Shown: in pieces, positions 1 through 64,000 of the stretch
Layout of the letters: each line of letters begins with the position of its first letter
How positions within the stretch are numbered: position 1 is the first letter of the stretch
Source of the DNA: Mailhella massiliensis
GTDB taxonomy: Bacteria > Desulfobacterota > Desulfovibrionia > Desulfovibrionales > Desulfovibrionaceae
Reading direction: 5' to 3'
NCBI RefSeq assembly: GCF_900155525.1
Contig: NZ_LT706952.1
Location: forward strand, 1,128,624-1,192,623
Length of the DNA stretch: 64,000 nt
The notes under the pieces: generated by a model
Seen by the model: only the letters and a program-made list of their open reading frames with translations
The model's database searches: none
What the model was told of the DNA's origin: nothing
Translations under genes and position numbers: made by a program

Positions 1-60
1 AATATGGCGCTGCCGTCATGGACAAGCCCCTCGGAACTCGGGGCAGACCCGGAACGTATG

Positions 61-83
61 GCTGTAAAAAACGTTTTTACAGC
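61..83. repeat. Perfect inverted repeat at the left edge
   Basis: Two 10-base arms (GCTGTAAAAA and TTTTTACAGC) flank the loop ACG. It lies 3' of the kinase gene that ends at 180. It could be part of a terminator or an operator for a gene beyond the left edge. No gene is visible in bases 1-179. Confidence 0.5.
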
Positions 84-179
84 AGGCTGCATACGCATCC
101 TTTCGCCCGTACCCGGGCTTTGCTCTTGTGTTCCGGGCGGGCGCGGCGGTACAGGACGGCCGCTTTTTTCAAAAAACCG

Positions 180-1091
180 TTATGCGCGCCCTTCCCTTTC
201 CGCAAGGAAGGCATCCACGTCTGCGGCAGTGGGAATGCCGTCCCAGCCGTGACCGTTGCGGCAGAGCAGCGTGGAAGTGGCGGAAGCACGACGCGCGGCT
301 TCCAGAACGCCGTAGCCCTGCGCGAGACTCGCGGCCATGGCGCCGTGGAACACGTCGCCCGCGCCCGTGCTGTCGGTGACCGGCACATCGGGGAAGGTGG
401 GCACGCGGCTGATGACGCCGTCAATATTCCACAGCGAGCCTTCCACGCCCTGAGTGGCGGCCACAACGCCCTTGCAGATACGGCCAAGCTCGGTCAGCGC
501 TTCCATGGTATCGTCGATGCCAAGCATCTTCTTCATGCCGAGATCGGCGCAGATGACGTAATCGGCCCTCTTTACGCAGGCAAGGTACCTCGGATCGTCG
601 GAAACGACGTCCACGTCGAGCAGCACCTTGATGCCCCGCTTTTCTGCTTCGTCCATGACGTGGGGCATGACGGGCAGCCAGCGCATGTCGCTCAGAATGA
701 GGGTATCGGAATCCAGCGTATCCACGGGCAGGGATTCGGCTCCGGCGTCCATGGCCGGATCGGTATAGGCGAGAATCTGGCGATCACCCGAGGGGTCCAC
801 CATGATGCAGGCGGAGGAAGTGCGGGAATTGGGGCAGATGACCATGCCGGAAACATCCACACCCTTGCTCGCCAGCAGATCCTTAAGCCACAGGCCCTCG
901 GCATCGTCGCCGACACGGCCCCAGAAGGCAGTCTTCACACCGAGGCGGGAAGCCGCGATGGCCGCGGTGGGCGCAGGGCCGCCGCCGCGCATGGTCAGGC
1001 TGGTCGTGCCCACCTTCTGGGGGCGGCTCATCAGTTCGGATACCTGATAGACTCGATCAAGGAACAGGTTGCCGATGCAGACAATATTCAT
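180..1091 (-). CDS. PfkB-family sugar kinase, probable sulfofructose kinase (YihV-like)
   Basis: This 303-residue ribokinase/PfkB protein has the N-terminal GGGPAPTAA segment and the C-terminal DSTGAGDVFHGA motif, which supplies the catalytic Asp and anion hole. By eye it resembles E. coli YihV, which phosphorylates 6-deoxy-6-sulfofructose at C1. Lys26 (PQK) aligns with YihV Lys27, and Arg137 (SDMRW) aligns with Arg138. Both are sulfonate-binding residues in YihV; the third, Asn109, is Ala here. The gene is last in the minus-strand sulfosugar cluster, 93 bases after the aldolase. The start is an ATG. Another PfkB specificity such as fructose or tagatose phosphates is possible, but the YihV-like residues and the neighbours favour sulfofructose. 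Confidence 0.75.
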   Translation of the reverse strand: MNIVCIGNLFLDRVYQVSELMSRPQKVGTTSLTMRGGGPAPTAAIAASRLGVKTAFWGRVGDDAEGLWLKDLLASKGVDVSGMVICPNSRTSSACIMVDPSGDRQILAYTDPAMDAGAESLPVDTLDSDTLILSDMRWLPVMPHVMDEAEKRGIKVLLDVDVVSDDPRYLACVKRADYVICADLGMKKMLGIDDTMEALTELGRICKGVVAATQGVEGSLWNIDGVISRVPTFPDVPVTDSTGAGDVFHGAMAASLAQGYGVLEAARRASATSTLLCRNGHGWDGIPTAADVDAFLAEREGRA

Positions 1092-1149
1092 ATTCAGGCT
1101 CTCATGGGCAACGAGCGGTGCTCCGCCCGTCTGTGGAGGAAAAAGGACT

Positions 1150-1173
1150 CCCGGCCGGAAGCCTCCGGCCGGG
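1150..1173 (-). terminator. GC-rich hairpin between aldolase and kinase genes
   Basis: CCCGGCCGG and CCGGCCGGG arms lie in the 93-base gap after the aldolase stop. On the minus strand a short T-rich run follows. It may be an attenuator that lowers kinase expression, or simply a processing hairpin. Confidence 0.4.
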
Positions 1174-1184
1174 AAGGAAAAGCT

Positions 1185-2075
1185 TTATTCGCCCTGCAGC
1201 AGATGTTCGGGCAGGGAGTTGCCGCTGACGGTACAGTCGGCCACACGGCCGGCGGAACCGAACAGCTCCATGTAGTGGGCGGCGAGAGCGCGCACGCCTT
1301 CGCGGCCGTCTTCCAGAAGGGCCAGCAGATCGCAGTCGGGTTCCACGGCGAGGCGTTCGCGGATGTGCTTCACGGCGGCGCACTTCAGCGCGGTGTTGAT
1401 GTTGATCTTGCGCAGACCGTTGCGGGTGGCGGTGCGGATGGCGTCTTCGGTCACGCCGGAAGCGCCGTGCAGCACCAGCGGCACGCCGATGGCGCTCAGG
1501 CGGCGCAGCAGATCCTGATCGAGATCCATGGAGCTGGTCTTCATGCCGTGGATGGAGCCGAGGGAAACGGCCAGGAAGTCGACGCCGGTACGTTCGGCGA
1601 ATTCGGCGGCCTGATCGGGATCGGTGTACATGATGTCGGCACGGCTGCCGCCGGGCATGGGCACTTCACCCACTTCACCTTCGGCGCTCGCGCCGTAGTC
1701 GTGGGCCATCTGCACCATTTCCTTCGTCATGCGGATGTTCTCTTCAAAGGACAGGGAAGAGCCGTCGAACATCACGGAAGAAGCGCCGAGACGCAGAGCC
1801 TTGCGGATGAGGCCGAGATCGCGGGCATGGTCGATGTGCAGGGCGAAACGGCCGTTGCTCTGTTCCATGGCGGAGAAGCACAGAGCCATGATGTTCTCCA
1901 TGCCGATGTGCTTGTAGGCCTGGGCGCCCAGAGCGAGAATGGCGGGGGCCTTCATTTCTTCAGCGGCCTTCACCACGCCGCCGAGGGTGGTGTAGTTGTG
2001 CACGTTGAAGTGACCGATGCACCAGTCTTTGGCGGGGTCGAGGGCAAGGAGTTCGTTCATTGTATAAAAGGGCAT
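1185..2075 (-). CDS. Class II (metal-dependent) ketose-bisphosphate aldolase, candidate sulfofructose-1-phosphate aldolase
   Basis: This 296-residue FbaA/GatY/KbaY-family aldolase carries the metal-ligand segments HIDHARD, SLGSIHG and LVLHGASG and the Schiff-base-independent class II layout. Members split a ketose 1-phosphate or bisphosphate into DHAP and an aldehyde using Zn2+. It lies between the mutarotase and the YihV-like kinase, so the likely substrate is 6-deoxy-6-sulfofructose-1-phosphate, giving DHAP and sulfolactaldehyde. Metal-dependent class II enzymes with this activity are known from other bacteria, unlike the class I YihT of E. coli. It differs clearly from the second class II aldolase at 28857. 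Tagatose- or fructose-bisphosphate activity cannot be excluded from sequence. Confidence 0.75.
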   Translation of the reverse strand: MPFYTMNELLALDPAKDWCIGHFNVHNYTTLGGVVKAAEEMKAPAILALGAQAYKHIGMENIMALCFSAMEQSNGRFALHIDHARDLGLIRKALRLGASSVMFDGSSLSFEENIRMTKEMVQMAHDYGASAEGEVGEVPMPGGSRADIMYTDPDQAAEFAERTGVDFLAVSLGSIHGMKTSSMDLDQDLLRRLSAIGVPLVLHGASGVTEDAIRTATRNGLRKININTALKCAAVKHIRERLAVEPDCDLLALLEDGREGVRALAAHYMELFGSAGRVADCTVSGNSLPEHLLQGE

Positions 2076-2159
2076 GGGGAACCTCGCAGAGATGTGAAAA
2101 GGTGGAAGGAATACGACGGGAGGGGCGGGAACATGCCGTGCTTCCGCCCCGGCCCTGCT

Positions 2160-3224
2160 TTACCAGCTGAAACGGTGCATGGTGTGCGTGGTGCGGGTTT
2201 CACCGGCCTTGAGCACAATGGAGGGGAAGGAAGGCTGGTTCGGCGCGTCGGGGAAGAACTGGGTTTCCAGGCACAGGGAGTTGAAGGCCTGATAGACCAC
2301 GCCGTCCTTGCCTTCCCAGTGACGCAGGCTCAGCTTGGAGCCGTTGTAGAACTGAATGCCGGGCAGATCGGTGGACACCGTCATGGTACGGCCGGAAACG
2401 GGATCGCGCAGTTCCGCGGCGAGGGTGAGCCCGGCTTCGGAGGAAGGCGTGCCGTTCAGCACATAGTTCACGTCGATCATGCGGTCGGGCAGGCCGGGCA
2501 GAGCCATCTGATCGCCGATGCGCTTCATGGAGGTGAAGTCGTAGGCGGGGTCCTTGGCCACGGGGCGGATTTCACCGGTGGGGATCATGTTGCTCTGCAC
2601 GGGGGTGTAGGCATCGGCATACAGGCGCAGTTCGTGACCTTCGATGCTGGGAGAATCGTGGCCCGCAAGGTTGTAGTAGTTATGGTTGGCGAGATTGACG
2701 ATGGTGTCCTGCTCCTTGGCGGTGGCGGTGAAGTTCATGGCCACGCCGTTGTCTTCATCGAGGCTGATTTCGGCCACGACGTCGAGTTCGCCGGGGTAGC
2801 CCTGTTCGCCGTCTTCAGAGGTTCTGCGCAGAACGACGCGGGAAACGCCGTCCTTTTCTTCCGCTTCGGACGTCCACACATACTTGTCGAAGCCGCGGAG
2901 ACCGCCGTGCAGATGCTGACCGGTGGGGCCTTCGTTGCAGGGCAGATGATAGGTCTTGCCGTTCAGAGTGAATTCGCCGTTATGGATGCGGTTGGCCACA
3001 CGACCGGCGAGAATGCCGTAGCAGGGATGACCGTAGAGGTACTGGGCGAGATTGTCGAAGCCCAGGATCACGTCGGCGGAACCGGTCTTGCCCGGCACCA
3101 CGAGGCGGCGCATGATGCAGCCGTAATCGAGCACTTCCACTTCCATGCCGTTCTTGTTGGAAAGCACGGTGGCTTTGATATCCTGATTCCAGAATCTGCC
3201 GAAAGGTTTGACGCTGACAGCCAT
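2160..3224 (-). CDS. Aldose 1-epimerase (mutarotase), GalM family
   Basis: The 354-residue protein matches the GalM family over its whole length. It has the HLHGG loop near residue 95, the ANHNYYNL segment with the catalytic His near residue 180, and the C-terminal LETQFFPD motif with the catalytic Glu. It interconverts alpha and beta anomers of free aldoses. In this cluster it would equilibrate the sugar released by the GH31 glycosidase before isomerisation, the role YihR has in sulfoquinovose breakdown. The MAVSVKPF start was chosen because GGAGAA sits just upstream. Confidence 0.85.
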   Translation of the reverse strand: MAVSVKPFGRFWNQDIKATVLSNKNGMEVEVLDYGCIMRRLVVPGKTGSADVILGFDNLAQYLYGHPCYGILAGRVANRIHNGEFTLNGKTYHLPCNEGPTGQHLHGGLRGFDKYVWTSEAEEKDGVSRVVLRRTSEDGEQGYPGELDVVAEISLDEDNGVAMNFTATAKEQDTIVNLANHNYYNLAGHDSPSIEGHELRLYADAYTPVQSNMIPTGEIRPVAKDPAYDFTSMKRIGDQMALPGLPDRMIDVNYVLNGTPSSEAGLTLAAELRDPVSGRTMTVSTDLPGIQFYNGSKLSLRHWEGKDGVVYQAFNSLCLETQFFPDAPNQPSFPSIVLKAGETRTTHTMHRFSW

Positions 3225-3370
3225 GATGATTCTCCACAAAAGAAGGGTAACAGAGAAAAAAAAGGGTCGGCAGGCAACCGGCCTCCCGTCCGCGGGCGCG
3301 GATGCGCCTTTTCATGACGGTTTTGTCCAAACGCCTCACCCGCTGGGGCGCTTGGAGAAAGCCTCATGCA

Positions 3371-3395
3371 GGCCGGGGGACAAAATCCCCCGGCC
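3371..3395. repeat. Perfect intergenic hairpin
   Basis: GGCCGGGGGA and its complement are separated by CAAAA, between the TRAP DctP gene and the mutarotase gene. There is no T-tract on the minus side. It is probably an mRNA-stabilising or processing hairpin that raises the level of the upstream binding-protein message. Confidence 0.45.
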
Positions 3396-3410
3396 GAAAA
3401 ACTCACAAGA

Positions 3411-4466
3411 CTACTTCAGAGCGTCGAAGGAAGCACGACGGTTCTGTTCGAACTTGGAAGCATTGGCGATGGCCGCATCGAGTTCCTTCAGGAATTCAGC
3501 GCCGCCTTCGGTTTCATTCAGATACATTTCACGCAGGGGCTTCACCACTTCGATGAACTGGGCCTTTTCTTCAGCAGTGGGGAAGTAGGTCTGACCGCCG
3601 GCCTTGGCAAAGGCAGCGTAAGCGGGACGTTCCATATCCATCTGCACGCCGTTTTCCACAATACCCATCAGCTTGAAGCCGTCGATGAGGGCATCCTGGA
3701 ATTCCTTGGGCAGGCTCTTGAAGTAGCTGGCGTTCATGAACCAGGCGGAGAACATGAAGTTGTGGCCGTCGAGGGTCATGTACTTGGCCTTTTCATGCAG
3801 ACGCACGGCGGTGAGGTCGGTGATGGAGTTCAGGGTGCCGTCCACCACGCCCTTGCTCAGAGCGTCATACACTTCCATGAAGGGGATGGGGGTGGGGGAA
3901 GCGCCGTTCAGACGAACCTGTTCCTGCTGCACCTTGTTTTCCACGGTACGGAGCTTGAGGCCCTTCAGGTCGGCGGGGCTCTTCACGGGATGCTTGGCGT
4001 TGGCGTAGTTTCTCCAGCCGGCGCTGTTGGAAAGGCTCATCATGAGGAGCTTGCCGTCGGTGTTCTTGTAGATGAGTTCACGCAGCTTGTCTTCGAAGGG
4101 GCCGGAGAGCACGTTCTGAGCCACGGTTTCGGAAGGCATGATGTAGGGAATATCCAGAGCGGCGATGGGAGGATACACCACGGCGATGCCGCCGGCGGTG
4201 GCGGGGTAGATGTGCACCACGCCGGCTTCCAGGGCCTGGAAGCATTCGATGGGATTGCCGCAGAGCTGGGCGCCGGCATAGATGTCGATCTGCAGTTCGC
4301 CGCCGGTACGGTTTTCCACATACTGCTTCAGGAACAGGGTGGAGGCATGCTCGGCGGTTCCTTCATTGGAAAGGAAGTCGAGGTTCAGCACGGTCTTGGC
4401 TTCGGCGGCGCAGGCCAGGCCAAGTACGAGGGACAGGGAGACGACGGACTTCACAAAGCCTTTCAT
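3411..4466 (-). CDS. TRAP transporter periplasmic solute-binding protein DctP
   Basis: This 351-residue protein begins with a Sec signal peptide (MKGFVKSVVSLSLVLGLACA, likely cleaved after AEA) followed by the DctP fold. The conserved LKLRTVEN and PFMEVYDALSKGVVDG segments carry the family's ligand-contact Arg near residue 170. It captures an organic anion in the periplasm and delivers it to DctQM. Sulfonates such as isethionate, taurine and DHPS are imported by TRAP systems in related bacteria. A sulfoquinovose, glyceryl-sulfoquinovose or DHPS ligand is therefore likely from context but not proven. Confidence 0.85.
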   Translation of the reverse strand: MKGFVKSVVSLSLVLGLACAAEAKTVLNLDFLSNEGTAEHASTLFLKQYVENRTGGELQIDIYAGAQLCGNPIECFQALEAGVVHIYPATAGGIAVVYPPIAALDIPYIMPSETVAQNVLSGPFEDKLRELIYKNTDGKLLMMSLSNSAGWRNYANAKHPVKSPADLKGLKLRTVENKVQQEQVRLNGASPTPIPFMEVYDALSKGVVDGTLNSITDLTAVRLHEKAKYMTLDGHNFMFSAWFMNASYFKSLPKEFQDALIDGFKLMGIVENGVQMDMERPAYAAFAKAGGQTYFPTAEEKAQFIEVVKPLREMYLNETEGGAEFLKELDAAIANASKFEQNRRASFDALK

Positions 4467-4542
4467 AGGGATATCCTTTCGTTAAAGGTTTATGTGCCGT
4501 GGACGGCCGCGCTAAGCGGCCGCATCCTACGCGGATTCGGGG

Positions 4543-4571
4543 CTGATCCGGCCCTCAGGGGCCGGATCAGC
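4543..4571. repeat. Hairpin between dctM and dctP
   Basis: CTGATCCGGCCC pairs with GGGCCGGATCAG around a four-to-five-base loop just 3' of the dctM stop. A second smaller inverted repeat, GCGGCCGC-type, lies at 4505-4522. The pair fits differential expression of the binding protein relative to the membrane subunits. Confidence 0.45.
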
Positions 4572-4575
4572 GAAC

Positions 4576-5889
4576 TTACATGAGGCCCCAGGCCTTGGGC
4601 AGGAACAGAACGGTTTCGGGGAAGTAGCTGAAGACGCACAGCAGCGCGGCAAGCACTGCGAAGAAGGGCAGCATTTCCTTGACCAGCTTGTCCAGGCTGA
4701 CGCCGCTGATGCCCTGCGTCACGAAGAGCACCAGGCCCATGGGAGGAGTGATGAGACCGATGGTGAGGTTGATGACCATGACCACGCCGAAGTGGATGGG
4801 GTCGATGCCCACGGCCTCCATGGCGGGAGCGAGGATGGGGCCGAGGATCAGGATGGTGGGACCGGCGTCCATGATGCAGCCGACCAGAAGCAGCGTGATG
4901 TTGACGAGCAGGAACAGCAGGTACGGATCGCTCGTGAGGGCCACCAGGGCGGAACCGAGCATCTGCGGGGTATGGCGCAGGCTCACCACGGAGGCAAACG
5001 CCACGGCCGCACCCACGAGGATGAGGATCTTGGCGGAAGCGATGGCGGAGTTCGCAAAAATGTGAGGAAGCTGAGAGGGCTTGATCTCACGGGTGTAGAA
5101 CACGCCGAGCAGCAGGGCATAGAAGGCCGCGATGGCCGCAGCTTCCGTAGCCGTCATGATGCCGCCGAGGATGCCGCCCATGAGGATGACGGGGGTACCC
5201 AGGGGCAGGATGGCCTTCTTGGCAGCCTGGCCGCGTTCCGCCCAGCTCGCACGGGGCTTGGGATCGGGGAACACGCCGGAACGGGCACGGAAGGCGATGA
5301 CCGACATGAGGCCGCCCGCAATCATGAGGCCGGGAATGATGCCGCCCGCGAACATGGCCGCCACGGAGCAGTTTTCCACGAAGGCGTACATGATCATGAG
5401 GCCGCTCGGCGGAATGATGGGGGCGAGAATACCGGCGGAAGCGATGATGGCCGCGGAGATGCCTTCAGGATACTTCATTCTCTTCATGGCCGGAATGAGC
5501 ATGCCGCCCAGAGCCGAGGCGTCGGCCACGGCGGAACCGGAACCGCCGGAGAGCATGACGGAGGCCAGCACGCACACATGACCGAGACCGCCGCGGAAGT
5601 GCCCGATGAGGGATTCGGCAAAGGTCACGATACGCACGGTCACACCGCCGGCGCTCATGAGTTCGCCGGCAAGAACGAAGAAGGGAAGCGCCATGAGGGC
5701 GAAGCTGTCGACGCCGTTCCACAGACGCTGCATCAGCAGGGGGAAGAAGGCCCACTGGCCGTTCTGAGCAAGGTCGATACCCGGCGCGAGCAGAAGCACA
5801 TAGACTATGGGAAGACCTATGAGCACAAGGCCGAGGAAGTAGACCAGATAAAACATTTTGAGTGCTGCGATCTTAGCAATGATATTCAT
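4576..5889 (-). CDS. TRAP transporter large membrane subunit DctM
   Basis: The 437-residue integral membrane protein has about twelve hydrophobic segments and typical DctM motifs such as SGGSGSAVADA and IIPPSGLMI, and ends with a hydrophobic helix. It forms the cation-coupled permease channel with DctQ. The gene begins 47 bases after dctQ and precedes dctP, a complete TRAP operon inside the sulfosugar cluster. The substrate is inferred only from context. Confidence 0.9.
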   Translation of the reverse strand: MNIIAKIAALKMFYLVYFLGLVLIGLPIVYVLLLAPGIDLAQNGQWAFFPLLMQRLWNGVDSFALMALPFFVLAGELMSAGGVTVRIVTFAESLIGHFRGGLGHVCVLASVMLSGGSGSAVADASALGGMLIPAMKRMKYPEGISAAIIASAGILAPIIPPSGLMIMYAFVENCSVAAMFAGGIIPGLMIAGGLMSVIAFRARSGVFPDPKPRASWAERGQAAKKAILPLGTPVILMGGILGGIMTATEAAAIAAFYALLLGVFYTREIKPSQLPHIFANSAIASAKILILVGAAVAFASVVSLRHTPQMLGSALVALTSDPYLLFLLVNITLLLVGCIMDAGPTILILGPILAPAMEAVGIDPIHFGVVMVINLTIGLITPPMGLVLFVTQGISGVSLDKLVKEMLPFFAVLAALLCVFSYFPETVLFLPKAWGLM

Positions 5890-5936
5890 GAAAAACTCCG
5901 GAAATCATGGATATTTCAGCAGTAACGCCGTCTGGA

Positions 5937-6461
5937 TCAAGCCGCGCGGCTTTCATCGAGTTCCTTCAGCCTGTCCGGGTTGCCGAGGCAGGGAATAAGC
6001 TTGAGGAACCACAGCAGACTGGCAAGAAACGTCATGCAGAAGCTGTAGGGCAACACGATGGAAACAATCCACATGGGCAGCTGCATGGCCATGCTGACGG
6101 CGGAGAAGGAGCGCTGGATATAGAAGTAGGACTGGTACACGCACACCGAAAGCACAACAAGAGCCAGGGCTTCGGTAATGATGGCCAGCACCACGCCTGT
6201 GAAGGTATGACGCATGCGCTGCACAAGAAAGTCCAGAGCCACCAGTTCCCCGCGCTGCTGCGCGTAGGGGAAGAGCAGGAAGGTGATCCACACCATCATG
6301 AAGCGGGCGCTCTCTTCCGTCCAGGTGATGCTGTAACCGAAGCAGTAACGCAGAATAACATTCAGCGTCACCACGGCCAGCATACCCGCCATGAGCACGG
6401 TGCTGATCTTGACGGCTACGCCGTTGATCCGCCTGATCAGATTGTCAAGCATATTCAGCAT
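5937..6461 (-). CDS. TRAP transporter small membrane subunit DctQ
   Basis: The 174-residue protein has four hydrophobic segments and the family signature TWTEESARFMMVW near residue 60. It is the small permease subunit that partners DctM. Its ATG overlaps the GH31 stop codon region by seven bases, so the two are probably translationally coupled. GGAGGAAA lies just upstream of the start. Confidence 0.88.
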   Translation of the reverse strand: MLNMLDNLIRRINGVAVKISTVLMAGMLAVVTLNVILRYCFGYSITWTEESARFMMVWITFLLFPYAQQRGELVALDFLVQRMRHTFTGVVLAIITEALALVVLSVCVYQSYFYIQRSFSAVSMAMQLPMWIVSIVLPYSFCMTFLASLLWFLKLIPCLGNPDRLKELDESRAA

Positions 6462-8638
6462 ATATTTCCTCCGGAAAAAATATATTCATGAAGCTTTTCC
6501 GGTTCCACGACGCTCACATGAGCGGCGGGAACAAGCTTTCCGTTTTCAAAGGCGACTTCGTCGTCGTAGGTGCAGGAATTTTCCGCAGCTTCACCGAATA
6601 CGGTCACAGCTGCAATGCGCTTTCCGTTTTCGATTTCGCCGGTATGGCTCACCACGGGACCGAGCTTGAGCACCGCACCTTCGCGCACGAAGACGGGGAT
6701 GCGGTCAAGCGCGACGGTTTCTTCCACGGTACGGTCGCCGGCAACGGCCTTGCCCGTCCAGAAGTCGTACCAGGTGCCCTTGGGCAGACGATAGCGCACC
6801 TTGCCGCCTTCGCGGACCACGGGCACGACGAGCAGACTGTCGCCCAGCATGTACTGAAGTTCGAAGGGCCACACTTCGGGCTGATCGGGGAAGGAAAGCA
6901 CCATGGAGCGCATGAGAGGCATACCCGTGGCGGCCGCCTGAGCGCTGGCGTCGGACAGATAGGGGATGAGGCGGTAGCGCAGACGCACCCAGCGGCGGCA
7001 GATGTCTTCCGCTTCAGCGCCGTAGGCCCAGGGTTCGCGCGGTCCTATGCCGTGGAAACGCATGTGGGAGCCGAGAGCTCCGGCTTCGGTCCAGCGCACG
7101 AACAGTTCGGGCGTGGGCTGATCGCCGTAGAAGCCGCCGATGTCGGAGGAATAGTAGGGAACGCCGCTCATGCCCCAGGAAAGACCGCCGAGGATGGAAC
7201 CGGCAAGTCCGCCCCAGCTGGACTGGGAGTCGCCCGCCCACTGGATGGGAGCCCGCTGGCTGCCCGCCCAGCCGGAACGGGACCAGCAGAGTGCGTTTTC
7301 GCCATAGTAACGGCGTCCGGCTTCGTAGACGCAGAGGTTGTACAGCAGAGAATACACGTTGTGGATGCGGATGCCGTCGTCGCCGTTGCAGGCGTACATG
7401 TCGGGCAGCACCTGTTCGCCGAAGTCGGCCTTGATGCAGTCCACACCGGCATCAAACAGTTCCTTGTGGCGGCCGCACCAGTATTCCCAGGCTTCGGGAT
7501 TGGTGAAGTCCACAAGGCCGCTGTTGGGCAGCTGGGTCAGGACCTGACCGAAGGGGCCGGGATCAAAGGCGTATTCATAGGCCTTGCCGTCCTTGTCGCG
7601 GAGCAGCCAGCCCTTTTCCGCCATTTCGCCGAAGAGCTTGTTCTTGATGGAGACCAGCGGATATTCCCACACGCAGATCTTGTAGTTCATGGCCTTCAAG
7701 GAATCGCAGAAGGCCTTGGGATCGTCGTAACGGGTGGGGTCCCATTCAAAGGCGAAGCGGGTGTCGGTATCCTGCCAGGCGCGGCCGTCGATGGTGATCA
7801 CGTCGCAGGGCACGTCCATCTCACGCATCTTGGAAGCGGCTTCCAGCGTTTCGGCGGGCACGCGGTAGTAGGCCTTGGAGAGCCAGAGGCCGAGGCTCCA
7901 CACCGGGGCCTTGGCGGCACGGCCGGTGAGGTGCGTGTAGCGGCGCAGTATTTCGGCGGGGGTATCGCCGAAGAGGAAGAACAGATCGAGCACGGCGTCC
8001 TTCACGTCGAGGCAGAGGCTCTGGTTGGCCCACTGCTGATAGCCGACGCCGATGCGCACATAGGCGGGAGTGTTCACGAACACGCCGTAACCTTCGGGAG
8101 ACCACACGAAGGGGCAGTTCTTGTAGCAGACGGAGCTGTTCACGCCGAGGGCGTCTTCATTCCACATGTCCAGCAGCATACCGCGGCGGTTCAGCCCCGC
8201 GTAGTTCTCGCCGCCGCCGTACACGGCCACGCCGAAGGGCAGGCCCAGAGCGGCAAACCAGCCTTCTTCCGTGGCGGCCACGGGAGGCAGGCGGAACTTG
8301 CGCACGAAGTGGCTGTCTTCGGTGACGGGCAGCACGACCTTGCCGTTCTTTTCCAGGCTGTAGGTCAGGGGGGAGCGGGTCAGACGAAGCGCGTATTCAC
8401 CGCTGGAGCAGAGCACATCATCCTGGCTTTCCAGCACATTCAGGGCCAGACGTTCGTCCTTGGCGCATACAATACCGTAATCGTTGACCTCAGCGTCGCC
8501 GAGGCGGACGCGGAAGCAGCCTTCCGCATACACCGTGACCTCAAGCTTTCCGACATCGGTGGAAAAAACAGCCTTGTTCTCGGCAAGAGAAGCCAGGGCC
8601 AGCCCCTTGCATGGGGATAGATTCTCAAATTTCTGCAT
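6455..8638 (-). CDS. GH31 family alpha-glycosidase (YicI-like)
   Basis: This 727-residue cytoplasmic glycoside hydrolase closely follows E. coli YicI. The nucleophile is Asp405 (KADFGEQ) and the probable acid/base is Asp470 (WAGDSQ), with the GGLSWGMSG and SDIGGF segments downstream. There is no signal peptide. It should release a sugar from an alpha-glycoside brought in by the adjacent TRAP system. Sulfoquinovosidases (YihQ) are also GH31, but their Arg-x-x-Trp sulfonate-binding pair is not visible: the aligned stretch reads DTRFAFEW. It may be an alpha-xylosidase or glucosidase, or a divergent sulfoquinovosidase. Family certainty is high; substrate certainty is low. Confidence 0.82.
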   Translation of the reverse strand: MQKFENLSPCKGLALASLAENKAVFSTDVGKLEVTVYAEGCFRVRLGDAEVNDYGIVCAKDERLALNVLESQDDVLCSSGEYALRLTRSPLTYSLEKNGKVVLPVTEDSHFVRKFRLPPVAATEEGWFAALGLPFGVAVYGGGENYAGLNRRGMLLDMWNEDALGVNSSVCYKNCPFVWSPEGYGVFVNTPAYVRIGVGYQQWANQSLCLDVKDAVLDLFFLFGDTPAEILRRYTHLTGRAAKAPVWSLGLWLSKAYYRVPAETLEAASKMREMDVPCDVITIDGRAWQDTDTRFAFEWDPTRYDDPKAFCDSLKAMNYKICVWEYPLVSIKNKLFGEMAEKGWLLRDKDGKAYEYAFDPGPFGQVLTQLPNSGLVDFTNPEAWEYWCGRHKELFDAGVDCIKADFGEQVLPDMYACNGDDGIRIHNVYSLLYNLCVYEAGRRYYGENALCWSRSGWAGSQRAPIQWAGDSQSSWGGLAGSILGGLSWGMSGVPYYSSDIGGFYGDQPTPELFVRWTEAGALGSHMRFHGIGPREPWAYGAEAEDICRRWVRLRYRLIPYLSDASAQAAATGMPLMRSMVLSFPDQPEVWPFELQYMLGDSLLVVPVVREGGKVRYRLPKGTWYDFWTGKAVAGDRTVEETVALDRIPVFVREGAVLKLGPVVSHTGEIENGKRIAAVTVFGEAAENSCTYDDEVAFENGKLVPAAHVSVVEPEKLHEYIFSGGNIC

Positions 8639-8754
8639 AGTGCTCTGCCTTGTTCTGCTATGACTTATGTTGCAAAGAAATTTCTTCGGAAATAGGGAAA
8701 CAGTCGGATACGAAAACGGAGACGAACCGTTACGGCCCGCCTCCGTTCCCTGTA

Positions 8755-10113
8755 TTACGCCTTGGTGAGATCCACCACTTCGAGGCCGACCATTTCGGCT
8801 ATCATTTTGAGCTGTTCGCGGCAGTCGCCGTACACGATGCCGGAATGATGTTCCATACCCTCGGCAATGAGGTTCTTCATGAACTGTTCGGCGGGAATGT
8901 CCATGCGGGCCACGCCGGCGGTGCCGGAGAAGGCCAGAGGACGGCTGATCATTTCACCGCCGCCGATGAGCAGGCGCAGCTTGCCCTTGCCCTGGCTGAT
9001 GCGGGCCAGCGTGAAGCGGCCGGGCTTCAGGCAGAATTCCGAAAGCAGGGGAAGCTTGCGGTTGGAATGAATGGTACCGCGGATGGGGCCTTCGGGATCG
9101 GCCATGTCGATGGGGGCCTGGCCGCAGTGCCAGAACACCACGGTGTCGTCCTTCACGTCCACATCCACAAGGTCGGTATTGAACGCGCCGGAGTTCTGCA
9201 GGCGGGTGAGAAGCAGAGCGGTGAGCACGCCGTAGAGGTCGCCTTCGCAGCCGCAGGGCACGCCGTCTTCATTCATCATGGCCATGGCGCCGCAGGCGGC
9301 CGCGCCGTAGTGGGTGAAGAAGTGGGGCCAGCAGCGCACCGTCATGCCGAGATAGCCCTGTTCGGCGGCCTTGTCGCGCATACGGGCGTAGATCTTGCAG
9401 GTCTTGATGGTGGCGTCGTGGTCGAGTTCGCCGAGGTTCGGGAACTGGGCCGCACGGCGGGCATACGGAGCGTCGGCCACGCTGTCGGGCTGAGCCTTGG
9501 TTTCCTCGATGAAGTCGAGGATGTCGATATGATCCGTGGTCATGCCGAACAGGCGGAACAGATCGTTGGGGTTGAAGTTGCAGGCATCGAATCCGTCGGG
9601 ATGTTCGCCGATGAGCAGGAACTTCTGCCCCTTGAGCTGGTTGAGCACGGAAGCGGCCTGAGCGGCATGGAAGATTTCCTTCGCGGCTTCGGGATCGGAA
9701 GAATCCTTGTGCACATGGACGATGCTCTTGCCGTGGCGGCTCAGGGCATGGGAAGCCAGGTTGACGCCGCAGAAGGAGTTCAGCAGCAGACGGCCGCCGG
9801 TGCGGGCTTCGGACCAGGACCACATGATGACGGGCTTGCCCAGCTTGAGGGCGGCGGCCACGGTGCTTTCCGCGTCGGTGAAGGTCACCTGAATGACCAG
9901 AAGAGCGTCCACGTCGGCGGCTTCAATGGCGGGAAGAGCGGCTTCCAGAGCCGCGGCGTCGTAAAGGATTTCCTTACCGCCGACAAGTTCGGCATCCATA
10001 TCGGCAAGCGTCTTCAGAGCCTGCTCATGCATTTTGGCGGCAAATTCGGTATCAAACGTAGAACGACCCAGAGCGAGCACACCAAGCCTGGGTTTGCGAA
10101 CAGTGTAAGACAT
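8755..10113 (-). CDS. L-fucose/L-arabinose isomerase-like protein, candidate sulfoquinovose isomerase
   Basis: The 452-residue protein has the two-domain sugar isomerase fold: an N-terminal Rossmann-like region and a C-terminal metal site marked by CEGDLYG (Glu and Asp ligands) and EHHSGIVYGD (His ligand). Members interconvert aldoses and ketoses with Mn2+. In this cluster it could turn sulfoquinovose into sulfofructose, replacing the unrelated YihS isomerase of E. coli. A fucose-isomerase-type enzyme has been described in sulfo-EMP2 pathways, as I recall. The start MSYTVRK follows GGAGGGACATA. Ordinary pentose or deoxyhexose isomerase activity is the main alternative. Confidence 0.72.
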   Translation of the reverse strand: MSYTVRKPRLGVLALGRSTFDTEFAAKMHEQALKTLADMDAELVGGKEILYDAAALEAALPAIEAADVDALLVIQVTFTDAESTVAAALKLGKPVIMWSWSEARTGGRLLLNSFCGVNLASHALSRHGKSIVHVHKDSSDPEAAKEIFHAAQAASVLNQLKGQKFLLIGEHPDGFDACNFNPNDLFRLFGMTTDHIDILDFIEETKAQPDSVADAPYARRAAQFPNLGELDHDATIKTCKIYARMRDKAAEQGYLGMTVRCWPHFFTHYGAAACGAMAMMNEDGVPCGCEGDLYGVLTALLLTRLQNSGAFNTDLVDVDVKDDTVVFWHCGQAPIDMADPEGPIRGTIHSNRKLPLLSEFCLKPGRFTLARISQGKGKLRLLIGGGEMISRPLAFSGTAGVARMDIPAEQFMKNLIAEGMEHHSGIVYGDCREQLKMIAEMVGLEVVDLTKA

Positions 10114-10570
10114 TATGTCCCTCCAGATAATCTTGACCTCAAAAGGCGAAACATCGCCCTTTCGACCCTGCCTCAAACAGTGCCGCATGGTGACCGGAAT
10201 GACGTCTTTCAGCGGATGACTCCAACTTCATTCCATTGTTACCATTTATGACGGCACAGTCATATTCTCGTCACAAAGCATATCAAGTTTCAATAATTAA
10301 GCAAACGCAAATACTCTCAACGGAGAGCATTTCACTCTTATTAACAACTAGTTATGTGTATTTTTATCCGTATATATCTTTTTTGTTAAAAAACTGATCT
10401 TTTATTCACATGTTGTACTGCACTATCTGCCCCTCATAAAGCAGTAAAAACAAACCTTGTCGATGCAAAATACGGCTCCATTTTTCTATCACGGGGCCAC
10501 ATTCATACTCTGCAGCGGTTCGTTCCATGACGAGGGGAAGGAAGGGCGGCGTAGCCGCCCTTCGCGTGCC
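10114..10570. promoter_or_regulatory. AT-rich intergenic region upstream of the isomerase-GH31-TRAP operon
   Basis: No gene is visible in these 457 bases. Bases 10240-10440 are strongly AT-rich against the GC-rich background, which fits a promoter for the isomerase-to-kinase operon. No sigma-54 -24/-12 element was found. A hairpin (GAAGGGCGGC pairing with GCCGCCCTTC, 10541-10563) sits at the 3' end of the reductase gene and is probably its terminator. Confidence 0.5.
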
Positions 10571-11422
10571 TTACTTCGTGATCTTGTAGACGGCGCAGGA
10601 GTCTTCCATACCCATGCCGGCTTCGCTGGCCTGGGTGTAGTAGGCATAAGCCTGTTCGATCATCTTGGGTTCATAGCCCCAGTCGCGGGCCATGGCGCAG
10701 CCGAGGCGCAGGTCCTTGGCGGTGAGGTTCACGCCGAAGCGGGCGGCGTAGTCGTTGTCGGCGATCCAGGGGCCGCGCACGTCGAGCTGGAAGCTGCGGG
10801 CGCCGGTATCCTGAAGCAGTTCAATGAGCTTGTGGGGGTCCATGCCGGCCAGAGCGCCGATGCGCATACCTTCGGCCAGAACGGCCAGATTGGCCATGCC
10901 GATGAGGTTGCTCAGCAGCTTCACGGCGCAGGAGGCGTTCACGGTATCCACGTCGCGGGGCTGACCGATCTTGGAAAAGAGGGGCATGAGCTTTTCGATG
11001 GCGGCGCGGTCGCCGCCGATGAACAGGGGTTCTTCGCACTTGGCGGCCATCTGCGGGGTCTTGCCCACGGTGGACTGCACATAGGCGATGCCCTTCTTCT
11101 GGGCTTCGGCGGCCATCTGATTGGCGGTGGAAGGATCAATGGTGCTGAAGTCGATATGGATGGCGCCGGACTTCATTTTGGCATACAGGCCGTCTTCGCC
11201 GAGCACGGTGCCGGTCACATGCTGAGGCATGGCAAGGCAGGTGCAGAGAACGTCGCACACGGCGAGTTCATCGCGGCTGTGGGCGACCACGGCGCCGTCG
11301 GCCACGAATTCTTCAGCACGCTGCACGTTGAGGTCGAAAACGATGACCTTCTCACCGGCGCGCAGAATGTTGCGCGCGATGACGCCGCCCATGTTGCCGA
11401 GACCAATAAAACCAAACTGCAT
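10571..11422 (-). CDS. 3-hydroxyisobutyrate dehydrogenase-family reductase, probable sulfolactaldehyde reductase (YihU-like)
   Basis: The 283-residue NAD(P)-dependent protein starts with the GFIGLGNMG nucleotide-binding loop and has the catalytic Lys in VKLLSN. The substrate loop reads STVGKT instead of the usual VSGG of 3-hydroxyisobutyrate dehydrogenases. That places Lys121 where YihU has Arg123, one of its sulfonate ligands. YihU Asn174 and Ser178 appear as Ser and Gly here. The predicted reaction is sulfolactaldehyde plus NADH to DHPS, the substrate expected for the neighbouring glycyl radical enzyme. A different beta-hydroxyacid substrate remains possible. Confidence 0.72.
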   Translation of the reverse strand: MQFGFIGLGNMGGVIARNILRAGEKVIVFDLNVQRAEEFVADGAVVAHSRDELAVCDVLCTCLAMPQHVTGTVLGEDGLYAKMKSGAIHIDFSTIDPSTANQMAAEAQKKGIAYVQSTVGKTPQMAAKCEEPLFIGGDRAAIEKLMPLFSKIGQPRDVDTVNASCAVKLLSNLIGMANLAVLAEGMRIGALAGMDPHKLIELLQDTGARSFQLDVRGPWIADNDYAARFGVNLTAKDLRLGCAMARDWGYEPKMIEQAYAYYTQASEAGMGMEDSCAVYKITK

Positions 11423-12015
11423 TTTTTACTCCTTTCCTCAGGAAAAAGGCTTGCCGCGCATGGCGCGGTCATGAAGAGGAACCCTTCGCGCGGACAGCCC
11501 GGCAATCGCCGGAACACCCGCGCCTTCCACTCTGCCGGCCCTCGTTTCGTCGCTTCAGCCCCGGCATCCGGCCGCCGCAAAACGCCCGAGGCCTCTTGCC
11601 CACGGAAAGCGGGCGCCCGCAAGGCCGTGCCGGGGTCGCGACGTATGCCGACGGACCTCAAAAGCTGCGTCGTGACGGAGAAACAGGCGGCCCGTAGCCG
11701 CAACGGTCCTCCGCGTCACCTGATCCGAACCTGTCGCCCGAAGGCGAGCGGCCCGGAAAATATCCGTTTCTTCCGAACGTGACTGCGTGATATCTGACGG
11801 TGACCCTGCCAATATCCCCGTTCCGAATTTCCACGTCCAGAGAATTGCCATCAAAAAGGCACAAACAAGCAGGGGGGCCGGCTCAGGCCTGCCCCCCTGC
11901 CGTATCGGTTCTTATTCCGGGTCCGCCCCGTCGCAAAGGGGAGTTCACGACATCGGAGCGGCCGGCCTTCGTACAGGAACGGCGGGAGCCGTGAAAGCTC
12001 CCGCCGTCAGGTCAA
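11423..12015. other. 593-base gap between GRE1 and the reductase
   Basis: I see no convincing gene. Several small overlapping frames look like chance products of high GC. A strong hairpin at 11869-11901 (GCAGGGGGGC pairing with GCCCCCCTGC) followed on the minus strand by a T-rich run is probably the GRE1 terminator. The remaining 440 bases would be a long untranslated leader of the reductase gene and could hold a structured RNA, but none was recognised. Confidence 0.4.
11869..11901 (-). terminator. Probable rho-independent terminator of GRE1
   Basis: A ten-pair GC stem with a mostly G/C loop lies 115 bases after the GRE1 stop and is followed on the minus strand by TTGTTTGTGCCTTTTT. Confidence 0.55.
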
Positions 12016-14490
12016 TTACATACCTTCGTGTTCGGTACGGGCGATGACGTCGTTCTGCAGGTCGCGGGACAGGTCGCAGAAGTAGGCGCTGTAACCGGCG
12101 ATGCGGACCAGCAGGTTGCGGTAGCTCGCGGGGTCCTTCTGCGCGGCTTCCAGCGTCGCACGGTTCACCACGTTGAACTGCAGGTGCCACAGCTTCAGGT
12201 CGCACCAGGTACGGATGATGTCCATGACCTTGCGCGTGCCTTCCTCACCGGCCACCGACTTCGGCGAAAGCTTGATGTTCAGCAGACGGGAGGCGCGGTT
12301 GATCATCCCGTAGTTCTTGGTGTGGTAGTTGGACAGAAGGTCCGCGGTCGGGCCCTTTTCATCCGCGCCCTGAGAGGCGGAGGATCCGTCGGACAGAGCC
12401 GTCCACGCCTTGCGGCCGTTGGGCGTCGCGCAGATCACGTTGCCGAAGGGAACGTGAGAGGTGATCGGCACGTAGCGCACGTCCACATGCACGCCGCGTT
12501 CGCGGGTGCTCTTTTCTGCCTCGACCTGCGTGAAGCGGTCGATGTCCTTCGCGATGCTGTCCGCATACGGATCGTTGTTGCCGTAGCGGGGCGCGGACTG
12601 CAGCATCTTCTGCACGGGTTCGTAGCCCACGAAGTCCGCGTTGATGGCGTCCAGAACTTCCTGCATGGTCAGCTTCTTTTCTTCGAACACCAGCTTCTTG
12701 ATGGCGGCAAGGGAGTCCGTCACCGTCGCGTAGCCCAGGAATTCGAAGTAGGAGAAGTCCACGCCGCCGGGGATCTTTTCGGTATGAAGGTCAAGCGCGT
12801 TTTCCATGCACAGGTTGTGAAGCACGGAGGACAGAGGCGCGGCGAAGTGCTGGGGACGCAGACGGTCCACGATGTGCTGCTGCTGGAAGGCCTTGTGCAG
12901 CAGGTTCATGTGCTGCTTCTTGTACGCTTCGTAGAATTCCTCCCACGTCTTGAAGGAGCACGGATCGCCCGTTTCAAGGCCGATCAGCTCGTCGCCGTAG
13001 TGCATCATGCGGCCGTTGTGCAGCACCATTTCCAGAGCCGCGCCGAAGTTGATGTACACGCAGCCGGAGGTGTAGGTGTCGCGGTTCGGATGACGCGTTT
13101 CCGTGCAGCCGGAAACCGCGTAGTCCAGAGCTTCGTTCACGGGCACGCCCTTCACCGTGTTCAGGAACACCACTTCTTCGTCGTTGATCAGCTTCGGGAA
13201 GCCGGAGCCGTCCTTCACCGTCAGCGCCACTTCATACATGAAGCGTTCGGGAGTGCGGGAATGGATACGCGCGGCAAGGTCGGGGTAGTTCAGAGGGAAT
13301 TCACGCTTGGATTCCAGGAACAGGTAGGAAAGATCGTTGGTCGCGTCTTCGCCGTCGGGAGTCTGGCCGCCGATGGTCACGGCTTCCCAGTGCGCGTAGC
13401 CTTCCTGGAATTCGTTGCCCGTGGGGTTGATGTACAGGTCGATGAACTGAGCCATATCCACCCACATGCATTCCAGAAGTTCGCGGGCCTCTTCACGGGT
13501 CATGCGGCCTTCTTCGATGTCCTTCTTGTAGTAGGGGTACAGGTACTGGTCCATGCGGCCGTTGGAAATGATGGCGCTGGCCTTCTGTTCGATGCGGGAG
13601 AACATCTGTACGAACCACTGGCACTGCACCGCTTCACGGAACGTACGGGCGGGGTACGCGGGCACGCGTTCGCACACTTCGGCGATGGTCAGAAGCTCGG
13701 CCTTGCGCTTGGGATCCGCTTCTTCGGCCGCAAGCCTGCGGGCCAGTTCCACATGGCGGCGGGCCCAGATCATGATGGCGTCGCACACGATGATCATGGC
13801 TTCATAGAAGGGCTTCTTTTCCCACAGGTCCACGGAGTTCGTCAGATCCAGGGCCGCCAGGCGCTCCTTCGCTTCATTCTGGATGTCGATGAAGCCGCGC
13901 TGAATCACCTTGCCGTAGTCCGGCACCCACTGCAGGGCCGAACGGTAGGAGGAGGTTTCCGAAACCACGAACTTGGACTTCAGGCCGCGTTCGTCGTCGT
14001 ACGTCACGCCGCGGATCTCCGCCGGAATGACCTTGTTCAGATGTTCATGGTAGGTCTTGCCTTCCCAGTAGGGGGCGATTTCTTCCATGACGATCTTCTT
14101 GTCGGCATCGGAAATCTGGAAGGGGCTCTTCGCGCGATGGTCCAGATCGCCCAGCACTTCGCGGTAGAAGTCGCCGTCGATTTCAGGATACAGAATGCCG
14201 TAACGGCCGAGCTGGCCCACGCGGCCGGCGAGAAGCTGATCGGGGGTGATGTACACCGTGATCTTTTCGGCCACGTTCTTCAGAGCCTTGGCCCAGCGCA
14301 GGGTCAGAAGCTCGCCTTCCGTGGTCTTCATGGATTCGGTGAAGTACTTGGCGCGTTCCACGTCCACATGGGGAATGGTGAACTGGTTGCGTTCGAGAAT
14401 CTTGTACACGCGCTCACGACCGGCACGATCGACCTTCTTGTTGATGACGCGATCTTCCTGGGGAGAGAGGCAGGCGCAGCACTGGGACAT
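12016..14490 (-). CDS. Glycyl radical enzyme, sulfite-lyase type (isethionate or DHPS C-S lyase), copy 1
   Basis: The 824-residue enzyme has the PFL-like domain and a C-terminal glycyl radical loop (VRIAGYSAY, Gly799). The thiyl residue is Cys462 in SGCTET with Glu464 two residues on, a Cys-x-Glu pair used by C-S, C-N and C-O lyases of this superfamily. The Cys-Thr-Glu form and overall sequence fit IslA/HpsG sulfite-lyases better than glycerol or propanediol dehydratases, which have Cys-Val-Glu. Next to a YihU-like reductase, the likely reaction is DHPS to hydroxyacetone plus sulfite; isethionate is the alternative. The MSQCCAC start follows GGAGGAATCC. A sigma-54 promoter lies upstream. It has no activase of its own and probably uses the one at 18060. 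Confidence 0.82.
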
Positions 14491-14558
14491 GGATTCCTCC
14501 AAAAATGTATGATGGTTGAAAAGCCTTGTGCTTTTCCGTTTTGACACATCTTTCTTTA

Positions 14559-14574
14559 TGCACGAACCGTGCCA
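14559..14574 (-). promoter_or_regulatory. Sigma-54 (-24/-12) promoter of GRE1
   Basis: On the minus strand it reads TGGCACGGTTCGTGCA, with the invariant GG and GC separated by ten bases as in the RpoN consensus. It lies 69 bases before the GRE1 start and is repeated before the second copy. Confidence 0.85.
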
Positions 14575-14654
14575 ATTATCATAATTCATTGTTTTTTATA
14601 ATATATTTTATTTTTATCGGCATTCGAACACCCTTGCCGCAGCCTGCGTTTTCG

Positions 14655-14666
14655 TGCATTTTTGCA
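14655..14666. promoter_or_regulatory. Candidate enhancer site, proximal (GRE1)
   Basis: TGCATTTTTGCA is a symmetric TGCA-N4-TGCA element about 80 bases upstream of the sigma-54 promoter. An identical 12-mer lies 99 bases further upstream and another in front of GRE2. It is a likely binding site for a sigma-54 activator, possibly the one at 15656. Confidence 0.55.
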
Positions 14667-14753
14667 ACATATATTTTATAACATACTGTAATTAAAATAT
14701 TTTTAAACTTGAGCAAAAAAACACTCCTCCCCTTCTTTACCCCGAAAATTCAT

Positions 14754-14765
14754 TGCATTTTTGCA
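14754..14765. promoter_or_regulatory. Candidate enhancer site, distal (GRE1)
   Basis: This is the second exact TGCATTTTTGCA, 99 bases from the first. The two copies of a palindromic element at this distance fit cooperative enhancer binding. It also lies in front of the divergent GlcG-like gene. The rest of 14491-15154 contains no recognisable gene. Confidence 0.55.
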
Positions 14766-15154
14766 CAAAGAACAGCGGAAAGAACCTGACGCCACCTGCC
14801 GCAGCCGCTTTTCTGCCGAAAATCTCCGAAAAACCTTCGGGAGAACACGTCTCCGAGGCAACGACCGACCAAGGAACACCTGTGAAATCGAAAAACGTGC
14901 CATGCCCGCGGCGGCCGCGCAAAGCCGCTCCGATCCGGACGGATTCCACCCTTTTGCGGGATATTTCCGCCGAAGAACAGAACGTTCTTTTGCCGGTGAA
15001 ACCGTTTGACATTTCCCTCCTCTGCCCTACAAACAGGGACAGGGAAAACGGCCCGCCCCGCATTCCTGCCGCAACGGGCGGCAGAAGAGGCAGCCTTCTC
15101 GACATGAAGTTCCTCCGAAGCAGCCCGCCCCTTATCTCTTATCCGGGAGCAATC

Positions 15155-15568
15155 ATGATCAGCGATACCCTTTACCTGCGTATCCGGCAGATTCTTCAGC
15201 AGTTCGACCAGCTCGCCGCGGGGGGAGCCCCCGTATGTCTGGCCATAGCGGCGCCGGACACGGCACTGGCGGCCCTTCTGCGTATGCCCGGCGTTCATGC
15301 GCGCATCGAGCACATGGCCAGAGGCAAAGCCTATACGTCCGCCAAAATGCACTGTTCCACCTCCGCCCTGCATGAACGCCTTATCAGAGAAAAGCTCAGT
15401 CTGGCCGATTTCATGGATGAACGCATGACTTCCATGCCCGGCGGCGTCCCTATGTTCGATGAAAACGGCGTGCTCATTGCGGGCATAGGCGTCAGCGGCC
15501 GCAGCCCGGAAGAAGACGAAGCCCTGGCGCTGCGCGTGCGCGACGCTCTGCTCGCCCGGCAGGCATAG
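15155..15568 (+). CDS. GlcG/HbpS family (DUF336) protein
   Basis: The 137-residue protein matches the small GlcG/HbpS/PduO-C-terminal fold. It has the GGVPMFDENG and GIGVSGRSPEEDE segments typical of the family, which includes heme- and cobalamin-related proteins and is often found beside radical or B12 enzyme clusters. It has no signal peptide. It is transcribed away from GRE1 across a 664-base regulatory gap and ends in a terminator. Its role here is unknown; a sensory or accessory role for the GRE system is possible. ATG 15155 is preceded by CCGGGAG; the open frame extends much further upstream, but that part looks non-coding. Confidence 0.7.
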   Translation: MISDTLYLRIRQILQQFDQLAAGGAPVCLAIAAPDTALAALLRMPGVHARIEHMARGKAYTSAKMHCSTSALHERLIREKLSLADFMDERMTSMPGGVPMFDENGVLIAGIGVSGRSPEEDEALALRVRDALLARQA

Positions 15569-15569
15569 A

Positions 15570-15604
15570 GAAAGGGCGGGGAATGAACACCCCGCCCTTT
15601 CTTT
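15570..15604 (+). terminator. Rho-independent terminator after the GlcG-like gene
   Basis: AAAGGGCGGGG pairs with CCCCGCCCTTT, followed by CTTT. It lies directly after the stop codon and before the convergent regulator gene, so it may serve both strands. Confidence 0.75.
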
Positions 15605-15655
15605 ATGCTTCAGTTTCAACATGCGGCCTTCCACGAGCGTCCTTCCGGGCACGCG

Positions 15656-17044
15656 TCAGTCGAAGGTCACGCCCCGCTTTTCCAGTTCCTTGACCTTGCG
15701 GAAAATGGTGCTTCTGTCCACCTGAAGTTCCCTGGCCACATTGGCGATGTTGCCGTACTTATGCATGGCGGCACGAAGTACCACGGCCTCCATATCCTTC
15801 ATGATTTCCTTATAATTACGACCGTCGAAGGATATGGCGGGCAGGGAATTGTCGTTCTCTGCCCTGGCGGAGAGCGTACTCACGAAGGGCAGATGCGAAG
15901 GCTGTATGATATTCTCGGCGCAGGTGACGGCAAGGCCCTGCACCATATTCTTGAGTTCACGCACGTTGCCCGGCCAGTCGTGATTCTGGATGGCCGCCTC
16001 CGCTTCGGGGGAAAATTCCATGGTGCGCCCGTACTTTCTGCAGTAAAAATCCAGAAAAAAACGGGCCATGGGCAGAATGTCGTCGTGCCGTTCCCGAAGC
16101 GGCGGAATATGCAGAACGGCGATTTTCAGGCGATAATAGAGATCGCTGCGGAACTCGCCTTCGGCCACGGCCTTTTCCAGATCCCTGTTGGTGGCCGCAA
16201 TGACGCGCACGTCCAGCTTCCTCGGCGTCGTCGCTCCCACGCGCAGCACCTCGCCGTCCTGCAGAAAGCGCAGAAGCCGCGTCTGCATGGCGATGGGCAG
16301 TTCTCCTATTTCGTCGAGAAACACCGTACCCGTGGAAGCGGCCTCGATAAGTCCTACCTTGCCGTTCTTGTTCGCGCCGGAAAACGTGCCCCCCACATAG
16401 CCGAACAGCTCCGTTTCGATAAGCTGCGGCGATATGCTGCCGCAGTCCACCTTGATGAAGGGCCGCTCCGCCCTGTCGCTCTCCATATGGATGCGGCGGG
16501 CCAGCACGTCCTTGCCCACGCCCGTCTCACCGAGAATCAGTACGGGAGCGTCCGTCTGGGCGAGCACCCGCACCTTGCCGTGCAGACTCGTCATGGTTGC
16601 GCTCTGCACGATTTCCGGCATACGGCTTTCCTGCTTGGGCGAATTGCTGAGCTTGGAGAACACCTCCAGAAGTTCCTTCTGAAAGGCCACCTTGCCCTGA
16701 AGCTCCTGCAGGCGACTCTCATCGCGGATGAGCGTGACGCAGTAGGAGGCGACGCCGTCACCGTCGAAAATGGGATGCCCTTCCAGCACCAGACGGCGGC
16801 CGTTGGCAAGAGTCTGTACCCGGGTCATGGACTTGCCGGTACGCAGTATCTCGGGGTTCAGAATGACGTCGAACACCCGCCTGCCCACAAACTCCTGAAT
16901 GTTGTGCCCGATCATGCTCGCATGGGGAACGCCGGTAAGCTTTTCGTGCATGGCGTTCAGGAAGAGAACCGTTCCCTGAGCATCGGTCACGCAGACGCCG
17001 TCGCTGAACACGTCCAGAAGCTGATCGAGATATTCTTGAAGCAT
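15656..17044 (-). CDS. Sigma-54-dependent transcriptional activator (PAS-AAA+-Fis)
   Basis: The 462-residue regulator has a PAS sensor at about residues 5-115, a AAA+ domain with Walker A GETGVGKD and Walker B VFLDEIGE, and a C-terminal Fis-type helix-turn-helix (NIANVARELQVDRSTIF). The sigma-54 contact loop reads GTFSGA rather than GAFTGA. It lies between the two GRE copies, each with a sigma-54 promoter, and is the obvious candidate to activate them in response to a sulfonate or an intermediate. The start was placed at MLQEYLDQ because sequence upstream of it does not look like protein. Confidence 0.85.
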   Translation of the reverse strand: MLQEYLDQLLDVFSDGVCVTDAQGTVLFLNAMHEKLTGVPHASMIGHNIQEFVGRRVFDVILNPEILRTGKSMTRVQTLANGRRLVLEGHPIFDGDGVASYCVTLIRDESRLQELQGKVAFQKELLEVFSKLSNSPKQESRMPEIVQSATMTSLHGKVRVLAQTDAPVLILGETGVGKDVLARRIHMESDRAERPFIKVDCGSISPQLIETELFGYVGGTFSGANKNGKVGLIEAASTGTVFLDEIGELPIAMQTRLLRFLQDGEVLRVGATTPRKLDVRVIAATNRDLEKAVAEGEFRSDLYYRLKIAVLHIPPLRERHDDILPMARFFLDFYCRKYGRTMEFSPEAEAAIQNHDWPGNVRELKNMVQGLAVTCAENIIQPSHLPFVSTLSARAENDNSLPAISFDGRNYKEIMKDMEAVVLRAAMHKYGNIANVARELQVDRSTIFRKVKELEKRGVTFD

Positions 17045-17351
17045 ATCGCACACACCGGGTTGTTTTTGCCTTGCTTTTTCTTGTAGCCGAAGCACGCTCC
17101 GATTGCAACGCGGGCCGAGCCAGCCCCGGCGGAGGCGAAAAACGCCGCCTGCCGTCCCGGTCGTGCGGAACACTGTCCCTCCTCGCGGGAAAACAAGTCA
17201 GGACCACCCGTAAAACGGGTGGCTTGACCAGCCCTGTAAGGGCTTGTTACTTACTCGCGCCTTAAGGGCGCCGGCTTGAACTTCTCTAGTCGGCGCCCTG
17301 CCTTTTTTTCAACAGTTCAAGCCCCCATGTACTTTGACTCGTAGCCTGCTC

Positions 17352-17822
17352 CTAAAGGAGCTTTCCCTGCTTTGGACTGAACGGATCCGTATATTCCCTG
17401 CACGTCCTCTTATCAAGCATGATATCTTCTCTATCCTGATCCCGTATATATTTCCTGATCGTTGCTTCGTTCAAACCTACTGTGCTGACGTAATATCCCA
17501 CGCTCCAGAATCTCCGATTGCCATACCGGTATTTCAGCTGGGAAAATTTATCAAAAATCATCAGTGAACTTTTACCCTTTATATACCCCATAACCGACGA
17601 TATCGCATACTTTGGCGGTATCATGACAAGCATATGCACATGGTCTATCATCATATGTCCCTCAATAATTTCGATTCCCTTGTAATTACAAAGCTGTCGT
17701 ATTATTTTTCCTATTTCTTCACGGTATTGCCCGTAAATCACTTTTCTCCTATACTTCGGAGTGAAGACAATATGGTACCTACACAGCCATTTCGTATGTG
17801 CCAGATTTTGTTCTTTCGCCAT
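17352..17822 (-). CDS. tnpA: IS200/IS605 transposase TnpA (Y1 HUH)
   Basis: The 156-residue protein has the HUH motif HVHML and the catalytic tyrosine in RKYIRDQ. Its length fits an intact TnpA of this family. It catalyses excision and insertion of single-stranded DNA at the end hairpins. The start MAKEQNL lies immediately after a long inverted repeat that buries its ribosome-binding site. Confidence 0.92.
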   Translation of the reverse strand: MAKEQNLAHTKWLCRYHIVFTPKYRRKVIYGQYREEIGKIIRQLCNYKGIEIIEGHMMIDHVHMLVMIPPKYAISSVMGYIKGKSSLMIFDKFSQLKYRYGNRRFWSVGYYVSTVGLNEATIRKYIRDQDREDIMLDKRTCREYTDPFSPKQGKLL

Positions 17823-17823
17823 A

Positions 17824-17888
17824 AAAAAACACCTTTTCGATGTGGACGGGAGCCTGAACAACTCCGTCTTATCGAAAAGGTGTTTTTT
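17824..17888 (-). promoter_or_regulatory. tnpA leader hairpin that sequesters the ribosome-binding site
   Basis: AAAAAACACCTTTTCGAT at 17824-17841 is a perfect complement of ATCGAAAAGGTGTTTTTT at 17871-17888, with a 29-base loop. In the tnpA transcript the AAAGGTG ribosome-binding site lies inside the stem, one base before the ATG. The same arrangement represses translation in classical IS200. Confidence 0.75.
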
Positions 17889-17979
17889 CAGGTATAACCA
17901 TTTTGTGGTCCACCCGCTAAGCGGGTGGTTTTCTGTTTCGGTCGCTTCCGCTCCCTCAACTGCCTAAAGGCCTTAACAG

Positions 17980-18023
17980 AACGCCGCCGGACGGCACCAT
18001 GGAGGTGCCGTTCCGACGGCGTT
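17980..18023 (-). terminator. Long hairpin after the GRE activase gene
   Basis: AACGCCGCCGGACGGCAC pairs imperfectly with GTGCCGTTCCGACGGCGTT around a short loop, 36 bases after the activase stop. There is no clear T-tract. It marks the end of the GRE2-activase operon on the minus strand. Confidence 0.45.
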
Positions 18024-18059
18024 CCCGGAACACTTCCGGCGGGAAAAACGGATTGTCCG

Positions 18060-18968
18060 CTAGCCCTGGTAGGCGGCCAGCTTTTCGTTGAGTTCCTTCA
18101 TGAACTTTTCATCGGCCGTCACGCCTTCCAGAAGATAGGGGCGACCGATGTAGCCGTACTTGGGCTGGCCCATGCGATGATAGGTCAGCGCTTCGTACTT
18201 GATGTTGGGACGGAAGGGAATCATGCGGCGGATGGCCATGATTTCCTCTTCCGTATCGTTGAAGCCCGGGATCACGGGCGTGCGGATGAGGATGGGCAGA
18301 TCGGGGAAATTCTCGAAGACGTAGTTGATGTTCTTGAGAATCTGCGTGTTGTCCCTGCCGGTGAAGGTCTTGTGCTTTTCCGCGTCCAGAGACTTGATGT
18401 CGAAAATGAGCTGATCGAGCAGCGTACAGGCCTCGGCCAGCACCTTGGTGGGATAATGGCCGCAGGTCTCGATGGTGGTGGAAATACGGTGACGCCGAGC
18501 CTCGCGCAGAAGAGCCAGGGCGAATTCCGGCTGGGCCAGAGCCTCGCCGCCGGAAAGGGTGATGCCGCCGCCGGAGCGGGAGTAGAACACGTCGTCTTCC
18601 TCCACCTGCGCAATGATGTCTTCCACGCTGGCCTTATAGCCGTAGAAGGACTGCGCTCCCGTGGGGCAGGCTTTCACGCAGGCGCCGCAGCCGTTGCACT
18701 TGGAGCGGTCGTAATAGTTGATGCCGTTCACCACGCTCATGGCTCCCGTAGGGCAGGCGTGGGAACAGCGACCGCACACGTCCGCCGAAAGGCAGCGCGA
18801 GGGGTTGAAGGCCCTCTCAGGCGTGAAAAGCTGGGATTCGGGGTTGCTGCACCAGCGGCAGCGAAGAGGGCAGCCCTTGAAAAATACCAGCGTGCGGATA
18901 CCCGCGCCGTCGTGCACACTGAACTTCTGCACGTTGAAGATCATGCCTGTTACTTTGGCGTCCTGCAT
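18060..18968 (-). CDS. Glycyl radical enzyme activating protein (radical SAM)
   Basis: The 302-residue enzyme has the radical SAM motif C33-x3-C37-x2-C40 (GCPLRCRWC), then a ferredoxin-like insert with two 4Fe-4S cysteine sets, then GGGITLSGGEAL. It cleaves S-adenosylmethionine to install the glycyl radical on its partner. It follows GRE2 by about 180 bases on the same strand and, since GRE1 and GRE2 are nearly identical, should activate both. It belongs to the IslB/HpsH type. ATG 18968 was chosen over the GTG at 18974 because of the distance from GGAG. Confidence 0.88.
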   Translation of the reverse strand: MQDAKVTGMIFNVQKFSVHDGAGIRTLVFFKGCPLRCRWCSNPESQLFTPERAFNPSRCLSADVCGRCSHACPTGAMSVVNGINYYDRSKCNGCGACVKACPTGAQSFYGYKASVEDIIAQVEEDDVFYSRSGGGITLSGGEALAQPEFALALLREARRHRISTTIETCGHYPTKVLAEACTLLDQLIFDIKSLDAEKHKTFTGRDNTQILKNINYVFENFPDLPILIRTPVIPGFNDTEEEIMAIRRMIPFRPNIKYEALTYHRMGQPKYGYIGRPYLLEGVTADEKFMKELNEKLAAYQG

Positions 18969-19150
18969 AATCACTGTCTCCGTAGGTGCGATGAAAGGCG
19001 GCCCTGCCGCCGTTTCCTCCGGGCACGTCGACGCGGCACCGACTCCGATGCCGCGTCGACTCGTCCCGAGGAGGGGGAGAGTTACCTCTCCGAAAGCCGG
19101 GGAGTCACCTCCCCGGCATGGTTCTTTATCAGCTTCTTCAAGCCGCGTTC

Positions 19151-21625
19151 TTACATACCTTCGTGTTCGGTACGGGCGATAACGTCGTTCTGCAGATCGC
19201 GGGACAGGTCACAGAAGTAGGCGCTGTAACCGGCGATGCGGACCAGCAGGTTGCGGTAGCTCGCGGGGTCCTTCTGCGCGGCTTCCAGCGTCGCACGGTT
19301 CACCACGTTGAACTGCAGGTGCCACAGCTTCAGGTCGCACCAGGTACGGATGATGTCCATGACCTTGCGCGTGCCTTCCTCACCGGCCACCGACTTCGGC
19401 GAAAGCTTGATGTTCAGCAGACGGGAGGCGCGGTTGATCATCCCGTAGTTCTTGGTGTGGTAGTTGGACAGAAGGTCCGCGGTCGGGCCCTTTTCATCCG
19501 CGCCCTGAGAGGCGGAGGAACCGTCGGACAGAGCCGTCCACGCCTTGCGGCCGTTGGGAGTCGCGCAGATCACGTTGCCGAAGGGAACGTGAGAGGTGAT
19601 CGGCACGTAGCGCACGTCCACATGCACGCCGCGTTCGCGGGTGCTCTTTTCTGCCTCGACCTGCGTGAAGCGGTCGATGTCCTTCGCGATGCTGTCCGCA
19701 TACGGATCGTTGTTGCCGTAGCGGGGCGCGGACTGCAGCATCTTCTGCACGGGTTCGTAGCCCACGAAGTCCGCGTTGATGGCGTCCAGAACTTCCTGCA
19801 TGGTCAGCTTCTTTTCTTCGAACACCAGCTTCTTGATGGCGGCAAGGGAGTCCGTCACCGTCGCGTAGCCCAGGAACTCGAAGTAGGAGAAGTCCACGCC
19901 GCCGGGGATCTTTTCGGTATGAAGGTCAAGCGCGTTTTCCATGCACAGGTTGTGAAGCACGGAGGACAGAGGCGCGGCGAAGTGCTGGGGACGCAGACGG
20001 TCCACGATGTGCTGCTGCTGGAAGGCCTTGTGCAGCAGGTTCATGTGCTGCTTCTTGTACGCTTCGTAGAATTCCTCCCACGTCTTGAAGGAACACGGAT
20101 CGCCCGTTTCAAGGCCGATCAGCTCGTCGCCGTAGTGCATCATGCGGCCGTTGTGCATCACCATTTCCAGAGCCGCGCCGAAGTTGATGTACACGCAGCC
20201 GGAGGTGTAGGTGTCGCGGTTCGGATGACGCGTTTCCGTGCAGCCGGAAACAGCGTAGTCCAGAGCTTCGTTCACCGGCACGCCCTTCACCGTGTTCAGG
20301 AACACCACTTCTTCGTCGTTGATCAGCTTCGGGAAGCCGGAGCCGTCCTTCACCGTCAGAGCCACTTCGTACATGAAGCGTTCGGGAGTGCGGGAATGGA
20401 TACGCGCGGCAAGGTCGGGGTAGTTCAGAGGGAATTCACGCTTGGATTCCAGGAACAGGTAGGAAAGATCGTTGGTCGCGTCTTCGCCGTCGGGAGTCTG
20501 GCCGCCGATGGTCACGGCTTCCCAGTGCGCGTAGCCTTCCTGGAATTCGTTGCCCGTGGGGTTGATGTACAGGTCGATGAACTGAGCCATGTCCACCCAC
20601 ATGCATTCCAGAAGTTCGCGGGCCTCTTCACGGGTCATGCGGCCTTCTTCGATGTCCTTCTTGTAGTAGGGGTACAGGTACTGGTCCATGCGGCCGTTGG
20701 AAATGATGGCGCTGGCCTTCTGTTCGATGCGGGAGAACATCTGCACGAACCACTGGCACTGCACCGCTTCACGGAACGTACGGGCGGGGTACGCAGGCAC
20801 GCGTTCGCACACTTCGGCGATGGTCAGAAGTTCGGCCTTGCGCTTGGGATCCGCTTCTTCGGCCGCAAGCCTGCGGGCCAGTTCCACATGGCGGCGGGCC
20901 CAGATCATGATGGCGTCGCACACGATGATCATAGCTTCATAGAAGGGCTTCTTTTCCCACAGATCCACGGAGTTCGTCAGATCCAGGGCCGCCAGGCGCT
21001 GCTTCGCTTCATTCTGAATGTCGATGAAGCCGCGCTGAATCACCTTGCCGTAGTCCGGAACCCACTGCAGGGCGGAACGGTAGGAGGAGGTTTCGGACAC
21101 CACGAACTTGGACTTCAGGCCGCGTTCGTCGTCGTACGTCACGCCGCGGATTTCCGCGGGAATGACCTTGTTCAGATGTTCATGGTAGGTCTTGCCTTCC
21201 CAGTAGGGGGCGATTTCTTCCATGACGATCTTCTTGTCGGCATCGGAAATCTGGAAGGGGCTCTTCGCGCGATGGTCCAGATCGCCCAGCACTTCGCGGT
21301 AGAAGTCGCCGTCGATTTCAGGATACAGAATGCCGTAACGGCCGAGCTGGCCCACGCGGCCGGCGAGAAGCTGATCGGGGGTGATGTACACCGTGATCTT
21401 TTCGGCCACGTTCTTCAGAGCCTTGGCCCAGCGCAGGGTCAGAAGCTCGCCTTCCGTGGTCTTCATGGATTCGGTGAAGTACTTGGCGCGCTCCACGTCC
21501 ACATGGGGAATGGTGAACTGGTTGCGTTCGAGAATCTTGTACACGCGCTCACGGCCGGCGCGATCGACCTTCTTGTTGATGACGCGATCTTCCTGGGGAG
21601 AGAGGCAGGCGCAGCACTGGGACAT
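19151..21625 (-). CDS. Glycyl radical enzyme, sulfite-lyase type, copy 2
   Basis: This 824-residue protein is almost the same as copy 1 at 12016. By eye I find only Glu209 to Gln and Leu490 to Met. It has the same active site (Cys462, Glu464, Gly799). The nucleotide identity covers the coding region and continues through the ribosome-binding site and sigma-54 promoter, then breaks into conserved islands. This copy is directly followed by the activase. Such near identity at 7 kb distance means a recent duplication or gene conversion. Function as for copy 1: predicted C-S cleavage of DHPS or isethionate, releasing sulfite. Confidence 0.85.
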
Positions 21626-21693
21626 GGATTCCTCCAAAAAATGTATGATGGTTGAAAAGCTTCGTGCTTTTCCGTTTTGCACGTCTTTTCTTA

Positions 21694-21709
21694 TGCACGA
21701 ACCGTGCCA
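21694..21709 (-). promoter_or_regulatory. Sigma-54 promoter of GRE2
   Basis: On the minus strand it reads TGGCACGGTTCGTGCA, identical to the GRE1 promoter, 69 bases before the start codon. Confidence 0.85.
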
Positions 21710-21789
21710 ATTGCCATAACTTGTTGATTTTATGCGATATGCTGAAAATCCACCGTTATTTTCCCCGTCATGTGCCCGTCACATACTGG

Positions 21790-21801
21790 TGCATTTTTGC
21801 A
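21790..21801. promoter_or_regulatory. Candidate enhancer site for GRE2
   Basis: The exact TGCATTTTTGCA found twice before GRE1 recurs here at the same distance from the promoter. A degenerate second site (GTTTTTTTGCACAA) lies near 21887-21900, close to the 99-base spacing seen at GRE1. A shared CTTGAGCAAAAAAACAC block lies between them in both loci. The remainder of 21626-22132 shows no gene. Confidence 0.5.
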
Positions 21802-22132
21802 ACATTTTTTCCTAACCCATGAAAACAAATCATTTTTTCAGCTTGAGCAAAAAAACACACCACGGGCGTTCCTTCCCCGTTTTGTTGTTTTTTTGCACAA
21901 CTTCCGTCACCCCAGGCAGAAAAACCATGTGAGGCCTGAGGGAAAAAGGGCCTCTTCCCCCGCCGACGTCTTTCTGATATCATAAAGTATTCCTTATAAG
22001 TTCAGCATGTTGCTCCTCCCGCTGCGCTGTTGCCTTCACAGAGAACCGTTTACGAGCAGTCTGTGCTTTCTGGCACGTTTCTTGCAGTCCTCATCCATAC
22101 AAGAAAGCTCGTCATACCCTCCCGAGGTTTGC

Positions 22133-23077
22133 ATGTCACTTCCCGGTCTCATTCTTTCCCGTCGTTTCTTTACGTCCGCTCTGCCCCTGCTCAAGGAACA
22201 TATTCCCGATGTCATGGCCGTCTCGGCTGCGGGGCTTGTGGGGGAAGGTTCGGAATGCCTCGGTCTGGACGACGGCATTTCCCGCGATCACGACTGGGGG
22301 CCCGCCTTCTGCCTGTGGGTTCCCGACGAGCTTCTGCGTTCGGAACTCGACCGCATAGAACGCGCCCTTTCCGTTCTGCCCGCCGCCTTCGAGGGCTATC
22401 CCACCCGCATGGCGGCCGACAAACGCATGGGCCGCGTGGGGCCTCTGCCCGTGAAGGGCTTCTACCGGCGCTTTCTCGGCATGGATCATGTGCCCGTCAC
22501 CTGGAAGGAATGGCTTTCCATTCCCGAATACCATCTCTGCTCCTGCACCAACGGAGCCGTATTCATGGATGAGGGCGGCGAATTCTCCGCCGTCCGCGAA
22601 GAACTTCTCAGGCATTATCCCGAAGACGTGCGACGCAAGAAAATAGCCGCACGCTGCATGATCATGGCGCAGGCCGGGCAGTACAACCTGCCCCGCTGCC
22701 TCCAGCGCGGCGACTTCGTGGCGGCCATGCTCGCCACGGCCCGTTTTTCCGAAGCGGCGCTGTCCATGGCCTTTCTGCTCAACCGCCGGTACATGCCCTT
22801 CTATAAATGGGCCTGCCGGGCGGCGGAAGATCTGCCGGTACTGGGCAGAAACGTCGTGGAGACCCTGCGCGTTCTTTCGCGCACGGTATGGCAGGATGAA
22901 ACACGGGGAGCTTCCGCTCTGGAGGCCATTGAAGAGTTCTGCGCCCTGACCGCAAGAGAACTGGAAACGCAGGGACTCTGTCCCAACCAGGGCAACTGGC
23001 TGTGGGCCGCAGGACCCGTGGTGCAGATGGGCATACAGGAACCGGAACTGCGCCGCCGCAACGTGATGGAGGACTGA
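22133..23077 (+). CDS. DUF4037 domain protein (nucleotidyltransferase-like)
   Basis: The 314-residue protein contains DUF4037, whose fold is related to nucleotidyltransferases. The early GSECLGLDDGISRDHDW segment contains the acidic pair expected of such an active site. No partner or substrate is known to me. It is the first gene of a four-gene operon and overlaps the next gene by one base (TGATG). The start MSLPGL was chosen because the longer frame begins in AT-rich, non-coding-looking sequence. Confidence 0.72.
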   Translation: MSLPGLILSRRFFTSALPLLKEHIPDVMAVSAAGLVGEGSECLGLDDGISRDHDWGPAFCLWVPDELLRSELDRIERALSVLPAAFEGYPTRMAADKRMGRVGPLPVKGFYRRFLGMDHVPVTWKEWLSIPEYHLCSCTNGAVFMDEGGEFSAVREELLRHYPEDVRRKKIAARCMIMAQAGQYNLPRCLQRGDFVAAMLATARFSEAALSMAFLLNRRYMPFYKWACRAAEDLPVLGRNVVETLRVLSRTVWQDETRGASALEAIEEFCALTARELETQGLCPNQGNWLWAAGPVVQMGIQEPELRRRNVMED

Positions 23078-23856
23078 TGGAACGCTTCCGCACCGCCTTC
23101 GACATGGCAAGAAATCTCCCCGACGCGCAGGCCGAGCCGGCTCTCAGGGAGCTTATCAGGGAATATCCCGCCCTGCCCCCCTTTGAAGAGGGAAGCCTGC
23201 GCTACGCGCTGGGGCTCGCCCTCTTCCATCAGAACAGGGCCGAAGAGGCGAGGGAAGAATTTTTCAAGGCCGGCAACCTGCTGGAAAAGGCCCCGGGAGT
23301 GAATCTCGCGCTTGCCGTAACGGCGCTTGCCCGCGCCGAACTGGCCTGCGGGCATCTCGATGAGAGCGTGAAAACGGGGCGCAGGGCGCTGGAGTTGCTG
23401 CGCGCTCATCTGCCTGCGGACGATCCGCGTATGGCGCCCTCCCTGTTCGCCCTTTCCTTCGGGGAGTACATGGCTCGTCATCTGGACAGAGCCGAAGAGC
23501 TGAACCTTCAGGCCAGGGCGCTGTGGGAAAAACAGCGCGGCCCGGAAAGCCTCGAGGTTTCCACCTGTCTGAACAATCTCGGCCGTATTTACGAAGAAGC
23601 GGGCCGCAACGAAGAAGGCGTGGCCCATCACCGCGCCGCCCTCGCCATACGGCGCAAGGTTCTGGGCGATCACCCGGAAACCGCCTTCTCCATGGGCAAC
23701 CTCGGCACGGCTCTGGCCGCCGCGAATCACTGGAAGGAAGCTGCGGAAATGCTGGAGGAAGCCATCGCCTGCTATGCGCGCTGCGGCCGCACGGAAGGCG
23801 AGGACATCGAGGGCTACCGCTATAATCTGAGCATCTGCAAAAAGGCGCTTTCGTAA
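23077..23856 (+). CDS. TPR repeat protein
   Basis: The 259-residue protein consists of helical pairs. Tetratricopeptide repeats are clearest in the second half, for example LNNLGRIYEEAGRNEEGVAHHRAAL followed by a similar unit. It is probably a protein-protein interaction scaffold for its operon partners (DUF4037 and DUF4125). It has no signal peptide, so it is cytoplasmic. It overlaps the upstream gene by one base, so the two are made together. Confidence 0.72.
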   Translation: MERFRTAFDMARNLPDAQAEPALRELIREYPALPPFEEGSLRYALGLALFHQNRAEEAREEFFKAGNLLEKAPGVNLALAVTALARAELACGHLDESVKTGRRALELLRAHLPADDPRMAPSLFALSFGEYMARHLDRAEELNLQARALWEKQRGPESLEVSTCLNNLGRIYEEAGRNEEGVAHHRAALAIRRKVLGDHPETAFSMGNLGTALAAANHWKEAAEMLEEAIACYARCGRTEGEDIEGYRYNLSICKKALS

Positions 23857-23883
23857 GGAAAGCCTTTTATCAAGGAGTGTGCC

Positions 23884-24444
23884 ATGAGCATTGAAGAAGA
23901 AAAGGAACGTCTGATTGCAAAAATCGTCGACATCGAACTCGATATGTTCCTGTCCACGCCCAACGAAGGGGGCACCAGCGTCTGCCAGACGCGGCCGAAC
24001 TCCTTCCGCGTCATGCGCTGGATGAACCACTGCACCCACGATACGGCCACGCTGGAATCCTATCTGGAAGATCTGGAAGAAGCCGTCGCCGCGGGCCGCA
24101 ACCTCATGATCGAAAAGTACGCCCGCATGGACGACCGTCTGCCTCCGCTTTCCACGAGCCCCCTGCTCGATGAAATCACCGATATGGAAATCCGCTTCCT
24201 CCAGGAAGCCGCCGCCCGCTACCCCCACGCCATCAGCGTCAACTGCGACAGCATCTTCCGCCGTTATTTCCGCTGCGAGCTGGAAACGCTTTCCGAACGC
24301 ACCCTCAGGCTGTACGCCGCGGAAATGAGGCGCGCCGTACAGGAAGGCCGCAACACCGCCGTGGAACGCTACGACAGCCTGTGGCGCAAGCTGGGCGAAG
24401 GTTCGCTCGAAGCCTACGAAAAAAAGCTGGCCGCACGGCAGTAA
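23884..24444 (+). CDS. DUF4125 family protein
   Basis: The 186-residue protein matches DUF4125 by its conserved IVDIELDMFLS, QTRPNSFRVMRW and NCDSIFRRYF segments. Function is unknown. It is soluble, rich in charged helices, and always adjacent here to DUF4037 and TPR genes, which suggests one small complex. A good ribosome-binding site (AAGGAG) precedes the ATG. Confidence 0.7.
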   Translation: MSIEEEKERLIAKIVDIELDMFLSTPNEGGTSVCQTRPNSFRVMRWMNHCTHDTATLESYLEDLEEAVAAGRNLMIEKYARMDDRLPPLSTSPLLDEITDMEIRFLQEAAARYPHAISVNCDSIFRRYFRCELETLSERTLRLYAAEMRRAVQEGRNTAVERYDSLWRKLGEGSLEAYEKKLAARQ

Positions 24445-24462
24445 CCCTATAAAGGAGTGAAC

Positions 24463-24930
24463 ATGAGCTCTTTCTCCACCATCGCCTGCTGCATAGACCT
24501 CACGGAACAAAACGACGACATCGTCAGCTACACCAGGGAAATGGCTGAACTGACGGGCGCGAAGCTCCTGCTCGTGCATGTGCTGCCTCCCACCGGGGCC
24601 TTCGCCAGCTACGGCGCCAGCAGAGAACTTCTGCAGAAGGTGGCCGCCGAAAGCCGCCAGGAAACCGAAAAATACGTGAAGGAATTCGCCGAGAAGTATT
24701 TCTCCGGTCTGCCCTGCGAACCGCTCATTCTTACCGGACGCATCGACAAGGCCCTCAACGAACTCGTGGACAAGCGCTGCGCCGACCTCATCATCATGGG
24801 CAGCCTCAACACCAAGGGTCTGTTCAACTTCTCCGGCAGCACCAGCCGTCTCATCGGACACAGCCGCATTCCGGTCATGGTCATTCCCAACGACCTGAGT
24901 CTGGAATGCGAACCCGAGGAAGGCTTCTGA
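24463..24930 (+). CDS. Universal stress protein (UspA family)
   Basis: The 155-residue Usp domain ends with the nucleotide-binding loop GSLNTKGLFNFSGSTSRLI, a variant of G-2x-G-9x-G(S/T), and VMVIPND. Such proteins bind ATP and respond to starvation or redox stress. It closes the DUF4037-TPR-DUF4125 operon. ATG 24463 was preferred to GTG 24457 because AAAGGAG is better spaced. Confidence 0.85.
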   Translation: MSSFSTIACCIDLTEQNDDIVSYTREMAELTGAKLLLVHVLPPTGAFASYGASRELLQKVAAESRQETEKYVKEFAEKYFSGLPCEPLILTGRIDKALNELVDKRCADLIIMGSLNTKGLFNFSGSTSRLIGHSRIPVMVIPNDLSLECEPEEGF

Positions 24931-25087
24931 TTTCTCCTCCGGGCGCGCCCTTCCCGGCCCTGCCCGGCGCATCCCCCTCAAAAGAGGAAAGGTTCCGCCG
25001 CGTCGCGCGGCGCGCGCGGAACCTTCGTACGGCTCAACCGCGCTTTCCCCAAGCGGAAAGGCACGTCCTTTCCCATCGGAGTATGTC

Positions 25088-25936
25088 ATGATTTTCGACT
25101 TCCGTCTCCGTCCCCCGTACAAGGGTTTCAAGAATCTCGGCATCTTCAGCCCCGTCTGCAATGAGGCCGCCCCCCAGAAATACCACGGCATTCCCAGCGA
25201 AGCCGCGGAAAAGAAGGATCTCGACCTGTTCTGGAAGGAAATGGAAGAAGCGGGCATATCCGCCGGCGTCATCATCGGCCGTCAGGTTCCCAACGATGCC
25301 GCCTCCGTTTCCAACGACGACATTCTCGACATGGCCAGAGAATTCCCCGGCAAGATCATTCCCTTCGGCAGCCTGGACATCACCCGCGGCGTGGCCGCCA
25401 CCATGGACGAGCTGGAACGCTGCATTGAAGGCGGCATCAAGGGCGTGGCCATGGAACCCGCCTACGCCATGCCTCCCCGCAAGGCCGACGCCAACGTGCT
25501 CTACCCCCTGTACGCCCGCTGCGAAAAGGCCGGCATTCCCATGGTGCTTACCCTGAGCTTCTTCCAGGGCACTCTGGAATATTCCGACCCCGCCACCGTG
25601 CAGCATGTGGCCAACGACTTCCCGAACCTGCAGATCGTGGTTGCCCACGGCTGCTACCCCTGGATTCCCATGATCTTCCAGGTGGCCATCACCAACAAGA
25701 ACGTGTGGCTGCTGCCCGACATCTACATGCTGAACCCCACGGCTCCCGGCAACCAGATGTTCGGCGACGCCATGAAGTGGCTCGACGGCGAACGCATCCT
25801 CTACGGTTCCGCCTGGCCCTGCTACAACATGAAGCAGGCCATTCAGGACCTGGAACGCTTCAACTTCTCCCCCGAACACAAGGAAAAGTTCTTCTACAAG
25901 AACGCCGAAAAGCTGCTCGGCATGAAGCTCGCGTAA
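25088..25936 (+). CDS. Amidohydrolase-2-like TIM-barrel protein with degenerate metal site
   Basis: The 282-residue protein has the shape of the amidohydrolase_2 family (decarboxylases, lactonases). It contains VVAHGCYPW at the usual strand-6 position and a final LYGSAWP. Two hallmark elements are changed: the N-terminal HxH metal motif is Arg-Leu-Arg (DFRLRPP) and the Asp of the GSD motif is Ala (GSAWP). It therefore probably does not bind metal in the usual way and may be a metal-independent lyase or lactonase, or a binding protein. It stands alone between the Usp operon and a strong terminator. No function is assigned. Confidence 0.65.
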   Translation: MIFDFRLRPPYKGFKNLGIFSPVCNEAAPQKYHGIPSEAAEKKDLDLFWKEMEEAGISAGVIIGRQVPNDAASVSNDDILDMAREFPGKIIPFGSLDITRGVAATMDELERCIEGGIKGVAMEPAYAMPPRKADANVLYPLYARCEKAGIPMVLTLSFFQGTLEYSDPATVQHVANDFPNLQIVVAHGCYPWIPMIFQVAITNKNVWLLPDIYMLNPTAPGNQMFGDAMKWLDGERILYGSAWPCYNMKQAIQDLERFNFSPEHKEKFFYKNAEKLLGMKLA

Positions 25937-25964
25937 GCTCTTTCTGAAAAAGGCCCCTGCCTTG

Positions 25965-25996
25965 AGCGCCGGTGAATCTTCACCGGCGCTTTTTTA
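25965..25996 (+). terminator. Rho-independent terminator after the amidohydrolase-like gene
   Basis: AGCGCCGGTGAA pairs with TTCACCGGCGCT across a TC loop and is followed by six T residues. Confidence 0.9.
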
Positions 25997-26121
25997 TGGC
26001 CGAAACGCGCCCCCTTCCCTCAAGGTTCCCACGCTCTGCACGGCGGGCATACGCAAAGGGAAGCTTCCCCGAACGGGAAACTCCCCTTTTTCCGACACCT
26101 CGACATTCCGGCGCGCGAACC

Positions 26122-26742
26122 TCAGAGGCCGAGCGACTCCAGCGCGCGGCAAAGAAGTTCTTCCGGCGAAAGGCGCGCGTCCAGCACACGAAAACGCCCG
26201 GGCCAGCGCGAAGCGCGTTTCAGAAAGCCGTCGCGTATGCGCTGATGAAAGGCCGTCTCCTCGGCTTCAAAACGGCCCTCGCTTTCGCTCAGACCTTCGC
26301 GTCCGTTGCGTGCAAGCGCGCGCTCAAGCCCCGTTTCCACGGGCAGATCGAGCAGCAGCGTCCTGTCGGGCCAGAGGCCTCCGGTTGCGTAATCGTTGAG
26401 ACGCTGCAGCATTTCCACATCCATGCCGCGCCCGTAGCCCTGATAGGCAATGGTGGAATCGGCATAACGGTCGCACAGCACCCATGCCCCCTCCGCGAGA
26501 GCGGGCCGTATGGTTTCCGCCACATGCTGCGCCCTGTCGGCCAGAAAGAGAAAAAGCTCCGCCCGCTCGTCCACGCGGCTCGACACGTCGAGCAGAAGCG
26601 GCCGTATGCGCGCCCCGAGAGCACAGCCGCCCGGTTCGCGCGTACGCACAAAGGCCATGCCGCGACGTTCCAGCTCCCGGGAAAGAAGATTCAGAAGCGT
26701 GCTCTTTCCCGCGCCTTCCACGCCTTCTACAGTAACGAACAC
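26122..26742 (-). CDS. tmk: Thymidylate kinase
   Basis: The 206-residue P-loop kinase has GVEGAGKST, the DR-Y motif in CDRYADSTIAYQG and a C-terminal LID region with several arginines. It makes dTDP from dTMP for DNA synthesis. The start is a GTG (VFVTVEG) with AGGAGG just upstream, inside the last codons of the upstream gene, a 16-base overlap that implies coupled translation. Confidence 0.92.
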   Translation of the reverse strand: MFVTVEGVEGAGKSTLLNLLSRELERRGMAFVRTREPGGCALGARIRPLLLDVSSRVDERAELFLFLADRAQHVAETIRPALAEGAWVLCDRYADSTIAYQGYGRGMDVEMLQRLNDYATGGLWPDRTLLLDLPVETGLERALARNGREGLSESEGRFEAEETAFHQRIRDGFLKRASRWPGRFRVLDARLSPEELLCRALESLGL

Positions 26743-27773
26743 TGCCGCTCCTCCTGCCTGTTTTCCGCTTTCTTCTCCTGTTTTGCGCCTTTTGCCGCTC
26801 CGGGAGCCTCCGGTGTACGCACGGGACGGCACAGGCTCCGGCCGAGCAGGCTCTGATAGGCGCTCCAGCTCATGCCTTCCGCATCATCCTGCGGCAGCAG
26901 GCTCCGGCACTGGGCGAGCTTGGCGTCGATGTTGTCGGCGTAATGCAGCACGAAGGCCTCGGGCGTGCAGGGTTCGCGCACGGCGCCGAACTGCAGCTCG
27001 CCGTGATGGCTGGCGATGAGGTGCTTGAAATGCATGACCAGTTCCGGCTCAAGCCCCGACTTCTTCAGGAAGGGTTCGAGCATGATGATGCCCTGCATGA
27101 TGTGCCCGAGGAGCCTGCCCTCATCGGTATATTCCGTAACCAGCAGTCCGCCCATTTCCTCAAGCTTGCCTATATCATGCATAAGAGCCGCGGCGAGCAG
27201 GGTCTGCCGGTCGAGCTCGGGATAATGACCGGCCATGAGCATACACAGCTTCGCCACGGAAAGCATGTGTTCCAGAAGTCCCCCCGCATAGGCATGATGG
27301 ACGCTCTTTGCGGCGGGAGCCGTGAGAAGACGCGGACGGATGTTCCTGTCGGAAAGTACCGCACGCATAAACTTCTTCCACGGCCTGTGCGTAAGCTCCG
27401 CCTCGCACAGGGCCTCGATCTCCTCGAGCATGTCTCCTGCGGGTCTCGGGCTGGAAGGCAGGTAGTCTTCCATGGGAAGCGCGGCAATCTCCTCATCTTC
27501 AAGCACTCGCAGATTGTCCACCGTAAGCTGAAGCTGATCGCGGTACAGGGAAACCCGGCCCTCCACTTCCACCATCTGCCCCGCCGAAAGCGCCGGCAGG
27601 GAAAGACTGAGCGGGCTCCATATCTTGGCTTCCAGCGTGCCGCTCGCATCCTTGAGCTCCAGTCTCCAGTACGGCCCGTTGCGGGACTGCTGAAGCGATG
27701 CCTGACTGACCAGATAGCAGGAGGAAAGTTCTTCGCCGGCGGATACGGCGCTGATGTTCCGGTGTTCCCTCAT
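26727..27773 (-). CDS. YhaM-like 3'-5' exonuclease (OB fold plus HD domain)
   Basis: The 348-residue protein has an N-terminal OB-fold nucleic-acid-binding domain (about residues 10-105) and a metal-dependent HD phosphohydrolase domain with HHAYAGGLLEH and HDIGK. This is the architecture of YhaM, which degrades RNA and DNA from the 3' end. The C-terminal tail is lysine- and glutamate-rich. MREHRNIS was taken as start since the extra upstream residues have no counterpart in the family. Confidence 0.82.
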   Translation of the reverse strand: MREHRNISAVSAGEELSSCYLVSQASLQQSRNGPYWRLELKDASGTLEAKIWSPLSLSLPALSAGQMVEVEGRVSLYRDQLQLTVDNLRVLEDEEIAALPMEDYLPSSPRPAGDMLEEIEALCEAELTHRPWKKFMRAVLSDRNIRPRLLTAPAAKSVHHAYAGGLLEHMLSVAKLCMLMAGHYPELDRQTLLAAALMHDIGKLEEMGGLLVTEYTDEGRLLGHIMQGIIMLEPFLKKSGLEPELVMHFKHLIASHHGELQFGAVREPCTPEAFVLHYADNIDAKLAQCRSLLPQDDAEGMSWSAYQSLLGRSLCRPVRTPEAPGAAKGAKQEKKAENRQEERQCSLL

Positions 27774-27930
27774 GGTTGCCTCGGAAGGATATTTGACTTT
27801 TGATTGCCGTTTTATACAAGAAAGCATGGGAAGCGGCACAGCAGCCGCTTCCCGCGTCATAAGTTCCTTTCTTTCCACTATATGGCGCGGAAGGGCTTGT
27901 CAAAGCCTTTCCCCCGCCCGAGGAGTCTCC

Positions 27931-28722
27931 ATGCGCATCCTCATCAGCAACGACGACGGCATATACAGTTCAAACCTTCACCTGCTCTACGCATCCCTCC
28001 GCCGGGCCGGACACGATGTGCGGGCCGTGGCGCCGGCCGAACAGCATTCCGGCGCGGGCTGCTGTCTTACGGTGCACGGCCCCATACTGACGAACAGAGT
28101 GAGCATTCCCCATGCCTCCGGCGGCCCCTTCGAAGGCATCGCCGTTTCCGGCACGCCCGCGGACTGCGTGATTCTCGCCCTGCGCGGCATCATGCCCGAA
28201 TTCCGGCCGGAACTTGTGATCTCCGGCATCAATTTCGGCCCCAACGCCGGACAGGACGTGTTCTTCTCCGGCACCGTGGGCGCGGCCATACAGGCCGCCA
28301 TGTACGGACTCCCCACCATGGCGGTGTCGCACTGCGCCCATTCCGGTATCACCATGGCCCATGCCGACCTTGCGGTACGCCTGGCCGAAGCCATGGACTG
28401 GGCGAACCTGCCCCTGCACCGCGTGTACAACCTCAACCTGCCCGACTGCCCGGCGGAAGAAATCCGCGGCCTCAAGGTATGCCGCCACAGCACCGACTGG
28501 GCCTGTCTTGACTCCTACGAGCGCCGTTTCTCCCCGAGGGGAAGGGAATATTACTGGATGATCGACCCGTTCCAGCACTTCCAGCTGGAAGATGAAGGCA
28601 CCGATAAAAGCTGGCTGCACAAAGGCTGGGCCACCCTTTCGCCTCTGAACATAGACCTCAATGATGAAGACACAGCAAAAAAGCTGAACGAAAACAAGCT
28701 CTGGGAGGCCGCTCTCTCATAA
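27931..28722 (+). CDS. surE: 5'/3'-nucleotidase SurE
   Basis: The 263-residue protein opens with RILISNDDG, the SurE metal-binding signature, followed by SGTPADCV and SGINFGPNAGQD. SurE dephosphorylates nucleoside monophosphates and short polyphosphates in stationary phase. Length and motifs are normal. The ATG follows CGAGGAGTCTCC. Confidence 0.93.
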   Translation: MRILISNDDGIYSSNLHLLYASLRRAGHDVRAVAPAEQHSGAGCCLTVHGPILTNRVSIPHASGGPFEGIAVSGTPADCVILALRGIMPEFRPELVISGINFGPNAGQDVFFSGTVGAAIQAAMYGLPTMAVSHCAHSGITMAHADLAVRLAEAMDWANLPLHRVYNLNLPDCPAEEIRGLKVCRHSTDWACLDSYERRFSPRGREYYWMIDPFQHFQLEDEGTDKSWLHKGWATLSPLNIDLNDEDTAKKLNENKLWEAALS

Positions 28723-28856
28723 AAAGGGAAAAGAGCGATTCTTTTACTCGCCATCCCTTGCGAAAATTCCCCACTGCGGATACAAAAGAAACAAAGATAC
28801 AGAGAGGCGCGCTTCTTCATGCCTCTCATGATACCCGCTCCCCGGAGGGAACCATT

Positions 28857-29780
28857 ATGCCTATTACCACTCCCAAAGAGATGTTCGCCCGCGCCTACAA
28901 AGAAGGCTATGCCATCGGCGCTTTCAACGTCAACAACATGGAAATCATCCAGGGCATCATGCAGGCAGGCGCGGAAGAGCGTTCGCCTCTGATTCTGCAG
29001 GTTTCCGCCGGGGCCCGCAAATATGCCGGTCAGGTATATATCATGAAGCTGGTGGAAGCCGCCCTTGCCGAAGCGGACATCCCGGTGGTGGTGCATCTCG
29101 ACCACGGCCCCGACTTCGAGCTGTGCAAGGCCTGCATCGACGGCGGCTTCAGCTCCGTGATGATCGACGGTTCCCACCTGCCCTTTGAAGAAAACATCGC
29201 CGTGACCAAGCAGGTGGTGGACTATGCCCACGACCGCGGCGTGTGGGTGGAAGCGGAACTCGGCCGTCTCGCCGGTGTGGAAGAACACGTCAGCTCCGAA
29301 AGCAGCATCTATACCGACCCCGATCAGGCCGTGGAATTCGCTCAGCGTTCCGGCTGCGACTCCCTGGCCATCGCCATAGGCACGAGCCACGGCGCGTACA
29401 AGTTCAAGGGTGAAGCCAAGCTCGACTTCGAACGCCTCGACAAGATTTCCTCCATGATGCCCGGTTACCCCCTGGTGCTGCACGGCGCTTCCAGCGTTCC
29501 TCAGGAATTCGTGGCCATGGCCAACGAATACGGCGGCAAGCTCGGCGACGCCAAGGGCGTGCCCGAAGACATGCTGCGCAAGGCCGCGCGTTCCGGCGTG
29601 TGCAAGATCAACATCGACTCCGACATCCGCCTCGCCATGACGGCCAACATCCGCAAGTACATGGCCGAACACCCCGAAGCCTTCGACCCGCGCGCCTATC
29701 TCAAGCCCGCCCGTCAGGCCGTGAAGGACATGGTGCAGCGCAAGATCCGCAACGTGCTCGGCAGCTCCAACAAGATCTGA
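28857..29780 (+). CDS. fba: Class II fructose-bisphosphate aldolase
   Basis: The 307-residue aldolase has GAFNVNNME, HLDHGPD, GTSHGAYKF and VLHGASS, covering the Zn2+ ligands and phosphate site of glycolytic class II enzymes. It splits fructose-1,6-bisphosphate to DHAP and glyceraldehyde-3-phosphate. It is monocistronic, with its own terminator, and is the likely housekeeping enzyme; the cluster aldolase at 1185 is a distant paralog. Confidence 0.88.
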   Translation: MPITTPKEMFARAYKEGYAIGAFNVNNMEIIQGIMQAGAEERSPLILQVSAGARKYAGQVYIMKLVEAALAEADIPVVVHLDHGPDFELCKACIDGGFSSVMIDGSHLPFEENIAVTKQVVDYAHDRGVWVEAELGRLAGVEEHVSSESSIYTDPDQAVEFAQRSGCDSLAIAIGTSHGAYKFKGEAKLDFERLDKISSMMPGYPLVLHGASSVPQEFVAMANEYGGKLGDAKGVPEDMLRKAARSGVCKINIDSDIRLAMTANIRKYMAEHPEAFDPRAYLKPARQAVKDMVQRKIRNVLGSSNKI

Positions 29781-29804
29781 CACCTTTTGCCTCCACAGGC
29801 AGAT

Positions 29805-29841
29805 GGGGCGCGCCGCCTTCGGGCGGCCGCCCTCTTTTTTT
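29805..29841 (+). terminator. Terminator after the class II aldolase
   Basis: A GC-rich stem (GGGGCG to CCGCCC with a TTC loop) is followed by seven T residues. The next 260 bases are GC-rich and hold nothing recognisable. Confidence 0.8.
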
Positions 29842-30102
29842 AACCGCCGGAAGCCGCCCTCCCCGCCTCTTCCCCCGTATTCCTTCCGCTTTTCCTCAGG
29901 CATGTGCCGGACGCCTCCTTTTCTCTGCCGCCCGACCCGGAACGGTATTTCCGGTCTGCCGGCATCCCCCTTCCCTCCTCCGTACGCGCACCTTTCCGCC
30001 CCCGAAGGCCGCGCTGCAGAACGATGACTCTTTTCTTCGTCCGCGAGCCGAAAGCACGGCTTCCGCATCCTTTTCCGCCATCACTTCTCCCGCATAATCG
30101 CT

Positions 30103-30141
30103 GCTGATAACCAGCCATTGAAAATTAATATTTTTCTTTTT
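30103..30141 (+). promoter_or_regulatory. Shared LysR-operator-like element, copy upstream of the flavoenzymes
   Basis: The element begins with the palindrome GCTGATAACCAGC and continues CATTGAAAATTAATATTTTT. Its near twin lies at 37229-37269, inverted, upstream of the transporter gene. It is 118 bases before the first flavoenzyme start and is the likely binding site of one of the two LysR proteins. Confidence 0.6.
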
Positions 30142-30258
30142 CTCCCGTGTTTCCTATGGTCTGACATAGATAGTAAAAGTCCTGCCGGCTCGGGTTCATG
30201 CACAATCTTCCCGTTTTCCGGCGTCGTCAGAAAATCATGTATCGCCAAAGGAGAGTGT

Positions 30259-32238
30259 ATGAAGCCGATTTACAAAGAAAAATACCCTCATGTGTTCGAA
30301 CCTCTCTATGCAGGCAAGAACAAGATTCGCTTCAACAACCGCTTCCACGTCGCCCCCATCGGCTCCGGGGCCACCGGCGGCGGTGAAGACAGCGACGGCC
30401 GCATCAACACCTTCGGCATCGATTACTGGATGCGCTATATCCAGGGCGGCTTCTCCCGCGTGACGCTGCCCATGGAAGTGCCCATCGACGGCAGCCACGA
30501 ACACATGTTCAATCTGAACCCCAAGACCTGCAATCAGATGAACTTCCAGCGCCTCCAGCGTGTGGTGCACGCCTTCAACGGCAAGACCTTTGCGGAATTC
30601 CTGCACGGCGGCCCCTACATGCGCGCGGGCTTCAAGAAGATTTCCGCCGACGACGAACCCCGCCTCGGTTCCCAGGCCGCCACGGTGGCGGACATGGAGG
30701 AAGTGGCCGCGCTGTTCGGCGAATACGCCCACTGGGCGCAGATAGCCAATTTCGACGGACTGCTGCTCCACTACGGCCACGGCTGGCTGTTCAACTACTT
30801 CCTCTCCCCCCTCACCAACCACCGCACCGACGAGTTCGGCGGCTCCATTGAAAACCGCTGCCGCTTCCCGCTCATGGTCATCAAGGAAATCCGCCGCGTG
30901 GTGGGCGACAGTCTGCTCATCGAGCTGCGCCTCAACGGTACCGACGGCGTGGAAGGCGGCATCACTCCCGAAGAATGCGCCGAGCAGGTCAAGATCTTCC
31001 AGGATTATGTGGACATGGTGCACATCACCTGCGGCCACCGCATCGACGCCTTCACCAGGCCCAAGATGCACCCCACCGGATTCGATCCCATGGCGCACAA
31101 CGCATGGGCCAGCGAAATCGTGAAGAAATCCGGCGTGAACATTCCCATCGGCCTTGTGGGCGGCGTGTACGATCCCATGGTGGCGGAAGAAGTGCTGGCC
31201 AAAGGCCAGGCCGACTATGTGCTCATGGCCCGCTCCGCCATGGCCGATCCCGAACTCGTCAGGAAGGCCAAGGAAGGCCGTGAAGACGACATCCGCCCCT
31301 GCCTGCGCTGCAACTACTGCATGGACCACGGCCGCCGTGTGGCCATTTCCAAGGACCTGCACCTGCTCACCTACCCCAGCTACGACCGCCAGTGCATGAC
31401 CAACCCCATGCAGTTCCAGAGCGCCCAGAAGCTGCGCATTCCCCCGGCGGAACGCTCCAAGAAGGTGGCCGTCATCGGCGGCGGCGTGGCAGGCATGGAG
31501 GCGGCGCTGAGCTGCGCCATGCGCGGACACAGCGTGGTGCTCTATGAAAAGACCGACCGCCTCGGCGGGCAGGCCCTCCTTTCCGACCCCATGTGGTTCA
31601 AGAAGGAAATGAAGCTGTTCCACGAATATCTGGAACGCCAGATAAAGAAACGCCCGGCCATCACCGTGGTGTATAATACCACGGCCACGCCGGAAATCAT
31701 CGAACAGAACGACTTCGACGCCGTCATCGTGGCCGTGGGCGCAAAGCAGGTGGTTCCGCCCATTCCCGGCGTGGACAAGGCGAAAATGTCCTTCGACGTG
31801 TTCGGCCATGAAGATACCGTGGGCAAAAAGGTGGTCATCATCGGCGGCGGCGCCATCGGCGTGGAACTCGGCATACACCTGAACGGTCTCGGCCATGAAT
31901 GCACCATCGTGGAAATGGCCGAATACCTCGCCTCGAAGGCCCAGCTCACCGAACGCACCGCCTACCTCATCCATCTGGAAAAGACCGGGGTCGACACCAT
32001 GGTGAACACCGCCTGCAGGGAAATCACCGACAAGGGCGTGTGGGTGGAAAACGAAGACGGCAGAAAGTTCCTTGAAGCCGACACCGTCATCATCGCCGTA
32101 GGTACGAAGGCCCTTGAAGAGGAACGCGAAAAATTCAAGGACACCGCCTTCGACGTCATCAGCGTGGGCGACTGCGTGGAGGCCTCCAGCATCGTACATG
32201 CCGTACACACCGGCTTCGACGCGGGCCTTACCCTGTAA
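30259..32238 (+). CDS. Old-yellow-enzyme/2,4-dienoyl-CoA-reductase-type Fe-S flavoenzyme, copy 1
   Basis: The 659-residue protein joins an N-terminal FMN TIM barrel (about residues 1-370) to a C-terminal FAD/NAD(P) Rossmann part with VAVIGGGVAGMEAA and VVIIGGGAIGVELG. This is the FadH/BaiCD layout for reducing activated C=C bonds. The Fe-S cysteines read Cys-x2-Cys-x2-Cys-x24-Cys (CLRCNYC and then QC), unlike the usual Cys-x2-Cys-x3-Cys-x11-Cys. It is paired with a close paralog, 69 bases downstream, and near an anion transporter with a matching operator. The substrate may be an unsaturated carboxylate; nothing in the sequence fixes it. Confidence 0.82.
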   Translation: MKPIYKEKYPHVFEPLYAGKNKIRFNNRFHVAPIGSGATGGGEDSDGRINTFGIDYWMRYIQGGFSRVTLPMEVPIDGSHEHMFNLNPKTCNQMNFQRLQRVVHAFNGKTFAEFLHGGPYMRAGFKKISADDEPRLGSQAATVADMEEVAALFGEYAHWAQIANFDGLLLHYGHGWLFNYFLSPLTNHRTDEFGGSIENRCRFPLMVIKEIRRVVGDSLLIELRLNGTDGVEGGITPEECAEQVKIFQDYVDMVHITCGHRIDAFTRPKMHPTGFDPMAHNAWASEIVKKSGVNIPIGLVGGVYDPMVAEEVLAKGQADYVLMARSAMADPELVRKAKEGREDDIRPCLRCNYCMDHGRRVAISKDLHLLTYPSYDRQCMTNPMQFQSAQKLRIPPAERSKKVAVIGGGVAGMEAALSCAMRGHSVVLYEKTDRLGGQALLSDPMWFKKEMKLFHEYLERQIKKRPAITVVYNTTATPEIIEQNDFDAVIVAVGAKQVVPPIPGVDKAKMSFDVFGHEDTVGKKVVIIGGGAIGVELGIHLNGLGHECTIVEMAEYLASKAQLTERTAYLIHLEKTGVDTMVNTACREITDKGVWVENEDGRKFLEADTVIIAVGTKALEEEREKFKDTAFDVISVGDCVEASSIVHAVHTGFDAGLTL

Positions 32239-32307
32239 CCATTCCTCTCCCCTCAATACTGCGGCGATCCCTTGACCGGAGGATCGCCGCCCCCTCAGGA
32301 GTACGCC

Positions 32308-34287
32308 ATGAAACCCCTATACAAGGAAAAATATCCCCACCTTTTCGAACCCATGTATGTGGGCAAAAACAAGGTACGCTTCAACAACAGGGCCCGCGTC
32401 GCCCCCATCGGCACCGGCGCCACGGGCGGCGGTGAAGACAGCGACGGCCGCATCAACACCTTCGGCATCGACTTCTGGATGCGCTTCATTCAGGGCGGAT
32501 TCTCCTCCGTGGCCCTGCCCATGGAAGTGCCCGTCGACGGCAGCCACGAACACTGCTTCAACCTGAATCCCAAAACCTGCAATCAGATGAACTTCCAGCG
32601 CTTCCAGCGCGCCGTACATGCCTTCAACGGCAGAACCTTTGCGGAATTCCTGCACGGCGGTCCCTACATGCGCGCGGGCTTCAAGAAGATTTCCGCCGAC
32701 GACGAGCCGCATCTCGGCTCCAAGGCTGCCACCAAGGGAGAACTGGAAGAAGTGGCCGCCCTGTTCGGCGAATACGCCCACTGGGCGCAGATAGCCAATT
32801 TCGACGGCCTCATGCTGCATTTCGCCCACGGCTGGCTCATCAACTACTTCCTCTCCCCCCTCACCAACCACCGCACCGACGAGTTCGGCGGCTCCATTGA
32901 AAACCGCTGCCGCTTCCCCGTGATGATCCTCAAGGAAATCCGTCGCGTGGTGGGCGACAGCCTGCTCATCGAACTGCGCCTCAACGGTACCGACGGCGTG
33001 GAAGGCGGCATCATGCCGGAGGAAACCGCCGAACAGGTCAAGATCTTCCAGGATTATGTGGACATGGTGCACATCACCTGCGGCCACCGCATCGACGCGC
33101 TCACGAGGCCCAAGCAGCATCCCACCGGATTCGACCCCGTGGCTCACAACGCATGGGCCAGCGAAATCGTGAAGAAATCCGGCGTGAGCATTCCCATCGG
33201 CGTGGTGGGCGGCATTTACAGCCCCGAAATCGCGGAAGAAGTGCTGGCCAAAGGCCAGGCCGACTATGTGCTCATGGGCCGTTCCGCCATGGCCGACCCG
33301 GAAATCATCAAAAAGGCCAAGGAAGGTCGCGAAGACGACATCCGCCCCTGCCTGCGCTGCGACTACTGCCTCGACCACGGCCGCCGCGTGGCCATTTCCA
33401 AGGATCTGCACCTGCTCACCTACCCCAGCTACGACCGCACCTGCATGGTCAACCCGCTGCAGTTCCAGAGCGCCCAGAAGCTGCGCATTCCCCCGGCGGA
33501 ACGCTCCAAGAAGGTGGCCGTCATCGGCGGCGGCGTGGCAGGCATGAACGCGGCCATCAGCTGCGCGGACCGCGGGCACAGCGTGGTGCTCTATGAAAAG
33601 ACCGACCGCCTCGGCGGACAGGCCCTTCTTTCCGATCCCATGTGGTTCAAGAAGGAAATGAAGCTGTTCCATGAATATCTGGAACGCCAGGTGAAGAAGC
33701 GCCCGGCCATCACCGTGGTGTACAACACCGCCGCCACGCGCGAAATCATCGAGGAAAACGACTTCGACGCCGTCATCGTGGCCGTGGGCGCGGAACAGAT
33801 CGTGCCCCCCATCCCCGGCGTGGAAAAGGCGAAGATGTCCTTCGACGTGTTCGGCCATGAAGACACCGTGGGCAAAAAGGTGGTCATCATCGGCGGCGGC
33901 GCCATCGGCGTGGAGCTCGGCATACACCTGAACGGCCTCGGCCATGAATGCACCATCGTGGAAATGGCCGAATACCTCGCCGCCAAGACGGAACTGACCG
34001 AACGTACCGCCTACATGATTCACCTGGAAAAGAACAAGGTCAGAACCATGGTGAACACCGCCTGCAGGGAAATCACCGACAAGGGCGTGTGGGTGGAAAA
34101 CGAAGACGGCAGAAAGTTCCTTGAGGCCGACACCGTCATCATTTCCGTAGGTACGAAGTCTCTGGTCAAGGAACGCGATCAGTTCACGGACTCGGCCTTC
34201 GACGTCATCAACGTGGGCGACTGCGTAAAGGCTTCCAGCATCGTACACGCCGTGCATACCGGCTTCGACGCAGGCCTGACGCTGTAG
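32308..34287 (+). CDS. Old-yellow-enzyme/2,4-dienoyl-CoA-reductase-type Fe-S flavoenzyme, copy 2
   Basis: This 659-residue tandem paralog of the preceding gene has exactly the same length and the same domain order and cysteine pattern (CLRCDYC). Sequence differences are scattered, for example HYGHGWLFN versus HFAHGWLIN in the barrel, so the two have diverged enough to differ in substrate or to form a heteromer. A terminator follows 20 bases after the stop, so the two genes form one transcript. Confidence 0.82.
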   Translation: MKPLYKEKYPHLFEPMYVGKNKVRFNNRARVAPIGTGATGGGEDSDGRINTFGIDFWMRFIQGGFSSVALPMEVPVDGSHEHCFNLNPKTCNQMNFQRFQRAVHAFNGRTFAEFLHGGPYMRAGFKKISADDEPHLGSKAATKGELEEVAALFGEYAHWAQIANFDGLMLHFAHGWLINYFLSPLTNHRTDEFGGSIENRCRFPVMILKEIRRVVGDSLLIELRLNGTDGVEGGIMPEETAEQVKIFQDYVDMVHITCGHRIDALTRPKQHPTGFDPVAHNAWASEIVKKSGVSIPIGVVGGIYSPEIAEEVLAKGQADYVLMGRSAMADPEIIKKAKEGREDDIRPCLRCDYCLDHGRRVAISKDLHLLTYPSYDRTCMVNPLQFQSAQKLRIPPAERSKKVAVIGGGVAGMNAAISCADRGHSVVLYEKTDRLGGQALLSDPMWFKKEMKLFHEYLERQVKKRPAITVVYNTAATREIIEENDFDAVIVAVGAEQIVPPIPGVEKAKMSFDVFGHEDTVGKKVVIIGGGAIGVELGIHLNGLGHECTIVEMAEYLAAKTELTERTAYMIHLEKNKVRTMVNTACREITDKGVWVENEDGRKFLEADTVIISVGTKSLVKERDQFTDSAFDVINVGDCVKASSIVHAVHTGFDAGLTL

Positions 34288-34306
34288 CAACACATCCCCT
34301 GCAACA

Positions 34307-34338
34307 GGGCGGAAGAGGTGCTCTTCTTCCGCCCTTTT
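34307..34338 (+). terminator. Terminator after the tandem flavoenzymes
   Basis: GGGCGGAAGAG pairs with CTCTTCTTCCGCCC and is followed by TTTT. Confidence 0.8.
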
Positions 34339-34344
34339 CGTTTA

Positions 34345-34362
34345 ATCCGCAAGCTTGCGGAT
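34345..34362. promoter_or_regulatory. Perfect 18-base palindrome upstream of the first LysR gene
   Basis: ATCCGCAAGCTTGCGGAT is fully symmetric and lies 78 bases before the LysR start. It may be an autoregulatory operator. It differs from the GGCTG-N5-CAGCC element of the flavoenzyme and transporter promoters. Confidence 0.45.
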
Positions 34363-34439
34363 ATGCCTCACGCAAGATAATAACATCTGTAGAATACATG
34401 ATTTTCCCGGCGACCGGACCCCGGGAACAAGGGGGAAAT

Positions 34440-35336
34440 ATGCGCCTTGAGCAACTGAGCCACCTCATCGAAATCAGCCGCCTGCAATCCATCAGCAAGG
34501 CGGCGGAAACGCTGCACATCTCACAGCCCGCGCTCTCCGCCTCCGTGAAAAGTCTGGAAACGGAACTCGGCTTTCCCCTGTTCAAGCGTACCAACAGGGG
34601 CATATTTCTCACCGCGGAAGGGGAAAGAATCCATGACGAAGCCGTGGGCATACTCGACATCATCGGCAACTGGCACGGTCAGAACCGCGAACGGGAACCG
34701 GAAGGAGAAATCCATCTCGCCTGTACGCCCATCATAAGCTGCTACATCACCCCCAACCTCATCGTTCCCTTTCAGAAGCGTTACCCGAAGGTCACCATTT
34801 TCGTGCACGGCTGCCAGCACTACGACATCATCGCCAGACTGCAGAAGACCAGCGCCGACATCGCCCTTACCACGCTGTCGGGCAATGCCCGGCTCATCGA
34901 GCAGATACGCGCCATGAACTGGGAACACCAGCATCTTTTTACCGACGAACGCCGCCTGTACATGGGCGCAACCCACCCCCTCGCTTCGGCAACGCTCACG
35001 CGGGAAGACCTCCGAAGGCTCCACCTGGCCTACTATTCCGATGTACGCGACCAGGTTTCCCGCAGCTATGCGCCTTTTTTCGGCGAGACCTACCGCCTTG
35101 CCAACAAGGAGGACATACTCGACCTCGTCATCAAAAACGAAGCCGTGTTCATCCAGCCCTTCCACATGTTCCGTCATAACTACCGCGTCATGGAAAAACT
35201 TCTCGTGGAAAAGAGCATCCCCCTGACGGAGGTGGACCCGAGGGCCGAGGTCTTCGCCCTGCACGCCCCGGATCTTTCCCCCATAGAACAGCTTTTCTGG
35301 GACTATCTCATCGAGAATTTTTCCTGCAATCTGTAG
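34440..35336 (+). CDS. LysR-family transcriptional regulator 1
   Basis: The 298-residue protein has the LysR helix-turn-helix (SISKAAETLHISQPALSASVKSLE) and a periplasmic-binding-like effector domain. It is paralogous to the regulator at 37430; both share the C-terminal EDILDLVI-NEAVFIQ and LIENF segments. It follows the flavoenzyme operon on the same strand and probably responds to a related anion. The 3' end carries a 45-base tandem duplication that includes its stop codon. Confidence 0.88.
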   Translation: MRLEQLSHLIEISRLQSISKAAETLHISQPALSASVKSLETELGFPLFKRTNRGIFLTAEGERIHDEAVGILDIIGNWHGQNREREPEGEIHLACTPIISCYITPNLIVPFQKRYPKVTIFVHGCQHYDIIARLQKTSADIALTTLSGNARLIEQIRAMNWEHQHLFTDERRLYMGATHPLASATLTREDLRRLHLAYYSDVRDQVSRSYAPFFGETYRLANKEDILDLVIKNEAVFIQPFHMFRHNYRVMEKLLVEKSIPLTEVDPRAEVFALHAPDLSPIEQLFWDYLIENFSCNL

Positions 35337-35402
35337 GCTCCCTGTTCAAAACCTTTCGAGAATTTTTCCTGCAATCTGTAGGCTCCCTGTTCAAAACCTT
35401 TC
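35313..35402. repeat. 45-base tandem duplication spanning the LysR stop codon
   Basis: Two perfect adjacent copies, 35313-35357 and 35358-35402, each start GAGAATTTTTCCTGCAATCT and contain the final codons and TAG of the regulator. The first copy supplies the functional stop, so the protein is unaffected. It looks like a recent replication-slippage event. Confidence 0.9.
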
Positions 35403-35545
35403 GGATGCCGTCTCCCGGCAGACAACGCATCATGCCGACCCCGGAAAGATGCAAGAAGCGTATGAACACGGGAGGAAACACCGTAGTCGTGCGGGAACGA
35501 AGGATACCCTGCCCGGCAGAAAAACGCACCGGCCTCCTGCATATA

Positions 35546-35571
35546 AAAAAAAGCCCCGCCGAAGCGGGGCG
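35546..35571 (-). terminator. Terminator of the DASS-type transporter gene
   Basis: On the minus strand GCCCCGC-TTC-GCGGGGC is followed by eight T residues, 22 bases after the transporter stop. Confidence 0.9.
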
Positions 35572-35592
35572 TTCCGGTTCCGTAACCGGTGA

Positions 35593-37032
35593 TCAGAAGG
35601 CTATGGTCATGAGCGGATAGCCCACGAAGGAGAGCAGCAGGATATTGAATATCCAGAAGTAGCTTGCGTACTTGATGACGGTCTTCTGATGAACCCATTC
35701 CGTATCGCCGTACAGGATGGCCGAGGTGGTGGCCGCCGCGGGCGTGGCTATGCCGAGTGTGCAGGAGAGAATGACGCAGGAGAGAAGGGCCTGCGGGTCC
35801 ACATTGCCGTTGGCCACGGCCAGCGTATAGGCGATGGGAGCAAAGGTGGCCGCGCAGGCGTTGTTGTTGGTAAGCTGGGTGCAGAGGGTGGTGGTGCACA
35901 CCACGATGAACACGAGAAGGTTGCCGCTGAAGCCCGCCAGCATGGGTTCACAGGTGTCGGCAATGAACTTGGTCACGCCGGTAGCTTCGAAGGCGCCGGT
36001 GATTCTGAGCACGGCGGCCACCAGAAAGAGCGCGGGCCATGCCACGGACTTGTGCATGATTTCCTTGAGTCCTATGCCTTCCTTGAATCCCAGCATGAGG
36101 TAGATGCCGATGTAGGCAAGCAGGATGCCGTTGTTGCCCATGGCCTTCAGGAACTTCGACAGGGCCCAGCTTCCGGGCAGGATATTGGGCAGAAGCAGAA
36201 GAACGATGAGCCCGAGGAAGGACCAGAGAATGGTCTTCTGGTAGGGAGAAAGCTGCTCTTCAAAGTGCATACAGTCGCGGGTGTTCAGGATGGGAGACAC
36301 GTCCGCCTTCAGAATGAACTTGCAGATGAAGATGACGAAGAAGATGGACACGAGCAGCAGGAAGCCCGTTACTGCGACGTAGGAGGCGAGATTGATTTCC
36401 TGTCCGCCGCTCATCTGGCCGTAAATACCGAAAACGATGGCGGGAAGGCTCTTGAAGGGCAGCATCATGTAGGCGATGTCCGCCACATAGAGCATGGCCA
36501 GAAGCAGAATCATGGGAAAGGCATCGCCGGGCTTGTAGCCGTACTGACGACATACTTCCTTGATAAGCGGGAAGGCGACGAGCACGGCGGCCGTCATGGT
36601 CAGCATGGTGGCAAGGGCGCACATGGCGATGCAGAGCATGAAGATGAGCACCCACGGGCGGCCGACCACGATGGGAACGCAGATGATGCGCCGTGCCACG
36701 TATTCCGCTATGCCCGCAGCATTGATGATGCTGGCGACCATGCAGAAGAAGAGCAGAAGAAGAAAGGTATTGTTGCCGAAAGCGCCGCCGAGCACCGCAT
36801 CCATGGGCTGGGGCAGCGTCATGCCGAGAACGACCAGTCCCACGAAGGAAGGCCAGATCATATCAAGGAAAAGCCAGCCGTACAGAACGCCGAAGAACAC
36901 ACCCACCACCGCAAGACCGTCGGCAGTGAGTCCCTCCGGGGGAGTGATGAACCTGAATCCCACCATGATGAGAATCATGACGGCCAGATTCGCATAGAAT
37001 TTCGGCCCGTTCTTGGTCAGTTCAAAACTCAT
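35593..37032 (-). CDS. SLC13/DASS-type anion transporter
   Basis: The 479-residue membrane protein has about twelve hydrophobic segments and DASS-like motifs, including the re-entrant TLCTQLTNNNACAATFAPIA region and a similar N-terminal half. Such carriers import dicarboxylates, sulfate or other anions with Na+. It is divergent from LysR 2 and shares an operator-like element with the tandem flavoenzymes, so it probably imports their substrate. Confidence 0.82.
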   Translation of the reverse strand: MSFELTKNGPKFYANLAVMILIMVGFRFITPPEGLTADGLAVVGVFFGVLYGWLFLDMIWPSFVGLVVLGMTLPQPMDAVLGGAFGNNTFLLLLFFCMVASIINAAGIAEYVARRIICVPIVVGRPWVLIFMLCIAMCALATMLTMTAAVLVAFPLIKEVCRQYGYKPGDAFPMILLLAMLYVADIAYMMLPFKSLPAIVFGIYGQMSGGQEINLASYVAVTGFLLLVSIFFVIFICKFILKADVSPILNTRDCMHFEEQLSPYQKTILWSFLGLIVLLLLPNILPGSWALSKFLKAMGNNGILLAYIGIYLMLGFKEGIGLKEIMHKSVAWPALFLVAAVLRITGAFEATGVTKFIADTCEPMLAGFSGNLLVFIVVCTTTLCTQLTNNNACAATFAPIAYTLAVANGNVDPQALLSCVILSCTLGIATPAAATTSAILYGDTEWVHQKTVIKYASYFWIFNILLLSFVGYPLMTIAF

Positions 37033-37228
37033 CTTCTACCTCCATCCGCATTGAACGTTCCGTAAAACGGCCATCTTTCGGCCGTTTTTTTTAAAAAAAT
37101 TTTATTCACATGCAACGGTATAAAAAAAACAGCAGCACATTACAGTCATTTAATACTGCTGTATCATGCCTTTTTCGGCATATAAAAATATTGATGCTTT
37201 ATTGAATACTATTAATAGATAAATCTGA

Positions 37229-37269
37229 AAAAAAGAAAAATATTAATTATCAATGGCTGGATATCAGCC
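37229..37269 (-). promoter_or_regulatory. Shared LysR-operator-like element, copy in the transporter/LysR divergent region
   Basis: The palindrome GGCTG-GATAT-CAGCC (37255-37269) is followed on the minus strand by ATTGATAATTAATATTTTTC. It is a near copy of the element at 30103. The full divergent gap 37033-37429 is AT-rich and holds no gene. Confidence 0.6.
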
Positions 37270-37429
37270 AAAATTATAGGAAAGAAGCTTGCTGCAAGAG
37301 GAAAAAACAGGCTATATTTATGGGAAGCGCAGCGACATGAGCTTTTGCCGGCATACATGGGCGCTTTTTACGACGGACGGAAATAACGAAAAACGGAACA
37401 TGCCGCCGGGCTCACTACGGAGGGCAGAC

Positions 37430-38335
37430 ATGCGACTGGAACAGCTGGAATACTTTGTCACCACCGCCGACGCGGGGGCCATCAGCGCGGCGGCGCAGAA
37501 ACTCGGAATTTCCCAGCCCGCGGTCTCCGCCGCCGTACGCAGTCTGGAAGAGGAGCTGGGCAGCCCCCTGCTCAAACGCGGCAACAGCGGGGTCAGCCTC
37601 ACGCCTCTGGGCCGGCTTACCTACAAAGACGCACGCAGCATTCTGGAACTGGCCCAGAACATTCTTGCCCGGGGAAAGGGCGTGGAGGCCGGGGGAACGG
37701 CAGCCGTATGCGCGCAGCCGCTGCTCTCGTTTCACCTGACGAGCGGAATCGTACTGCCTTTCAGAAAACTGCACCCGAAGATAGAGGTGTTCGTGAGAAA
37801 CGTGCCCAACGTCGACATCATTTCCGACCTGAAGAGCGGCCGCTCCAACATTGCGGTCACCCTGGTCGCCATGGGGCTCAAGATACGGGAACAGGCCATG
37901 GGCATGGGCTGCCAGATTGTGCCGCTCTATACCGACAGAAGGAAGATGTTCATCGGTTCCGGCCATCCGCTGGCGCACAAGAAGGAGCTCACGCCGCAGG
38001 ATCTGAAGACGCTCCGCATCGCCTACTATTCCCACAGCGCCGATCATGTCTCTTCGCGCTATTCCCCGTACTTCGGGGGAGAATACCGCCTTGCCAACAG
38101 AGACGACATTCTCGACCTCGTCATCAGAAACGAGGCCGTCTTCATTCAGGCGGGAACCATGTTCCGGCACGATTACCGCGTGCGGAAAGGCATGATGACG
38201 GCCAGAGACATTCCCCTGCCCGACATGGACCACAGCGCGCCCATCGTGGCCATACGCACCCCGGAACTTTCCCTCGCGGAACGCCTGTTCTGGGAATACC
38301 TCATCGAAAACTTCGCGCGCGATCTTCAGGAATGA
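37430..38335 (+). CDS. LysR-family transcriptional regulator 2
   Basis: The 301-residue regulator has a LysR helix-turn-helix (AISAAAQKLGISQPAVSAAV) and effector domain. It is transcribed divergently from the DASS-type transporter across a gap holding the palindromic operator, the classic LysR arrangement. It likely controls the transporter and, through the matching element at 30103, the flavoenzymes. The start MRLEQLEY is aligned with that of LysR 1. Confidence 0.88.
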   Translation: MRLEQLEYFVTTADAGAISAAAQKLGISQPAVSAAVRSLEEELGSPLLKRGNSGVSLTPLGRLTYKDARSILELAQNILARGKGVEAGGTAAVCAQPLLSFHLTSGIVLPFRKLHPKIEVFVRNVPNVDIISDLKSGRSNIAVTLVAMGLKIREQAMGMGCQIVPLYTDRRKMFIGSGHPLAHKKELTPQDLKTLRIAYYSHSADHVSSRYSPYFGGEYRLANRDDILDLVIRNEAVFIQAGTMFRHDYRVRKGMMTARDIPLPDMDHSAPIVAIRTPELSLAERLFWEYLIENFARDLQE

Positions 38336-38433
38336 GGCGGAAAACGTCCCGAAGCACGGCATAAAAAGACGGCTCGCCTTCGGGTGCGGCCCTGCCGTAC
38401 AGGCCGGACCGCCTCCCCGTATGCGGCCGGGCA

Positions 38434-38472
38434 CAAAAAAAGGCGGCGGAACACATCCGTCGCCTTCTTTTT
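38434..38472 (-). terminator. Terminator of argC (possibly bidirectional)
   Basis: AAGGCGACGG pairs with CCGCCGCCTT on the minus strand and is followed by seven T residues. A T-run on the plus side may also end LysR 2. Confidence 0.8.
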
Positions 38473-38493
38473 CCCGATATCAGCCGGGGAGTC

Positions 38494-39540
38494 TTACGGC
38501 ACGAGGGGAGCGAAGTTCAGGCCCGTTTCCACGGGAAGGCCGAACATGAGGTTGGCGTTGGCCACGGCCTGCCCGGAAGCCCCGCGGCAGAGATTGTCGA
38601 TGGCGGAAGTGATGATGAGTCGACCGGTGCGCTGATCCACGGTCACGGCGATGTCGCAGAACATGGTGCCGCGCACGTTGCGCGTTTCCGGCAGCTTCCC
38701 GGCGGGGAGCACGCGCACCCACGGGGCATCCTTCCAGAAATCCTCATACAGGGCCTGCACGTCGGCCTGGGAAAGAGAACCCGTCAGCTTCGTGTATATG
38801 GTGGCGAGTATGCCGCGGCTGATGGGCAGAAGATGAGGATTGAAGGACACGGTCACGCTTTCCCCGGCGGCCACGGAAAGTTCCTGCTCGATTTCCGGGG
38901 TATGCCTGTGCTTGCCGCCGATATTGTAGGGACGGAAGGAATCGGCCACTTCACAGTACAGGGAACTGACCACGGCCTTGCGTCCTGCGCCGGTAGTCCC
39001 GGATTTGGCGTCGATGATGATGTCGTCCGTCCTTACGATGCCGTTTTTCAGCGCAGCGTACAGGCCGAGAATGGACGCCGTGGGATAGCAGCCGGGATTG
39101 GCGATGAGGCGGGCGCGTGCGATGTCGTCGGCATAAAGCTCAGGCAGACCGTACACCGCCCTGGCGATGTATTCCCTGCGGGTATGGGGCTTGTACCAGG
39201 CTTCGTACACGTCTGCGTCGCGCAGGCGGAAATCCGCCGAAAGATCCACGACCTTCACTCCCGCATCGTACAGTTCCGCGCCTATTTCCATGGCCACGCC
39301 GTGGGGCACGGCAAGAAAGACCACGTCGCATTCGCGCGCAAGCATGGCGGCTTCGGGTTCCGTAAGCGTCACATCGGCGCCGGGAAGCCCCTGAAGGAAG
39401 GGATACACGGCGTCGAGGCGCTTGCCCGCGTCCTGCCGGGACGTGGCGGCCGTCAGCCTGATGGAAGGATGGGAAGCCAGAATACGGGACAGTTCCATCC
39501 CGGTATAGCCCGTTACGCCGACCAGTCCGGCTCGCAGCAT
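38494..39540 (-). CDS. argC: N-acetyl-gamma-glutamyl-phosphate reductase
   Basis: The 348-residue enzyme has the N-terminal GVTGYTGMEL nucleotide-binding loop, the catalytic cysteine in ANPGCYPTA and the conserved HRHTPEIEQEL segment. It performs the NADPH-dependent third step of arginine synthesis. It ends the minus-strand run that starts with the FG-GAP protein and DUF1844 genes. argB appears separately at 63604. Confidence 0.95.
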   Translation of the reverse strand: MLRAGLVGVTGYTGMELSRILASHPSIRLTAATSRQDAGKRLDAVYPFLQGLPGADVTLTEPEAAMLARECDVVFLAVPHGVAMEIGAELYDAGVKVVDLSADFRLRDADVYEAWYKPHTRREYIARAVYGLPELYADDIARARLIANPGCYPTASILGLYAALKNGIVRTDDIIIDAKSGTTGAGRKAVVSSLYCEVADSFRPYNIGGKHRHTPEIEQELSVAAGESVTVSFNPHLLPISRGILATIYTKLTGSLSQADVQALYEDFWKDAPWVRVLPAGKLPETRNVRGTMFCDIAVTVDQRTGRLIITSAIDNLCRGASGQAVANANLMFGLPVETGLNFAPLVP

Positions 39541-39592
39541 GGCAATACTCCAGAAAAAGGCCGGATTGCTCCGGCCTGTTGAAAGGGAAATA

Positions 39593-39862
39593 TCAGGAAC
39601 GGGCCACGAACTTCATGCGCAGTTCGTAGAGCACGTCCCGTATGAGCTTGCTTTCCTCGGGGGTGAGTCCGTTGCGCGTCTTGTCGTCGAGCATGGTGAG
39701 CACGTCGATGGCATTTCGGGCCAGCACCTCGTTGCGGGCGATGCTCCCCGTTTCCGGGTTGGGCACCTCGCCCAGATGCACCAGCGCGGAAGAGGCCAGA
39801 GACAGCACAAAGGTGGAAAACGTCACTTCCGGCATCACGGCCGGATCGGTTTTGTCAGACAT
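39593..39862 (-). CDS. DUF1844 family protein
   Basis: The 89-residue protein carries the DUF1844 pattern TFSTFVLSLASSALVHLGEV and a helical ARNAIDVLTMLDDKT segment. The family is widespread in deltaproteobacteria-type genomes with unknown function. It lies 52 bases upstream of argC and 23 bases after the FG-GAP gene. Confidence 0.82.
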   Translation of the reverse strand: MSDKTDPAVMPEVTFSTFVLSLASSALVHLGEVPNPETGSIARNEVLARNAIDVLTMLDDKTRNGLTPEESKLIRDVLYELRMKFVARS

Positions 39863-39885
39863 GGTACCCCCGGAGGGAAAAGCGT

Positions 39886-41544
39886 TTATTCCTGATAATT
39901 GGGCCTGGCGTTCACCTTGGTGGTATCCAGCGGATACATGTACACCGCGCAGCGGGTCTTGAGGCCGGAGGTCACGCCGCCGTAGGAGTTGACGGCCACG
40001 ACAAGATCCACCTTGCCGTTGTTGTCCACGTCGGCCACCGTCACGTCGCACACCGTACCCTTGATGCGGCGGGTCTTCCACAGAAGTTCCATGCCCATGC
40101 CGTTCCACAGCATGGCGTGGATTTCGCCCTGCGGGTAGGTGCGGTAATTGGTGAACAGCTTGCCCGCCGTGGTGACGGGCTTGTTGGCGATGAGTTCATA
40201 ACGGCCGTCGTGGTCGAGATCCACCACGGGCATACGCATGGGCACATAGTTGAGCACAAGATCGGCGCTGTCGGTAGGCATGGCGATGCTGCCGAGCCCT
40301 CTGTCGCCCACAAGGTAGACGGAGCTGCCGCCGTAGGTATCTTCCGTACCGGCAAGACGGTTGCCGCGCGCATCGAAGGTAAGCAGGGTTTCGTTCTCGG
40401 CAATGAGGGCCAGATGGTCGCCCTGACGGCCCCTGTCCGCGGGAATCCAGGAGAAGTTGAACAGCGTGGCCTGACGGGGCAGGTTGGACAGCTTGCCGTT
40501 GCGGACCACGTCGCCGCCCTTGATGCGGGCTTCGTAGATGGCTCCGCGTACGCCCTTGCTGCGGTCGCCTTCCTGCATGACGAGCACGGAATTGTACAGA
40601 GGCGGAATGTTGACCACATTGAGATAGCGGTCAACGCTCTTCACCACCACGCTGAACTTGCCGCCGGCAAAGCTCAGCACCTGGGAGTAGGGTTCATAGC
40701 TGCTTTCGTCGAAACCGGTGAGGATGACGTAGTTCCTGCCGTCCTGCTTATAGTGGCGGACAAGCACGGGATGCAGGGAGGAGGGGAAGCGGTATTCGCC
40801 TATTTCCACAAGCCTGTTGCCGTTCTTCCAAGTATAGGCGTTCACGGTGCCGGGGCTGAGCAGCAGCACTTCGTTCTTGCCGTCGCCGTTGATGTCGGCC
40901 ACTTCCATGCCGATGCATTCGAAGTTGATCATCTGGCTGCGGATCTGGGCACGTTCGGACTCCACGCCCTGATAGCGCAGGGAGGGGTTCAGATAGGTGT
41001 CGCCTTCCACGCGGCCGTGCGTTTCGTTCACCACGAAGGCGCTGCTCGGCGCGCCGGGAACGCCTGCGGGAGCGGAGGAACGCGCCACGTCGGTACGGCC
41101 GAACACTTCCACATTGATGCTGTCCGCCACGGCCTGAAGGCCGCCGATGAGCGCGTTCACGGAGCTGGTGGAGGATTCCTTCCACACCTTGCCGTCGGGA
41201 GAAAGCACGCTCACGTCGAGGCTGGCCTGTTCACCCATGACGGTAATGCCGCCCCACACCACATAGTCGGCCCCGAACTTCTTGCCCAGAGCCTGCGCCG
41301 CGCTCTTGGAACCGGGCGTCTTTTCCTTCATCGCGGCATCCTGCCGTTCCACAGGTTCGAACCGGCCCTGAAGGTAGAGGCGCGACGTCAGCATGGACGG
41401 CACGGCCTGCCCGAGATAGGAATAGCCCTGAGCACCCGTAACCGAGAAAGGCGACACCACATAGGTGGCCGCCGACGCGGGCACTTGCATGATGAAGAGC
41501 AGAAGGGTAAATGCCCAAAGAACGGGCAGAAAACGTCTGGACAT
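39886..41544 (-). CDS. Secreted FG-GAP/VCBS repeat protein
   Basis: The 552-residue protein has a Sec signal peptide (cleavage probably after ASA near residue 26). Next comes a domain of about 130 residues resembling those that sense or assemble at the envelope (YLGQAVPSMLTSRLY). Then a beta-propeller-like region follows with Ca2+-binding repeats DINGDGKNE, DLDHDGRYE and DVDNNGKVD. It is likely periplasmic or surface-exposed. Function unknown. AAGGAGATTTTT precedes the ATG. Confidence 0.72.
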   Translation of the reverse strand: MSRRFLPVLWAFTLLLFIMQVPASAATYVVSPFSVTGAQGYSYLGQAVPSMLTSRLYLQGRFEPVERQDAAMKEKTPGSKSAAQALGKKFGADYVVWGGITVMGEQASLDVSVLSPDGKVWKESSTSSVNALIGGLQAVADSINVEVFGRTDVARSSAPAGVPGAPSSAFVVNETHGRVEGDTYLNPSLRYQGVESERAQIRSQMINFECIGMEVADINGDGKNEVLLLSPGTVNAYTWKNGNRLVEIGEYRFPSSLHPVLVRHYKQDGRNYVILTGFDESSYEPYSQVLSFAGGKFSVVVKSVDRYLNVVNIPPLYNSVLVMQEGDRSKGVRGAIYEARIKGGDVVRNGKLSNLPRQATLFNFSWIPADRGRQGDHLALIAENETLLTFDARGNRLAGTEDTYGGSSVYLVGDRGLGSIAMPTDSADLVLNYVPMRMPVVDLDHDGRYELIANKPVTTAGKLFTNYRTYPQGEIHAMLWNGMGMELLWKTRRIKGTVCDVTVADVDNNGKVDLVVAVNSYGGVTSGLKTRCAVYMYPLDTTKVNARPNYQE

Positions 41545-41649
41545 AAAAATCTCCTTGAAGGATTTGCAAGGCACTTTACACTTTCTCGCCCCAAACGGCA
41601 ACAGCGCTTATCCTCCCTTTTTTGTAACAATTCCCGCTCTGGAGTTATT

Positions 41650-42918
41650 TTGGAGACTACGACCACCGCACGCCGCTCCTTCCGCTTCGCCTGTGCCAGG
41701 GAAGAAATTCCCACCGCTGAGGAAATGCTCCGTCTGCAGGGCTTCCGCTTTGAGGAAGACCCCTTCTTCGCTCCGGCAAGACGCCTTGTGGAAGGCCCCT
41801 TCCCTCTGGGCAACAGTCTGGCCGGGTTCTTCGGACTCATCTATATTCAGGACCGGGCGTCCATGCTGCCCCCCGTGGCCCTCGATCCGCCGAAGGGAGC
41901 CTCGGTGCTCGACATGTGCGCAAGCCCGGGCAGCAAGACCAGCCAGCTCGCCTGGCTGGTGGGGCCGCAGGGCATGGTGCTCGGCAACGAACCTTCCCCC
42001 GTGCGCCTCGCCAACCTGCGCCGCAACCTGCACGTCATGGGTCTCACCCAGACGGTAACCTGCTGCCGCAGCGGGGAAAACATTCCTCTGCCCGACGCCT
42101 CGTGGGACTACATCCAGCTCGACCCGCCCTGCTCCGGCTGGGGCACGGTGGAAAAGAACCCCCGGGTCATGGACATCTGGAAGGACAACAAGGTGGCTCC
42201 GCTCATACGCCTGCAGAAGGATCTGCTGCGCGAGGCGGCCCGGCTGCTGCGTCCCGGCGGCGTCATGGTCTATTCCACCTGCACCACGGACGTGGAGGAA
42301 AACGAAAAGCAGGTGCTCTTTGCCAGAGAAGAGCTCGGTCTTACGCTGGAAGCGCTGGACGACGTGCCGGGCTTCGACCTTCAGGCCCCGCAGGGATGTG
42401 AAGGCGTGTGGTGCCTGAATCCCAAGATAGGCGACACGCAGGGCTTTTTCGTGGCAAGGCTCCGCAAGGAAGGCACGCCGACGGACCCCGTCCCCCAGAC
42501 GGAAAGGCCCGTCATCGCCGAGGTGGCGGGCGAAGCGCAGCTGCGCGCCCAGGGGCTGGACCCCCGCCGTGTGCACGCGGAAATAGGCCTGTTCGGCCAG
42601 AGCCTGCACGCTCTGCCCATTCCGGCGCTCTCCCTGCTGCCGGAAGATCTGCACTGGCAGGGGCTGTACATGGGAAAAACGGGCAAAAACGGCGAACTGC
42701 GCCTCTCCCCGCGCGTACGCATCGACGGCCCCGGCCCGAAACTCGACCTTGAAGGAGAAGAAGGGCTGCGCCTCATCTCGGGGCTTCTCAAGGGACAGAG
42801 CCTGCCCGCCCCCTCCTCCGTTCCCGCCGATGCGCGCGCCGTGCTTCTGCGCTGGAACGGTCTGGCGCTCGGCAGACTCAACGTGAAAAACAAAAGGCTC
42901 ATCTGGTCGGAGCGCTGA
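41650..42918 (+). CDS. RsmB/RsmF (NOL1/NOP2/Sun)-type RNA m5C methyltransferase
   Basis: The 422-residue enzyme has the SAM-binding LDMCASPGSKTSQL segment and the two catalytic cysteines in DPPCSG and YSTCTT. It methylates cytosine C5 in 16S rRNA or tRNA. The C-terminal third is a PUA-like RNA-binding part. The start appears to be TTG (LETTTTAR) with GGAG five bases upstream; no ATG fits. Confidence 0.88.
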   Translation: METTTTARRSFRFACAREEIPTAEEMLRLQGFRFEEDPFFAPARRLVEGPFPLGNSLAGFFGLIYIQDRASMLPPVALDPPKGASVLDMCASPGSKTSQLAWLVGPQGMVLGNEPSPVRLANLRRNLHVMGLTQTVTCCRSGENIPLPDASWDYIQLDPPCSGWGTVEKNPRVMDIWKDNKVAPLIRLQKDLLREAARLLRPGGVMVYSTCTTDVEENEKQVLFAREELGLTLEALDDVPGFDLQAPQGCEGVWCLNPKIGDTQGFFVARLRKEGTPTDPVPQTERPVIAEVAGEAQLRAQGLDPRRVHAEIGLFGQSLHALPIPALSLLPEDLHWQGLYMGKTGKNGELRLSPRVRIDGPGPKLDLEGEEGLRLISGLLKGQSLPAPSSVPADARAVLLRWNGLALGRLNVKNKRLIWSER

Positions 42919-42969
42919 GTACGGGCGCGAAAGCGCCCTCCGCTCCCGCCGGAGGCCTCGGGGCCGCCT

Positions 42970-43674
42970 TCACCGAACTTCCCTTTTCTCCACCCGGAGC
43001 GCGGCGCGGCCGTTCTTCCGCGCGCACAGGAGCACGAAGGCGGCGGGCGCATCCTTTCTCGTGAAGATAAAGCGCAGAAGTTCCGGATGCAGACGCGGCG
43101 GCAGCGCTTCCAGCGCCTCGGCCGTGCGTTCCGCGCCGCTTACCACGGCAAGCACCCCGCCCTGCTCCAGCAGTCCGTCGGCAGCCTGAAAAAAATTCCG
43201 AAACGTCTCCTTCGTGCCGAAAAGCGCGGTGCGGCGCAGCAAAGAAGGCGGCAGACGCCCTTCTCCCTCCCGCCTCCACGGGGGATTGCACATGACCATG
43301 GGGAAAAGGCGCTCGCCGCCCCGAGGCAGAAACGCTCCCCTCGCGCGGCGAAGCGTTGCGCGGTCGGCCGCGTCGCCTTCCACCACGCAGAAGCGCTCCT
43401 CAAGCCCGAGCAGGGCGGCGTTGCGGCCCGCAGCCTCCGCAAGGGGCGGCATGATTTCCACCCCCACGGCCCGCCACAGGGGCTTTTCGCGCAGCACGGC
43501 CAGCGCCGCCACCCCGCAGCCGGTGCCGAGTTCCACAAAAAACGCCTCCTCGCGCGGAAGCATCTCCCCGGCAAAGGAGGCCAGCAGCAGCGCATCGGCG
43601 CTGAAACGGAAACTGCCCTCCGGCTGTTCCAGCCCGGAAGGAAAGTCCGCCCAAGGCCCCCGCTTCTCCGTCAT
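42970..43674 (-). CDS. TrmN6-like tRNA adenine-N6 methyltransferase
   Basis: The 234-residue SAM methyltransferase has VELGTGCGVAAL and the catalytic MCNPPWR (NPPY-type) motif. TrmN6 modifies A37 of tRNA-Val. The start MTEKRG was chosen because the preceding residues look non-homologous. It converges with the methyltransferase at 41650, with a 51-base gap. Confidence 0.8.
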   Translation of the reverse strand: MTEKRGPWADFPSGLEQPEGSFRFSADALLLASFAGEMLPREEAFFVELGTGCGVAALAVLREKPLWRAVGVEIMPPLAEAAGRNAALLGLEERFCVVEGDAADRATLRRARGAFLPRGGERLFPMVMCNPPWRREGEGRLPPSLLRRTALFGTKETFRNFFQAADGLLEQGGVLAVVSGAERTAEALEALPPRLHPELLRFIFTRKDAPAAFVLLCARKNGRAALRVEKREVR

Positions 43675-43796
43675 TTTCCCTCCATGCGCTTTCCGGTCGC
43701 ATTGCGCCCGGCGGCCGTTCCCGCTATAACGGGGCAGAAACATTCACCCAGGCCCCGCCGACCGTTTTTTCCATCCTTTCCCGCCGCGAGTCATCC

Positions 43797-46700
43797 ATGT
43801 TCAGAGCCGACCTGCACATCCATTCCCGTTTTTCCCGCGCCACCAGCTCCCGCCTCACTCTGCCGCACCTTGCCGCATGGGCCGGAGCCAAGGGCATCGA
43901 CGTGCTTGCCACGGGCGACTTCACGCACCCCGTATGGAGGCAGGAACTGCGCGACAGCCTGGAAATGGATGAAGACAGCGGCCTTCTGCGCCTGAAACGC
44001 CCCCTGAACGGCGACGACGTGACGCGGGAGATTCCCCACCTCGCAGGACTCGCCCCGCGCGAACCGAAGTTCATGCTCGAGGCGGAAATCAGTTCCATTT
44101 ACAAGAAAAACGGCGCGGTCCGCAAGATACACAGCCTTGTGTACATGCCCGACTTCGAGTCCGCCGACAGGCTCTGCGAAAAGCTGGAGGCCATAGGCAA
44201 CCTGAAATCGGACGGCAGGCCCATACTCGGCCTCGACGTGAAGGATCTGCTCGCCATGGTGCTGGAGATTCCCCGCGCCTACATGATTCCCGCCCACATA
44301 TGGACGCCGTGGTTCGCGCTCTTCGGTTCCAAATCCGGTTTCGACAGTCTGGAAGAGTGCTTCGAAGACCTCACCCCCCATATTTTCGCCGCGGAAACGG
44401 GCCTTTCCTCCGACCCGGACATGAACCGCTGCTGGAGCAGCCTCGACCATCTGCTCATGGTCTCAAGCTCCGATGCCCACTCCGGGGAAAACCTTGCCCG
44501 GGAAGCCACGCTTTTCGAGGGAGACGCCACCTACGACGGCATTTTCGACGCCGTGCATAAGAAGGAAGGGGCAACCCGCTACGCGGGGACGCTGGAATTC
44601 TTCCCCGAAGAAGGCAAGTATCACCTCGACGGGCACCGCGCCTGCGGCGTCGTACTGGAACCTGCCGAATGCATGAAGCTGAACAACATCTGCCCGGTAT
44701 GCGGCAAGCCCCTCACCGTGGGCGTGCTGCACCGAGTGCTCGCTCTTGCCGACAGAAACGCCCCGCCCTGCCCGGGCAAGGATTTCCAGTCCCTCATTCC
44801 CCTGCCGGAAATTCTGGGAGAAATCCTGCACTGCGGCGCAAAAACCAGAAAAACGCAGGAAAAATACGCCGAACTTCTGGAACGCTTCGGTTCGGAAATG
44901 AGCATTCTGCAGGATGTGCCGGAACATGATCTGCGCCATGTCTGGCCGGAACTCGGCGAGGCCGTGGCCCGCATGAGGGCGGGCCGGGTCATCCGCCATG
45001 CGGGCTACGACGGGGAATACGGCGTCATCCGCCTTTTTGAGGAGGGAGAAAACGCCCCCTCCCTGCTGGGAAACGCCGCCCCCCGGCGCAGAAATGCGGC
45101 GAGGGAAAGCGCGCGCCTTGCCAGAGCCGCAGAGGAAAAAAAACAGGAGCAGGCCCGGCCCGCTCCGGCCCCGAAAGCTCCTGAAAAGCCCTCCTTCGCC
45201 CCCGATTCCTTCAGCCCCATGCAGCAGGAAGCCCTTACGGCCGGCCCCGGCCCCGTGCTGGTACTGGCGGGCCCCGGCGCGGGCAAGACGCGCACGCTGG
45301 TGGGCCGCATGGCCCGCCTCATACGTTCCGGCACTCCCGCCTCGGACATCGTGGCCGTCACCTTCACACGGCGGGCGGCGGAGGAAATGCGCGCAAGACT
45401 TGCCGCCGCGCTGCGCGGCGATGCGGAAGAAGAAAACGCCCTGCCGGAAACCGATACCCTGCACGCCCTCGCCCTGAAACGCTGGCAGGGAGAAGCTCCG
45501 GTCGTGCTTTCCGAAGAAGGCGCGCGCAGGGCCTTTGCCGAGGCCAACCCCGGACTTGAGAAAAAAGAAGCCGGAAGGCTGTACGAACGTCTGGAACTGG
45601 CGCGGGAAACGCTGAACATGCCGGAAGAACTCGTATCCCTTGCGGAAAACTACCGGGCATGGAAAAAGGAGCGCAATCTTGCCGACTACACCGACCTGCC
45701 GGAAGCCTGGCTGGCTGAACTGAAAAGCAGAAATTACGGGGCCGCCAAGCCCTGGAAGCATATTCTCGTGGACGAGGTACAGGACCTTTCCCCCCTGCAG
45801 AAGGAACTGGTGCAGGCGCTGACCCCTGCCGACGGTTCGGGCTTTTTCGGCATAGGCGACCCTGACCAGTCCATCTACGGCTTCCGCGGCGCGGATGCGG
45901 GCATAGAAGATTCCCTGCGCGAACGCTGGCCTCAGCTTCGCGTGCTGGGCCTTACCGAAAGCCACCGCTCCGCAGCAGCCATCCTGGATGCCGGGCACGA
46001 CGCTCTGGACGGCAAAGCCGCCTGCGGAGAGCTCACGTCCGTTACGGGCTCTTCCGCCACGCTGCAGTGGATGGCCGCGCCGAGCGCGGAACGCGAGGCC
46101 GCATGGATAGCCGACCGCATCGCCTACCTCATCGGCGGAACCTCCCATCAGCAGGCCGACCTGCACGAAACCCTTTCGGGCTGCCACCTGGAAGCCGGTT
46201 CGTGCAGCCCCGGGGAAATCGCCGTGCTCTGCCGCCTGAAGGCTCTCATGGCCCCCATACGCGCGGCGCTGGAAAAACGGGGCATCCCCTGCGCCGCACC
46301 GGAGGCGGAAGCCTTCTGGGACGATGAGCGCGTGGATCTCATGCTGCAGGCTGCGGCCCGTTTTCGGCAGAGAAGGGAACATTCCCGCAGGGAGGCCGCC
46401 TTCCTCGACGCCGGGCGCTTTCCTCTGCTGGCGGCCATGGCTCCGGCCGAACCGTCCCCCTCTCCCGTGGAACAGGGGCCGCTGGACGATGTGCCCGAAG
46501 ACACCTGGAACGCCGGACCGGAGGCGGTGCTTGCCGCGCGCCCGGCCTGTTTCGACCCTCTCTTCAAGGATTCCACGGCTTTCCGCCGTCTGCGTCTTGC
46601 ATGGAAGGAACAGGGAAGCTGGGACAATCTGCTGGATTTCGTTTCCTTCCGGCGCGATATCGACACGGTGCGTTCTCAGGCGGAATATGTGCAGATCATG

Positions 46701-47027
46701 ACGCTGCACGCCTCCAAGGGCCTGGAATTCAAAGCCGTGTTCATTCCCGGTGCGGAAGACGGCCTTCTCCCCTTCCGGGGCGTGGGCGCGCTTCTCGGCA
46801 AGGAGGACGACTTCACGCCTCCGCCCGTGGACGAAGAACAGCGCCTCCTCTATGTGGGCATCACCCGCGCTTCCGAAGCGGTCTTTCTTTCCTCCGCGGC
46901 AAAGCGCAGCCTGTACGGGCACAGCCTCGCGCTTCCGCCCTCGCCGCTTCTGCCCCTTGCGCGCTTCCGCGCCGTCAAGCTGGCGCGGCATACGAAAACC
47001 ACGGCCAGCCAGCTCAGCCTGTTCTGA
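43797..47027 (+). CDS. Endonuclease Q-like PHP module fused to a UvrD/Rep-type helicase
   Basis: The 1076-residue protein starts with a PHP domain (DLHIHSRFS, residues 1-280). It continues with a zinc-finger-like NICPVCGKP near residue 298 and VLHRVLALADR, the layout of EndoQ, which nicks DNA beside deaminated bases. After a charged linker (about 430-470) comes a superfamily 1A helicase with Walker A GPGAGKTR near 490, DEVQD near 657, GDPDQSIYGFRGA and LLYVGITRA. It ends in QLSLF, a canonical beta-clamp-binding pentapeptide. The fusion suggests nicking of damaged DNA coupled to unwinding at replication forks. A terminator-like hairpin follows at 47042-47080. Confidence 0.82.
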   Translation: MFRADLHIHSRFSRATSSRLTLPHLAAWAGAKGIDVLATGDFTHPVWRQELRDSLEMDEDSGLLRLKRPLNGDDVTREIPHLAGLAPREPKFMLEAEISSIYKKNGAVRKIHSLVYMPDFESADRLCEKLEAIGNLKSDGRPILGLDVKDLLAMVLEIPRAYMIPAHIWTPWFALFGSKSGFDSLEECFEDLTPHIFAAETGLSSDPDMNRCWSSLDHLLMVSSSDAHSGENLAREATLFEGDATYDGIFDAVHKKEGATRYAGTLEFFPEEGKYHLDGHRACGVVLEPAECMKLNNICPVCGKPLTVGVLHRVLALADRNAPPCPGKDFQSLIPLPEILGEILHCGAKTRKTQEKYAELLERFGSEMSILQDVPEHDLRHVWPELGEAVARMRAGRVIRHAGYDGEYGVIRLFEEGENAPSLLGNAAPRRRNAARESARLARAAEEKKQEQARPAPAPKAPEKPSFAPDSFSPMQQEALTAGPGPVLVLAGPGAGKTRTLVGRMARLIRSGTPASDIVAVTFTRRAAEEMRARLAAALRGDAEEENALPETDTLHALALKRWQGEAPVVLSEEGARRAFAEANPGLEKKEAGRLYERLELARETLNMPEELVSLAENYRAWKKERNLADYTDLPEAWLAELKSRNYGAAKPWKHILVDEVQDLSPLQKELVQALTPADGSGFFGIGDPDQSIYGFRGADAGIEDSLRERWPQLRVLGLTESHRSAAAILDAGHDALDGKAACGELTSVTGSSATLQWMAAPSAEREAAWIADRIAYLIGGTSHQQADLHETLSGCHLEAGSCSPGEIAVLCRLKALMAPIRAALEKRGIPCAAPEAEAFWDDERVDLMLQAAARFRQRREHSRREAAFLDAGRFPLLAAMAPAEPSPSPVEQGPLDDVPEDTWNAGPEAVLAARPACFDPLFKDSTAFRRLRLAWKEQGSWDNLLDFVSFRRDIDTVRSQAEYVQIMTLHASKGLEFKAVFIPGAEDGLLPFRGVGALLGKEDDFTPPPVDEEQRLLYVGITRASEAVFLSSAAKRSLYGHSLALPPSPLLPLARFRAVKLARHTKTTASQLSLF

Positions 47028-47092
47028 AGCCTCTCTCCTGTCGAAACGGGTCGCCTTCCCTGAGAAAGCGGCCCGTTTCGCATCCGTGCCCA

Positions 47093-47878
47093 TCAGGCAT
47101 CCGTCTCCCGGGGCTTTTTAAACACGATGACGGGGCAGTTCTGGCAGATGTCCGCCCCCGGAAAGGGCTGCCCCGCCCGCGTAAGGGAAACGCCGCCCGT
47201 TTTTTCCACACGTTCCTTCATGCGCCGTACCACGGCCTCCATCTGGCGGCCGGGAATCATGACGTTGATTTCCCCGCGCTCCATCTTGCCGGAATTGTAG
47301 CTGCCCGCGCAGGCAAGGGTCATGTTGGCCTGATCTTCGATGCAGGAAAAGGCGGTGCCGCCGCATACCGCGGAATTGATGCAGAGCGAGGGACGGAAGG
47401 GATGCACGCCGGAAACGGCCATCCAGTCGTCCACAAGGTGATAGGCCTGCATGTTGTCGCAGCAGAAGTGCACCACGTCGGGCGCGCCCTCCTGCGCACG
47501 CAGGGGAGAAAAAAGCACGGCCAGCGGAGCGCGCGCCATGCGGGGCTTTCCTTCCGCAAAACGGCGCACCTGTTCTTCGCCCGTGCCGAAGCGCATGAGA
47601 TCGCGCACCATGTTGTCGCTCAATTCGTCCATGCCGAACACGCAGCGCGCGTCGGCACACCAGAGCTTTTTTCCCTCAAGAAGAACGATGCGCCCTTCCA
47701 TGCGCGCCCCGAGTTCCGCCTGACAGAAGGTTAGCGGACGGACGGGCTCCACATGCAGCCCCCTGCCGCGGAACTTTTCCAGCTCCTCTTTTTCAAAAAA
47801 AAACCGTATGCCCACAGGCTCATGCAGGAGTCGAAGTTCCCGCATGAGAAACGCGTGCATATCCGCATAATCCGCCAT
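47093..47878 (-). CDS. DUF169 family protein
   Basis: The 261-residue protein has the DUF169 core (EPVGIRFF, CINSAVCGG, PGRQMEAV) with many cysteines, including a final CQNCPV pair. The family is found in anaerobes and is of unknown function; cysteine content suggests metal or Fe-S binding. It is the last gene of the minus-strand GRE3 operon, 137 bases after the HesB-like gene. Confidence 0.75.
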   Translation of the reverse strand: MADYADMHAFLMRELRLLHEPVGIRFFFEKEELEKFRGRGLHVEPVRPLTFCQAELGARMEGRIVLLEGKKLWCADARCVFGMDELSDNMVRDLMRFGTGEEQVRRFAEGKPRMARAPLAVLFSPLRAQEGAPDVVHFCCDNMQAYHLVDDWMAVSGVHPFRPSLCINSAVCGGTAFSCIEDQANMTLACAGSYNSGKMERGEINVMIPGRQMEAVVRRMKERVEKTGGVSLTRAGQPFPGADICQNCPVIVFKKPRETDA

Positions 47879-48015
47879 GAATTTCCCTCCTCGCGGCGCG
47901 CATCGCGCGTTGCCTTGTTCCACGCAAAACCCGCCTCCCGCACGCATACGGAAGGCGGGCTTCTCCCACGCCCTTCCCGGGGACGGGGGAAGGACGTTTC
48001 ACCCGGAATGTTCCA

Positions 48016-48312
48016 TCAGTTCTGCTCTTCCAGAGCGTGAACTTCGAGCTGCTTTTCCCCGTTGCATTCCAGTGCGAACTTCCTGCCGTACCTCAGAAGA
48101 AAATCTCCGTCCGCAATGAAGGTCACATCCTCCACCGTCGTGCTTTCGTCCTCCTCATCCCTTTCCTCCAGGGCAAGGCCCAGCACGATGCGGGAACGGC
48201 AGCCTCCGCCGAGGGTGTACTCGCGCAGGCGCACGCAGGCTCCCTCGTCCTCATCTTCCAGCATGGAACGGAGTTTTGCCAGTATGTCTTCGCTGACGGT
48301 CACAATAAACAT
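48016..48312 (-). CDS. HesB-like small protein (cysteine form)
   Basis: The 98-residue protein is a distant HesB/IscA relative with a single key Cys38 in YTLGGGCRSRIVLG and an acidic tail (EERDEEDES). Proteins of this subfamily are thought to handle Fe-S clusters. It is a paralog of the selenocysteine form just upstream. Its Cys38 aligns exactly with the UGA codon there. Confidence 0.82.
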   Translation of the reverse strand: MFIVTVSEDILAKLRSMLEDEDEGACVRLREYTLGGGCRSRIVLGLALEERDEEDESTTVEDVTFIADGDFLLRYGRKFALECNGEKQLEVHALEEQN

Positions 48313-48375
48313 GGTATCTCCCGTGCGGGCAGGTTCCTCTTCGGCGCGTCTGCGGGAAAAGCGCGCTTTTTCGCT

Positions 48376-48675
48376 CTAGAGCGACGCCTCCAGCGCCGTA
48401 AGCACCACCTGCCTGTCTTCGTTGAAGCTCAGCTCGAAAGCCTTGCCGTATTTCATGAGAAAATCGTTGTCGGCAATGAAGGGAACATCCTCCACGACGA
48501 CCTTTTCGTCCTCGTCCTCATCCCTTTCATCCATGCCCAGACCGAGCACGATCTTGCAGTGTCATCCGCCGCCGACCTTGTACTCGCGCAGGCGCACGCA
48601 GGTGTCCTCGTCTTCGTCTTCCAGCATGGAACGGAGCTTTTCCAGCATTTCTTCGCCGATGGTTACGGTAAATAT
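48376..48675 (-). CDS. HesB-like selenoprotein with in-frame UGA (Sec38)
   Basis: Translating through the TGA at 48562-48564 gives a 99-residue protein that parallels the downstream HesB paralog from end to end. UGA falls where that protein has Cys38 (VGGG-Sec-HCKIVLGLGMDERDE). HesB-like selenoproteins are a known family. A SECIS-like hairpin follows the UGA. The frame has no ATG, GTG or TTG at the right place; an ATA codon at 48673-48675 aligns with the paralog ATG and follows AAGGATGAGACC, so initiation at ATA is proposed. It begins 14 bases after the GRE3 activase. If UGA were a stop, the product would be a 37-residue fragment. Confidence 0.8.
48529..48564 (-). promoter_or_regulatory. Bacterial SECIS element
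   Basis: Starting 12 bases after the U of UGA, AUC-GUGCUC pairs with GGGCAU-G-GAU, leaving the loop GGUCU. The G pair of the loop is at positions +22 and +23 from UGA. The E. coli fdhF SECIS, as I recall it, also has UGA-CAC and GGUCUG at +22. This fits SelB-dependent selenocysteine insertion. Confidence 0.75.
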
Positions 48676-48689
48676 GGTCTCATCCTTTT

Positions 48690-49583
48690 TTATACGATGA
48701 CGGTGGAAAGGCCGTGCCTTGAAAAACGCCCACGAACCGCGGCAAGTTCCTCCGGCCGGTACTGCGCGACTGCCGGAAAGGGCAGGCCGAGCGCCGCATA
48801 CTTGTTGCGTCCGAAGGCATGGCACGGCATGATCTCTATTTCCCTGCGCCCGAATCTTCCGAGAAATTCCGCCATGGCGGCGAGGTTTTCCTCCGAATCG
48901 TTGAGTCCGGGCATGAGCGGCATACGGATGTGCACCTCCCTGCCGGAAAGAAGCGCCGCCTCCAGATTGTGGAGGATGACGGCGTTGTTCTGCCCGGTGA
49001 GTTCCCTGTGCCGTTCAGGGTCCATGTGCTTTACGTCGAAAAGAAAAAGGTCGGCAGTCTTCAGGGCCTCATGGAACACATCCTCCGCGCAGAAGCCGCA
49101 GGTATCCACGGCCACATGCCAGCCTTCCAGCACCGAAGCTTCCAGCAGATCCAGAAAGAACTGTCCGCCGGATGAGGGTTCGCCGCCGCCGAAGGTGACG
49201 CCGCCGCCGGAATTTTCATAAAAAAGCGCGTCCTTGCGCAGTACGGCCATCACCTCTTCCACGCTCATGGGGCGGCCGCTCATCTCTCTTGCCTTCGTGG
49301 GGCATACCCGGGCGCAGGCCCCGCAGTTGCGGCACACCTCCCTGTTCTGGCAGGAGGCGTGTTCTTCCAGCGTGGCCGCCCCGGAGGGGCACACAGCGCT
49401 GCACGCTCCGCAGCCCGCGCAGAGATTGTCGAAAAAAAGAAGCTGCGGCGCGAAGCTCTGGGATTCGGGGTTGCTGCACCAGAGACAATGCAGCGGGCAG
49501 CCCTTCAGAAACACGGTGGTTCTGATGCCGGGGCCGTCCTTGGTGGACATGCGCTGAATATTGTACACGGTTCCCAGACTCAT
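48690..49583 (-). CDS. Glycyl radical enzyme activating protein for GRE3
   Basis: The 297-residue radical SAM enzyme has C29-x3-C33-x2-C36 (GCPLHCLWC), two ferredoxin-type cluster motifs (CAGCGACSAVCP and CRNCGACARVCP) and GGGVTFGGGEP. It installs the glycyl radical on GRE3, encoded 130 bases upstream. It is clearly distinct from the activase at 18060. ATG 49583 follows GGGGAGGAAGGATC. Confidence 0.9.
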   Translation of the reverse strand: MSLGTVYNIQRMSTKDGPGIRTTVFLKGCPLHCLWCSNPESQSFAPQLLFFDNLCAGCGACSAVCPSGAATLEEHASCQNREVCRNCGACARVCPTKAREMSGRPMSVEEVMAVLRKDALFYENSGGGVTFGGGEPSSGGQFFLDLLEASVLEGWHVAVDTCGFCAEDVFHEALKTADLFLFDVKHMDPERHRELTGQNNAVILHNLEAALLSGREVHIRMPLMPGLNDSEENLAAMAEFLGRFGRREIEIMPCHAFGRNKYAALGLPFPAVAQYRPEELAAVRGRFSRHGLSTVIV

Positions 49584-49713
49584 GATCCTTCCTCCCCCTG
49601 AGGCGATCGTCGTTTCATGCCGGGGGTGTTTTTGCAGAAGCGGACAGGCACGGCTCCTGCTTCCGCGGTGTTTTCCGGGGCGGGGGCGCGATGCGCCCCC
49701 GTTTCCCGCGGGC

Positions 49714-52158
49714 CTAACCCGCGTATTCCGTACGTTTGATGATCTCGTTCTGCACGCCGCGGTCGAGGCGGGTGAAGTAGGCGCTGAAGCCGGCCACGCG
49801 AACCACAAGATCCTTGTATTCCTGCGGGTTGTCCTGCGCGTGCTGCAGCGTGTCGGAGCTTACGCAGTTGAACTGAATATGCGAGCCGCCGTAGTCGCAG
49901 TAGGTCTTGATGAGCGCAATGAGATTGCGCGCTCCCTGCGGGCCTTCCAGGGCGGAGGGCAGGAACTTCACGTTGAAGTGGTTGGCGCCGTAGCGCACGG
50001 TGTCGATGGCTTCCGCACCGGACTTGATGAGCGCGGTGATGCCTTCATGGTCGGTACCGGGCATGGCGGATACGCTGCCGTCGGTAAGGGCGACGCCCGC
50101 CTTGCGGCCCGTGGGCAGCGCGCCCATGAGCGAACCGAAGTAGTTGTGATACGACAGGGAGTAGGCGTCCAGCGGCGTTCTGTGGCCGAAGCAGTCCGGG
50201 CCTATGGAGCTGTGGATTTCATCCACGTCATGATAGAAACGCTGCACGAAGGCTTCGATTTCAGGGTAGTCGTTGCCGTGCTTGGGCGCTTCGAAGCACA
50301 TCCTGCGGATGTCCTCGTAGCCTTCGAAGTTGGCCTTGAGGGCCTCCAGAAGCTGATCCATGGTGATCTTTTTCGTATCGAAGACAAGGTGCTTGATGGC
50401 AAGCAGGGCATTGGCCGCATCCACACCAGCGGTCATGATGGGGTTCACCTGCGGGTAGCGGGTGCCGCCCGCTTCTTCGCACATGCCCTTTTCAATGCAG
50501 CCGTCGTACATGACGGAGCGGAACACGCTGGGCACCACCTGAAGGCGCGCCATCTGGCTGAGATCCGAATGATGGCGGGAAATGGTGAACAGATGCCTGA
50601 GCTGAGCCTTGCAGGCGTCGTAGAGTTCCTCAAAGCTTGCGAACTCGCGCGGATCGCCGGTTTCCACGCCCACCACCTTCTTCGTGCCGGGGTCCTTGCC
50701 GTTGTTGAGCAGAAGTTCCACCACCTTGGCCAGGCAGGGCTGGTCTTCCTGCGTAATGAAGCTGCCCTTGCCGCAGATGCCGGTGGACACGCAGCCGTAG
50801 TTGCCGCAGTTGCGGGCGTCTTCCAGCGTAATGCCGTCCCTGTACTGCGCGAAACGGGCGAGGTTGCGCTCGATGACCACGGTGTTGTTGAGGATCTGCG
50901 GCTGGCCGGAGCCGCCGCGGATGCAGTCCACCACCTTGTTCATGTAGGAAGGCTTGAGCTTGGGATGGTAGAGCAGCGTCAGCGTAGGCTGAATGCCGCG
51001 CATGCGGATCTGAGTTTCCAAAAGCAGCTCTTCAAGCTCGGTGCTGGCGTCGCGGCCGTCGGCATCCACACCGCCGATGGTGATGGTCTGGCCGGTATGG
51101 CCGGACAACGTCTTGGCATAGGAGCCGCCCTGGTATTCGCCGAGTTCCATGTGCTTGATCCACTGGAACTTGAGCAGGGTGATGACCTGCTCCTGCGTGA
51201 GTCTGCCTTCTTCGATATCCTTCTTATAGAAGGGATACATGTACTGGCCGTAACGGCCCGGAGAAGTGGCGCATGCCATCTGTTCCACTTCAATGGCCAG
51301 ATGCACGAACCAGAAGGACTGTATGGCTTCGCGGAAGTTGCGGGCGGGGTATTCGGGCACGCGGCGGCAGATTTCCGCGATTTCCAGAAGTTCGGCCCTG
51401 TTCTTCGGGTCGGTTTCGGCCTCGGCCGTTTTTTCCGCAAGCTCGGCATAGCGGTGGGAATGGGCGATGACGGCCTCCACGGCCACGATCATGGCGCGGT
51501 AAAGGTCATGCTTTTCCTTGTTGTCCAGCGTGGTGGGGCAGGCGCGCAGGCGTTCCTTCAGATCGTCGAGCACCCAGCGCAGACCCTTGTTGAGCGCCTT
51601 GGGATAGTCGGCAATACCGGAACCGGAAGCCACGCTCACGTTATCGTAATACATGCCGGCCCTGGAGTACTGCGCGGGGTTCACTCCGTACTTGTCCTTG
51701 TACATCCTGTTGTTCAGGGCGATGCAGGTACGGTTCTTCCACTTCCTGTACACCTTTTCCAGCAGCTCTTCCGTTTCCTTGGGAATCTTCATTTCCCCGA
51801 GGGAGGTCATCTTGGCGAGCTGCATTTCATCCTTGATCCACGAAACATTCCATTCGGGATAGGGGTTCACGCCGCAGCGTATGCCCGTAAGCGTGCCGAC
51901 GATGGGGTTGCCGTCGAGGAAAATCTTCTTGGTGAGAAGCACGCGCTCGAAAAGCTTGGCGCGGATGTACAGGGTGGATTCCCCGGCGAACTCCTCATAC
52001 ACGTCCAGAAGGCAGCGGAGCCTTTCCGGGTCCATGACCTGGGGAGCGGTCATGAGGTAATCCTTCAGTTCCGTGATACGCTGTTCGGCGGTGTCCCAGT
52101 TGATGGCGTAGCCCTGCCCTTCCACGGGGGCGGAGGAATCGAAGTCTATGACGGACAT
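49714..52158 (-). CDS. Glycyl radical enzyme of unknown substrate with atypical active site (GRE3)
   Basis: The 814-residue protein has the full PFL-like fold and radical loop VRVAGFSAYF (Gly790). The predicted thiyl residue is Cys456 in NYGCVSTGICG, but position +2 is Ser458, not the Glu used as base or acid by dehydratases, choline lyase, sulfite-lyases and arylacetate decarboxylases. It is not a close relative of GRE1/GRE2. The operon continues with its activase, two HesB-like proteins and DUF169. A sigma-54 promoter lies upstream and a dedicated activator is divergent. Reaction unknown; radical addition or another chemistry not needing that Glu should be considered. Confidence 0.82.
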   Translation of the reverse strand: MSVIDFDSSAPVEGQGYAINWDTAEQRITELKDYLMTAPQVMDPERLRCLLDVYEEFAGESTLYIRAKLFERVLLTKKIFLDGNPIVGTLTGIRCGVNPYPEWNVSWIKDEMQLAKMTSLGEMKIPKETEELLEKVYRKWKNRTCIALNNRMYKDKYGVNPAQYSRAGMYYDNVSVASGSGIADYPKALNKGLRWVLDDLKERLRACPTTLDNKEKHDLYRAMIVAVEAVIAHSHRYAELAEKTAEAETDPKNRAELLEIAEICRRVPEYPARNFREAIQSFWFVHLAIEVEQMACATSPGRYGQYMYPFYKKDIEEGRLTQEQVITLLKFQWIKHMELGEYQGGSYAKTLSGHTGQTITIGGVDADGRDASTELEELLLETQIRMRGIQPTLTLLYHPKLKPSYMNKVVDCIRGGSGQPQILNNTVVIERNLARFAQYRDGITLEDARNCGNYGCVSTGICGKGSFITQEDQPCLAKVVELLLNNGKDPGTKKVVGVETGDPREFASFEELYDACKAQLRHLFTISRHHSDLSQMARLQVVPSVFRSVMYDGCIEKGMCEEAGGTRYPQVNPIMTAGVDAANALLAIKHLVFDTKKITMDQLLEALKANFEGYEDIRRMCFEAPKHGNDYPEIEAFVQRFYHDVDEIHSSIGPDCFGHRTPLDAYSLSYHNYFGSLMGALPTGRKAGVALTDGSVSAMPGTDHEGITALIKSGAEAIDTVRYGANHFNVKFLPSALEGPQGARNLIALIKTYCDYGGSHIQFNCVSSDTLQHAQDNPQEYKDLVVRVAGFSAYFTRLDRGVQNEIIKRTEYAG

Positions 52159-52219
52159 GGGTTTTCTCCTGTCGGAAATGTTAAAGGCCGGGAAAGTCGC
52201 TTGCTTGTGCCGGAGATAA

Positions 52220-52235
52220 TGCACAAAGCGTGCCA
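52220..52235 (-). promoter_or_regulatory. Sigma-54 promoter of the GRE3 operon
   Basis: On the minus strand it reads TGGCACGCTTTGTGCA with GG and GC ten bases apart. It lies 62 bases before the GRE3 ATG. The adjacent region 52240-52400 is AT-rich and separates GRE3 from the divergent activator. Confidence 0.85.
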
Positions 52236-52401
52236 AACGCCGAGCTTTTCAATTAACATATTGAAATATTATGATTTATTTTATTTTATATTTCCAAAAC
52301 AGTCGGGAAAATTTTTTAAGGAGCATAAAAAAACTTTCTTTTTAAAAAGAATTTTTTTATACATGGGAAAATTTTATCACATCAGCCCACAAGGAATCTC
52401 C

Positions 52402-53877
52402 ATGTTCATCGGCCCGGACACCTTCCGCAACGTCAGCATGTCTGCCGTCATGTCTCCCGCCATGACGGCCATTTGGGACCACATGAGCATAGGAGTGGCC
52501 GTGGTGGGCGCCACGGGCACCTGCGTCTACATGAACGAAATCCAGCAGCGGGTGGACGGCTTTACCGAATCCCAGGTGGTGGGCAAGCACATCACGGAAC
52601 TGTATGTTCCCAACGGAATGGCCTGCATTCCCACCATGGAATGCCTGCGCCGGGGAGAGCCTCTTTTAAGAAAGGCCTACTGGTACAAAACCGTCAACAA
52701 TTCCCTCTTCTCCTCGGTAACGGATTTTTACCCGCTCTTCGACAGGGGGCGCAGGGACGGCGTGCTTGCCTTCACCATCTGGGTGGACAGCGCGCTGCTC
52801 ACCGGTGAGACGAAGGCACTCACACGTCCGCCCGCGCCCTGCGGCGGCGACACAAGGTACACCTTTGACAGCATCATCGGTCACGACCCGGCCCTGCGGG
52901 GCGCACTCGGCGATGCGAAGGTGGCCGCGCAAAGCTCCGTACCCGTCATGATCTGGGGAGAAAACGGCACGGGCAAGGAACTCTTCGCCCAGGCCCTGCA
53001 CGCCGCAAGCCCCAGGCGGCAGCGGCCCTTCATCGCCGTCAACTGTGCGGCCATCCCGGAAAATCTGCTGGAAGGCATATTGTTCGGCACCTCGAAAGGC
53101 GCGTACACCGATGCGGCGGACAAGCCCGGGCTCTTTGAAAAGGCCGACGGCGGCACGCTGCTGCTCGACGAACTCAATTCCATGCCCCTAGGACTTCAGG
53201 CCAAGCTTCTGCGCGTGCTTCAGGAAAAAAAGATACGCAGACTCGGCGCGCATGTGGAAAAGGATGTGGATGTGCGCGTCGTCAGCATTCTGAACGAGCC
53301 GCCGCTTTCCGCCGTGGAAAAGGGCATTCTGCGCAACGACCTCTACTACCGTCTGGCCGTGGTGGGCATCTGCGTGCCGCCCCTGCGGGACAGGCGGGAA
53401 GACATTCCGCTTCTGGTCTCCACCTTCCTGCAGCGCCCGGAAAATGCGGCGGAGGACGTACGCGTTTCCGATTCGGTCATGAAGCTGTTCTGGGAATACT
53501 CCTGGCCCGGCAACATACGGGAACTTCAGCATGTCATGGAAGGTTCCCTCGCGCTTCTCGGCGACCGCAGCGTCATCGACGAAGACTGCCTGCCCCGCCA
53601 CTTCCGCGACGCCTGCTTCGGCGGCCGCAGCGCGGCCTCGACTCCGCCCTCCCCCCGTCAGGAAGCTCTCCCCTTCCCGGATGATTACCGCGACGTCAAA
53701 CGAAGCAGCGTCATTCCCCTCAAGGAAAAGCTCAACGCCTTCGAAGCGCGCTGCATCCGCAACGTACTGCGCGTGACCGGGGGCAACGTCTCCAGAGCCG
53801 CCCGCATCATGGAACTCACAGGCCCGGGTCTTCGCTACAAGATGAAGCAGCTCGGCATCGGCGAAGAAGATTATTAG
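52402..53877 (+). CDS. Sigma-54-dependent activator, RocR-like, for the GRE3 operon
   Basis: The 491-residue regulator has an N-terminal PAS domain (about 20-130), a AAA+ domain with GENGTGKE and LLLDELNS, and a Fis-type C-terminus (NVSRAARIMELTG). The sigma-54 contact loop reads GAYTDA in place of GAFTGA or GAYTGA, so its last Gly is Asp. It is divergent from GRE3 and should switch on that operon. ATG 52402 follows AAGGAATCTCC; an in-frame ATG lies 13 codons upstream. Confidence 0.87.
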   Translation: MFIGPDTFRNVSMSAVMSPAMTAIWDHMSIGVAVVGATGTCVYMNEIQQRVDGFTESQVVGKHITELYVPNGMACIPTMECLRRGEPLLRKAYWYKTVNNSLFSSVTDFYPLFDRGRRDGVLAFTIWVDSALLTGETKALTRPPAPCGGDTRYTFDSIIGHDPALRGALGDAKVAAQSSVPVMIWGENGTGKELFAQALHAASPRRQRPFIAVNCAAIPENLLEGILFGTSKGAYTDAADKPGLFEKADGGTLLLDELNSMPLGLQAKLLRVLQEKKIRRLGAHVEKDVDVRVVSILNEPPLSAVEKGILRNDLYYRLAVVGICVPPLRDRREDIPLLVSTFLQRPENAAEDVRVSDSVMKLFWEYSWPGNIRELQHVMEGSLALLGDRSVIDEDCLPRHFRDACFGGRSAASTPPSPRQEALPFPDDYRDVKRSSVIPLKEKLNAFEARCIRNVLRVTGGNVSRAARIMELTGPGLRYKMKQLGIGEEDY

Positions 53878-54496
53878 CCGTCTCCCGAAAAAAGCGCACG
53901 GTATCCCCGCGCAGCCGTGCGGCGCAGGGCTGCGCATATCCCGGCCTTTCCTCCTCAGACACAGCGGCTTTTCCGTCATCATGCCGTCCGCAACAACGAT
54001 GAGGCAAAAGGCCGCCTAGCGAGAGCCTCCTCCCTGCAGCGAAAAAGCCCCGGGCGCACGCCGCGCCGGACTTCCCCGCATGAAGCATACGCATCATTTT
54101 GAGTATTTTTTAACAAAAAAGGCGGATTTGTTGTATTGCTGTGAAACTTAACGAAAAAATCCGCTTTCCTTTAGCCATACTTTTCACAATATTCTTTCAA
54201 AAAAGAAAAATTTCTTTATTTTTTCGCAGTTTTTTTCCGCTCCCCTCCGGGAGCATTTTCTTCTTTTTCGTTTTAATCAGTTATTTTTCAATATGTTATG
54301 CAAAATTTTCCTCTCTGATGGAGTTTTGGCATGTTTTTTGCTTTTTCATGTTCCGCAAATCACATTTTCCGTTCTGGCCATCGCAAAGAAGGCCGCTTGC
54401 TTGTCCGTCCTCAATGTCCGCTCCCCCGGGGAGTATCCGAACAGAATTTCCCATGCCTGAACATTCTGTTCCCACCTTTCATTCAAGGGCAATATC
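53878..54496. other. 619-base gap upstream of the APC permease
   Basis: No gene is supported. The first 200 bases are GC-rich; 54095-54350 is markedly AT-rich and likely contains the permease promoter and leader. An open frame at 54141-54743 runs into the permease in another frame and shows low-complexity hydrophobic sequence, so it was not called. Confidence 0.4.
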
Positions 54497-55999
54497 ATGT
54501 CAGAAGCGAAACTCCAGAAATCCCTGTCCCCCATGCAGGTCTGCGCTCTCGCGCTGGGTTCCATCGTCGGTTGGGGCTGCTTCGTTCTTCCGGGCGACCT
54601 CTTTCTTCCTTCGGCCGGTCCCCTCGGCACGCTGCTCGGCTTCCTTGCCGGAGCCATCCTCATTTCCTTTGTGGGAGTATGCTACAGCTACATGGTCAAA
54701 TACGCCCCCGTGGCGGGCGGAGCCTTCACCTATGCCTACATAGGTTTCGGCCCCACGGCATCCTTCATCTGCGGCTGGGCGCTGGTCATCGGCTATGTCG
54801 CCATCGTCATGATCGACATTGCGGCGCTCTCGCTTATCTTCCGCTTCCTTTTCCCCGGCGTGTTTGAGTTCGGCGAGCTTTACACCATCGCCGGCTGGAA
54901 GGTCTACATGGGCGAAGTGCTGCTCATGACGGCAGGCACCATTGTTTTCGGCCTGCTCAACTACCGCAGCGTAGGCATGGCGGGCAAGCTGCAGCTCATC
55001 CTTGCCTTCATGCTCACCTTCGGCATCGTGGCCTTCTTCTTCGGCGCCAACACCCTGGAAACCGCAGACATCGGCAACCTCGTGCCCCTCTTTGCGGAAA
55101 ACAAGTCGCAGGCCGCCTGCATACTCAGCATATTCGCCCTTTCCCCCTTCCTCTTCGTGGGATTCGACACCGTGCCGCAGGCTTCCGAGGAATTCGCCTT
55201 CGATCCCGGCCGCTGCCGCAACATCATGGTCGTTTCCATCTTCGTGGGCATGATGCTCTACGCCATGGTCATGCTGGGCGTGGCCATCGCCATCCCCTAC
55301 CCCGAACTGCTTGCCAAGATGGAAGAAATGCGCAACGCAGGCGGCCATGCCTGGGCCACCGGCTATGTGGCCACGCTGGCTTTCGGCAAGTTCGGTTCCG
55401 TCATCCTGGCCTGCGCCGTGTTCGGCGCGGTGTGCACCGGCATCAACGGCTTCTTCGTCGCCGCAAGCCGCCTGCTTCTCGCCATGAGCCGCGGCCGCAT
55501 CCTGCCCGAATGGTTCGGCCGCATCCACCCCACCTATCACACCCCCTACAACGCCATTCTCTTCACCGCCGTTCTCGCCCTGTTCACGCCCTTTGCCGGC
55601 CGCTCCGCCGTGGGCTGGACCGTGGACATGAGCTCCGTGGGCACCGGCATAGGCTATCTCTTCACCTGCCTCGTCGCCCGCCGCGCCATCCTGAACAGCG
55701 GCAACGCCTCCGGCAGAAATCTCGGCCTGTTCTGCTGCGTCATGGGTACCATCTGCTCCATCCTCACCCTGGTGCTGCTGCTCACCCCCGGTTCCCCCGC
55801 CTACATCTCCTTCGCGCCCCGCTGCGTGCTGGCTCTGTGGGTGATACTCGGCCTCATCTTCTACTACTCCAACAAAAAGGTGTGGAGTTCCCTCCCCACG
55901 GAAGAACTTTCCCGCAATATCCTCGGCGGGGCCGACATTCCGGTGCTGTTCCATAAATCTTCCCCTGCCGACAGCCCTGAAAAACAGCTTCAGGTCTGA
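54497..55999 (+). CDS. APC-superfamily amino acid permease
   Basis: The 500-residue protein has about twelve membrane segments and the APC start motif LGSIVGWGCFVLPG, a glycine-rich unwound helix that binds the substrate. The middle PFLFVGFDTVPQASEE segment is also typical. It imports an amino acid or amine; substrate unknown. It is a single gene next to the GRE3 activator. Confidence 0.85.
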   Translation: MSEAKLQKSLSPMQVCALALGSIVGWGCFVLPGDLFLPSAGPLGTLLGFLAGAILISFVGVCYSYMVKYAPVAGGAFTYAYIGFGPTASFICGWALVIGYVAIVMIDIAALSLIFRFLFPGVFEFGELYTIAGWKVYMGEVLLMTAGTIVFGLLNYRSVGMAGKLQLILAFMLTFGIVAFFFGANTLETADIGNLVPLFAENKSQAACILSIFALSPFLFVGFDTVPQASEEFAFDPGRCRNIMVVSIFVGMMLYAMVMLGVAIAIPYPELLAKMEEMRNAGGHAWATGYVATLAFGKFGSVILACAVFGAVCTGINGFFVAASRLLLAMSRGRILPEWFGRIHPTYHTPYNAILFTAVLALFTPFAGRSAVGWTVDMSSVGTGIGYLFTCLVARRAILNSGNASGRNLGLFCCVMGTICSILTLVLLLTPGSPAYISFAPRCVLALWVILGLIFYYSNKKVWSSLPTEELSRNILGGADIPVLFHKSSPADSPEKQLQV

Positions 56000-56195
56000 C
56001 GCACTTCCCCGGCCTCCGGGCCGGGGCTTCCCCCCTCCGCCGGCTTTTCCCGAGCGCCCGGGAAAGGCCGGTTCCGTATGGAAAAGCATATTCTTCCGCG
56101 GTACGCTCCCTTCACGCTCCGCCCAGGCGGACAAAAAGGCGGATCCCTTCCTTCGCGCCTCATTCCCGCAGGTTCCCCCCTTTCTGGAGGAAAGC

Positions 56196-56927
56196 ATGGA
56201 CATCAACGCCCTCATCGTTTTTTTATGCTGGTTCACCGGGGGCTTCGTTTCCGGAGTCACGGGCATAGGCGGCGCCATGGTCGCCGTTCCCGTGGCCGCC
56301 CTGTTCATCCCCATGCATGAAGTCATTCCCTTAAGCTGCATTCTGAACGCGGCCATGGACGGCAGCCTTGCCTTTCTCTACTTCCGGCACTGCCGCGTAC
56401 CGGCGCTGTGGCCGCTGCTGCTCGGCGCCCTTCCCGGTTCCGTGGCGGGGCTGGCCCTGCTGCAGATGCTTCCTGAAGCCGTGCTTCAAGGAACGGTGGG
56501 GCTTCTGCTGATCTTCTATGTCTGGTGGCAGCGCACGGCCAGAGCCGGGGAACGGAAAAAGGATTCCTGGATTATCGGAAGCGCGGCGGGCTTCGGCGCA
56601 GGCCTTCTCGGAACGGCCACCTCCTTCGACGGCCCTCCCGCAGGAGCCTATGCCCTCTACCGGGGCTGGGAACCGCGCGAAGTCCTCGGCACGCTCGGCA
56701 TCTTCTTCCTCATCCGCAGCCTTTTTGCCTGCGCGCTTCAGGCAAAGGCGGGACTCTATACGGCCGAGGTCGTACACTATGCCGTGTACGGCATCCCCGC
56801 CTGCGTGCTCGGCGCGGTATGCGCCTTCCCTGTGGTGAAGCGCATACGCGTGGACCTGTTCCGCCGCGCGCTCATGATCGTCATTGCTCTTGCCGGGCTT
56901 GTATGCCTGTGTCAGGCCCTTTCCTGA
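56196..56927 (+). CDS. TauE/SafE family membrane protein (putative sulfite/sulfonate exporter)
   Basis: The 243-residue membrane protein has the two TauE/SafE half-repeats, marked by GGFVSGVTGIGGAMVAVP and GFGAGLLGTATSFDGPP, and about eight hydrophobic helices. The family exports sulfite, sulfoacetate or other anions. In an organism that may release sulfite from sulfonates this is relevant, although it is not in the sulfosugar cluster. GGAGG precedes the ATG. Confidence 0.82.
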   Translation: MDINALIVFLCWFTGGFVSGVTGIGGAMVAVPVAALFIPMHEVIPLSCILNAAMDGSLAFLYFRHCRVPALWPLLLGALPGSVAGLALLQMLPEAVLQGTVGLLLIFYVWWQRTARAGERKKDSWIIGSAAGFGAGLLGTATSFDGPPAGAYALYRGWEPREVLGTLGIFFLIRSLFACALQAKAGLYTAEVVHYAVYGIPACVLGAVCAFPVVKRIRVDLFRRALMIVIALAGLVCLCQALS

Positions 56928-56956
56928 ACAGACTACGGGAATGAAAAACGCAAGGC

Positions 56957-56986
56957 AAAAAAAAAGCCCGGAAAAACTTCCCGGGC
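56957..56986 (-). terminator. Terminator of menA
   Basis: GCCCGG pairs with CCGGGC; on the minus strand it is followed by nine T residues. It is 25 bases from the menA stop and may also end the TauE gene. Confidence 0.85.
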
Positions 56987-57010
56987 CCGGAAATATGCAT
57001 CCTTCCGCAG

Positions 57011-57919
57011 TTACTTCAGCACCGCATCCAGCAGCAGCCCCGCAGCAAGAAGCGCGCTGAACACGAGAATATTGCGGGAAGTAAGGCCGAGGCAGCGGTT
57101 GAGGGCACGGCCTTCGTATATCGACGACATCATGCTCCATACCCGGTAATGCAACGGCAGGAAAAGAAGAGGCAGCAGTCCGGCCCAGAACAGACCGTGA
57201 GGCATGAGGCAGAGCGCGAAGGCACAGGCGAACCCGCCCTGCGCCAGATAGTAGCGCAGGCCGAATTCCGCGCCGAAACGGGCGATGAGCGTTTTCTTGC
57301 CCGAAATCCGGTCCTGGTCACGGTCGCGGAAATTGTTGATGGTGAGCAGCAGATTGATGCACACCCCCACCGCAAGCCCCGCAAGCGTGGCCTGCGGCGA
57401 CCATGCTCCGGCCTGCACATAGTAGGTGAACCCCACGGCCACAAGCCCGAAGAACACCAGCACCATCACGTCGCCCCAGCCGTGCGCCGCCAGAGGGTAC
57501 GGCCCTGCGGAATACAGGTAGGCGCACACAAGGCATACAAGGGCCACGCCCAGCATACTCCAGCCGCCGTACCACGCGAGAGGAAGCCCCGCGCAGAGGG
57601 CGAGCGCAAGGTCGACGGCGATACCGGCTTTCATCTTTTTCGGCGATATCCAGCCCTGCGCACAGGCACGGCGGGGGCCGAGGCGGTCCTCCCTGTCGTT
57701 GCCCTGCTCAAAGTCGCTTACATCGTTGATGAAGTTCGACGCTATCTGCATGAGTACGGCAAAAAGCATACACAACAGGGCCGGAACAGGACGGAACACG
57801 CCCGCCCATACGGCCAGAGAACAGCCTACAAGCACGGGCGAAAGCGCCGCCGCGAGAGTTTTCGGCCTTGTCGCCAGCACCCACGCATACAACGAATCCC
57901 TGCGAACTTCATGTTCCAT
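57011..57919 (-). CDS. menA: 1,4-dihydroxy-2-naphthoate polyprenyltransferase
   Basis: The 302-residue UbiA-family membrane protein has the two Asp-rich motifs NFINDVSDFEQGND and NNFRDRDQD that bind Mg2+-prenyl diphosphate, and about nine helices. It attaches the prenyl chain in menaquinone synthesis, which anaerobic respiration to sulfite requires. It faces the TetR gene divergently. Confidence 0.88.
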   Translation of the reverse strand: MEHEVRRDSLYAWVLATRPKTLAAALSPVLVGCSLAVWAGVFRPVPALLCMLFAVLMQIASNFINDVSDFEQGNDREDRLGPRRACAQGWISPKKMKAGIAVDLALALCAGLPLAWYGGWSMLGVALVCLVCAYLYSAGPYPLAAHGWGDVMVLVFFGLVAVGFTYYVQAGAWSPQATLAGLAVGVCINLLLTINNFRDRDQDRISGKKTLIARFGAEFGLRYYLAQGGFACAFALCLMPHGLFWAGLLPLLFLPLHYRVWSMMSSIYEGRALNRCLGLTSRNILVFSALLAAGLLLDAVLK

Positions 57920-58074
57920 ATCGCCACTCTCCCGCGGACACGCCGCATGATGTCATCTTGACGCCCCCTCGGGGGCGAGGGCAGAATAGCGCATCTCACA
58001 GGCAAAGAAAAGAAAACTTCCTCCGTCTCCGCATTCCCCTCCGCGAAGGCGGACAACCTTTACAAAGGCTTCTC

Positions 58075-58734
58075 ATGGCGGCAGCATCCGGCAACACGAC
58101 CCCGCGCGGCAAGGGCCGCCCCCGCAGTTTCGACAAGGACGCGGCCCTTCTCAAGGCGCTGGACATCTTCTGGCGGCGCGGCTACGAGCCCGCCTCCATT
58201 TCCGAACTGTGCTCGGCCATGGGCATCAACGCGCCGAGCCTCTATGCCGCCTTCGGCAACAAGGCCGGGCTTTTTCTCGAAGCCGTGGCCTTCTACGAAG
58301 AGAAATACTGGCTGCCTCCTTCCCGCAGGTTTCTGGAAGAAAAGAACTTCTACCTTGCCGTGCACGATTTCTTCGCCGAAGCGGCCCGCATTCTGCTTTC
58401 CCCCGACACTCCCTGCGGCTGCATGGTGGTGCTCGCGGCCGTGAACATCTCTGAAGAAGAAACGGACATCATTCAGGATCTGCGCAAAAGACGCCAGGAA
58501 ACCAGGGACATGTTCGCCCGGAAAATACGGCAGGCCGTGGATGAGGGGCAGCTCCCGGCGGATACCTCCCCTGAAAGCCTGGCCTGCGCCTTCAACACCT
58601 TTCTGGAAGGGATGTCCCTTCAGGCCCAGAGCGGCATGAGCGTCAAGGAAATGGAAGCCATGGCCTCCTATGCCGTACGCATGCTGCCGAAATGGCGCAA
58701 ACACCTGAAACAGCTCCCTGATTCCTCCGAGTAA
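58075..58734 (+). CDS. TetR/AcrR-family regulator
   Basis: The 219-residue protein has an N-terminal TetR helix-turn-helix (ALDIFWRRGYEPASISELC and SLYAAFGNKAGLF) and a C-terminal ligand domain. It lies 119 bases before the flavodoxin-like reductase, with a long palindrome between them, so it probably represses that gene in the absence of an effector. The longer upstream frame was rejected as non-coding. Confidence 0.88.
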   Translation: MAAASGNTTPRGKGRPRSFDKDAALLKALDIFWRRGYEPASISELCSAMGINAPSLYAAFGNKAGLFLEAVAFYEEKYWLPPSRRFLEEKNFYLAVHDFFAEAARILLSPDTPCGCMVVLAAVNISEEETDIIQDLRKRRQETRDMFARKIRQAVDEGQLPADTSPESLACAFNTFLEGMSLQAQSGMSVKEMEAMASYAVRMLPKWRKHLKQLPDSSE

Positions 58735-58776
58735 CCCACCTTCATCATCCGGTTTTTCCCTTGGGAAATATTTTTG

Positions 58777-58821
58777 TATCGATTGATAAAAATATATTGA
58801 CTATTTTTATAGCAATCGATA
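58777..58821. promoter_or_regulatory. Candidate TetR operator and promoter
   Basis: The outer arms TATCGATTG and CAATCGATA and inner arms ATAAAAATA and TATTTTTAT form a 45-base inverted repeat. A possible -35 box (TTGACT) lies inside. It precedes the reductase start by about 33 bases. Confidence 0.6.
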
Positions 58822-58853
58822 CAGATTTTTCATATCCAAAGGGAGGAATGCTC

Positions 58854-59420
58854 ATGAAACGGAACATCATCATTCTCAACGGCAGTCCGCGCAGAAACGG
58901 CAACCCCTCCGCCCTCTGCGACACCTTCACGGAAGGGGCGGCGGGCGCGGGCCACAGCGTCACCCGGTTCAACCTTCAGGGCATGAACATACACGGCTGC
59001 CTCGGCTGCATGAAGGGCGGCAAAGATGCGGCGAGCCCCTGCGTACAGAAGGACGACATGGCCCTCATCTACCCCGCCTACCGGGAAGCCGACATCGTGG
59101 TTCTGGCCTCGCCCATGTATTACTGGGGCTTCACCTCCCAGCTCAAGGCCGCCTTCGACCGACTTTTCGCCGTGGCGGAACTCGACGACCGGTACCGCAA
59201 TCCGCACAAGGACTGCGTGCTTCTCATGGCTGCGGAAGGCGATTCGCCGGACAACGGGAAGCCCGTGCTTGACTATTATCACGCCCTTCTTGCCCGGCTC
59301 GGCTGGCACGACCTCGGCACGGTTCTGGCAGGAGGTGTATTCCAGACAGGCGACATTCTCAAAAACGGCGGACATCCGGCCCTCAGGCAGGCCCGGGAAC
59401 TCGGCGCGTCCCTGAGCTGA
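58854..59420 (+). CDS. NADPH-dependent FMN reductase/flavodoxin-like oxidoreductase
   Basis: The 188-residue protein starts with the flavodoxin-like NGSPRRNGNPSALCD motif and has ASPMYYWGFTSQLKA, both typical of iron-sulfur flavoproteins and FMN reductases. A GCLGCMKGG pair may hold a cluster or disulfide. It is probably a cytoplasmic stress or quinone reductase under TetR control. ATG 58854 was chosen from its spacing to GGGAGG. Confidence 0.8.
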   Translation: MKRNIIILNGSPRRNGNPSALCDTFTEGAAGAGHSVTRFNLQGMNIHGCLGCMKGGKDAASPCVQKDDMALIYPAYREADIVVLASPMYYWGFTSQLKAAFDRLFAVAELDDRYRNPHKDCVLLMAAEGDSPDNGKPVLDYYHALLARLGWHDLGTVLAGGVFQTGDILKNGGHPALRQARELGASLS

Positions 59421-59469
59421 AGACCTGCCGGAAACCGGCCGGTCTTCCTCCGATGACCCGGGCCGCGAC

Positions 59470-59506
59470 AAAGCCGCGCCTTTCGTGCTGAGCGAAAGGC
59501 GCGGCC
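59470..59506 (+). terminator. Terminator-like hairpin after the reductase
   Basis: AAGCCGCGCCTTTCG pairs with CGAAAGGCGCGGC, followed by CTTGT. The remaining part of 59421-59723 shows no gene. Confidence 0.55.
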
Positions 59507-59723
59507 TTGTCTTCCGCCTAAGGCAACAGGGAATGTTCCCTGCAGGCCGGAAAGCCTCTCCCCCTTGTCCCGTCCGGCCCCGGCCTCCCCTGATGAATTG
59601 ACCTTCCTTCCCGACAAAGGTATTCTTTTCAGCCGTCAGTCATTCAGGATACGCGGCGAAAACGCCGCTCCAACGCCGCCCGGCGCGCCCTGAACGCGCA
59701 GCGGCAAAACGCATGAGGCCCCC

Positions 59724-61427
59724 ATGAGCCAGAACATCCCCGCCCCTGAAGCGGAACGCCCCCAGGGCACCGATTTTCTCCGCGCCCGCATCAACCAGGA
59801 CAATCTCACCGGACGCTTCGACGGACGCGTGCATACGCGCTTTCCTCCCGAACCCAACGGATACCTGCATATAGGCCACGCCAAGTCCATCTGCATCAAT
59901 TTCGGCCTGGCGAAGGAATACGGCGGCCTGTGCAACCTGCGCTTCGACGACACCAACCCCGTGAAGGAAGACACCGAATACGTCGATTCCATCCAGCAGG
60001 ATGTACGCTGGCTGGGCTTCGAGTGGGCGGGCGAGGTGCATTACGCCTCCGACTACTTCGATCAGCTTTATGAATACGCCGAAAAGCTCATCATGATGGG
60101 CAAGGCCTATGTGGACGAGCTTTCCGCCGACGAAATACGCGAATACCGCGGCACGCTCACCAGGCCCGGCACGCCGAGCCCCTGGCGTGACCGCCCGGCC
60201 GAAGAGAGTCTCGACCTGTTCCGCCGCATGAAGGCCGGGGAATTCGAAGACGGCAAGTATGTGCTCCGCGCCAAGATCGACATGGCATCGCCCAACGTCA
60301 TCATGCGCGACCCCACCATCTACCGTATCCGGCACGCCTCCCATCACCGCACGGGCGACAAGTGGTGCATCTACCCGATGTACGACTTCACGCACTGCCT
60401 TTCCGACTCCATCGAAGGTATCACCCACTCCATCTGCACGCTGGAATTCGACAACAACCGCGAACTGTACGACTGGGTGCTGGACACCCTCGGCGTCTAT
60501 CATTCCCAGCAGATAGAATTTGCCCGCCTTCAGCTCACCTATACCGTGCTTTCCAAACGCAAGCTCATCCAGCTCGTGAAGGAAGGCTATGTGCGCGGCT
60601 GGGACGACCCGCGTATGCCCACCATTTCCGGTCTGCGCCGCCGCGGCTACACGCCCGAAGCCATCCGCGATTTCTGCTCGCGCATCGGCATCGCCCGTTC
60701 CGCCGATTCCGTGGTGCATTACAGCCTGCTGGAATTCTGCTGCCGCGAACACCTGAACGCCGTCACGCCCCGCTGCATGGCCGTGCTCGACCCCATAAAG
60801 GTCATCATCACCGACTACCCCGAAGATCAGGTGGAGGAATTCGAGCAGCCTCTGCACCCCGAAGACGCCTCCTTCGGCAGTCGCAAGGTGCCCTTCTGCC
60901 GCGAAATCTACATCGACCGCGACGACTTCCGCGAAGATCCGCCCAAGAAGTACTTCCGCCTCGCCCCGGGCGCCGAGGTGCGTCTGCGTTACGCCTACTA
61001 CATCACCTGCACCGAGGTCATCAAAGACGCGGAAGGCAACATCGTGGAACTTCACTGCACGCACGATCCCTCTTCCCGCGGCGGCTCCAGTCCCGACGGC
61101 CGCAAGGTCAAGGGCACCCTGCACTGGGTGAGCGCACGCCATGCCGTGCCCACGGAAGTGCGCCTCTATGAACAGATGTTCACCACGGAAAGCGACAGCG
61201 ACGTTGAGGAGGGCAAGACCTTCCTCGATTACTTCAACCCCGATTCCGAAAAGGTGATCACGGCCATGGCCGAACCCTACCTGGCCACGCTCCCCGCAGG
61301 CAGTCATGTGCAGTTCGAACGCGTGGGCTACTTCTGCGCCGATCCCGACGGTACGCCGGAAAAGCCCGTGTTCAACCGCACCGTGACGCTCAAGGACTCC
61401 TGGGCGAAGATAGAAAAGAAGCAGTAA
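59724..61427 (+). CDS. glnS: Glutaminyl-tRNA synthetase
   Basis: The 567-residue class I synthetase has [16 protein letters not shown] (KMSKS loop) and the C-terminal anticodon-binding beta-barrels ([10 protein letters not shown]). It charges tRNA-Gln. Its length and motifs are normal for bacterial GlnRS. It shows that this genome charges Gln directly. thiC follows 60 bases downstream. Confidence 0.96.
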
Positions 61428-61487
61428 ACGCCGGGGCGCGCTCCGGCCGCCCCAACCGGAAGAACGGACAGCCCTTAAGGAGGCACG

Positions 61488-62807
61488 ATGTCCATTTTTG
61501 AAAAGAACCAGGCTCTGGCCCAGCTGTTCGAGCAGCATAAGGCACGCCTGTGCGAAGAAGAAGGGCTTACGGAGGAGCAGATACGCTCCGCCATAGAAGC
61601 GGGCACCATGGTGCTGCTCGGCAACCCCAACCATCAGAACGTAAGGCCCATTCTGGTGGGTCAGCCCGCCCGCGTGAAGGTCAACGCCAATATCGGCACC
61701 TCTCCCTTCCACTGCAGCGTGAAGGGCGAGATGCGCAAGCTGAACATCGCGCTGAACGCGGGAGCCGACACCATCATGGATCTTTCCATCGCGGGAGATC
61801 TGGACGATATCCGCCGTCAGATGCTGGAAGCCTGCCCCGCCCCGCTCGGCACCGTACCCATGTACGGCGTGGCGCAGATCTACATCGACAGGGGGGAAGA
61901 CCCCGCCACCATCGATCCCGAAGTCATCTTTGCCGATGTGGAAAAGCAGGCCGAACAGGGCGTGGACTTCATGACGCTGCACTGCGGGCTCACCCGTCAG
62001 GGCGCGGAATGGGGCGCGAAGGGCGGCCGTACCATGGGCATCGTTTCCCGCGGCGGCAGCATTCTTTCCCGCTGGATGCTGCGCAACGACAAGGAAAACC
62101 CCCTGCTCACCGAATTCGACCGGCTGCTCGAGATAGCCCTGCGCTATAACGTCACCCTCTCTCTCGGCGACGGCCTGCGTCCCGGAGCCAACAGCGACGC
62201 CGGCGACGCCGCCCAGTGGATGGAAGTCATCATGCTCGGCCAGCTCGCCAAACGCGGCCTGGAAAAGGGCGTGCAGTGCATGATCGAAGGTCCCGGCCAT
62301 GTGAGCCTGAACGAAGTGGAAGCCCAGATCGTGAGCATCAAGAGACTGACGAACGGCGCTCCCCTCTATGTGCTCGGACCGCTGGTTACGGATGTCACGC
62401 CCGGCTACGACCACATTTCCGGCGCCATCGGCGGCGCGCTTGCCGTGCGCGCGGGCGTGGATTTTCTCTGCTACCTCACCCCTGCCGAGCACCTCACTCT
62501 GCCCGACGAAGATGATGTGAAGCAGGGCGTCATGGCCTCCCGCGTAGCGGCGCAGGCCGGTGAAAACGCCCTGGGCACGCCCCGGGCCAGGGCCAGGGAA
62601 GCCCGCATGTCCAAGGCCCGCATGGAACTCGACTGGGATGCCATGCGTGAGATCGCCATCGACCCGGAACTTCTGGACAAGCGCCGCGAACCCCACAAGA
62701 ACGAGGAAGCCTGCGCCATGTGCGGCAACTTCTGCGCCGTGCGCATGATGCGCGAGGGCAACCCCGCGGCCGTCGTTCCTTCCCACTGTCAGCATCACCG
62801 CAAGTAA
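61488..62807 (+). CDS. thiC: Phosphomethylpyrimidine synthase (ThiC family)
   Basis: The 439-residue radical SAM protein has the ThiC layout ending in CAMCGNFC, a Cys-x2-Cys-x3-Cys cluster motif of the short, non-extended type. It converts aminoimidazole ribotide to the thiamine pyrimidine. No TPP riboswitch is present: only 60 bases separate it from glnS. Because anaerobes also have BzaF, a ThiC relative that makes 5-hydroxybenzimidazole for cobamides, that alternative should be considered. Confidence 0.88.
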   Translation: MSIFEKNQALAQLFEQHKARLCEEEGLTEEQIRSAIEAGTMVLLGNPNHQNVRPILVGQPARVKVNANIGTSPFHCSVKGEMRKLNIALNAGADTIMDLSIAGDLDDIRRQMLEACPAPLGTVPMYGVAQIYIDRGEDPATIDPEVIFADVEKQAEQGVDFMTLHCGLTRQGAEWGAKGGRTMGIVSRGGSILSRWMLRNDKENPLLTEFDRLLEIALRYNVTLSLGDGLRPGANSDAGDAAQWMEVIMLGQLAKRGLEKGVQCMIEGPGHVSLNEVEAQIVSIKRLTNGAPLYVLGPLVTDVTPGYDHISGAIGGALAVRAGVDFLCYLTPAEHLTLPDEDDVKQGVMASRVAAQAGENALGTPRARAREARMSKARMELDWDAMREIAIDPELLDKRREPHKNEEACAMCGNFCAVRMMREGNPAAVVPSHCQHHRK

Positions 62808-62820
62808 AGAAACGCATCCC

Positions 62821-62847
62821 AGGCGCGGCCTCCGGGCCGCGCCTTTT
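62821..62847 (+). terminator. Terminator after thiC
   Basis: AGGCGCGGCC pairs with GGCCGCGCCT and is followed by TTT. Confidence 0.75.
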
Positions 62848-62897
62848 CCGAAAAGGCCGCGTCACCCGATGCGGCCTTTGTGCCGGAAGGAAAGACC

Positions 62898-63530
62898 ATG
62901 TGCAAGAAAACGGCCGTCATACTGATGCTCATGCTGATGATGCCCCTTTTCAGCGCGGAGACTCATGCCGGAGAAAAAGGCGGAAAAGTGCTGAACGCCC
63001 GCCAGACCTTTGCCCTCATCCCCACGGAAATCTTCGACAATACGCGCTTTCCCATGGATGAGGAGGAAAAGGAACTGCTCGCGGCGGAGGGCATCAGTCC
63101 GCAGTGGATCATGACGGAAAGCGGAAGGGACGTTCTGCGCCTCGAGTCTGCGGACGGGCTTTCCCGGGTATGCCTTCGCCTGTTCCGTTCGGAAAAGGGA
63201 GCAGTGGCGGCCTTCCGCACCGAAGACGATGCCGGAGAATGCATTTCCGAGCTGTGGTACATAAGCAGCGGCGGCCACGCCGCGCCGCTTCCGCTGCCGC
63301 CGGAACCGCCGAGCGCCGATTTTTTCCGGCCCGGACGGGATCTTCCGGGCCGCCTTTCGGCAAGCTGCACCTTCTGCGTCTTCGGCATGGGGCTGGAAGC
63401 TCTGCCATCCTTCACCTCCGACGGCATTCCCTGCGACCTGAAGACGGACAACGCCGTCTACTACCTCTGGAACGGAAAGAACTTCATAAAAAAAATAAAA
63501 AGCGTTGCCGAAGAGGCGCGGGACCGGTAA
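62898..63530 (+). CDS. Secreted protein of unknown function
   Basis: The 210-residue protein has a Sec signal peptide (MCKKTAVILMLMLMMPLFSA, cleavage near THA at residue 24). The rest is acidic and soluble with several cysteines (Cys-x2-Cys in ASCTFCVFG) and no recognised domain. GGAAGGAAAG precedes the ATG. It stands alone between two terminators. No function can be assigned. Confidence 0.68.
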   Translation: MCKKTAVILMLMLMMPLFSAETHAGEKGGKVLNARQTFALIPTEIFDNTRFPMDEEEKELLAAEGISPQWIMTESGRDVLRLESADGLSRVCLRLFRSEKGAVAAFRTEDDAGECISELWYISSGGHAAPLPLPPEPPSADFFRPGRDLPGRLSASCTFCVFGMGLEALPSFTSDGIPCDLKTDNAVYYLWNGKNFIKKIKSVAEEARDR

Positions 63531-63550
63531 CGCCCGCCCCCGGCAAGACG

Positions 63551-63577
63551 AAAAAAGGCGGCCTGAGCCGCCTTTTT
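63551..63577. terminator. Bidirectional terminator
   Basis: AAAAAAGGCGGC and GCCGCCTTTTT flank a CTGA loop between the convergent secreted-protein gene and argB. Confidence 0.9.
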
Positions 63578-63603
63578 CCTCTATAGCGGGAAGAGCCCCG
63601 CAG

Positions 63604-64000
63604 CTACTTCACGATTTCCGTACCCACGCCCTGGTCGGTGAGAAGCTCCAGAAGGAGGCAGTTCTCCACGCGGCCGTCCACGATGGTCACCTTGTCCACG
63701 CCCTGGCGTATGGCGTTCATGCAGCAGTTGATCTTGGGAATCATGCCGCCGGTAAGGGTGCCGTCGGCAAGCAGACGCCCGGCGTCGGCGGAGTCGATGT
63801 GTTCGATGAGGTTGCCCTGCTTGTCCAGAATGCCCGCCACGTCGGTGAGCATGAGCAGGCGACGGGCCTTGAGCGCGCCGGCCACGGCGCCGGCCACGGA
63901 GTCGGCGTTGATGTTGTAGGTATTGCCGTCCTCATCCACGCCCACGGGGGCGATGACGGGCACGAAATCGTCGTTGATGAGCGAGCGCAGAAGCTGCACG
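63604..64000 (-). CDS. argB: Acetylglutamate kinase (3' part, cut by window edge)
   Basis: The last 131 residues of ArgB are visible, including the [15 protein letters not shown] core and the TGGMIPKI motif that contacts the nucleotide, and a final VTIVDGR segment. It phosphorylates N-acetylglutamate, the second step of arginine synthesis. The 5' part lies beyond base 64000. It is separated from argC by 24 kb, so the arginine genes are dispersed. Confidence 0.93.

Follow-up and report, generated by a model that had tools for sequence, protein, structure and literature searches.

A Mailhella locus predicted to join a hybrid sulfo-EMP pathway to a DHPS sulfite-lyase

In this study, we describe a locus of Mailhella massiliensis that probably joins a hybrid sulfo-EMP pathway to a DHPS sulfite-lyase within a single Mailhella-type sulfite respirer. 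It lies in a stretch of 64,000 nucleotides (the window), for which a preliminary description had proposed that both halves of anaerobic sulfoquinovose (SQ) breakdown share one locus. Phylogeny, synteny and conserved residues speak for this proposal, although the reductase is not a YihU orthologue and the GH31 glycosidase is, by sequence, not YihQ. Such a sulfosugar-to-sulfite combination in one bacterium was not found in the open-access papers that we searched.

As we read the locus, a TRAP transporter would import SQ or a sulfoquinovosyl glycoside, from which the GH31 enzyme would free SQ; the epimerase would equilibrate its anomers and an SftI-type isomerase would convert it to sulfofructose. 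The YihV-clade kinase would then form sulfofructose-1-phosphate, to be split by the class II aldolase into DHAP and sulfolactaldehyde, the latter being reduced to DHPS. HpsG, activated by HpsH, would cleave DHPS into hydroxyacetone and sulfite, and dissimilatory sulfite reductase would take sulfite to sulfide, with oxidation of DHAP helping to pay for this last reduction. Here the substrates, the sense in which each reaction runs, the co-regulation and the contribution of DHAP oxidation are all inferred; the scheme is anchored in sequence by the genes themselves, their order (kept in two species), the clade and residues of the kinase, the affinity of HpsG, the family membership of HpsH and the searches for dsrA and aprA.

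Ten intact genes, all on the minus strand, occupy positions 180-14490 (Table 1), and every gene named in the preliminary description was found there with an open frame. The genes hpsH and hpsG2 sit outside this interval and did not figure in that description.

Table 1 Features of the locus, with positions in the window
Feature	Position	Strand	Basis
PfkB-family kinase, YihV clade, predicted 6-deoxy-6-sulfofructose kinase	180..1091	-	PDB match, tree, residues
Class II (metal-dependent) aldolase, predicted sulfofructose-1-phosphate aldolase	1185..2075	-	PF01116, 257.5 bits
GalM-type aldose 1-epimerase, predicted sulfoquinovose mutarotase	2160..3239	-	PF01263, 259.9 bits
TRAP substrate-binding protein DctP, predicted sulfosugar import	3411..4466	-	PF03480, 194.7 bits
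TRAP large permease DctM	4576..5889	-	TIGR00786 above cut-off
TRAP small permease DctQ	5937..6461	-	PF04290, 96.1 bits
GH31 glycosidase, non-YihQ clade, predicted sulfosugar release from glycoside	6455..8638	-	residues, clade
FucI/SftI(SqvD)-type isomerase	8755..10188	-	NF048012 score, homologues, tree
Beta-hydroxyacid dehydrogenase, predicted sulfolactaldehyde reductase	10571..11422	-	PF03446 and PF14833
hpsG1, glycyl radical DHPS sulfite-lyase (predicted)	12016..14490	-	start at MSQCC Met; PDB match scores, motifs
Sigma-54 (-24/-12) promoter-like site TGGCACGGTTCGTGC	14560..14574	-	70 bp before hpsG1 start; 1 mismatch to consensus
Sigma-54-dependent activator (PAS, AAA+, Fis-type HTH)	15656..17173	-	PF00158 and others
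IS200/IS605 TnpA transposase, between hpsH and activator gene	17352..17861	-	NF033573 above cut-off
hpsH, radical SAM activase of HpsG (predicted)	18060..18974	-	NF048010, 460.8 bits (cut-off 430)
hpsG2, second DHPS sulfite-lyase gene copy	19151..21625	-	listed ORF opens at 21682
Sigma-54 promoter-like site, 15 bases identical to hpsG1 site	21695..21709	-	70 bp before hpsG2 start

The kinase had been called YihV-like, which the alignments and the tree bear out. Its best PDB match was the sulfofructose kinase YihV (7ag6, 153 bits; next match 113), it is 34% identical to the E. coli enzyme, and in a tree of 20 sequences it fell inside the YihV clade with support of 1.000 against eight other E. 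coli PfkB kinases. Within this clade it groups with pelagic alphaproteobacterial kinases (0.923), apart from E. coli YihV. Its K26 and R137, already singled out from the sequence, align with YihV Lys27 and Arg138, which we take to form the sulfonate site. The former column holds Lys in all 12 clade members (the window kinase, its twin in a second Mailhella species and 10 others) and the latter Arg in 11 of the 12, while neither Lys nor Arg occupies these columns in any of the eight other E. coli PfkBs.

The isomerase scored 281 bits against the SftI model NF048012, below the cut-off of 700, and a PDB sequence search with it yielded nothing useful. It is 52-59% identical to the isomerases of Pseudovibrio, Cohaesibacter and Consotaella and shares one clade with those of Pseudovibrio and Consotaella (support 1.000), inside which the placement of the Mailhella pair is weak (0.145). 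This tree held 31 of 58 sequences; 21 loci from pelagic Alphaproteobacteria, which nearly duplicate one another in gene order, were omitted on purpose and the rest were lost to a 380-residue ORF filter. Alignment with homologues suggests that the protein starts near 10113. Ten other loci encode isomerases of at least 40% identity, and they carry a TRAP large permease (8 loci), YihQ (5), YihV (5) or CsqR (4); in one of the ten (L025) the isomerase alone was seen. DctM homologues above 150 bits occur in 9 of 53 other isomerase loci, and the epimerase has a 50% identical homologue in a Pseudovibrio cluster (L023). No CsqR was found in the Mailhella locus.

The aldolase and the glycosidase belong to other branches. 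Among the sequences compared, namely E. coli relatives and the class II aldolases of three sulfosugar loci (L023, L024 and L029), a set that included no characterised SqiA, the nearest E. coli relative of the aldolase was YdjI (39% identity; pairing support 0.931), which its E. coli record names octuluronate-1-phosphate aldolase. Identity to the aldolases of the three loci was 31-33%, and the Mailhella protein grouped apart from the class II enzymes of sulfosugar clusters, those of Pseudovibrio-type loci included. The GH31 enzyme scored 234 bits against the curated YihQ model (cut-off 553). Its catalytic D405 and D470 are kept, and YihQ Gln288, Arg301, Trp304 and Tyr508, which we take to be the sulfonate-site motif, are replaced by R, D, F and F. 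Together with homologues of 55-64% identity in three loci (L026, L032 and L138) it forms a clade of its own, split from eight YihQ sequences with support of 1.000, and we therefore rejected its assignment as YihQ. This clade has two arginines of its own, R286 and R294, and occupies the place of YihQ in two other clusters. A structure prediction from four sequences (mean pLDDT 49.4) was discarded.

These two enzymes, along with the missed SftI and YihQ cut-offs and the gaps and sigma-70-like sites described below, would suit a different explanation, in which the sugar genes serve a different 6-substituted anionic sugar, for example a uronate-like or another sulfonated one, and lie next to hpsG1 merely through rearrangement, the two parts being functionally separate. 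We consider this unlikely, given a kinase that belongs to the YihV clade and keeps the two residues singled out, an isomerase nested among those of clusters of which several carry CsqR, YihV, YihU or YihQ, and an hpsG junction that is kept in a second species.

The reductase had been described as YihU-like with Lys121 at the sulfonate Arg site. The residue is as described, K121 aligning with YihU Arg123; the kinship is not, as the protein is 26% identical to E. coli YihU and lies in a separate clade, and an assignment as YihU orthologue was rejected. Grouping of both kinase and reductase outside YihV and YihU had been named as grounds for abandoning the proposal; the reductase does fall outside, the kinase inside. 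YihU Asn174 is Ser in the reductase; we take both Arg123 and Asn174 to have a role in YihU. At the Arg123 column, Lys is found in all eight members of the reductase clade and in 5/5 clostridial reductases that lie beside an SftI-type isomerase, and Gly in GarR, GlxR, YgbJ and a GarR-like protein (4/4). Its best PDB match was 9k2j, for which a literature search found no paper. In two other Mailhella genomes the reductase adjoins hpsG-hpsH, and the isomerase was found in neither. Since it lies outside YihU and beside hpsG-hpsH where no isomerase was found, the reductase appears to be a resident gene of the DHPS locus, and its occurrence in such genomes means that it may serve an older and distinct function. 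In genome G008 another TRAP set follows the reductase. By eye, an ORF near hpsH in the second Mailhella species (G009) begins like the binding protein of that set.

The preliminary description also named a sulfite-lyase-type glycyl radical enzyme, and here the assignment could be sharpened. The hpsG1 product matched 6lon with 1613 bits, 5ymr with 1225 and 7kq3 with 1143; we take 6lon to represent HpsG of B. wadsworthia and 5ymr to be an isethionate lyase, and the PDB match table labels 7kq3 an isethionate sulfite-lyase. A glycyl radical paralogue on another contig of the same genome (C16) ranks them the opposite way (7kq3 1518, 5ymr 1374, 6lon 1209 bits), and we rejected an isethionate lyase on these grounds. 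The product also reached 1484 bits against the HpsG model NF048011 (cut-off 1000), a score that is no proof of HpsG by itself because six matches in other genomes, IslA-like paralogues among them, pass as well. The SGCTE (catalytic Cys) and RIAGYSA (radical Gly) motifs are kept. By sequence, the affinity is thus to HpsG rather than IslA, and cleavage of DHPS is predicted. The activase gene lies near the hpsG copies and its product passes the HpsH cut-off. The two copies are 98.5% identical in DNA over 2570 aligned positions, and their products differ by 2 residues in 824.

Each hpsG copy is preceded by a sigma-54 promoter-like site; with the consensus that we take for such sites, a scan of both strands of the first 26 kb gave 15 sites at up to 2 mismatches, including 4 at no more than 1, as raw counts with no shuffle control. 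Gaps of 593 bp between hpsG1 and the reductase and 382 bp between the reductase and the isomerase, together with three sigma-70-like sites 5′ of the isomerase (6 sites in the scanned region against 1.9 expected), make co-transcription with hpsG1 less certain. An hpsH remnant sought in the 593-bp gap yielded just 17-20 bp matches (E 0.011 or worse).

One might also suppose that SQ is fermented to DHPS for excretion and that HpsG acts on DHPS taken up from outside, as it does in Bilophila; cross-feeding would then persist and the linkage would be purely regulatory. The two Mailhella genomes that carry hpsG, hpsH and reductase and yielded no isomerase would agree with this, as would the extra TRAP set of G008 and the similar ORF start in G009, and hpsG2-hpsH could alone serve external DHPS. 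We nevertheless regard it as improbable, since the reductase and sugar genes are immediately preceded by a second hpsG copy that has a sigma-54-like site of its own, and in profile searches none of the ten operon genes was of the YihP type.

In the second Mailhella species, the nine genes from reductase to kinase follow an hpsG 3′ end in identical order on one contig (C51), their products being 93-99% identical to those of the window; a further hpsG 3′ end lies at the hpsH side (C93). As both order and junction recur, the grouping is more than chance. The IS200/IS605 transposase and the near-identical gene pair might raise the suspicion of gene decay, lack of expression or an assembly artefact, but we find this very hard to credit: all frames are open, the proteins and their order recur in a second MAG, the contig measures 1.27 Mb, and in GC (56-64%; whole window 60%) and GC3 the sugar genes resemble the other window genes measured. 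Neither measure showed these genes to be foreign in base composition; the TnpA gene has a GC of 41%. With no such shift, horizontal gain would have its sole support in the isomerase tree, with its kin in marine Alphaproteobacteria and its weak placement of the Mailhella pair. The sugar genes likely joined a resident hpsG-hpsH-reductase locus, with duplication of hpsG.

That sulfite is fed directly to respiration, as had been proposed, is a prediction with which the genome is consistent. The DsrA model matched with 643.5 bits (cut-off 392.85), and a second, weaker match (98.2 bits) adjoins dsrA where dsrB would be expected; in a profile search of the genome for aprA, the best score was 114 bits against a cut-off of 641.75, none being convincing. 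A dsrA without a convincing aprA fits a dissimilatory sulfite reducer, not a sulfate reducer, with sulfite entering respiration. More tentatively, and with some doubt, we suggest that one SQ molecule could supply both electron donor (DHAP, perhaps hydroxyacetone) and acceptor (sulfite from its other half), so that the plant sulfosugar would be converted completely to sulfide without cross-feeding, and that the GH31 enzyme could represent a second kind of GH31 sulfoquinovosidase, independent of YihQ and using R286/R294. If so, such enzymes would escape yihQ-based surveys. Because the GH31 enzyme and the isomerase score well under both cut-offs, a survey that relies on the scores of YihQ or SftI would probably overlook the locus.

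Hybrid sets of sulfo-EMP and sulfo-EMP2 genes are described for Proteobacteria in the available portions of three reports (PMC12890257, PMC9594981, PMC13372026), the last of which demonstrates a hybrid with class II aldolase in Vibrio mediterranei. Compared with these hybrids and with the E. coli yih and Bacillus urumqiensis sqv/sqi systems, as far as those sources portray them, the predicted reaction order is alike (isomerase, sulfofructose kinase, sulfofructose-1-phosphate aldolase, sulfolactaldehyde reductase), and the hybrids share the pairing of a YihV-clade kinase with an SftI/SqvD-type isomerase and class II aldolase. Mailhella differs in its non-YihQ GH31 enzyme, in an aldolase and reductase from other branches, in the lack of CsqR in the locus and in the predicted cleavage of DHPS inside the same cell. 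The glycyl radical enzyme and activase families are, by score, those of Bilophila wadsworthia HpsGH. In Bilophila, by the account in the portion of PMC8397734 at hand, sulfite from HpsGH feeds Dsr and DHPS is received from other bacteria; in Mailhella, a second hpsG copy heads a sulfosugar gene set. Enterocloster, in the accessible part of PMC12330013, likewise has sulfoglycolysis (the sulfofructose transaldolase pathway) and a DHPS-consuming glycyl radical enzyme in one genome (hpfGHD), but this enzyme is a dehydratase, whose product is 3-HPS and not sulfite. Anaerobic conversion of SQ to sulfide is described, in the available text of four reports, as a relay between organisms via DHPS or isethionate (PMC8397734, PMC12330013, PMC12890257, PMC9594981), for example between Eubacterium rectale and Bilophila (PMC8397734) or in a co-culture of E. 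coli and Desulfovibrio DF1 (cited in PMC12330013). The overall conversion predicted here is the same, whereas those relays need two organisms passing DHPS; a sulfite respirer with both halves would bypass the relay, changing how the source of gut sulfide is read from gene surveys.

The interval 180-14490, read in the preliminary description as a candidate single-locus pathway from a sulfosugar to sulfite, holds ten open genes, all on the minus strand, as judged by ORFs and family profiles. From 5′ to 3′ these are hpsG1 (one of two gene copies of the glycyl radical enzyme (GRE) predicted to act as DHPS sulfite-lyase), a reductase, an isomerase, a GH31 glycosidase, TRAP Q, TRAP M, TRAP P, an epimerase, an aldolase and a kinase. 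Spacing from the isomerase through the kinase genes is at most 171 bp, while the gaps are 593 bp between hpsG1 and the reductase and 382 bp between the reductase and the isomerase. Three sigma-70-like sites lie upstream of the isomerase on the coding strand (scan of the region on both strands: six against 1.9 expected), and the sugar genes may therefore have their own promoter. Beyond this interval lie an activator, a transposase, the activase gene hpsH and the second lyase copy, hpsG2 (Table). The two copies share 98.5% DNA identity over 2570 aligned positions, the encoded proteins have two mismatches in 824 residues, and an identical sigma-54-like site is found 70 bp upstream of each start.

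Table. Features outside the ten-gene interval; positions refer to the window unless a locus is named
Feature	Position	Strand	Remark
sigma-54 activator	15656-17173	minus	
IS200/IS605 transposase	17352-17861	minus	
hpsH	18060-18974	minus	passed its own curated model
hpsG2	19151-21625	minus	
Candidate sigma-54 site	22071-22085		perfect against consensus used; just 5′ of likely start of DUF4037 gene
DUF4037 gene	22130-23077		divergent from hpsG2
Amidohydrolase (PF04909)	25088-25936		near hpsG2
Long flavoenzyme gene	30118-32238		best models BaiCD and bilirubin reductase, scores far below cut-offs
Long flavoenzyme gene	32272-34287		in tandem with the preceding
Activase of third GRE	48690-49808		
Third GRE	49714-52236		PFL2/glycerol dehydratase kind; below every curated GRE cut-off
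Second sigma-54 activator	L017 11838-13286		off-window, past the kinase
hpsG match in G015	L112 (G015:C97) 2316-4835		one internal TGA; sequencing error or decay
Amidohydrolase-like gene	L113 2544-3392		
Amidohydrolase-like gene	L116 8848-9780		
GH31 in G069	L138 7166-9484		64% identity
TRAP genes in G069	L138 4121-7072		44-68% identity

Against the PDB, the GRE of the locus scored 1613 bits with 6lon, 1225 with 5ymr and 1143 with 7kq3; we take 6lon to be HpsG and 5ymr to be isethionate lyase. A paralogue on contig C16 of the same genome reverses this ranking and is 62% identical to the locus enzyme. This identity lies near the 60.6% given for Bilophila HpsG and IslA in passages of PMC8397734; the GRE is taken, from sequence, as HpsG and the C16 paralogue as IslA. 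The model NF048011 fails to part the two, with six matches over its cut-off across the six other genomes searched, one of them a gene on contig C10 of another Mailhella genome, G009, at 1499.6 bits and 61% identity to the locus GRE. Ten PFL-family GRE matches occur in the 3.5-Mb genome holding the window.

The kinase, described beforehand as YihV-like, was borne out as such: its best solved-structure match is the sulfofructose kinase YihV, and it falls within the YihV clade (support 1.000), at 34% identity to E. coli YihV, its closest neighbours there being kinases from pelagic Alphaproteobacteria (0.923). Both residues singled out earlier, Lys26 and Arg137, are present in the alignment with YihV; none of eight other E. 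coli PfkB kinases carries Lys/Arg at those columns (gaps in five at the first and one at the second), and within the YihV clade itself L027 carries Ala in place of Arg138. The isomerase is of the SftI/SqvD kind, yet scores far under the curated value; Pseudovibrio, Cohaesibacter and Consotaella hold its nearest relatives (52-59% identity). In ten other loci the isomerase is 40% identical or more to this one; eight of them have a TRAP large permease, five YihQ, five YihV, four CsqR and two a homologue of the locus GH31, while L025 shows the isomerase only. An HpsG match above 200 bits was found in none of the 53 other isomerase loci, around which sequence is often bounded by contig ends. In the aldolase tree the locus enzyme has YdjI as its partner (0.931), and its identity to class II aldolases from L023 (Pseudovibrio), L024 and L029 is 31-33%.

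In the GH31 enzyme the catalytic aspartates are retained, and the columns of YihQ Q288, R301, W304 and Y508 hold R, D, F and F. It forms a separate clade with genes of Consotaella (L026), Pelagibius (L032) and G069 (L138). R286, aligned to YihQ Q288, and R294 occur in all five clade members (counting the G009 twin) and are absent from all ten other GH31s in the comparison; they may contact the sulfonate. Locus L026 contains CsqR, and L032 both CsqR and YihV; in each, the clade gene occupies the place that YihQ has in Pseudovibrio loci. The same GH31-TRAP module occurs in G069 (54% complete; loci L138 and L015), whose SftI-type isomerase and HpsG-family GRE lie on two further contigs, a possible second case of this locus type.

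The reductase, described beforehand as YihU-like, falls outside YihU; it has Lys at the YihU Arg123 column, as do 5/5 clostridial reductases adjoining an SftI-type isomerase, with Gly in all four GarR-like, GlxR and YgbJ sequences. Matches with E <1e-40 occur in 8 of 19 Mailhella genomes including that of the window, in G006 and G017 at only 42-44% identity. Two genomes (G015, G016) show the order hpsG-hpsH-reductase, the reductase being 71% identical to ours, and genome searches found no isomerase in either; standing beside hpsG/hpsH in such genomes, it appears to be a resident DHPS gene. In G008 it starts one contig and hpsG-hpsH occupy another; in G011 the contig that carries it also has a fragment of hpsG, differently arranged, and lacks hpsH. 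Genes whose starts resemble, by eye, that of the amidohydrolase lie near the G016 hpsG and beside the G006 reductase homologue. Among the 19 genomes searched, the isomerase is confined to the window's genome and G009. In the latter, two contigs end in the last 24 hpsG codons, C51 leading to the reductase and C93 to hpsH, as expected of two near-identical hpsG copies unresolved by the assembler, so the duplicated layout is probably common to both species; a search of G009 for a full-length close hpsG gave nothing better than 61%.

The window's genome (3.47 Mb, 28 contigs) has a dsrA scoring far over cut-off, adjoined by a weaker match at the expected place of dsrB. Given dsrA and no convincing aprA match in a profile search of this genome, the host looks like a sulfite reducer, not a sulfate reducer. 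Oxidising DHAP as far as acetate and CO2 would give 4 electrons, whereas sulfolactaldehyde reduction would use 2 and sulfite reduction 6; the cell would therefore also have to draw on hydroxyacetone (6 electrons when taken to the same products) or on an external donor, e.g. H2 or formate. Hydroxyacetone excretion is reported for Bilophila in passages of PMC8397734.

The locus is genuine and conserved, and the genomic case for conversion of sulfoquinovose to sulfite in one cell is strong, with predicted sulfosugar roles for the GH31 clade, aldolase and reductase. Titles, abstract starts and passages of the open-access literature searched yielded no description of one organism with both halves. 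In such passages, sulfo-EMP, sulfo-EMP2 and hybrids are described, and under anaerobic conditions a second organism completes the breakdown (PMC12890257, PMC9594981, PMC12330013, PMC13219744, PMC13372026, PMC8397734). Mailhella is placed on the consumer side, and hpsGH and islAB homologues are reported in 75% of 48 Mailhella genomes (PMC13219744); genomes in which sulfoglycolysis is joined to hpfGHD, yielding 3-HPS, are also reported (PMC12330013). Set beside these systems, the locus is a new combination of known parts.
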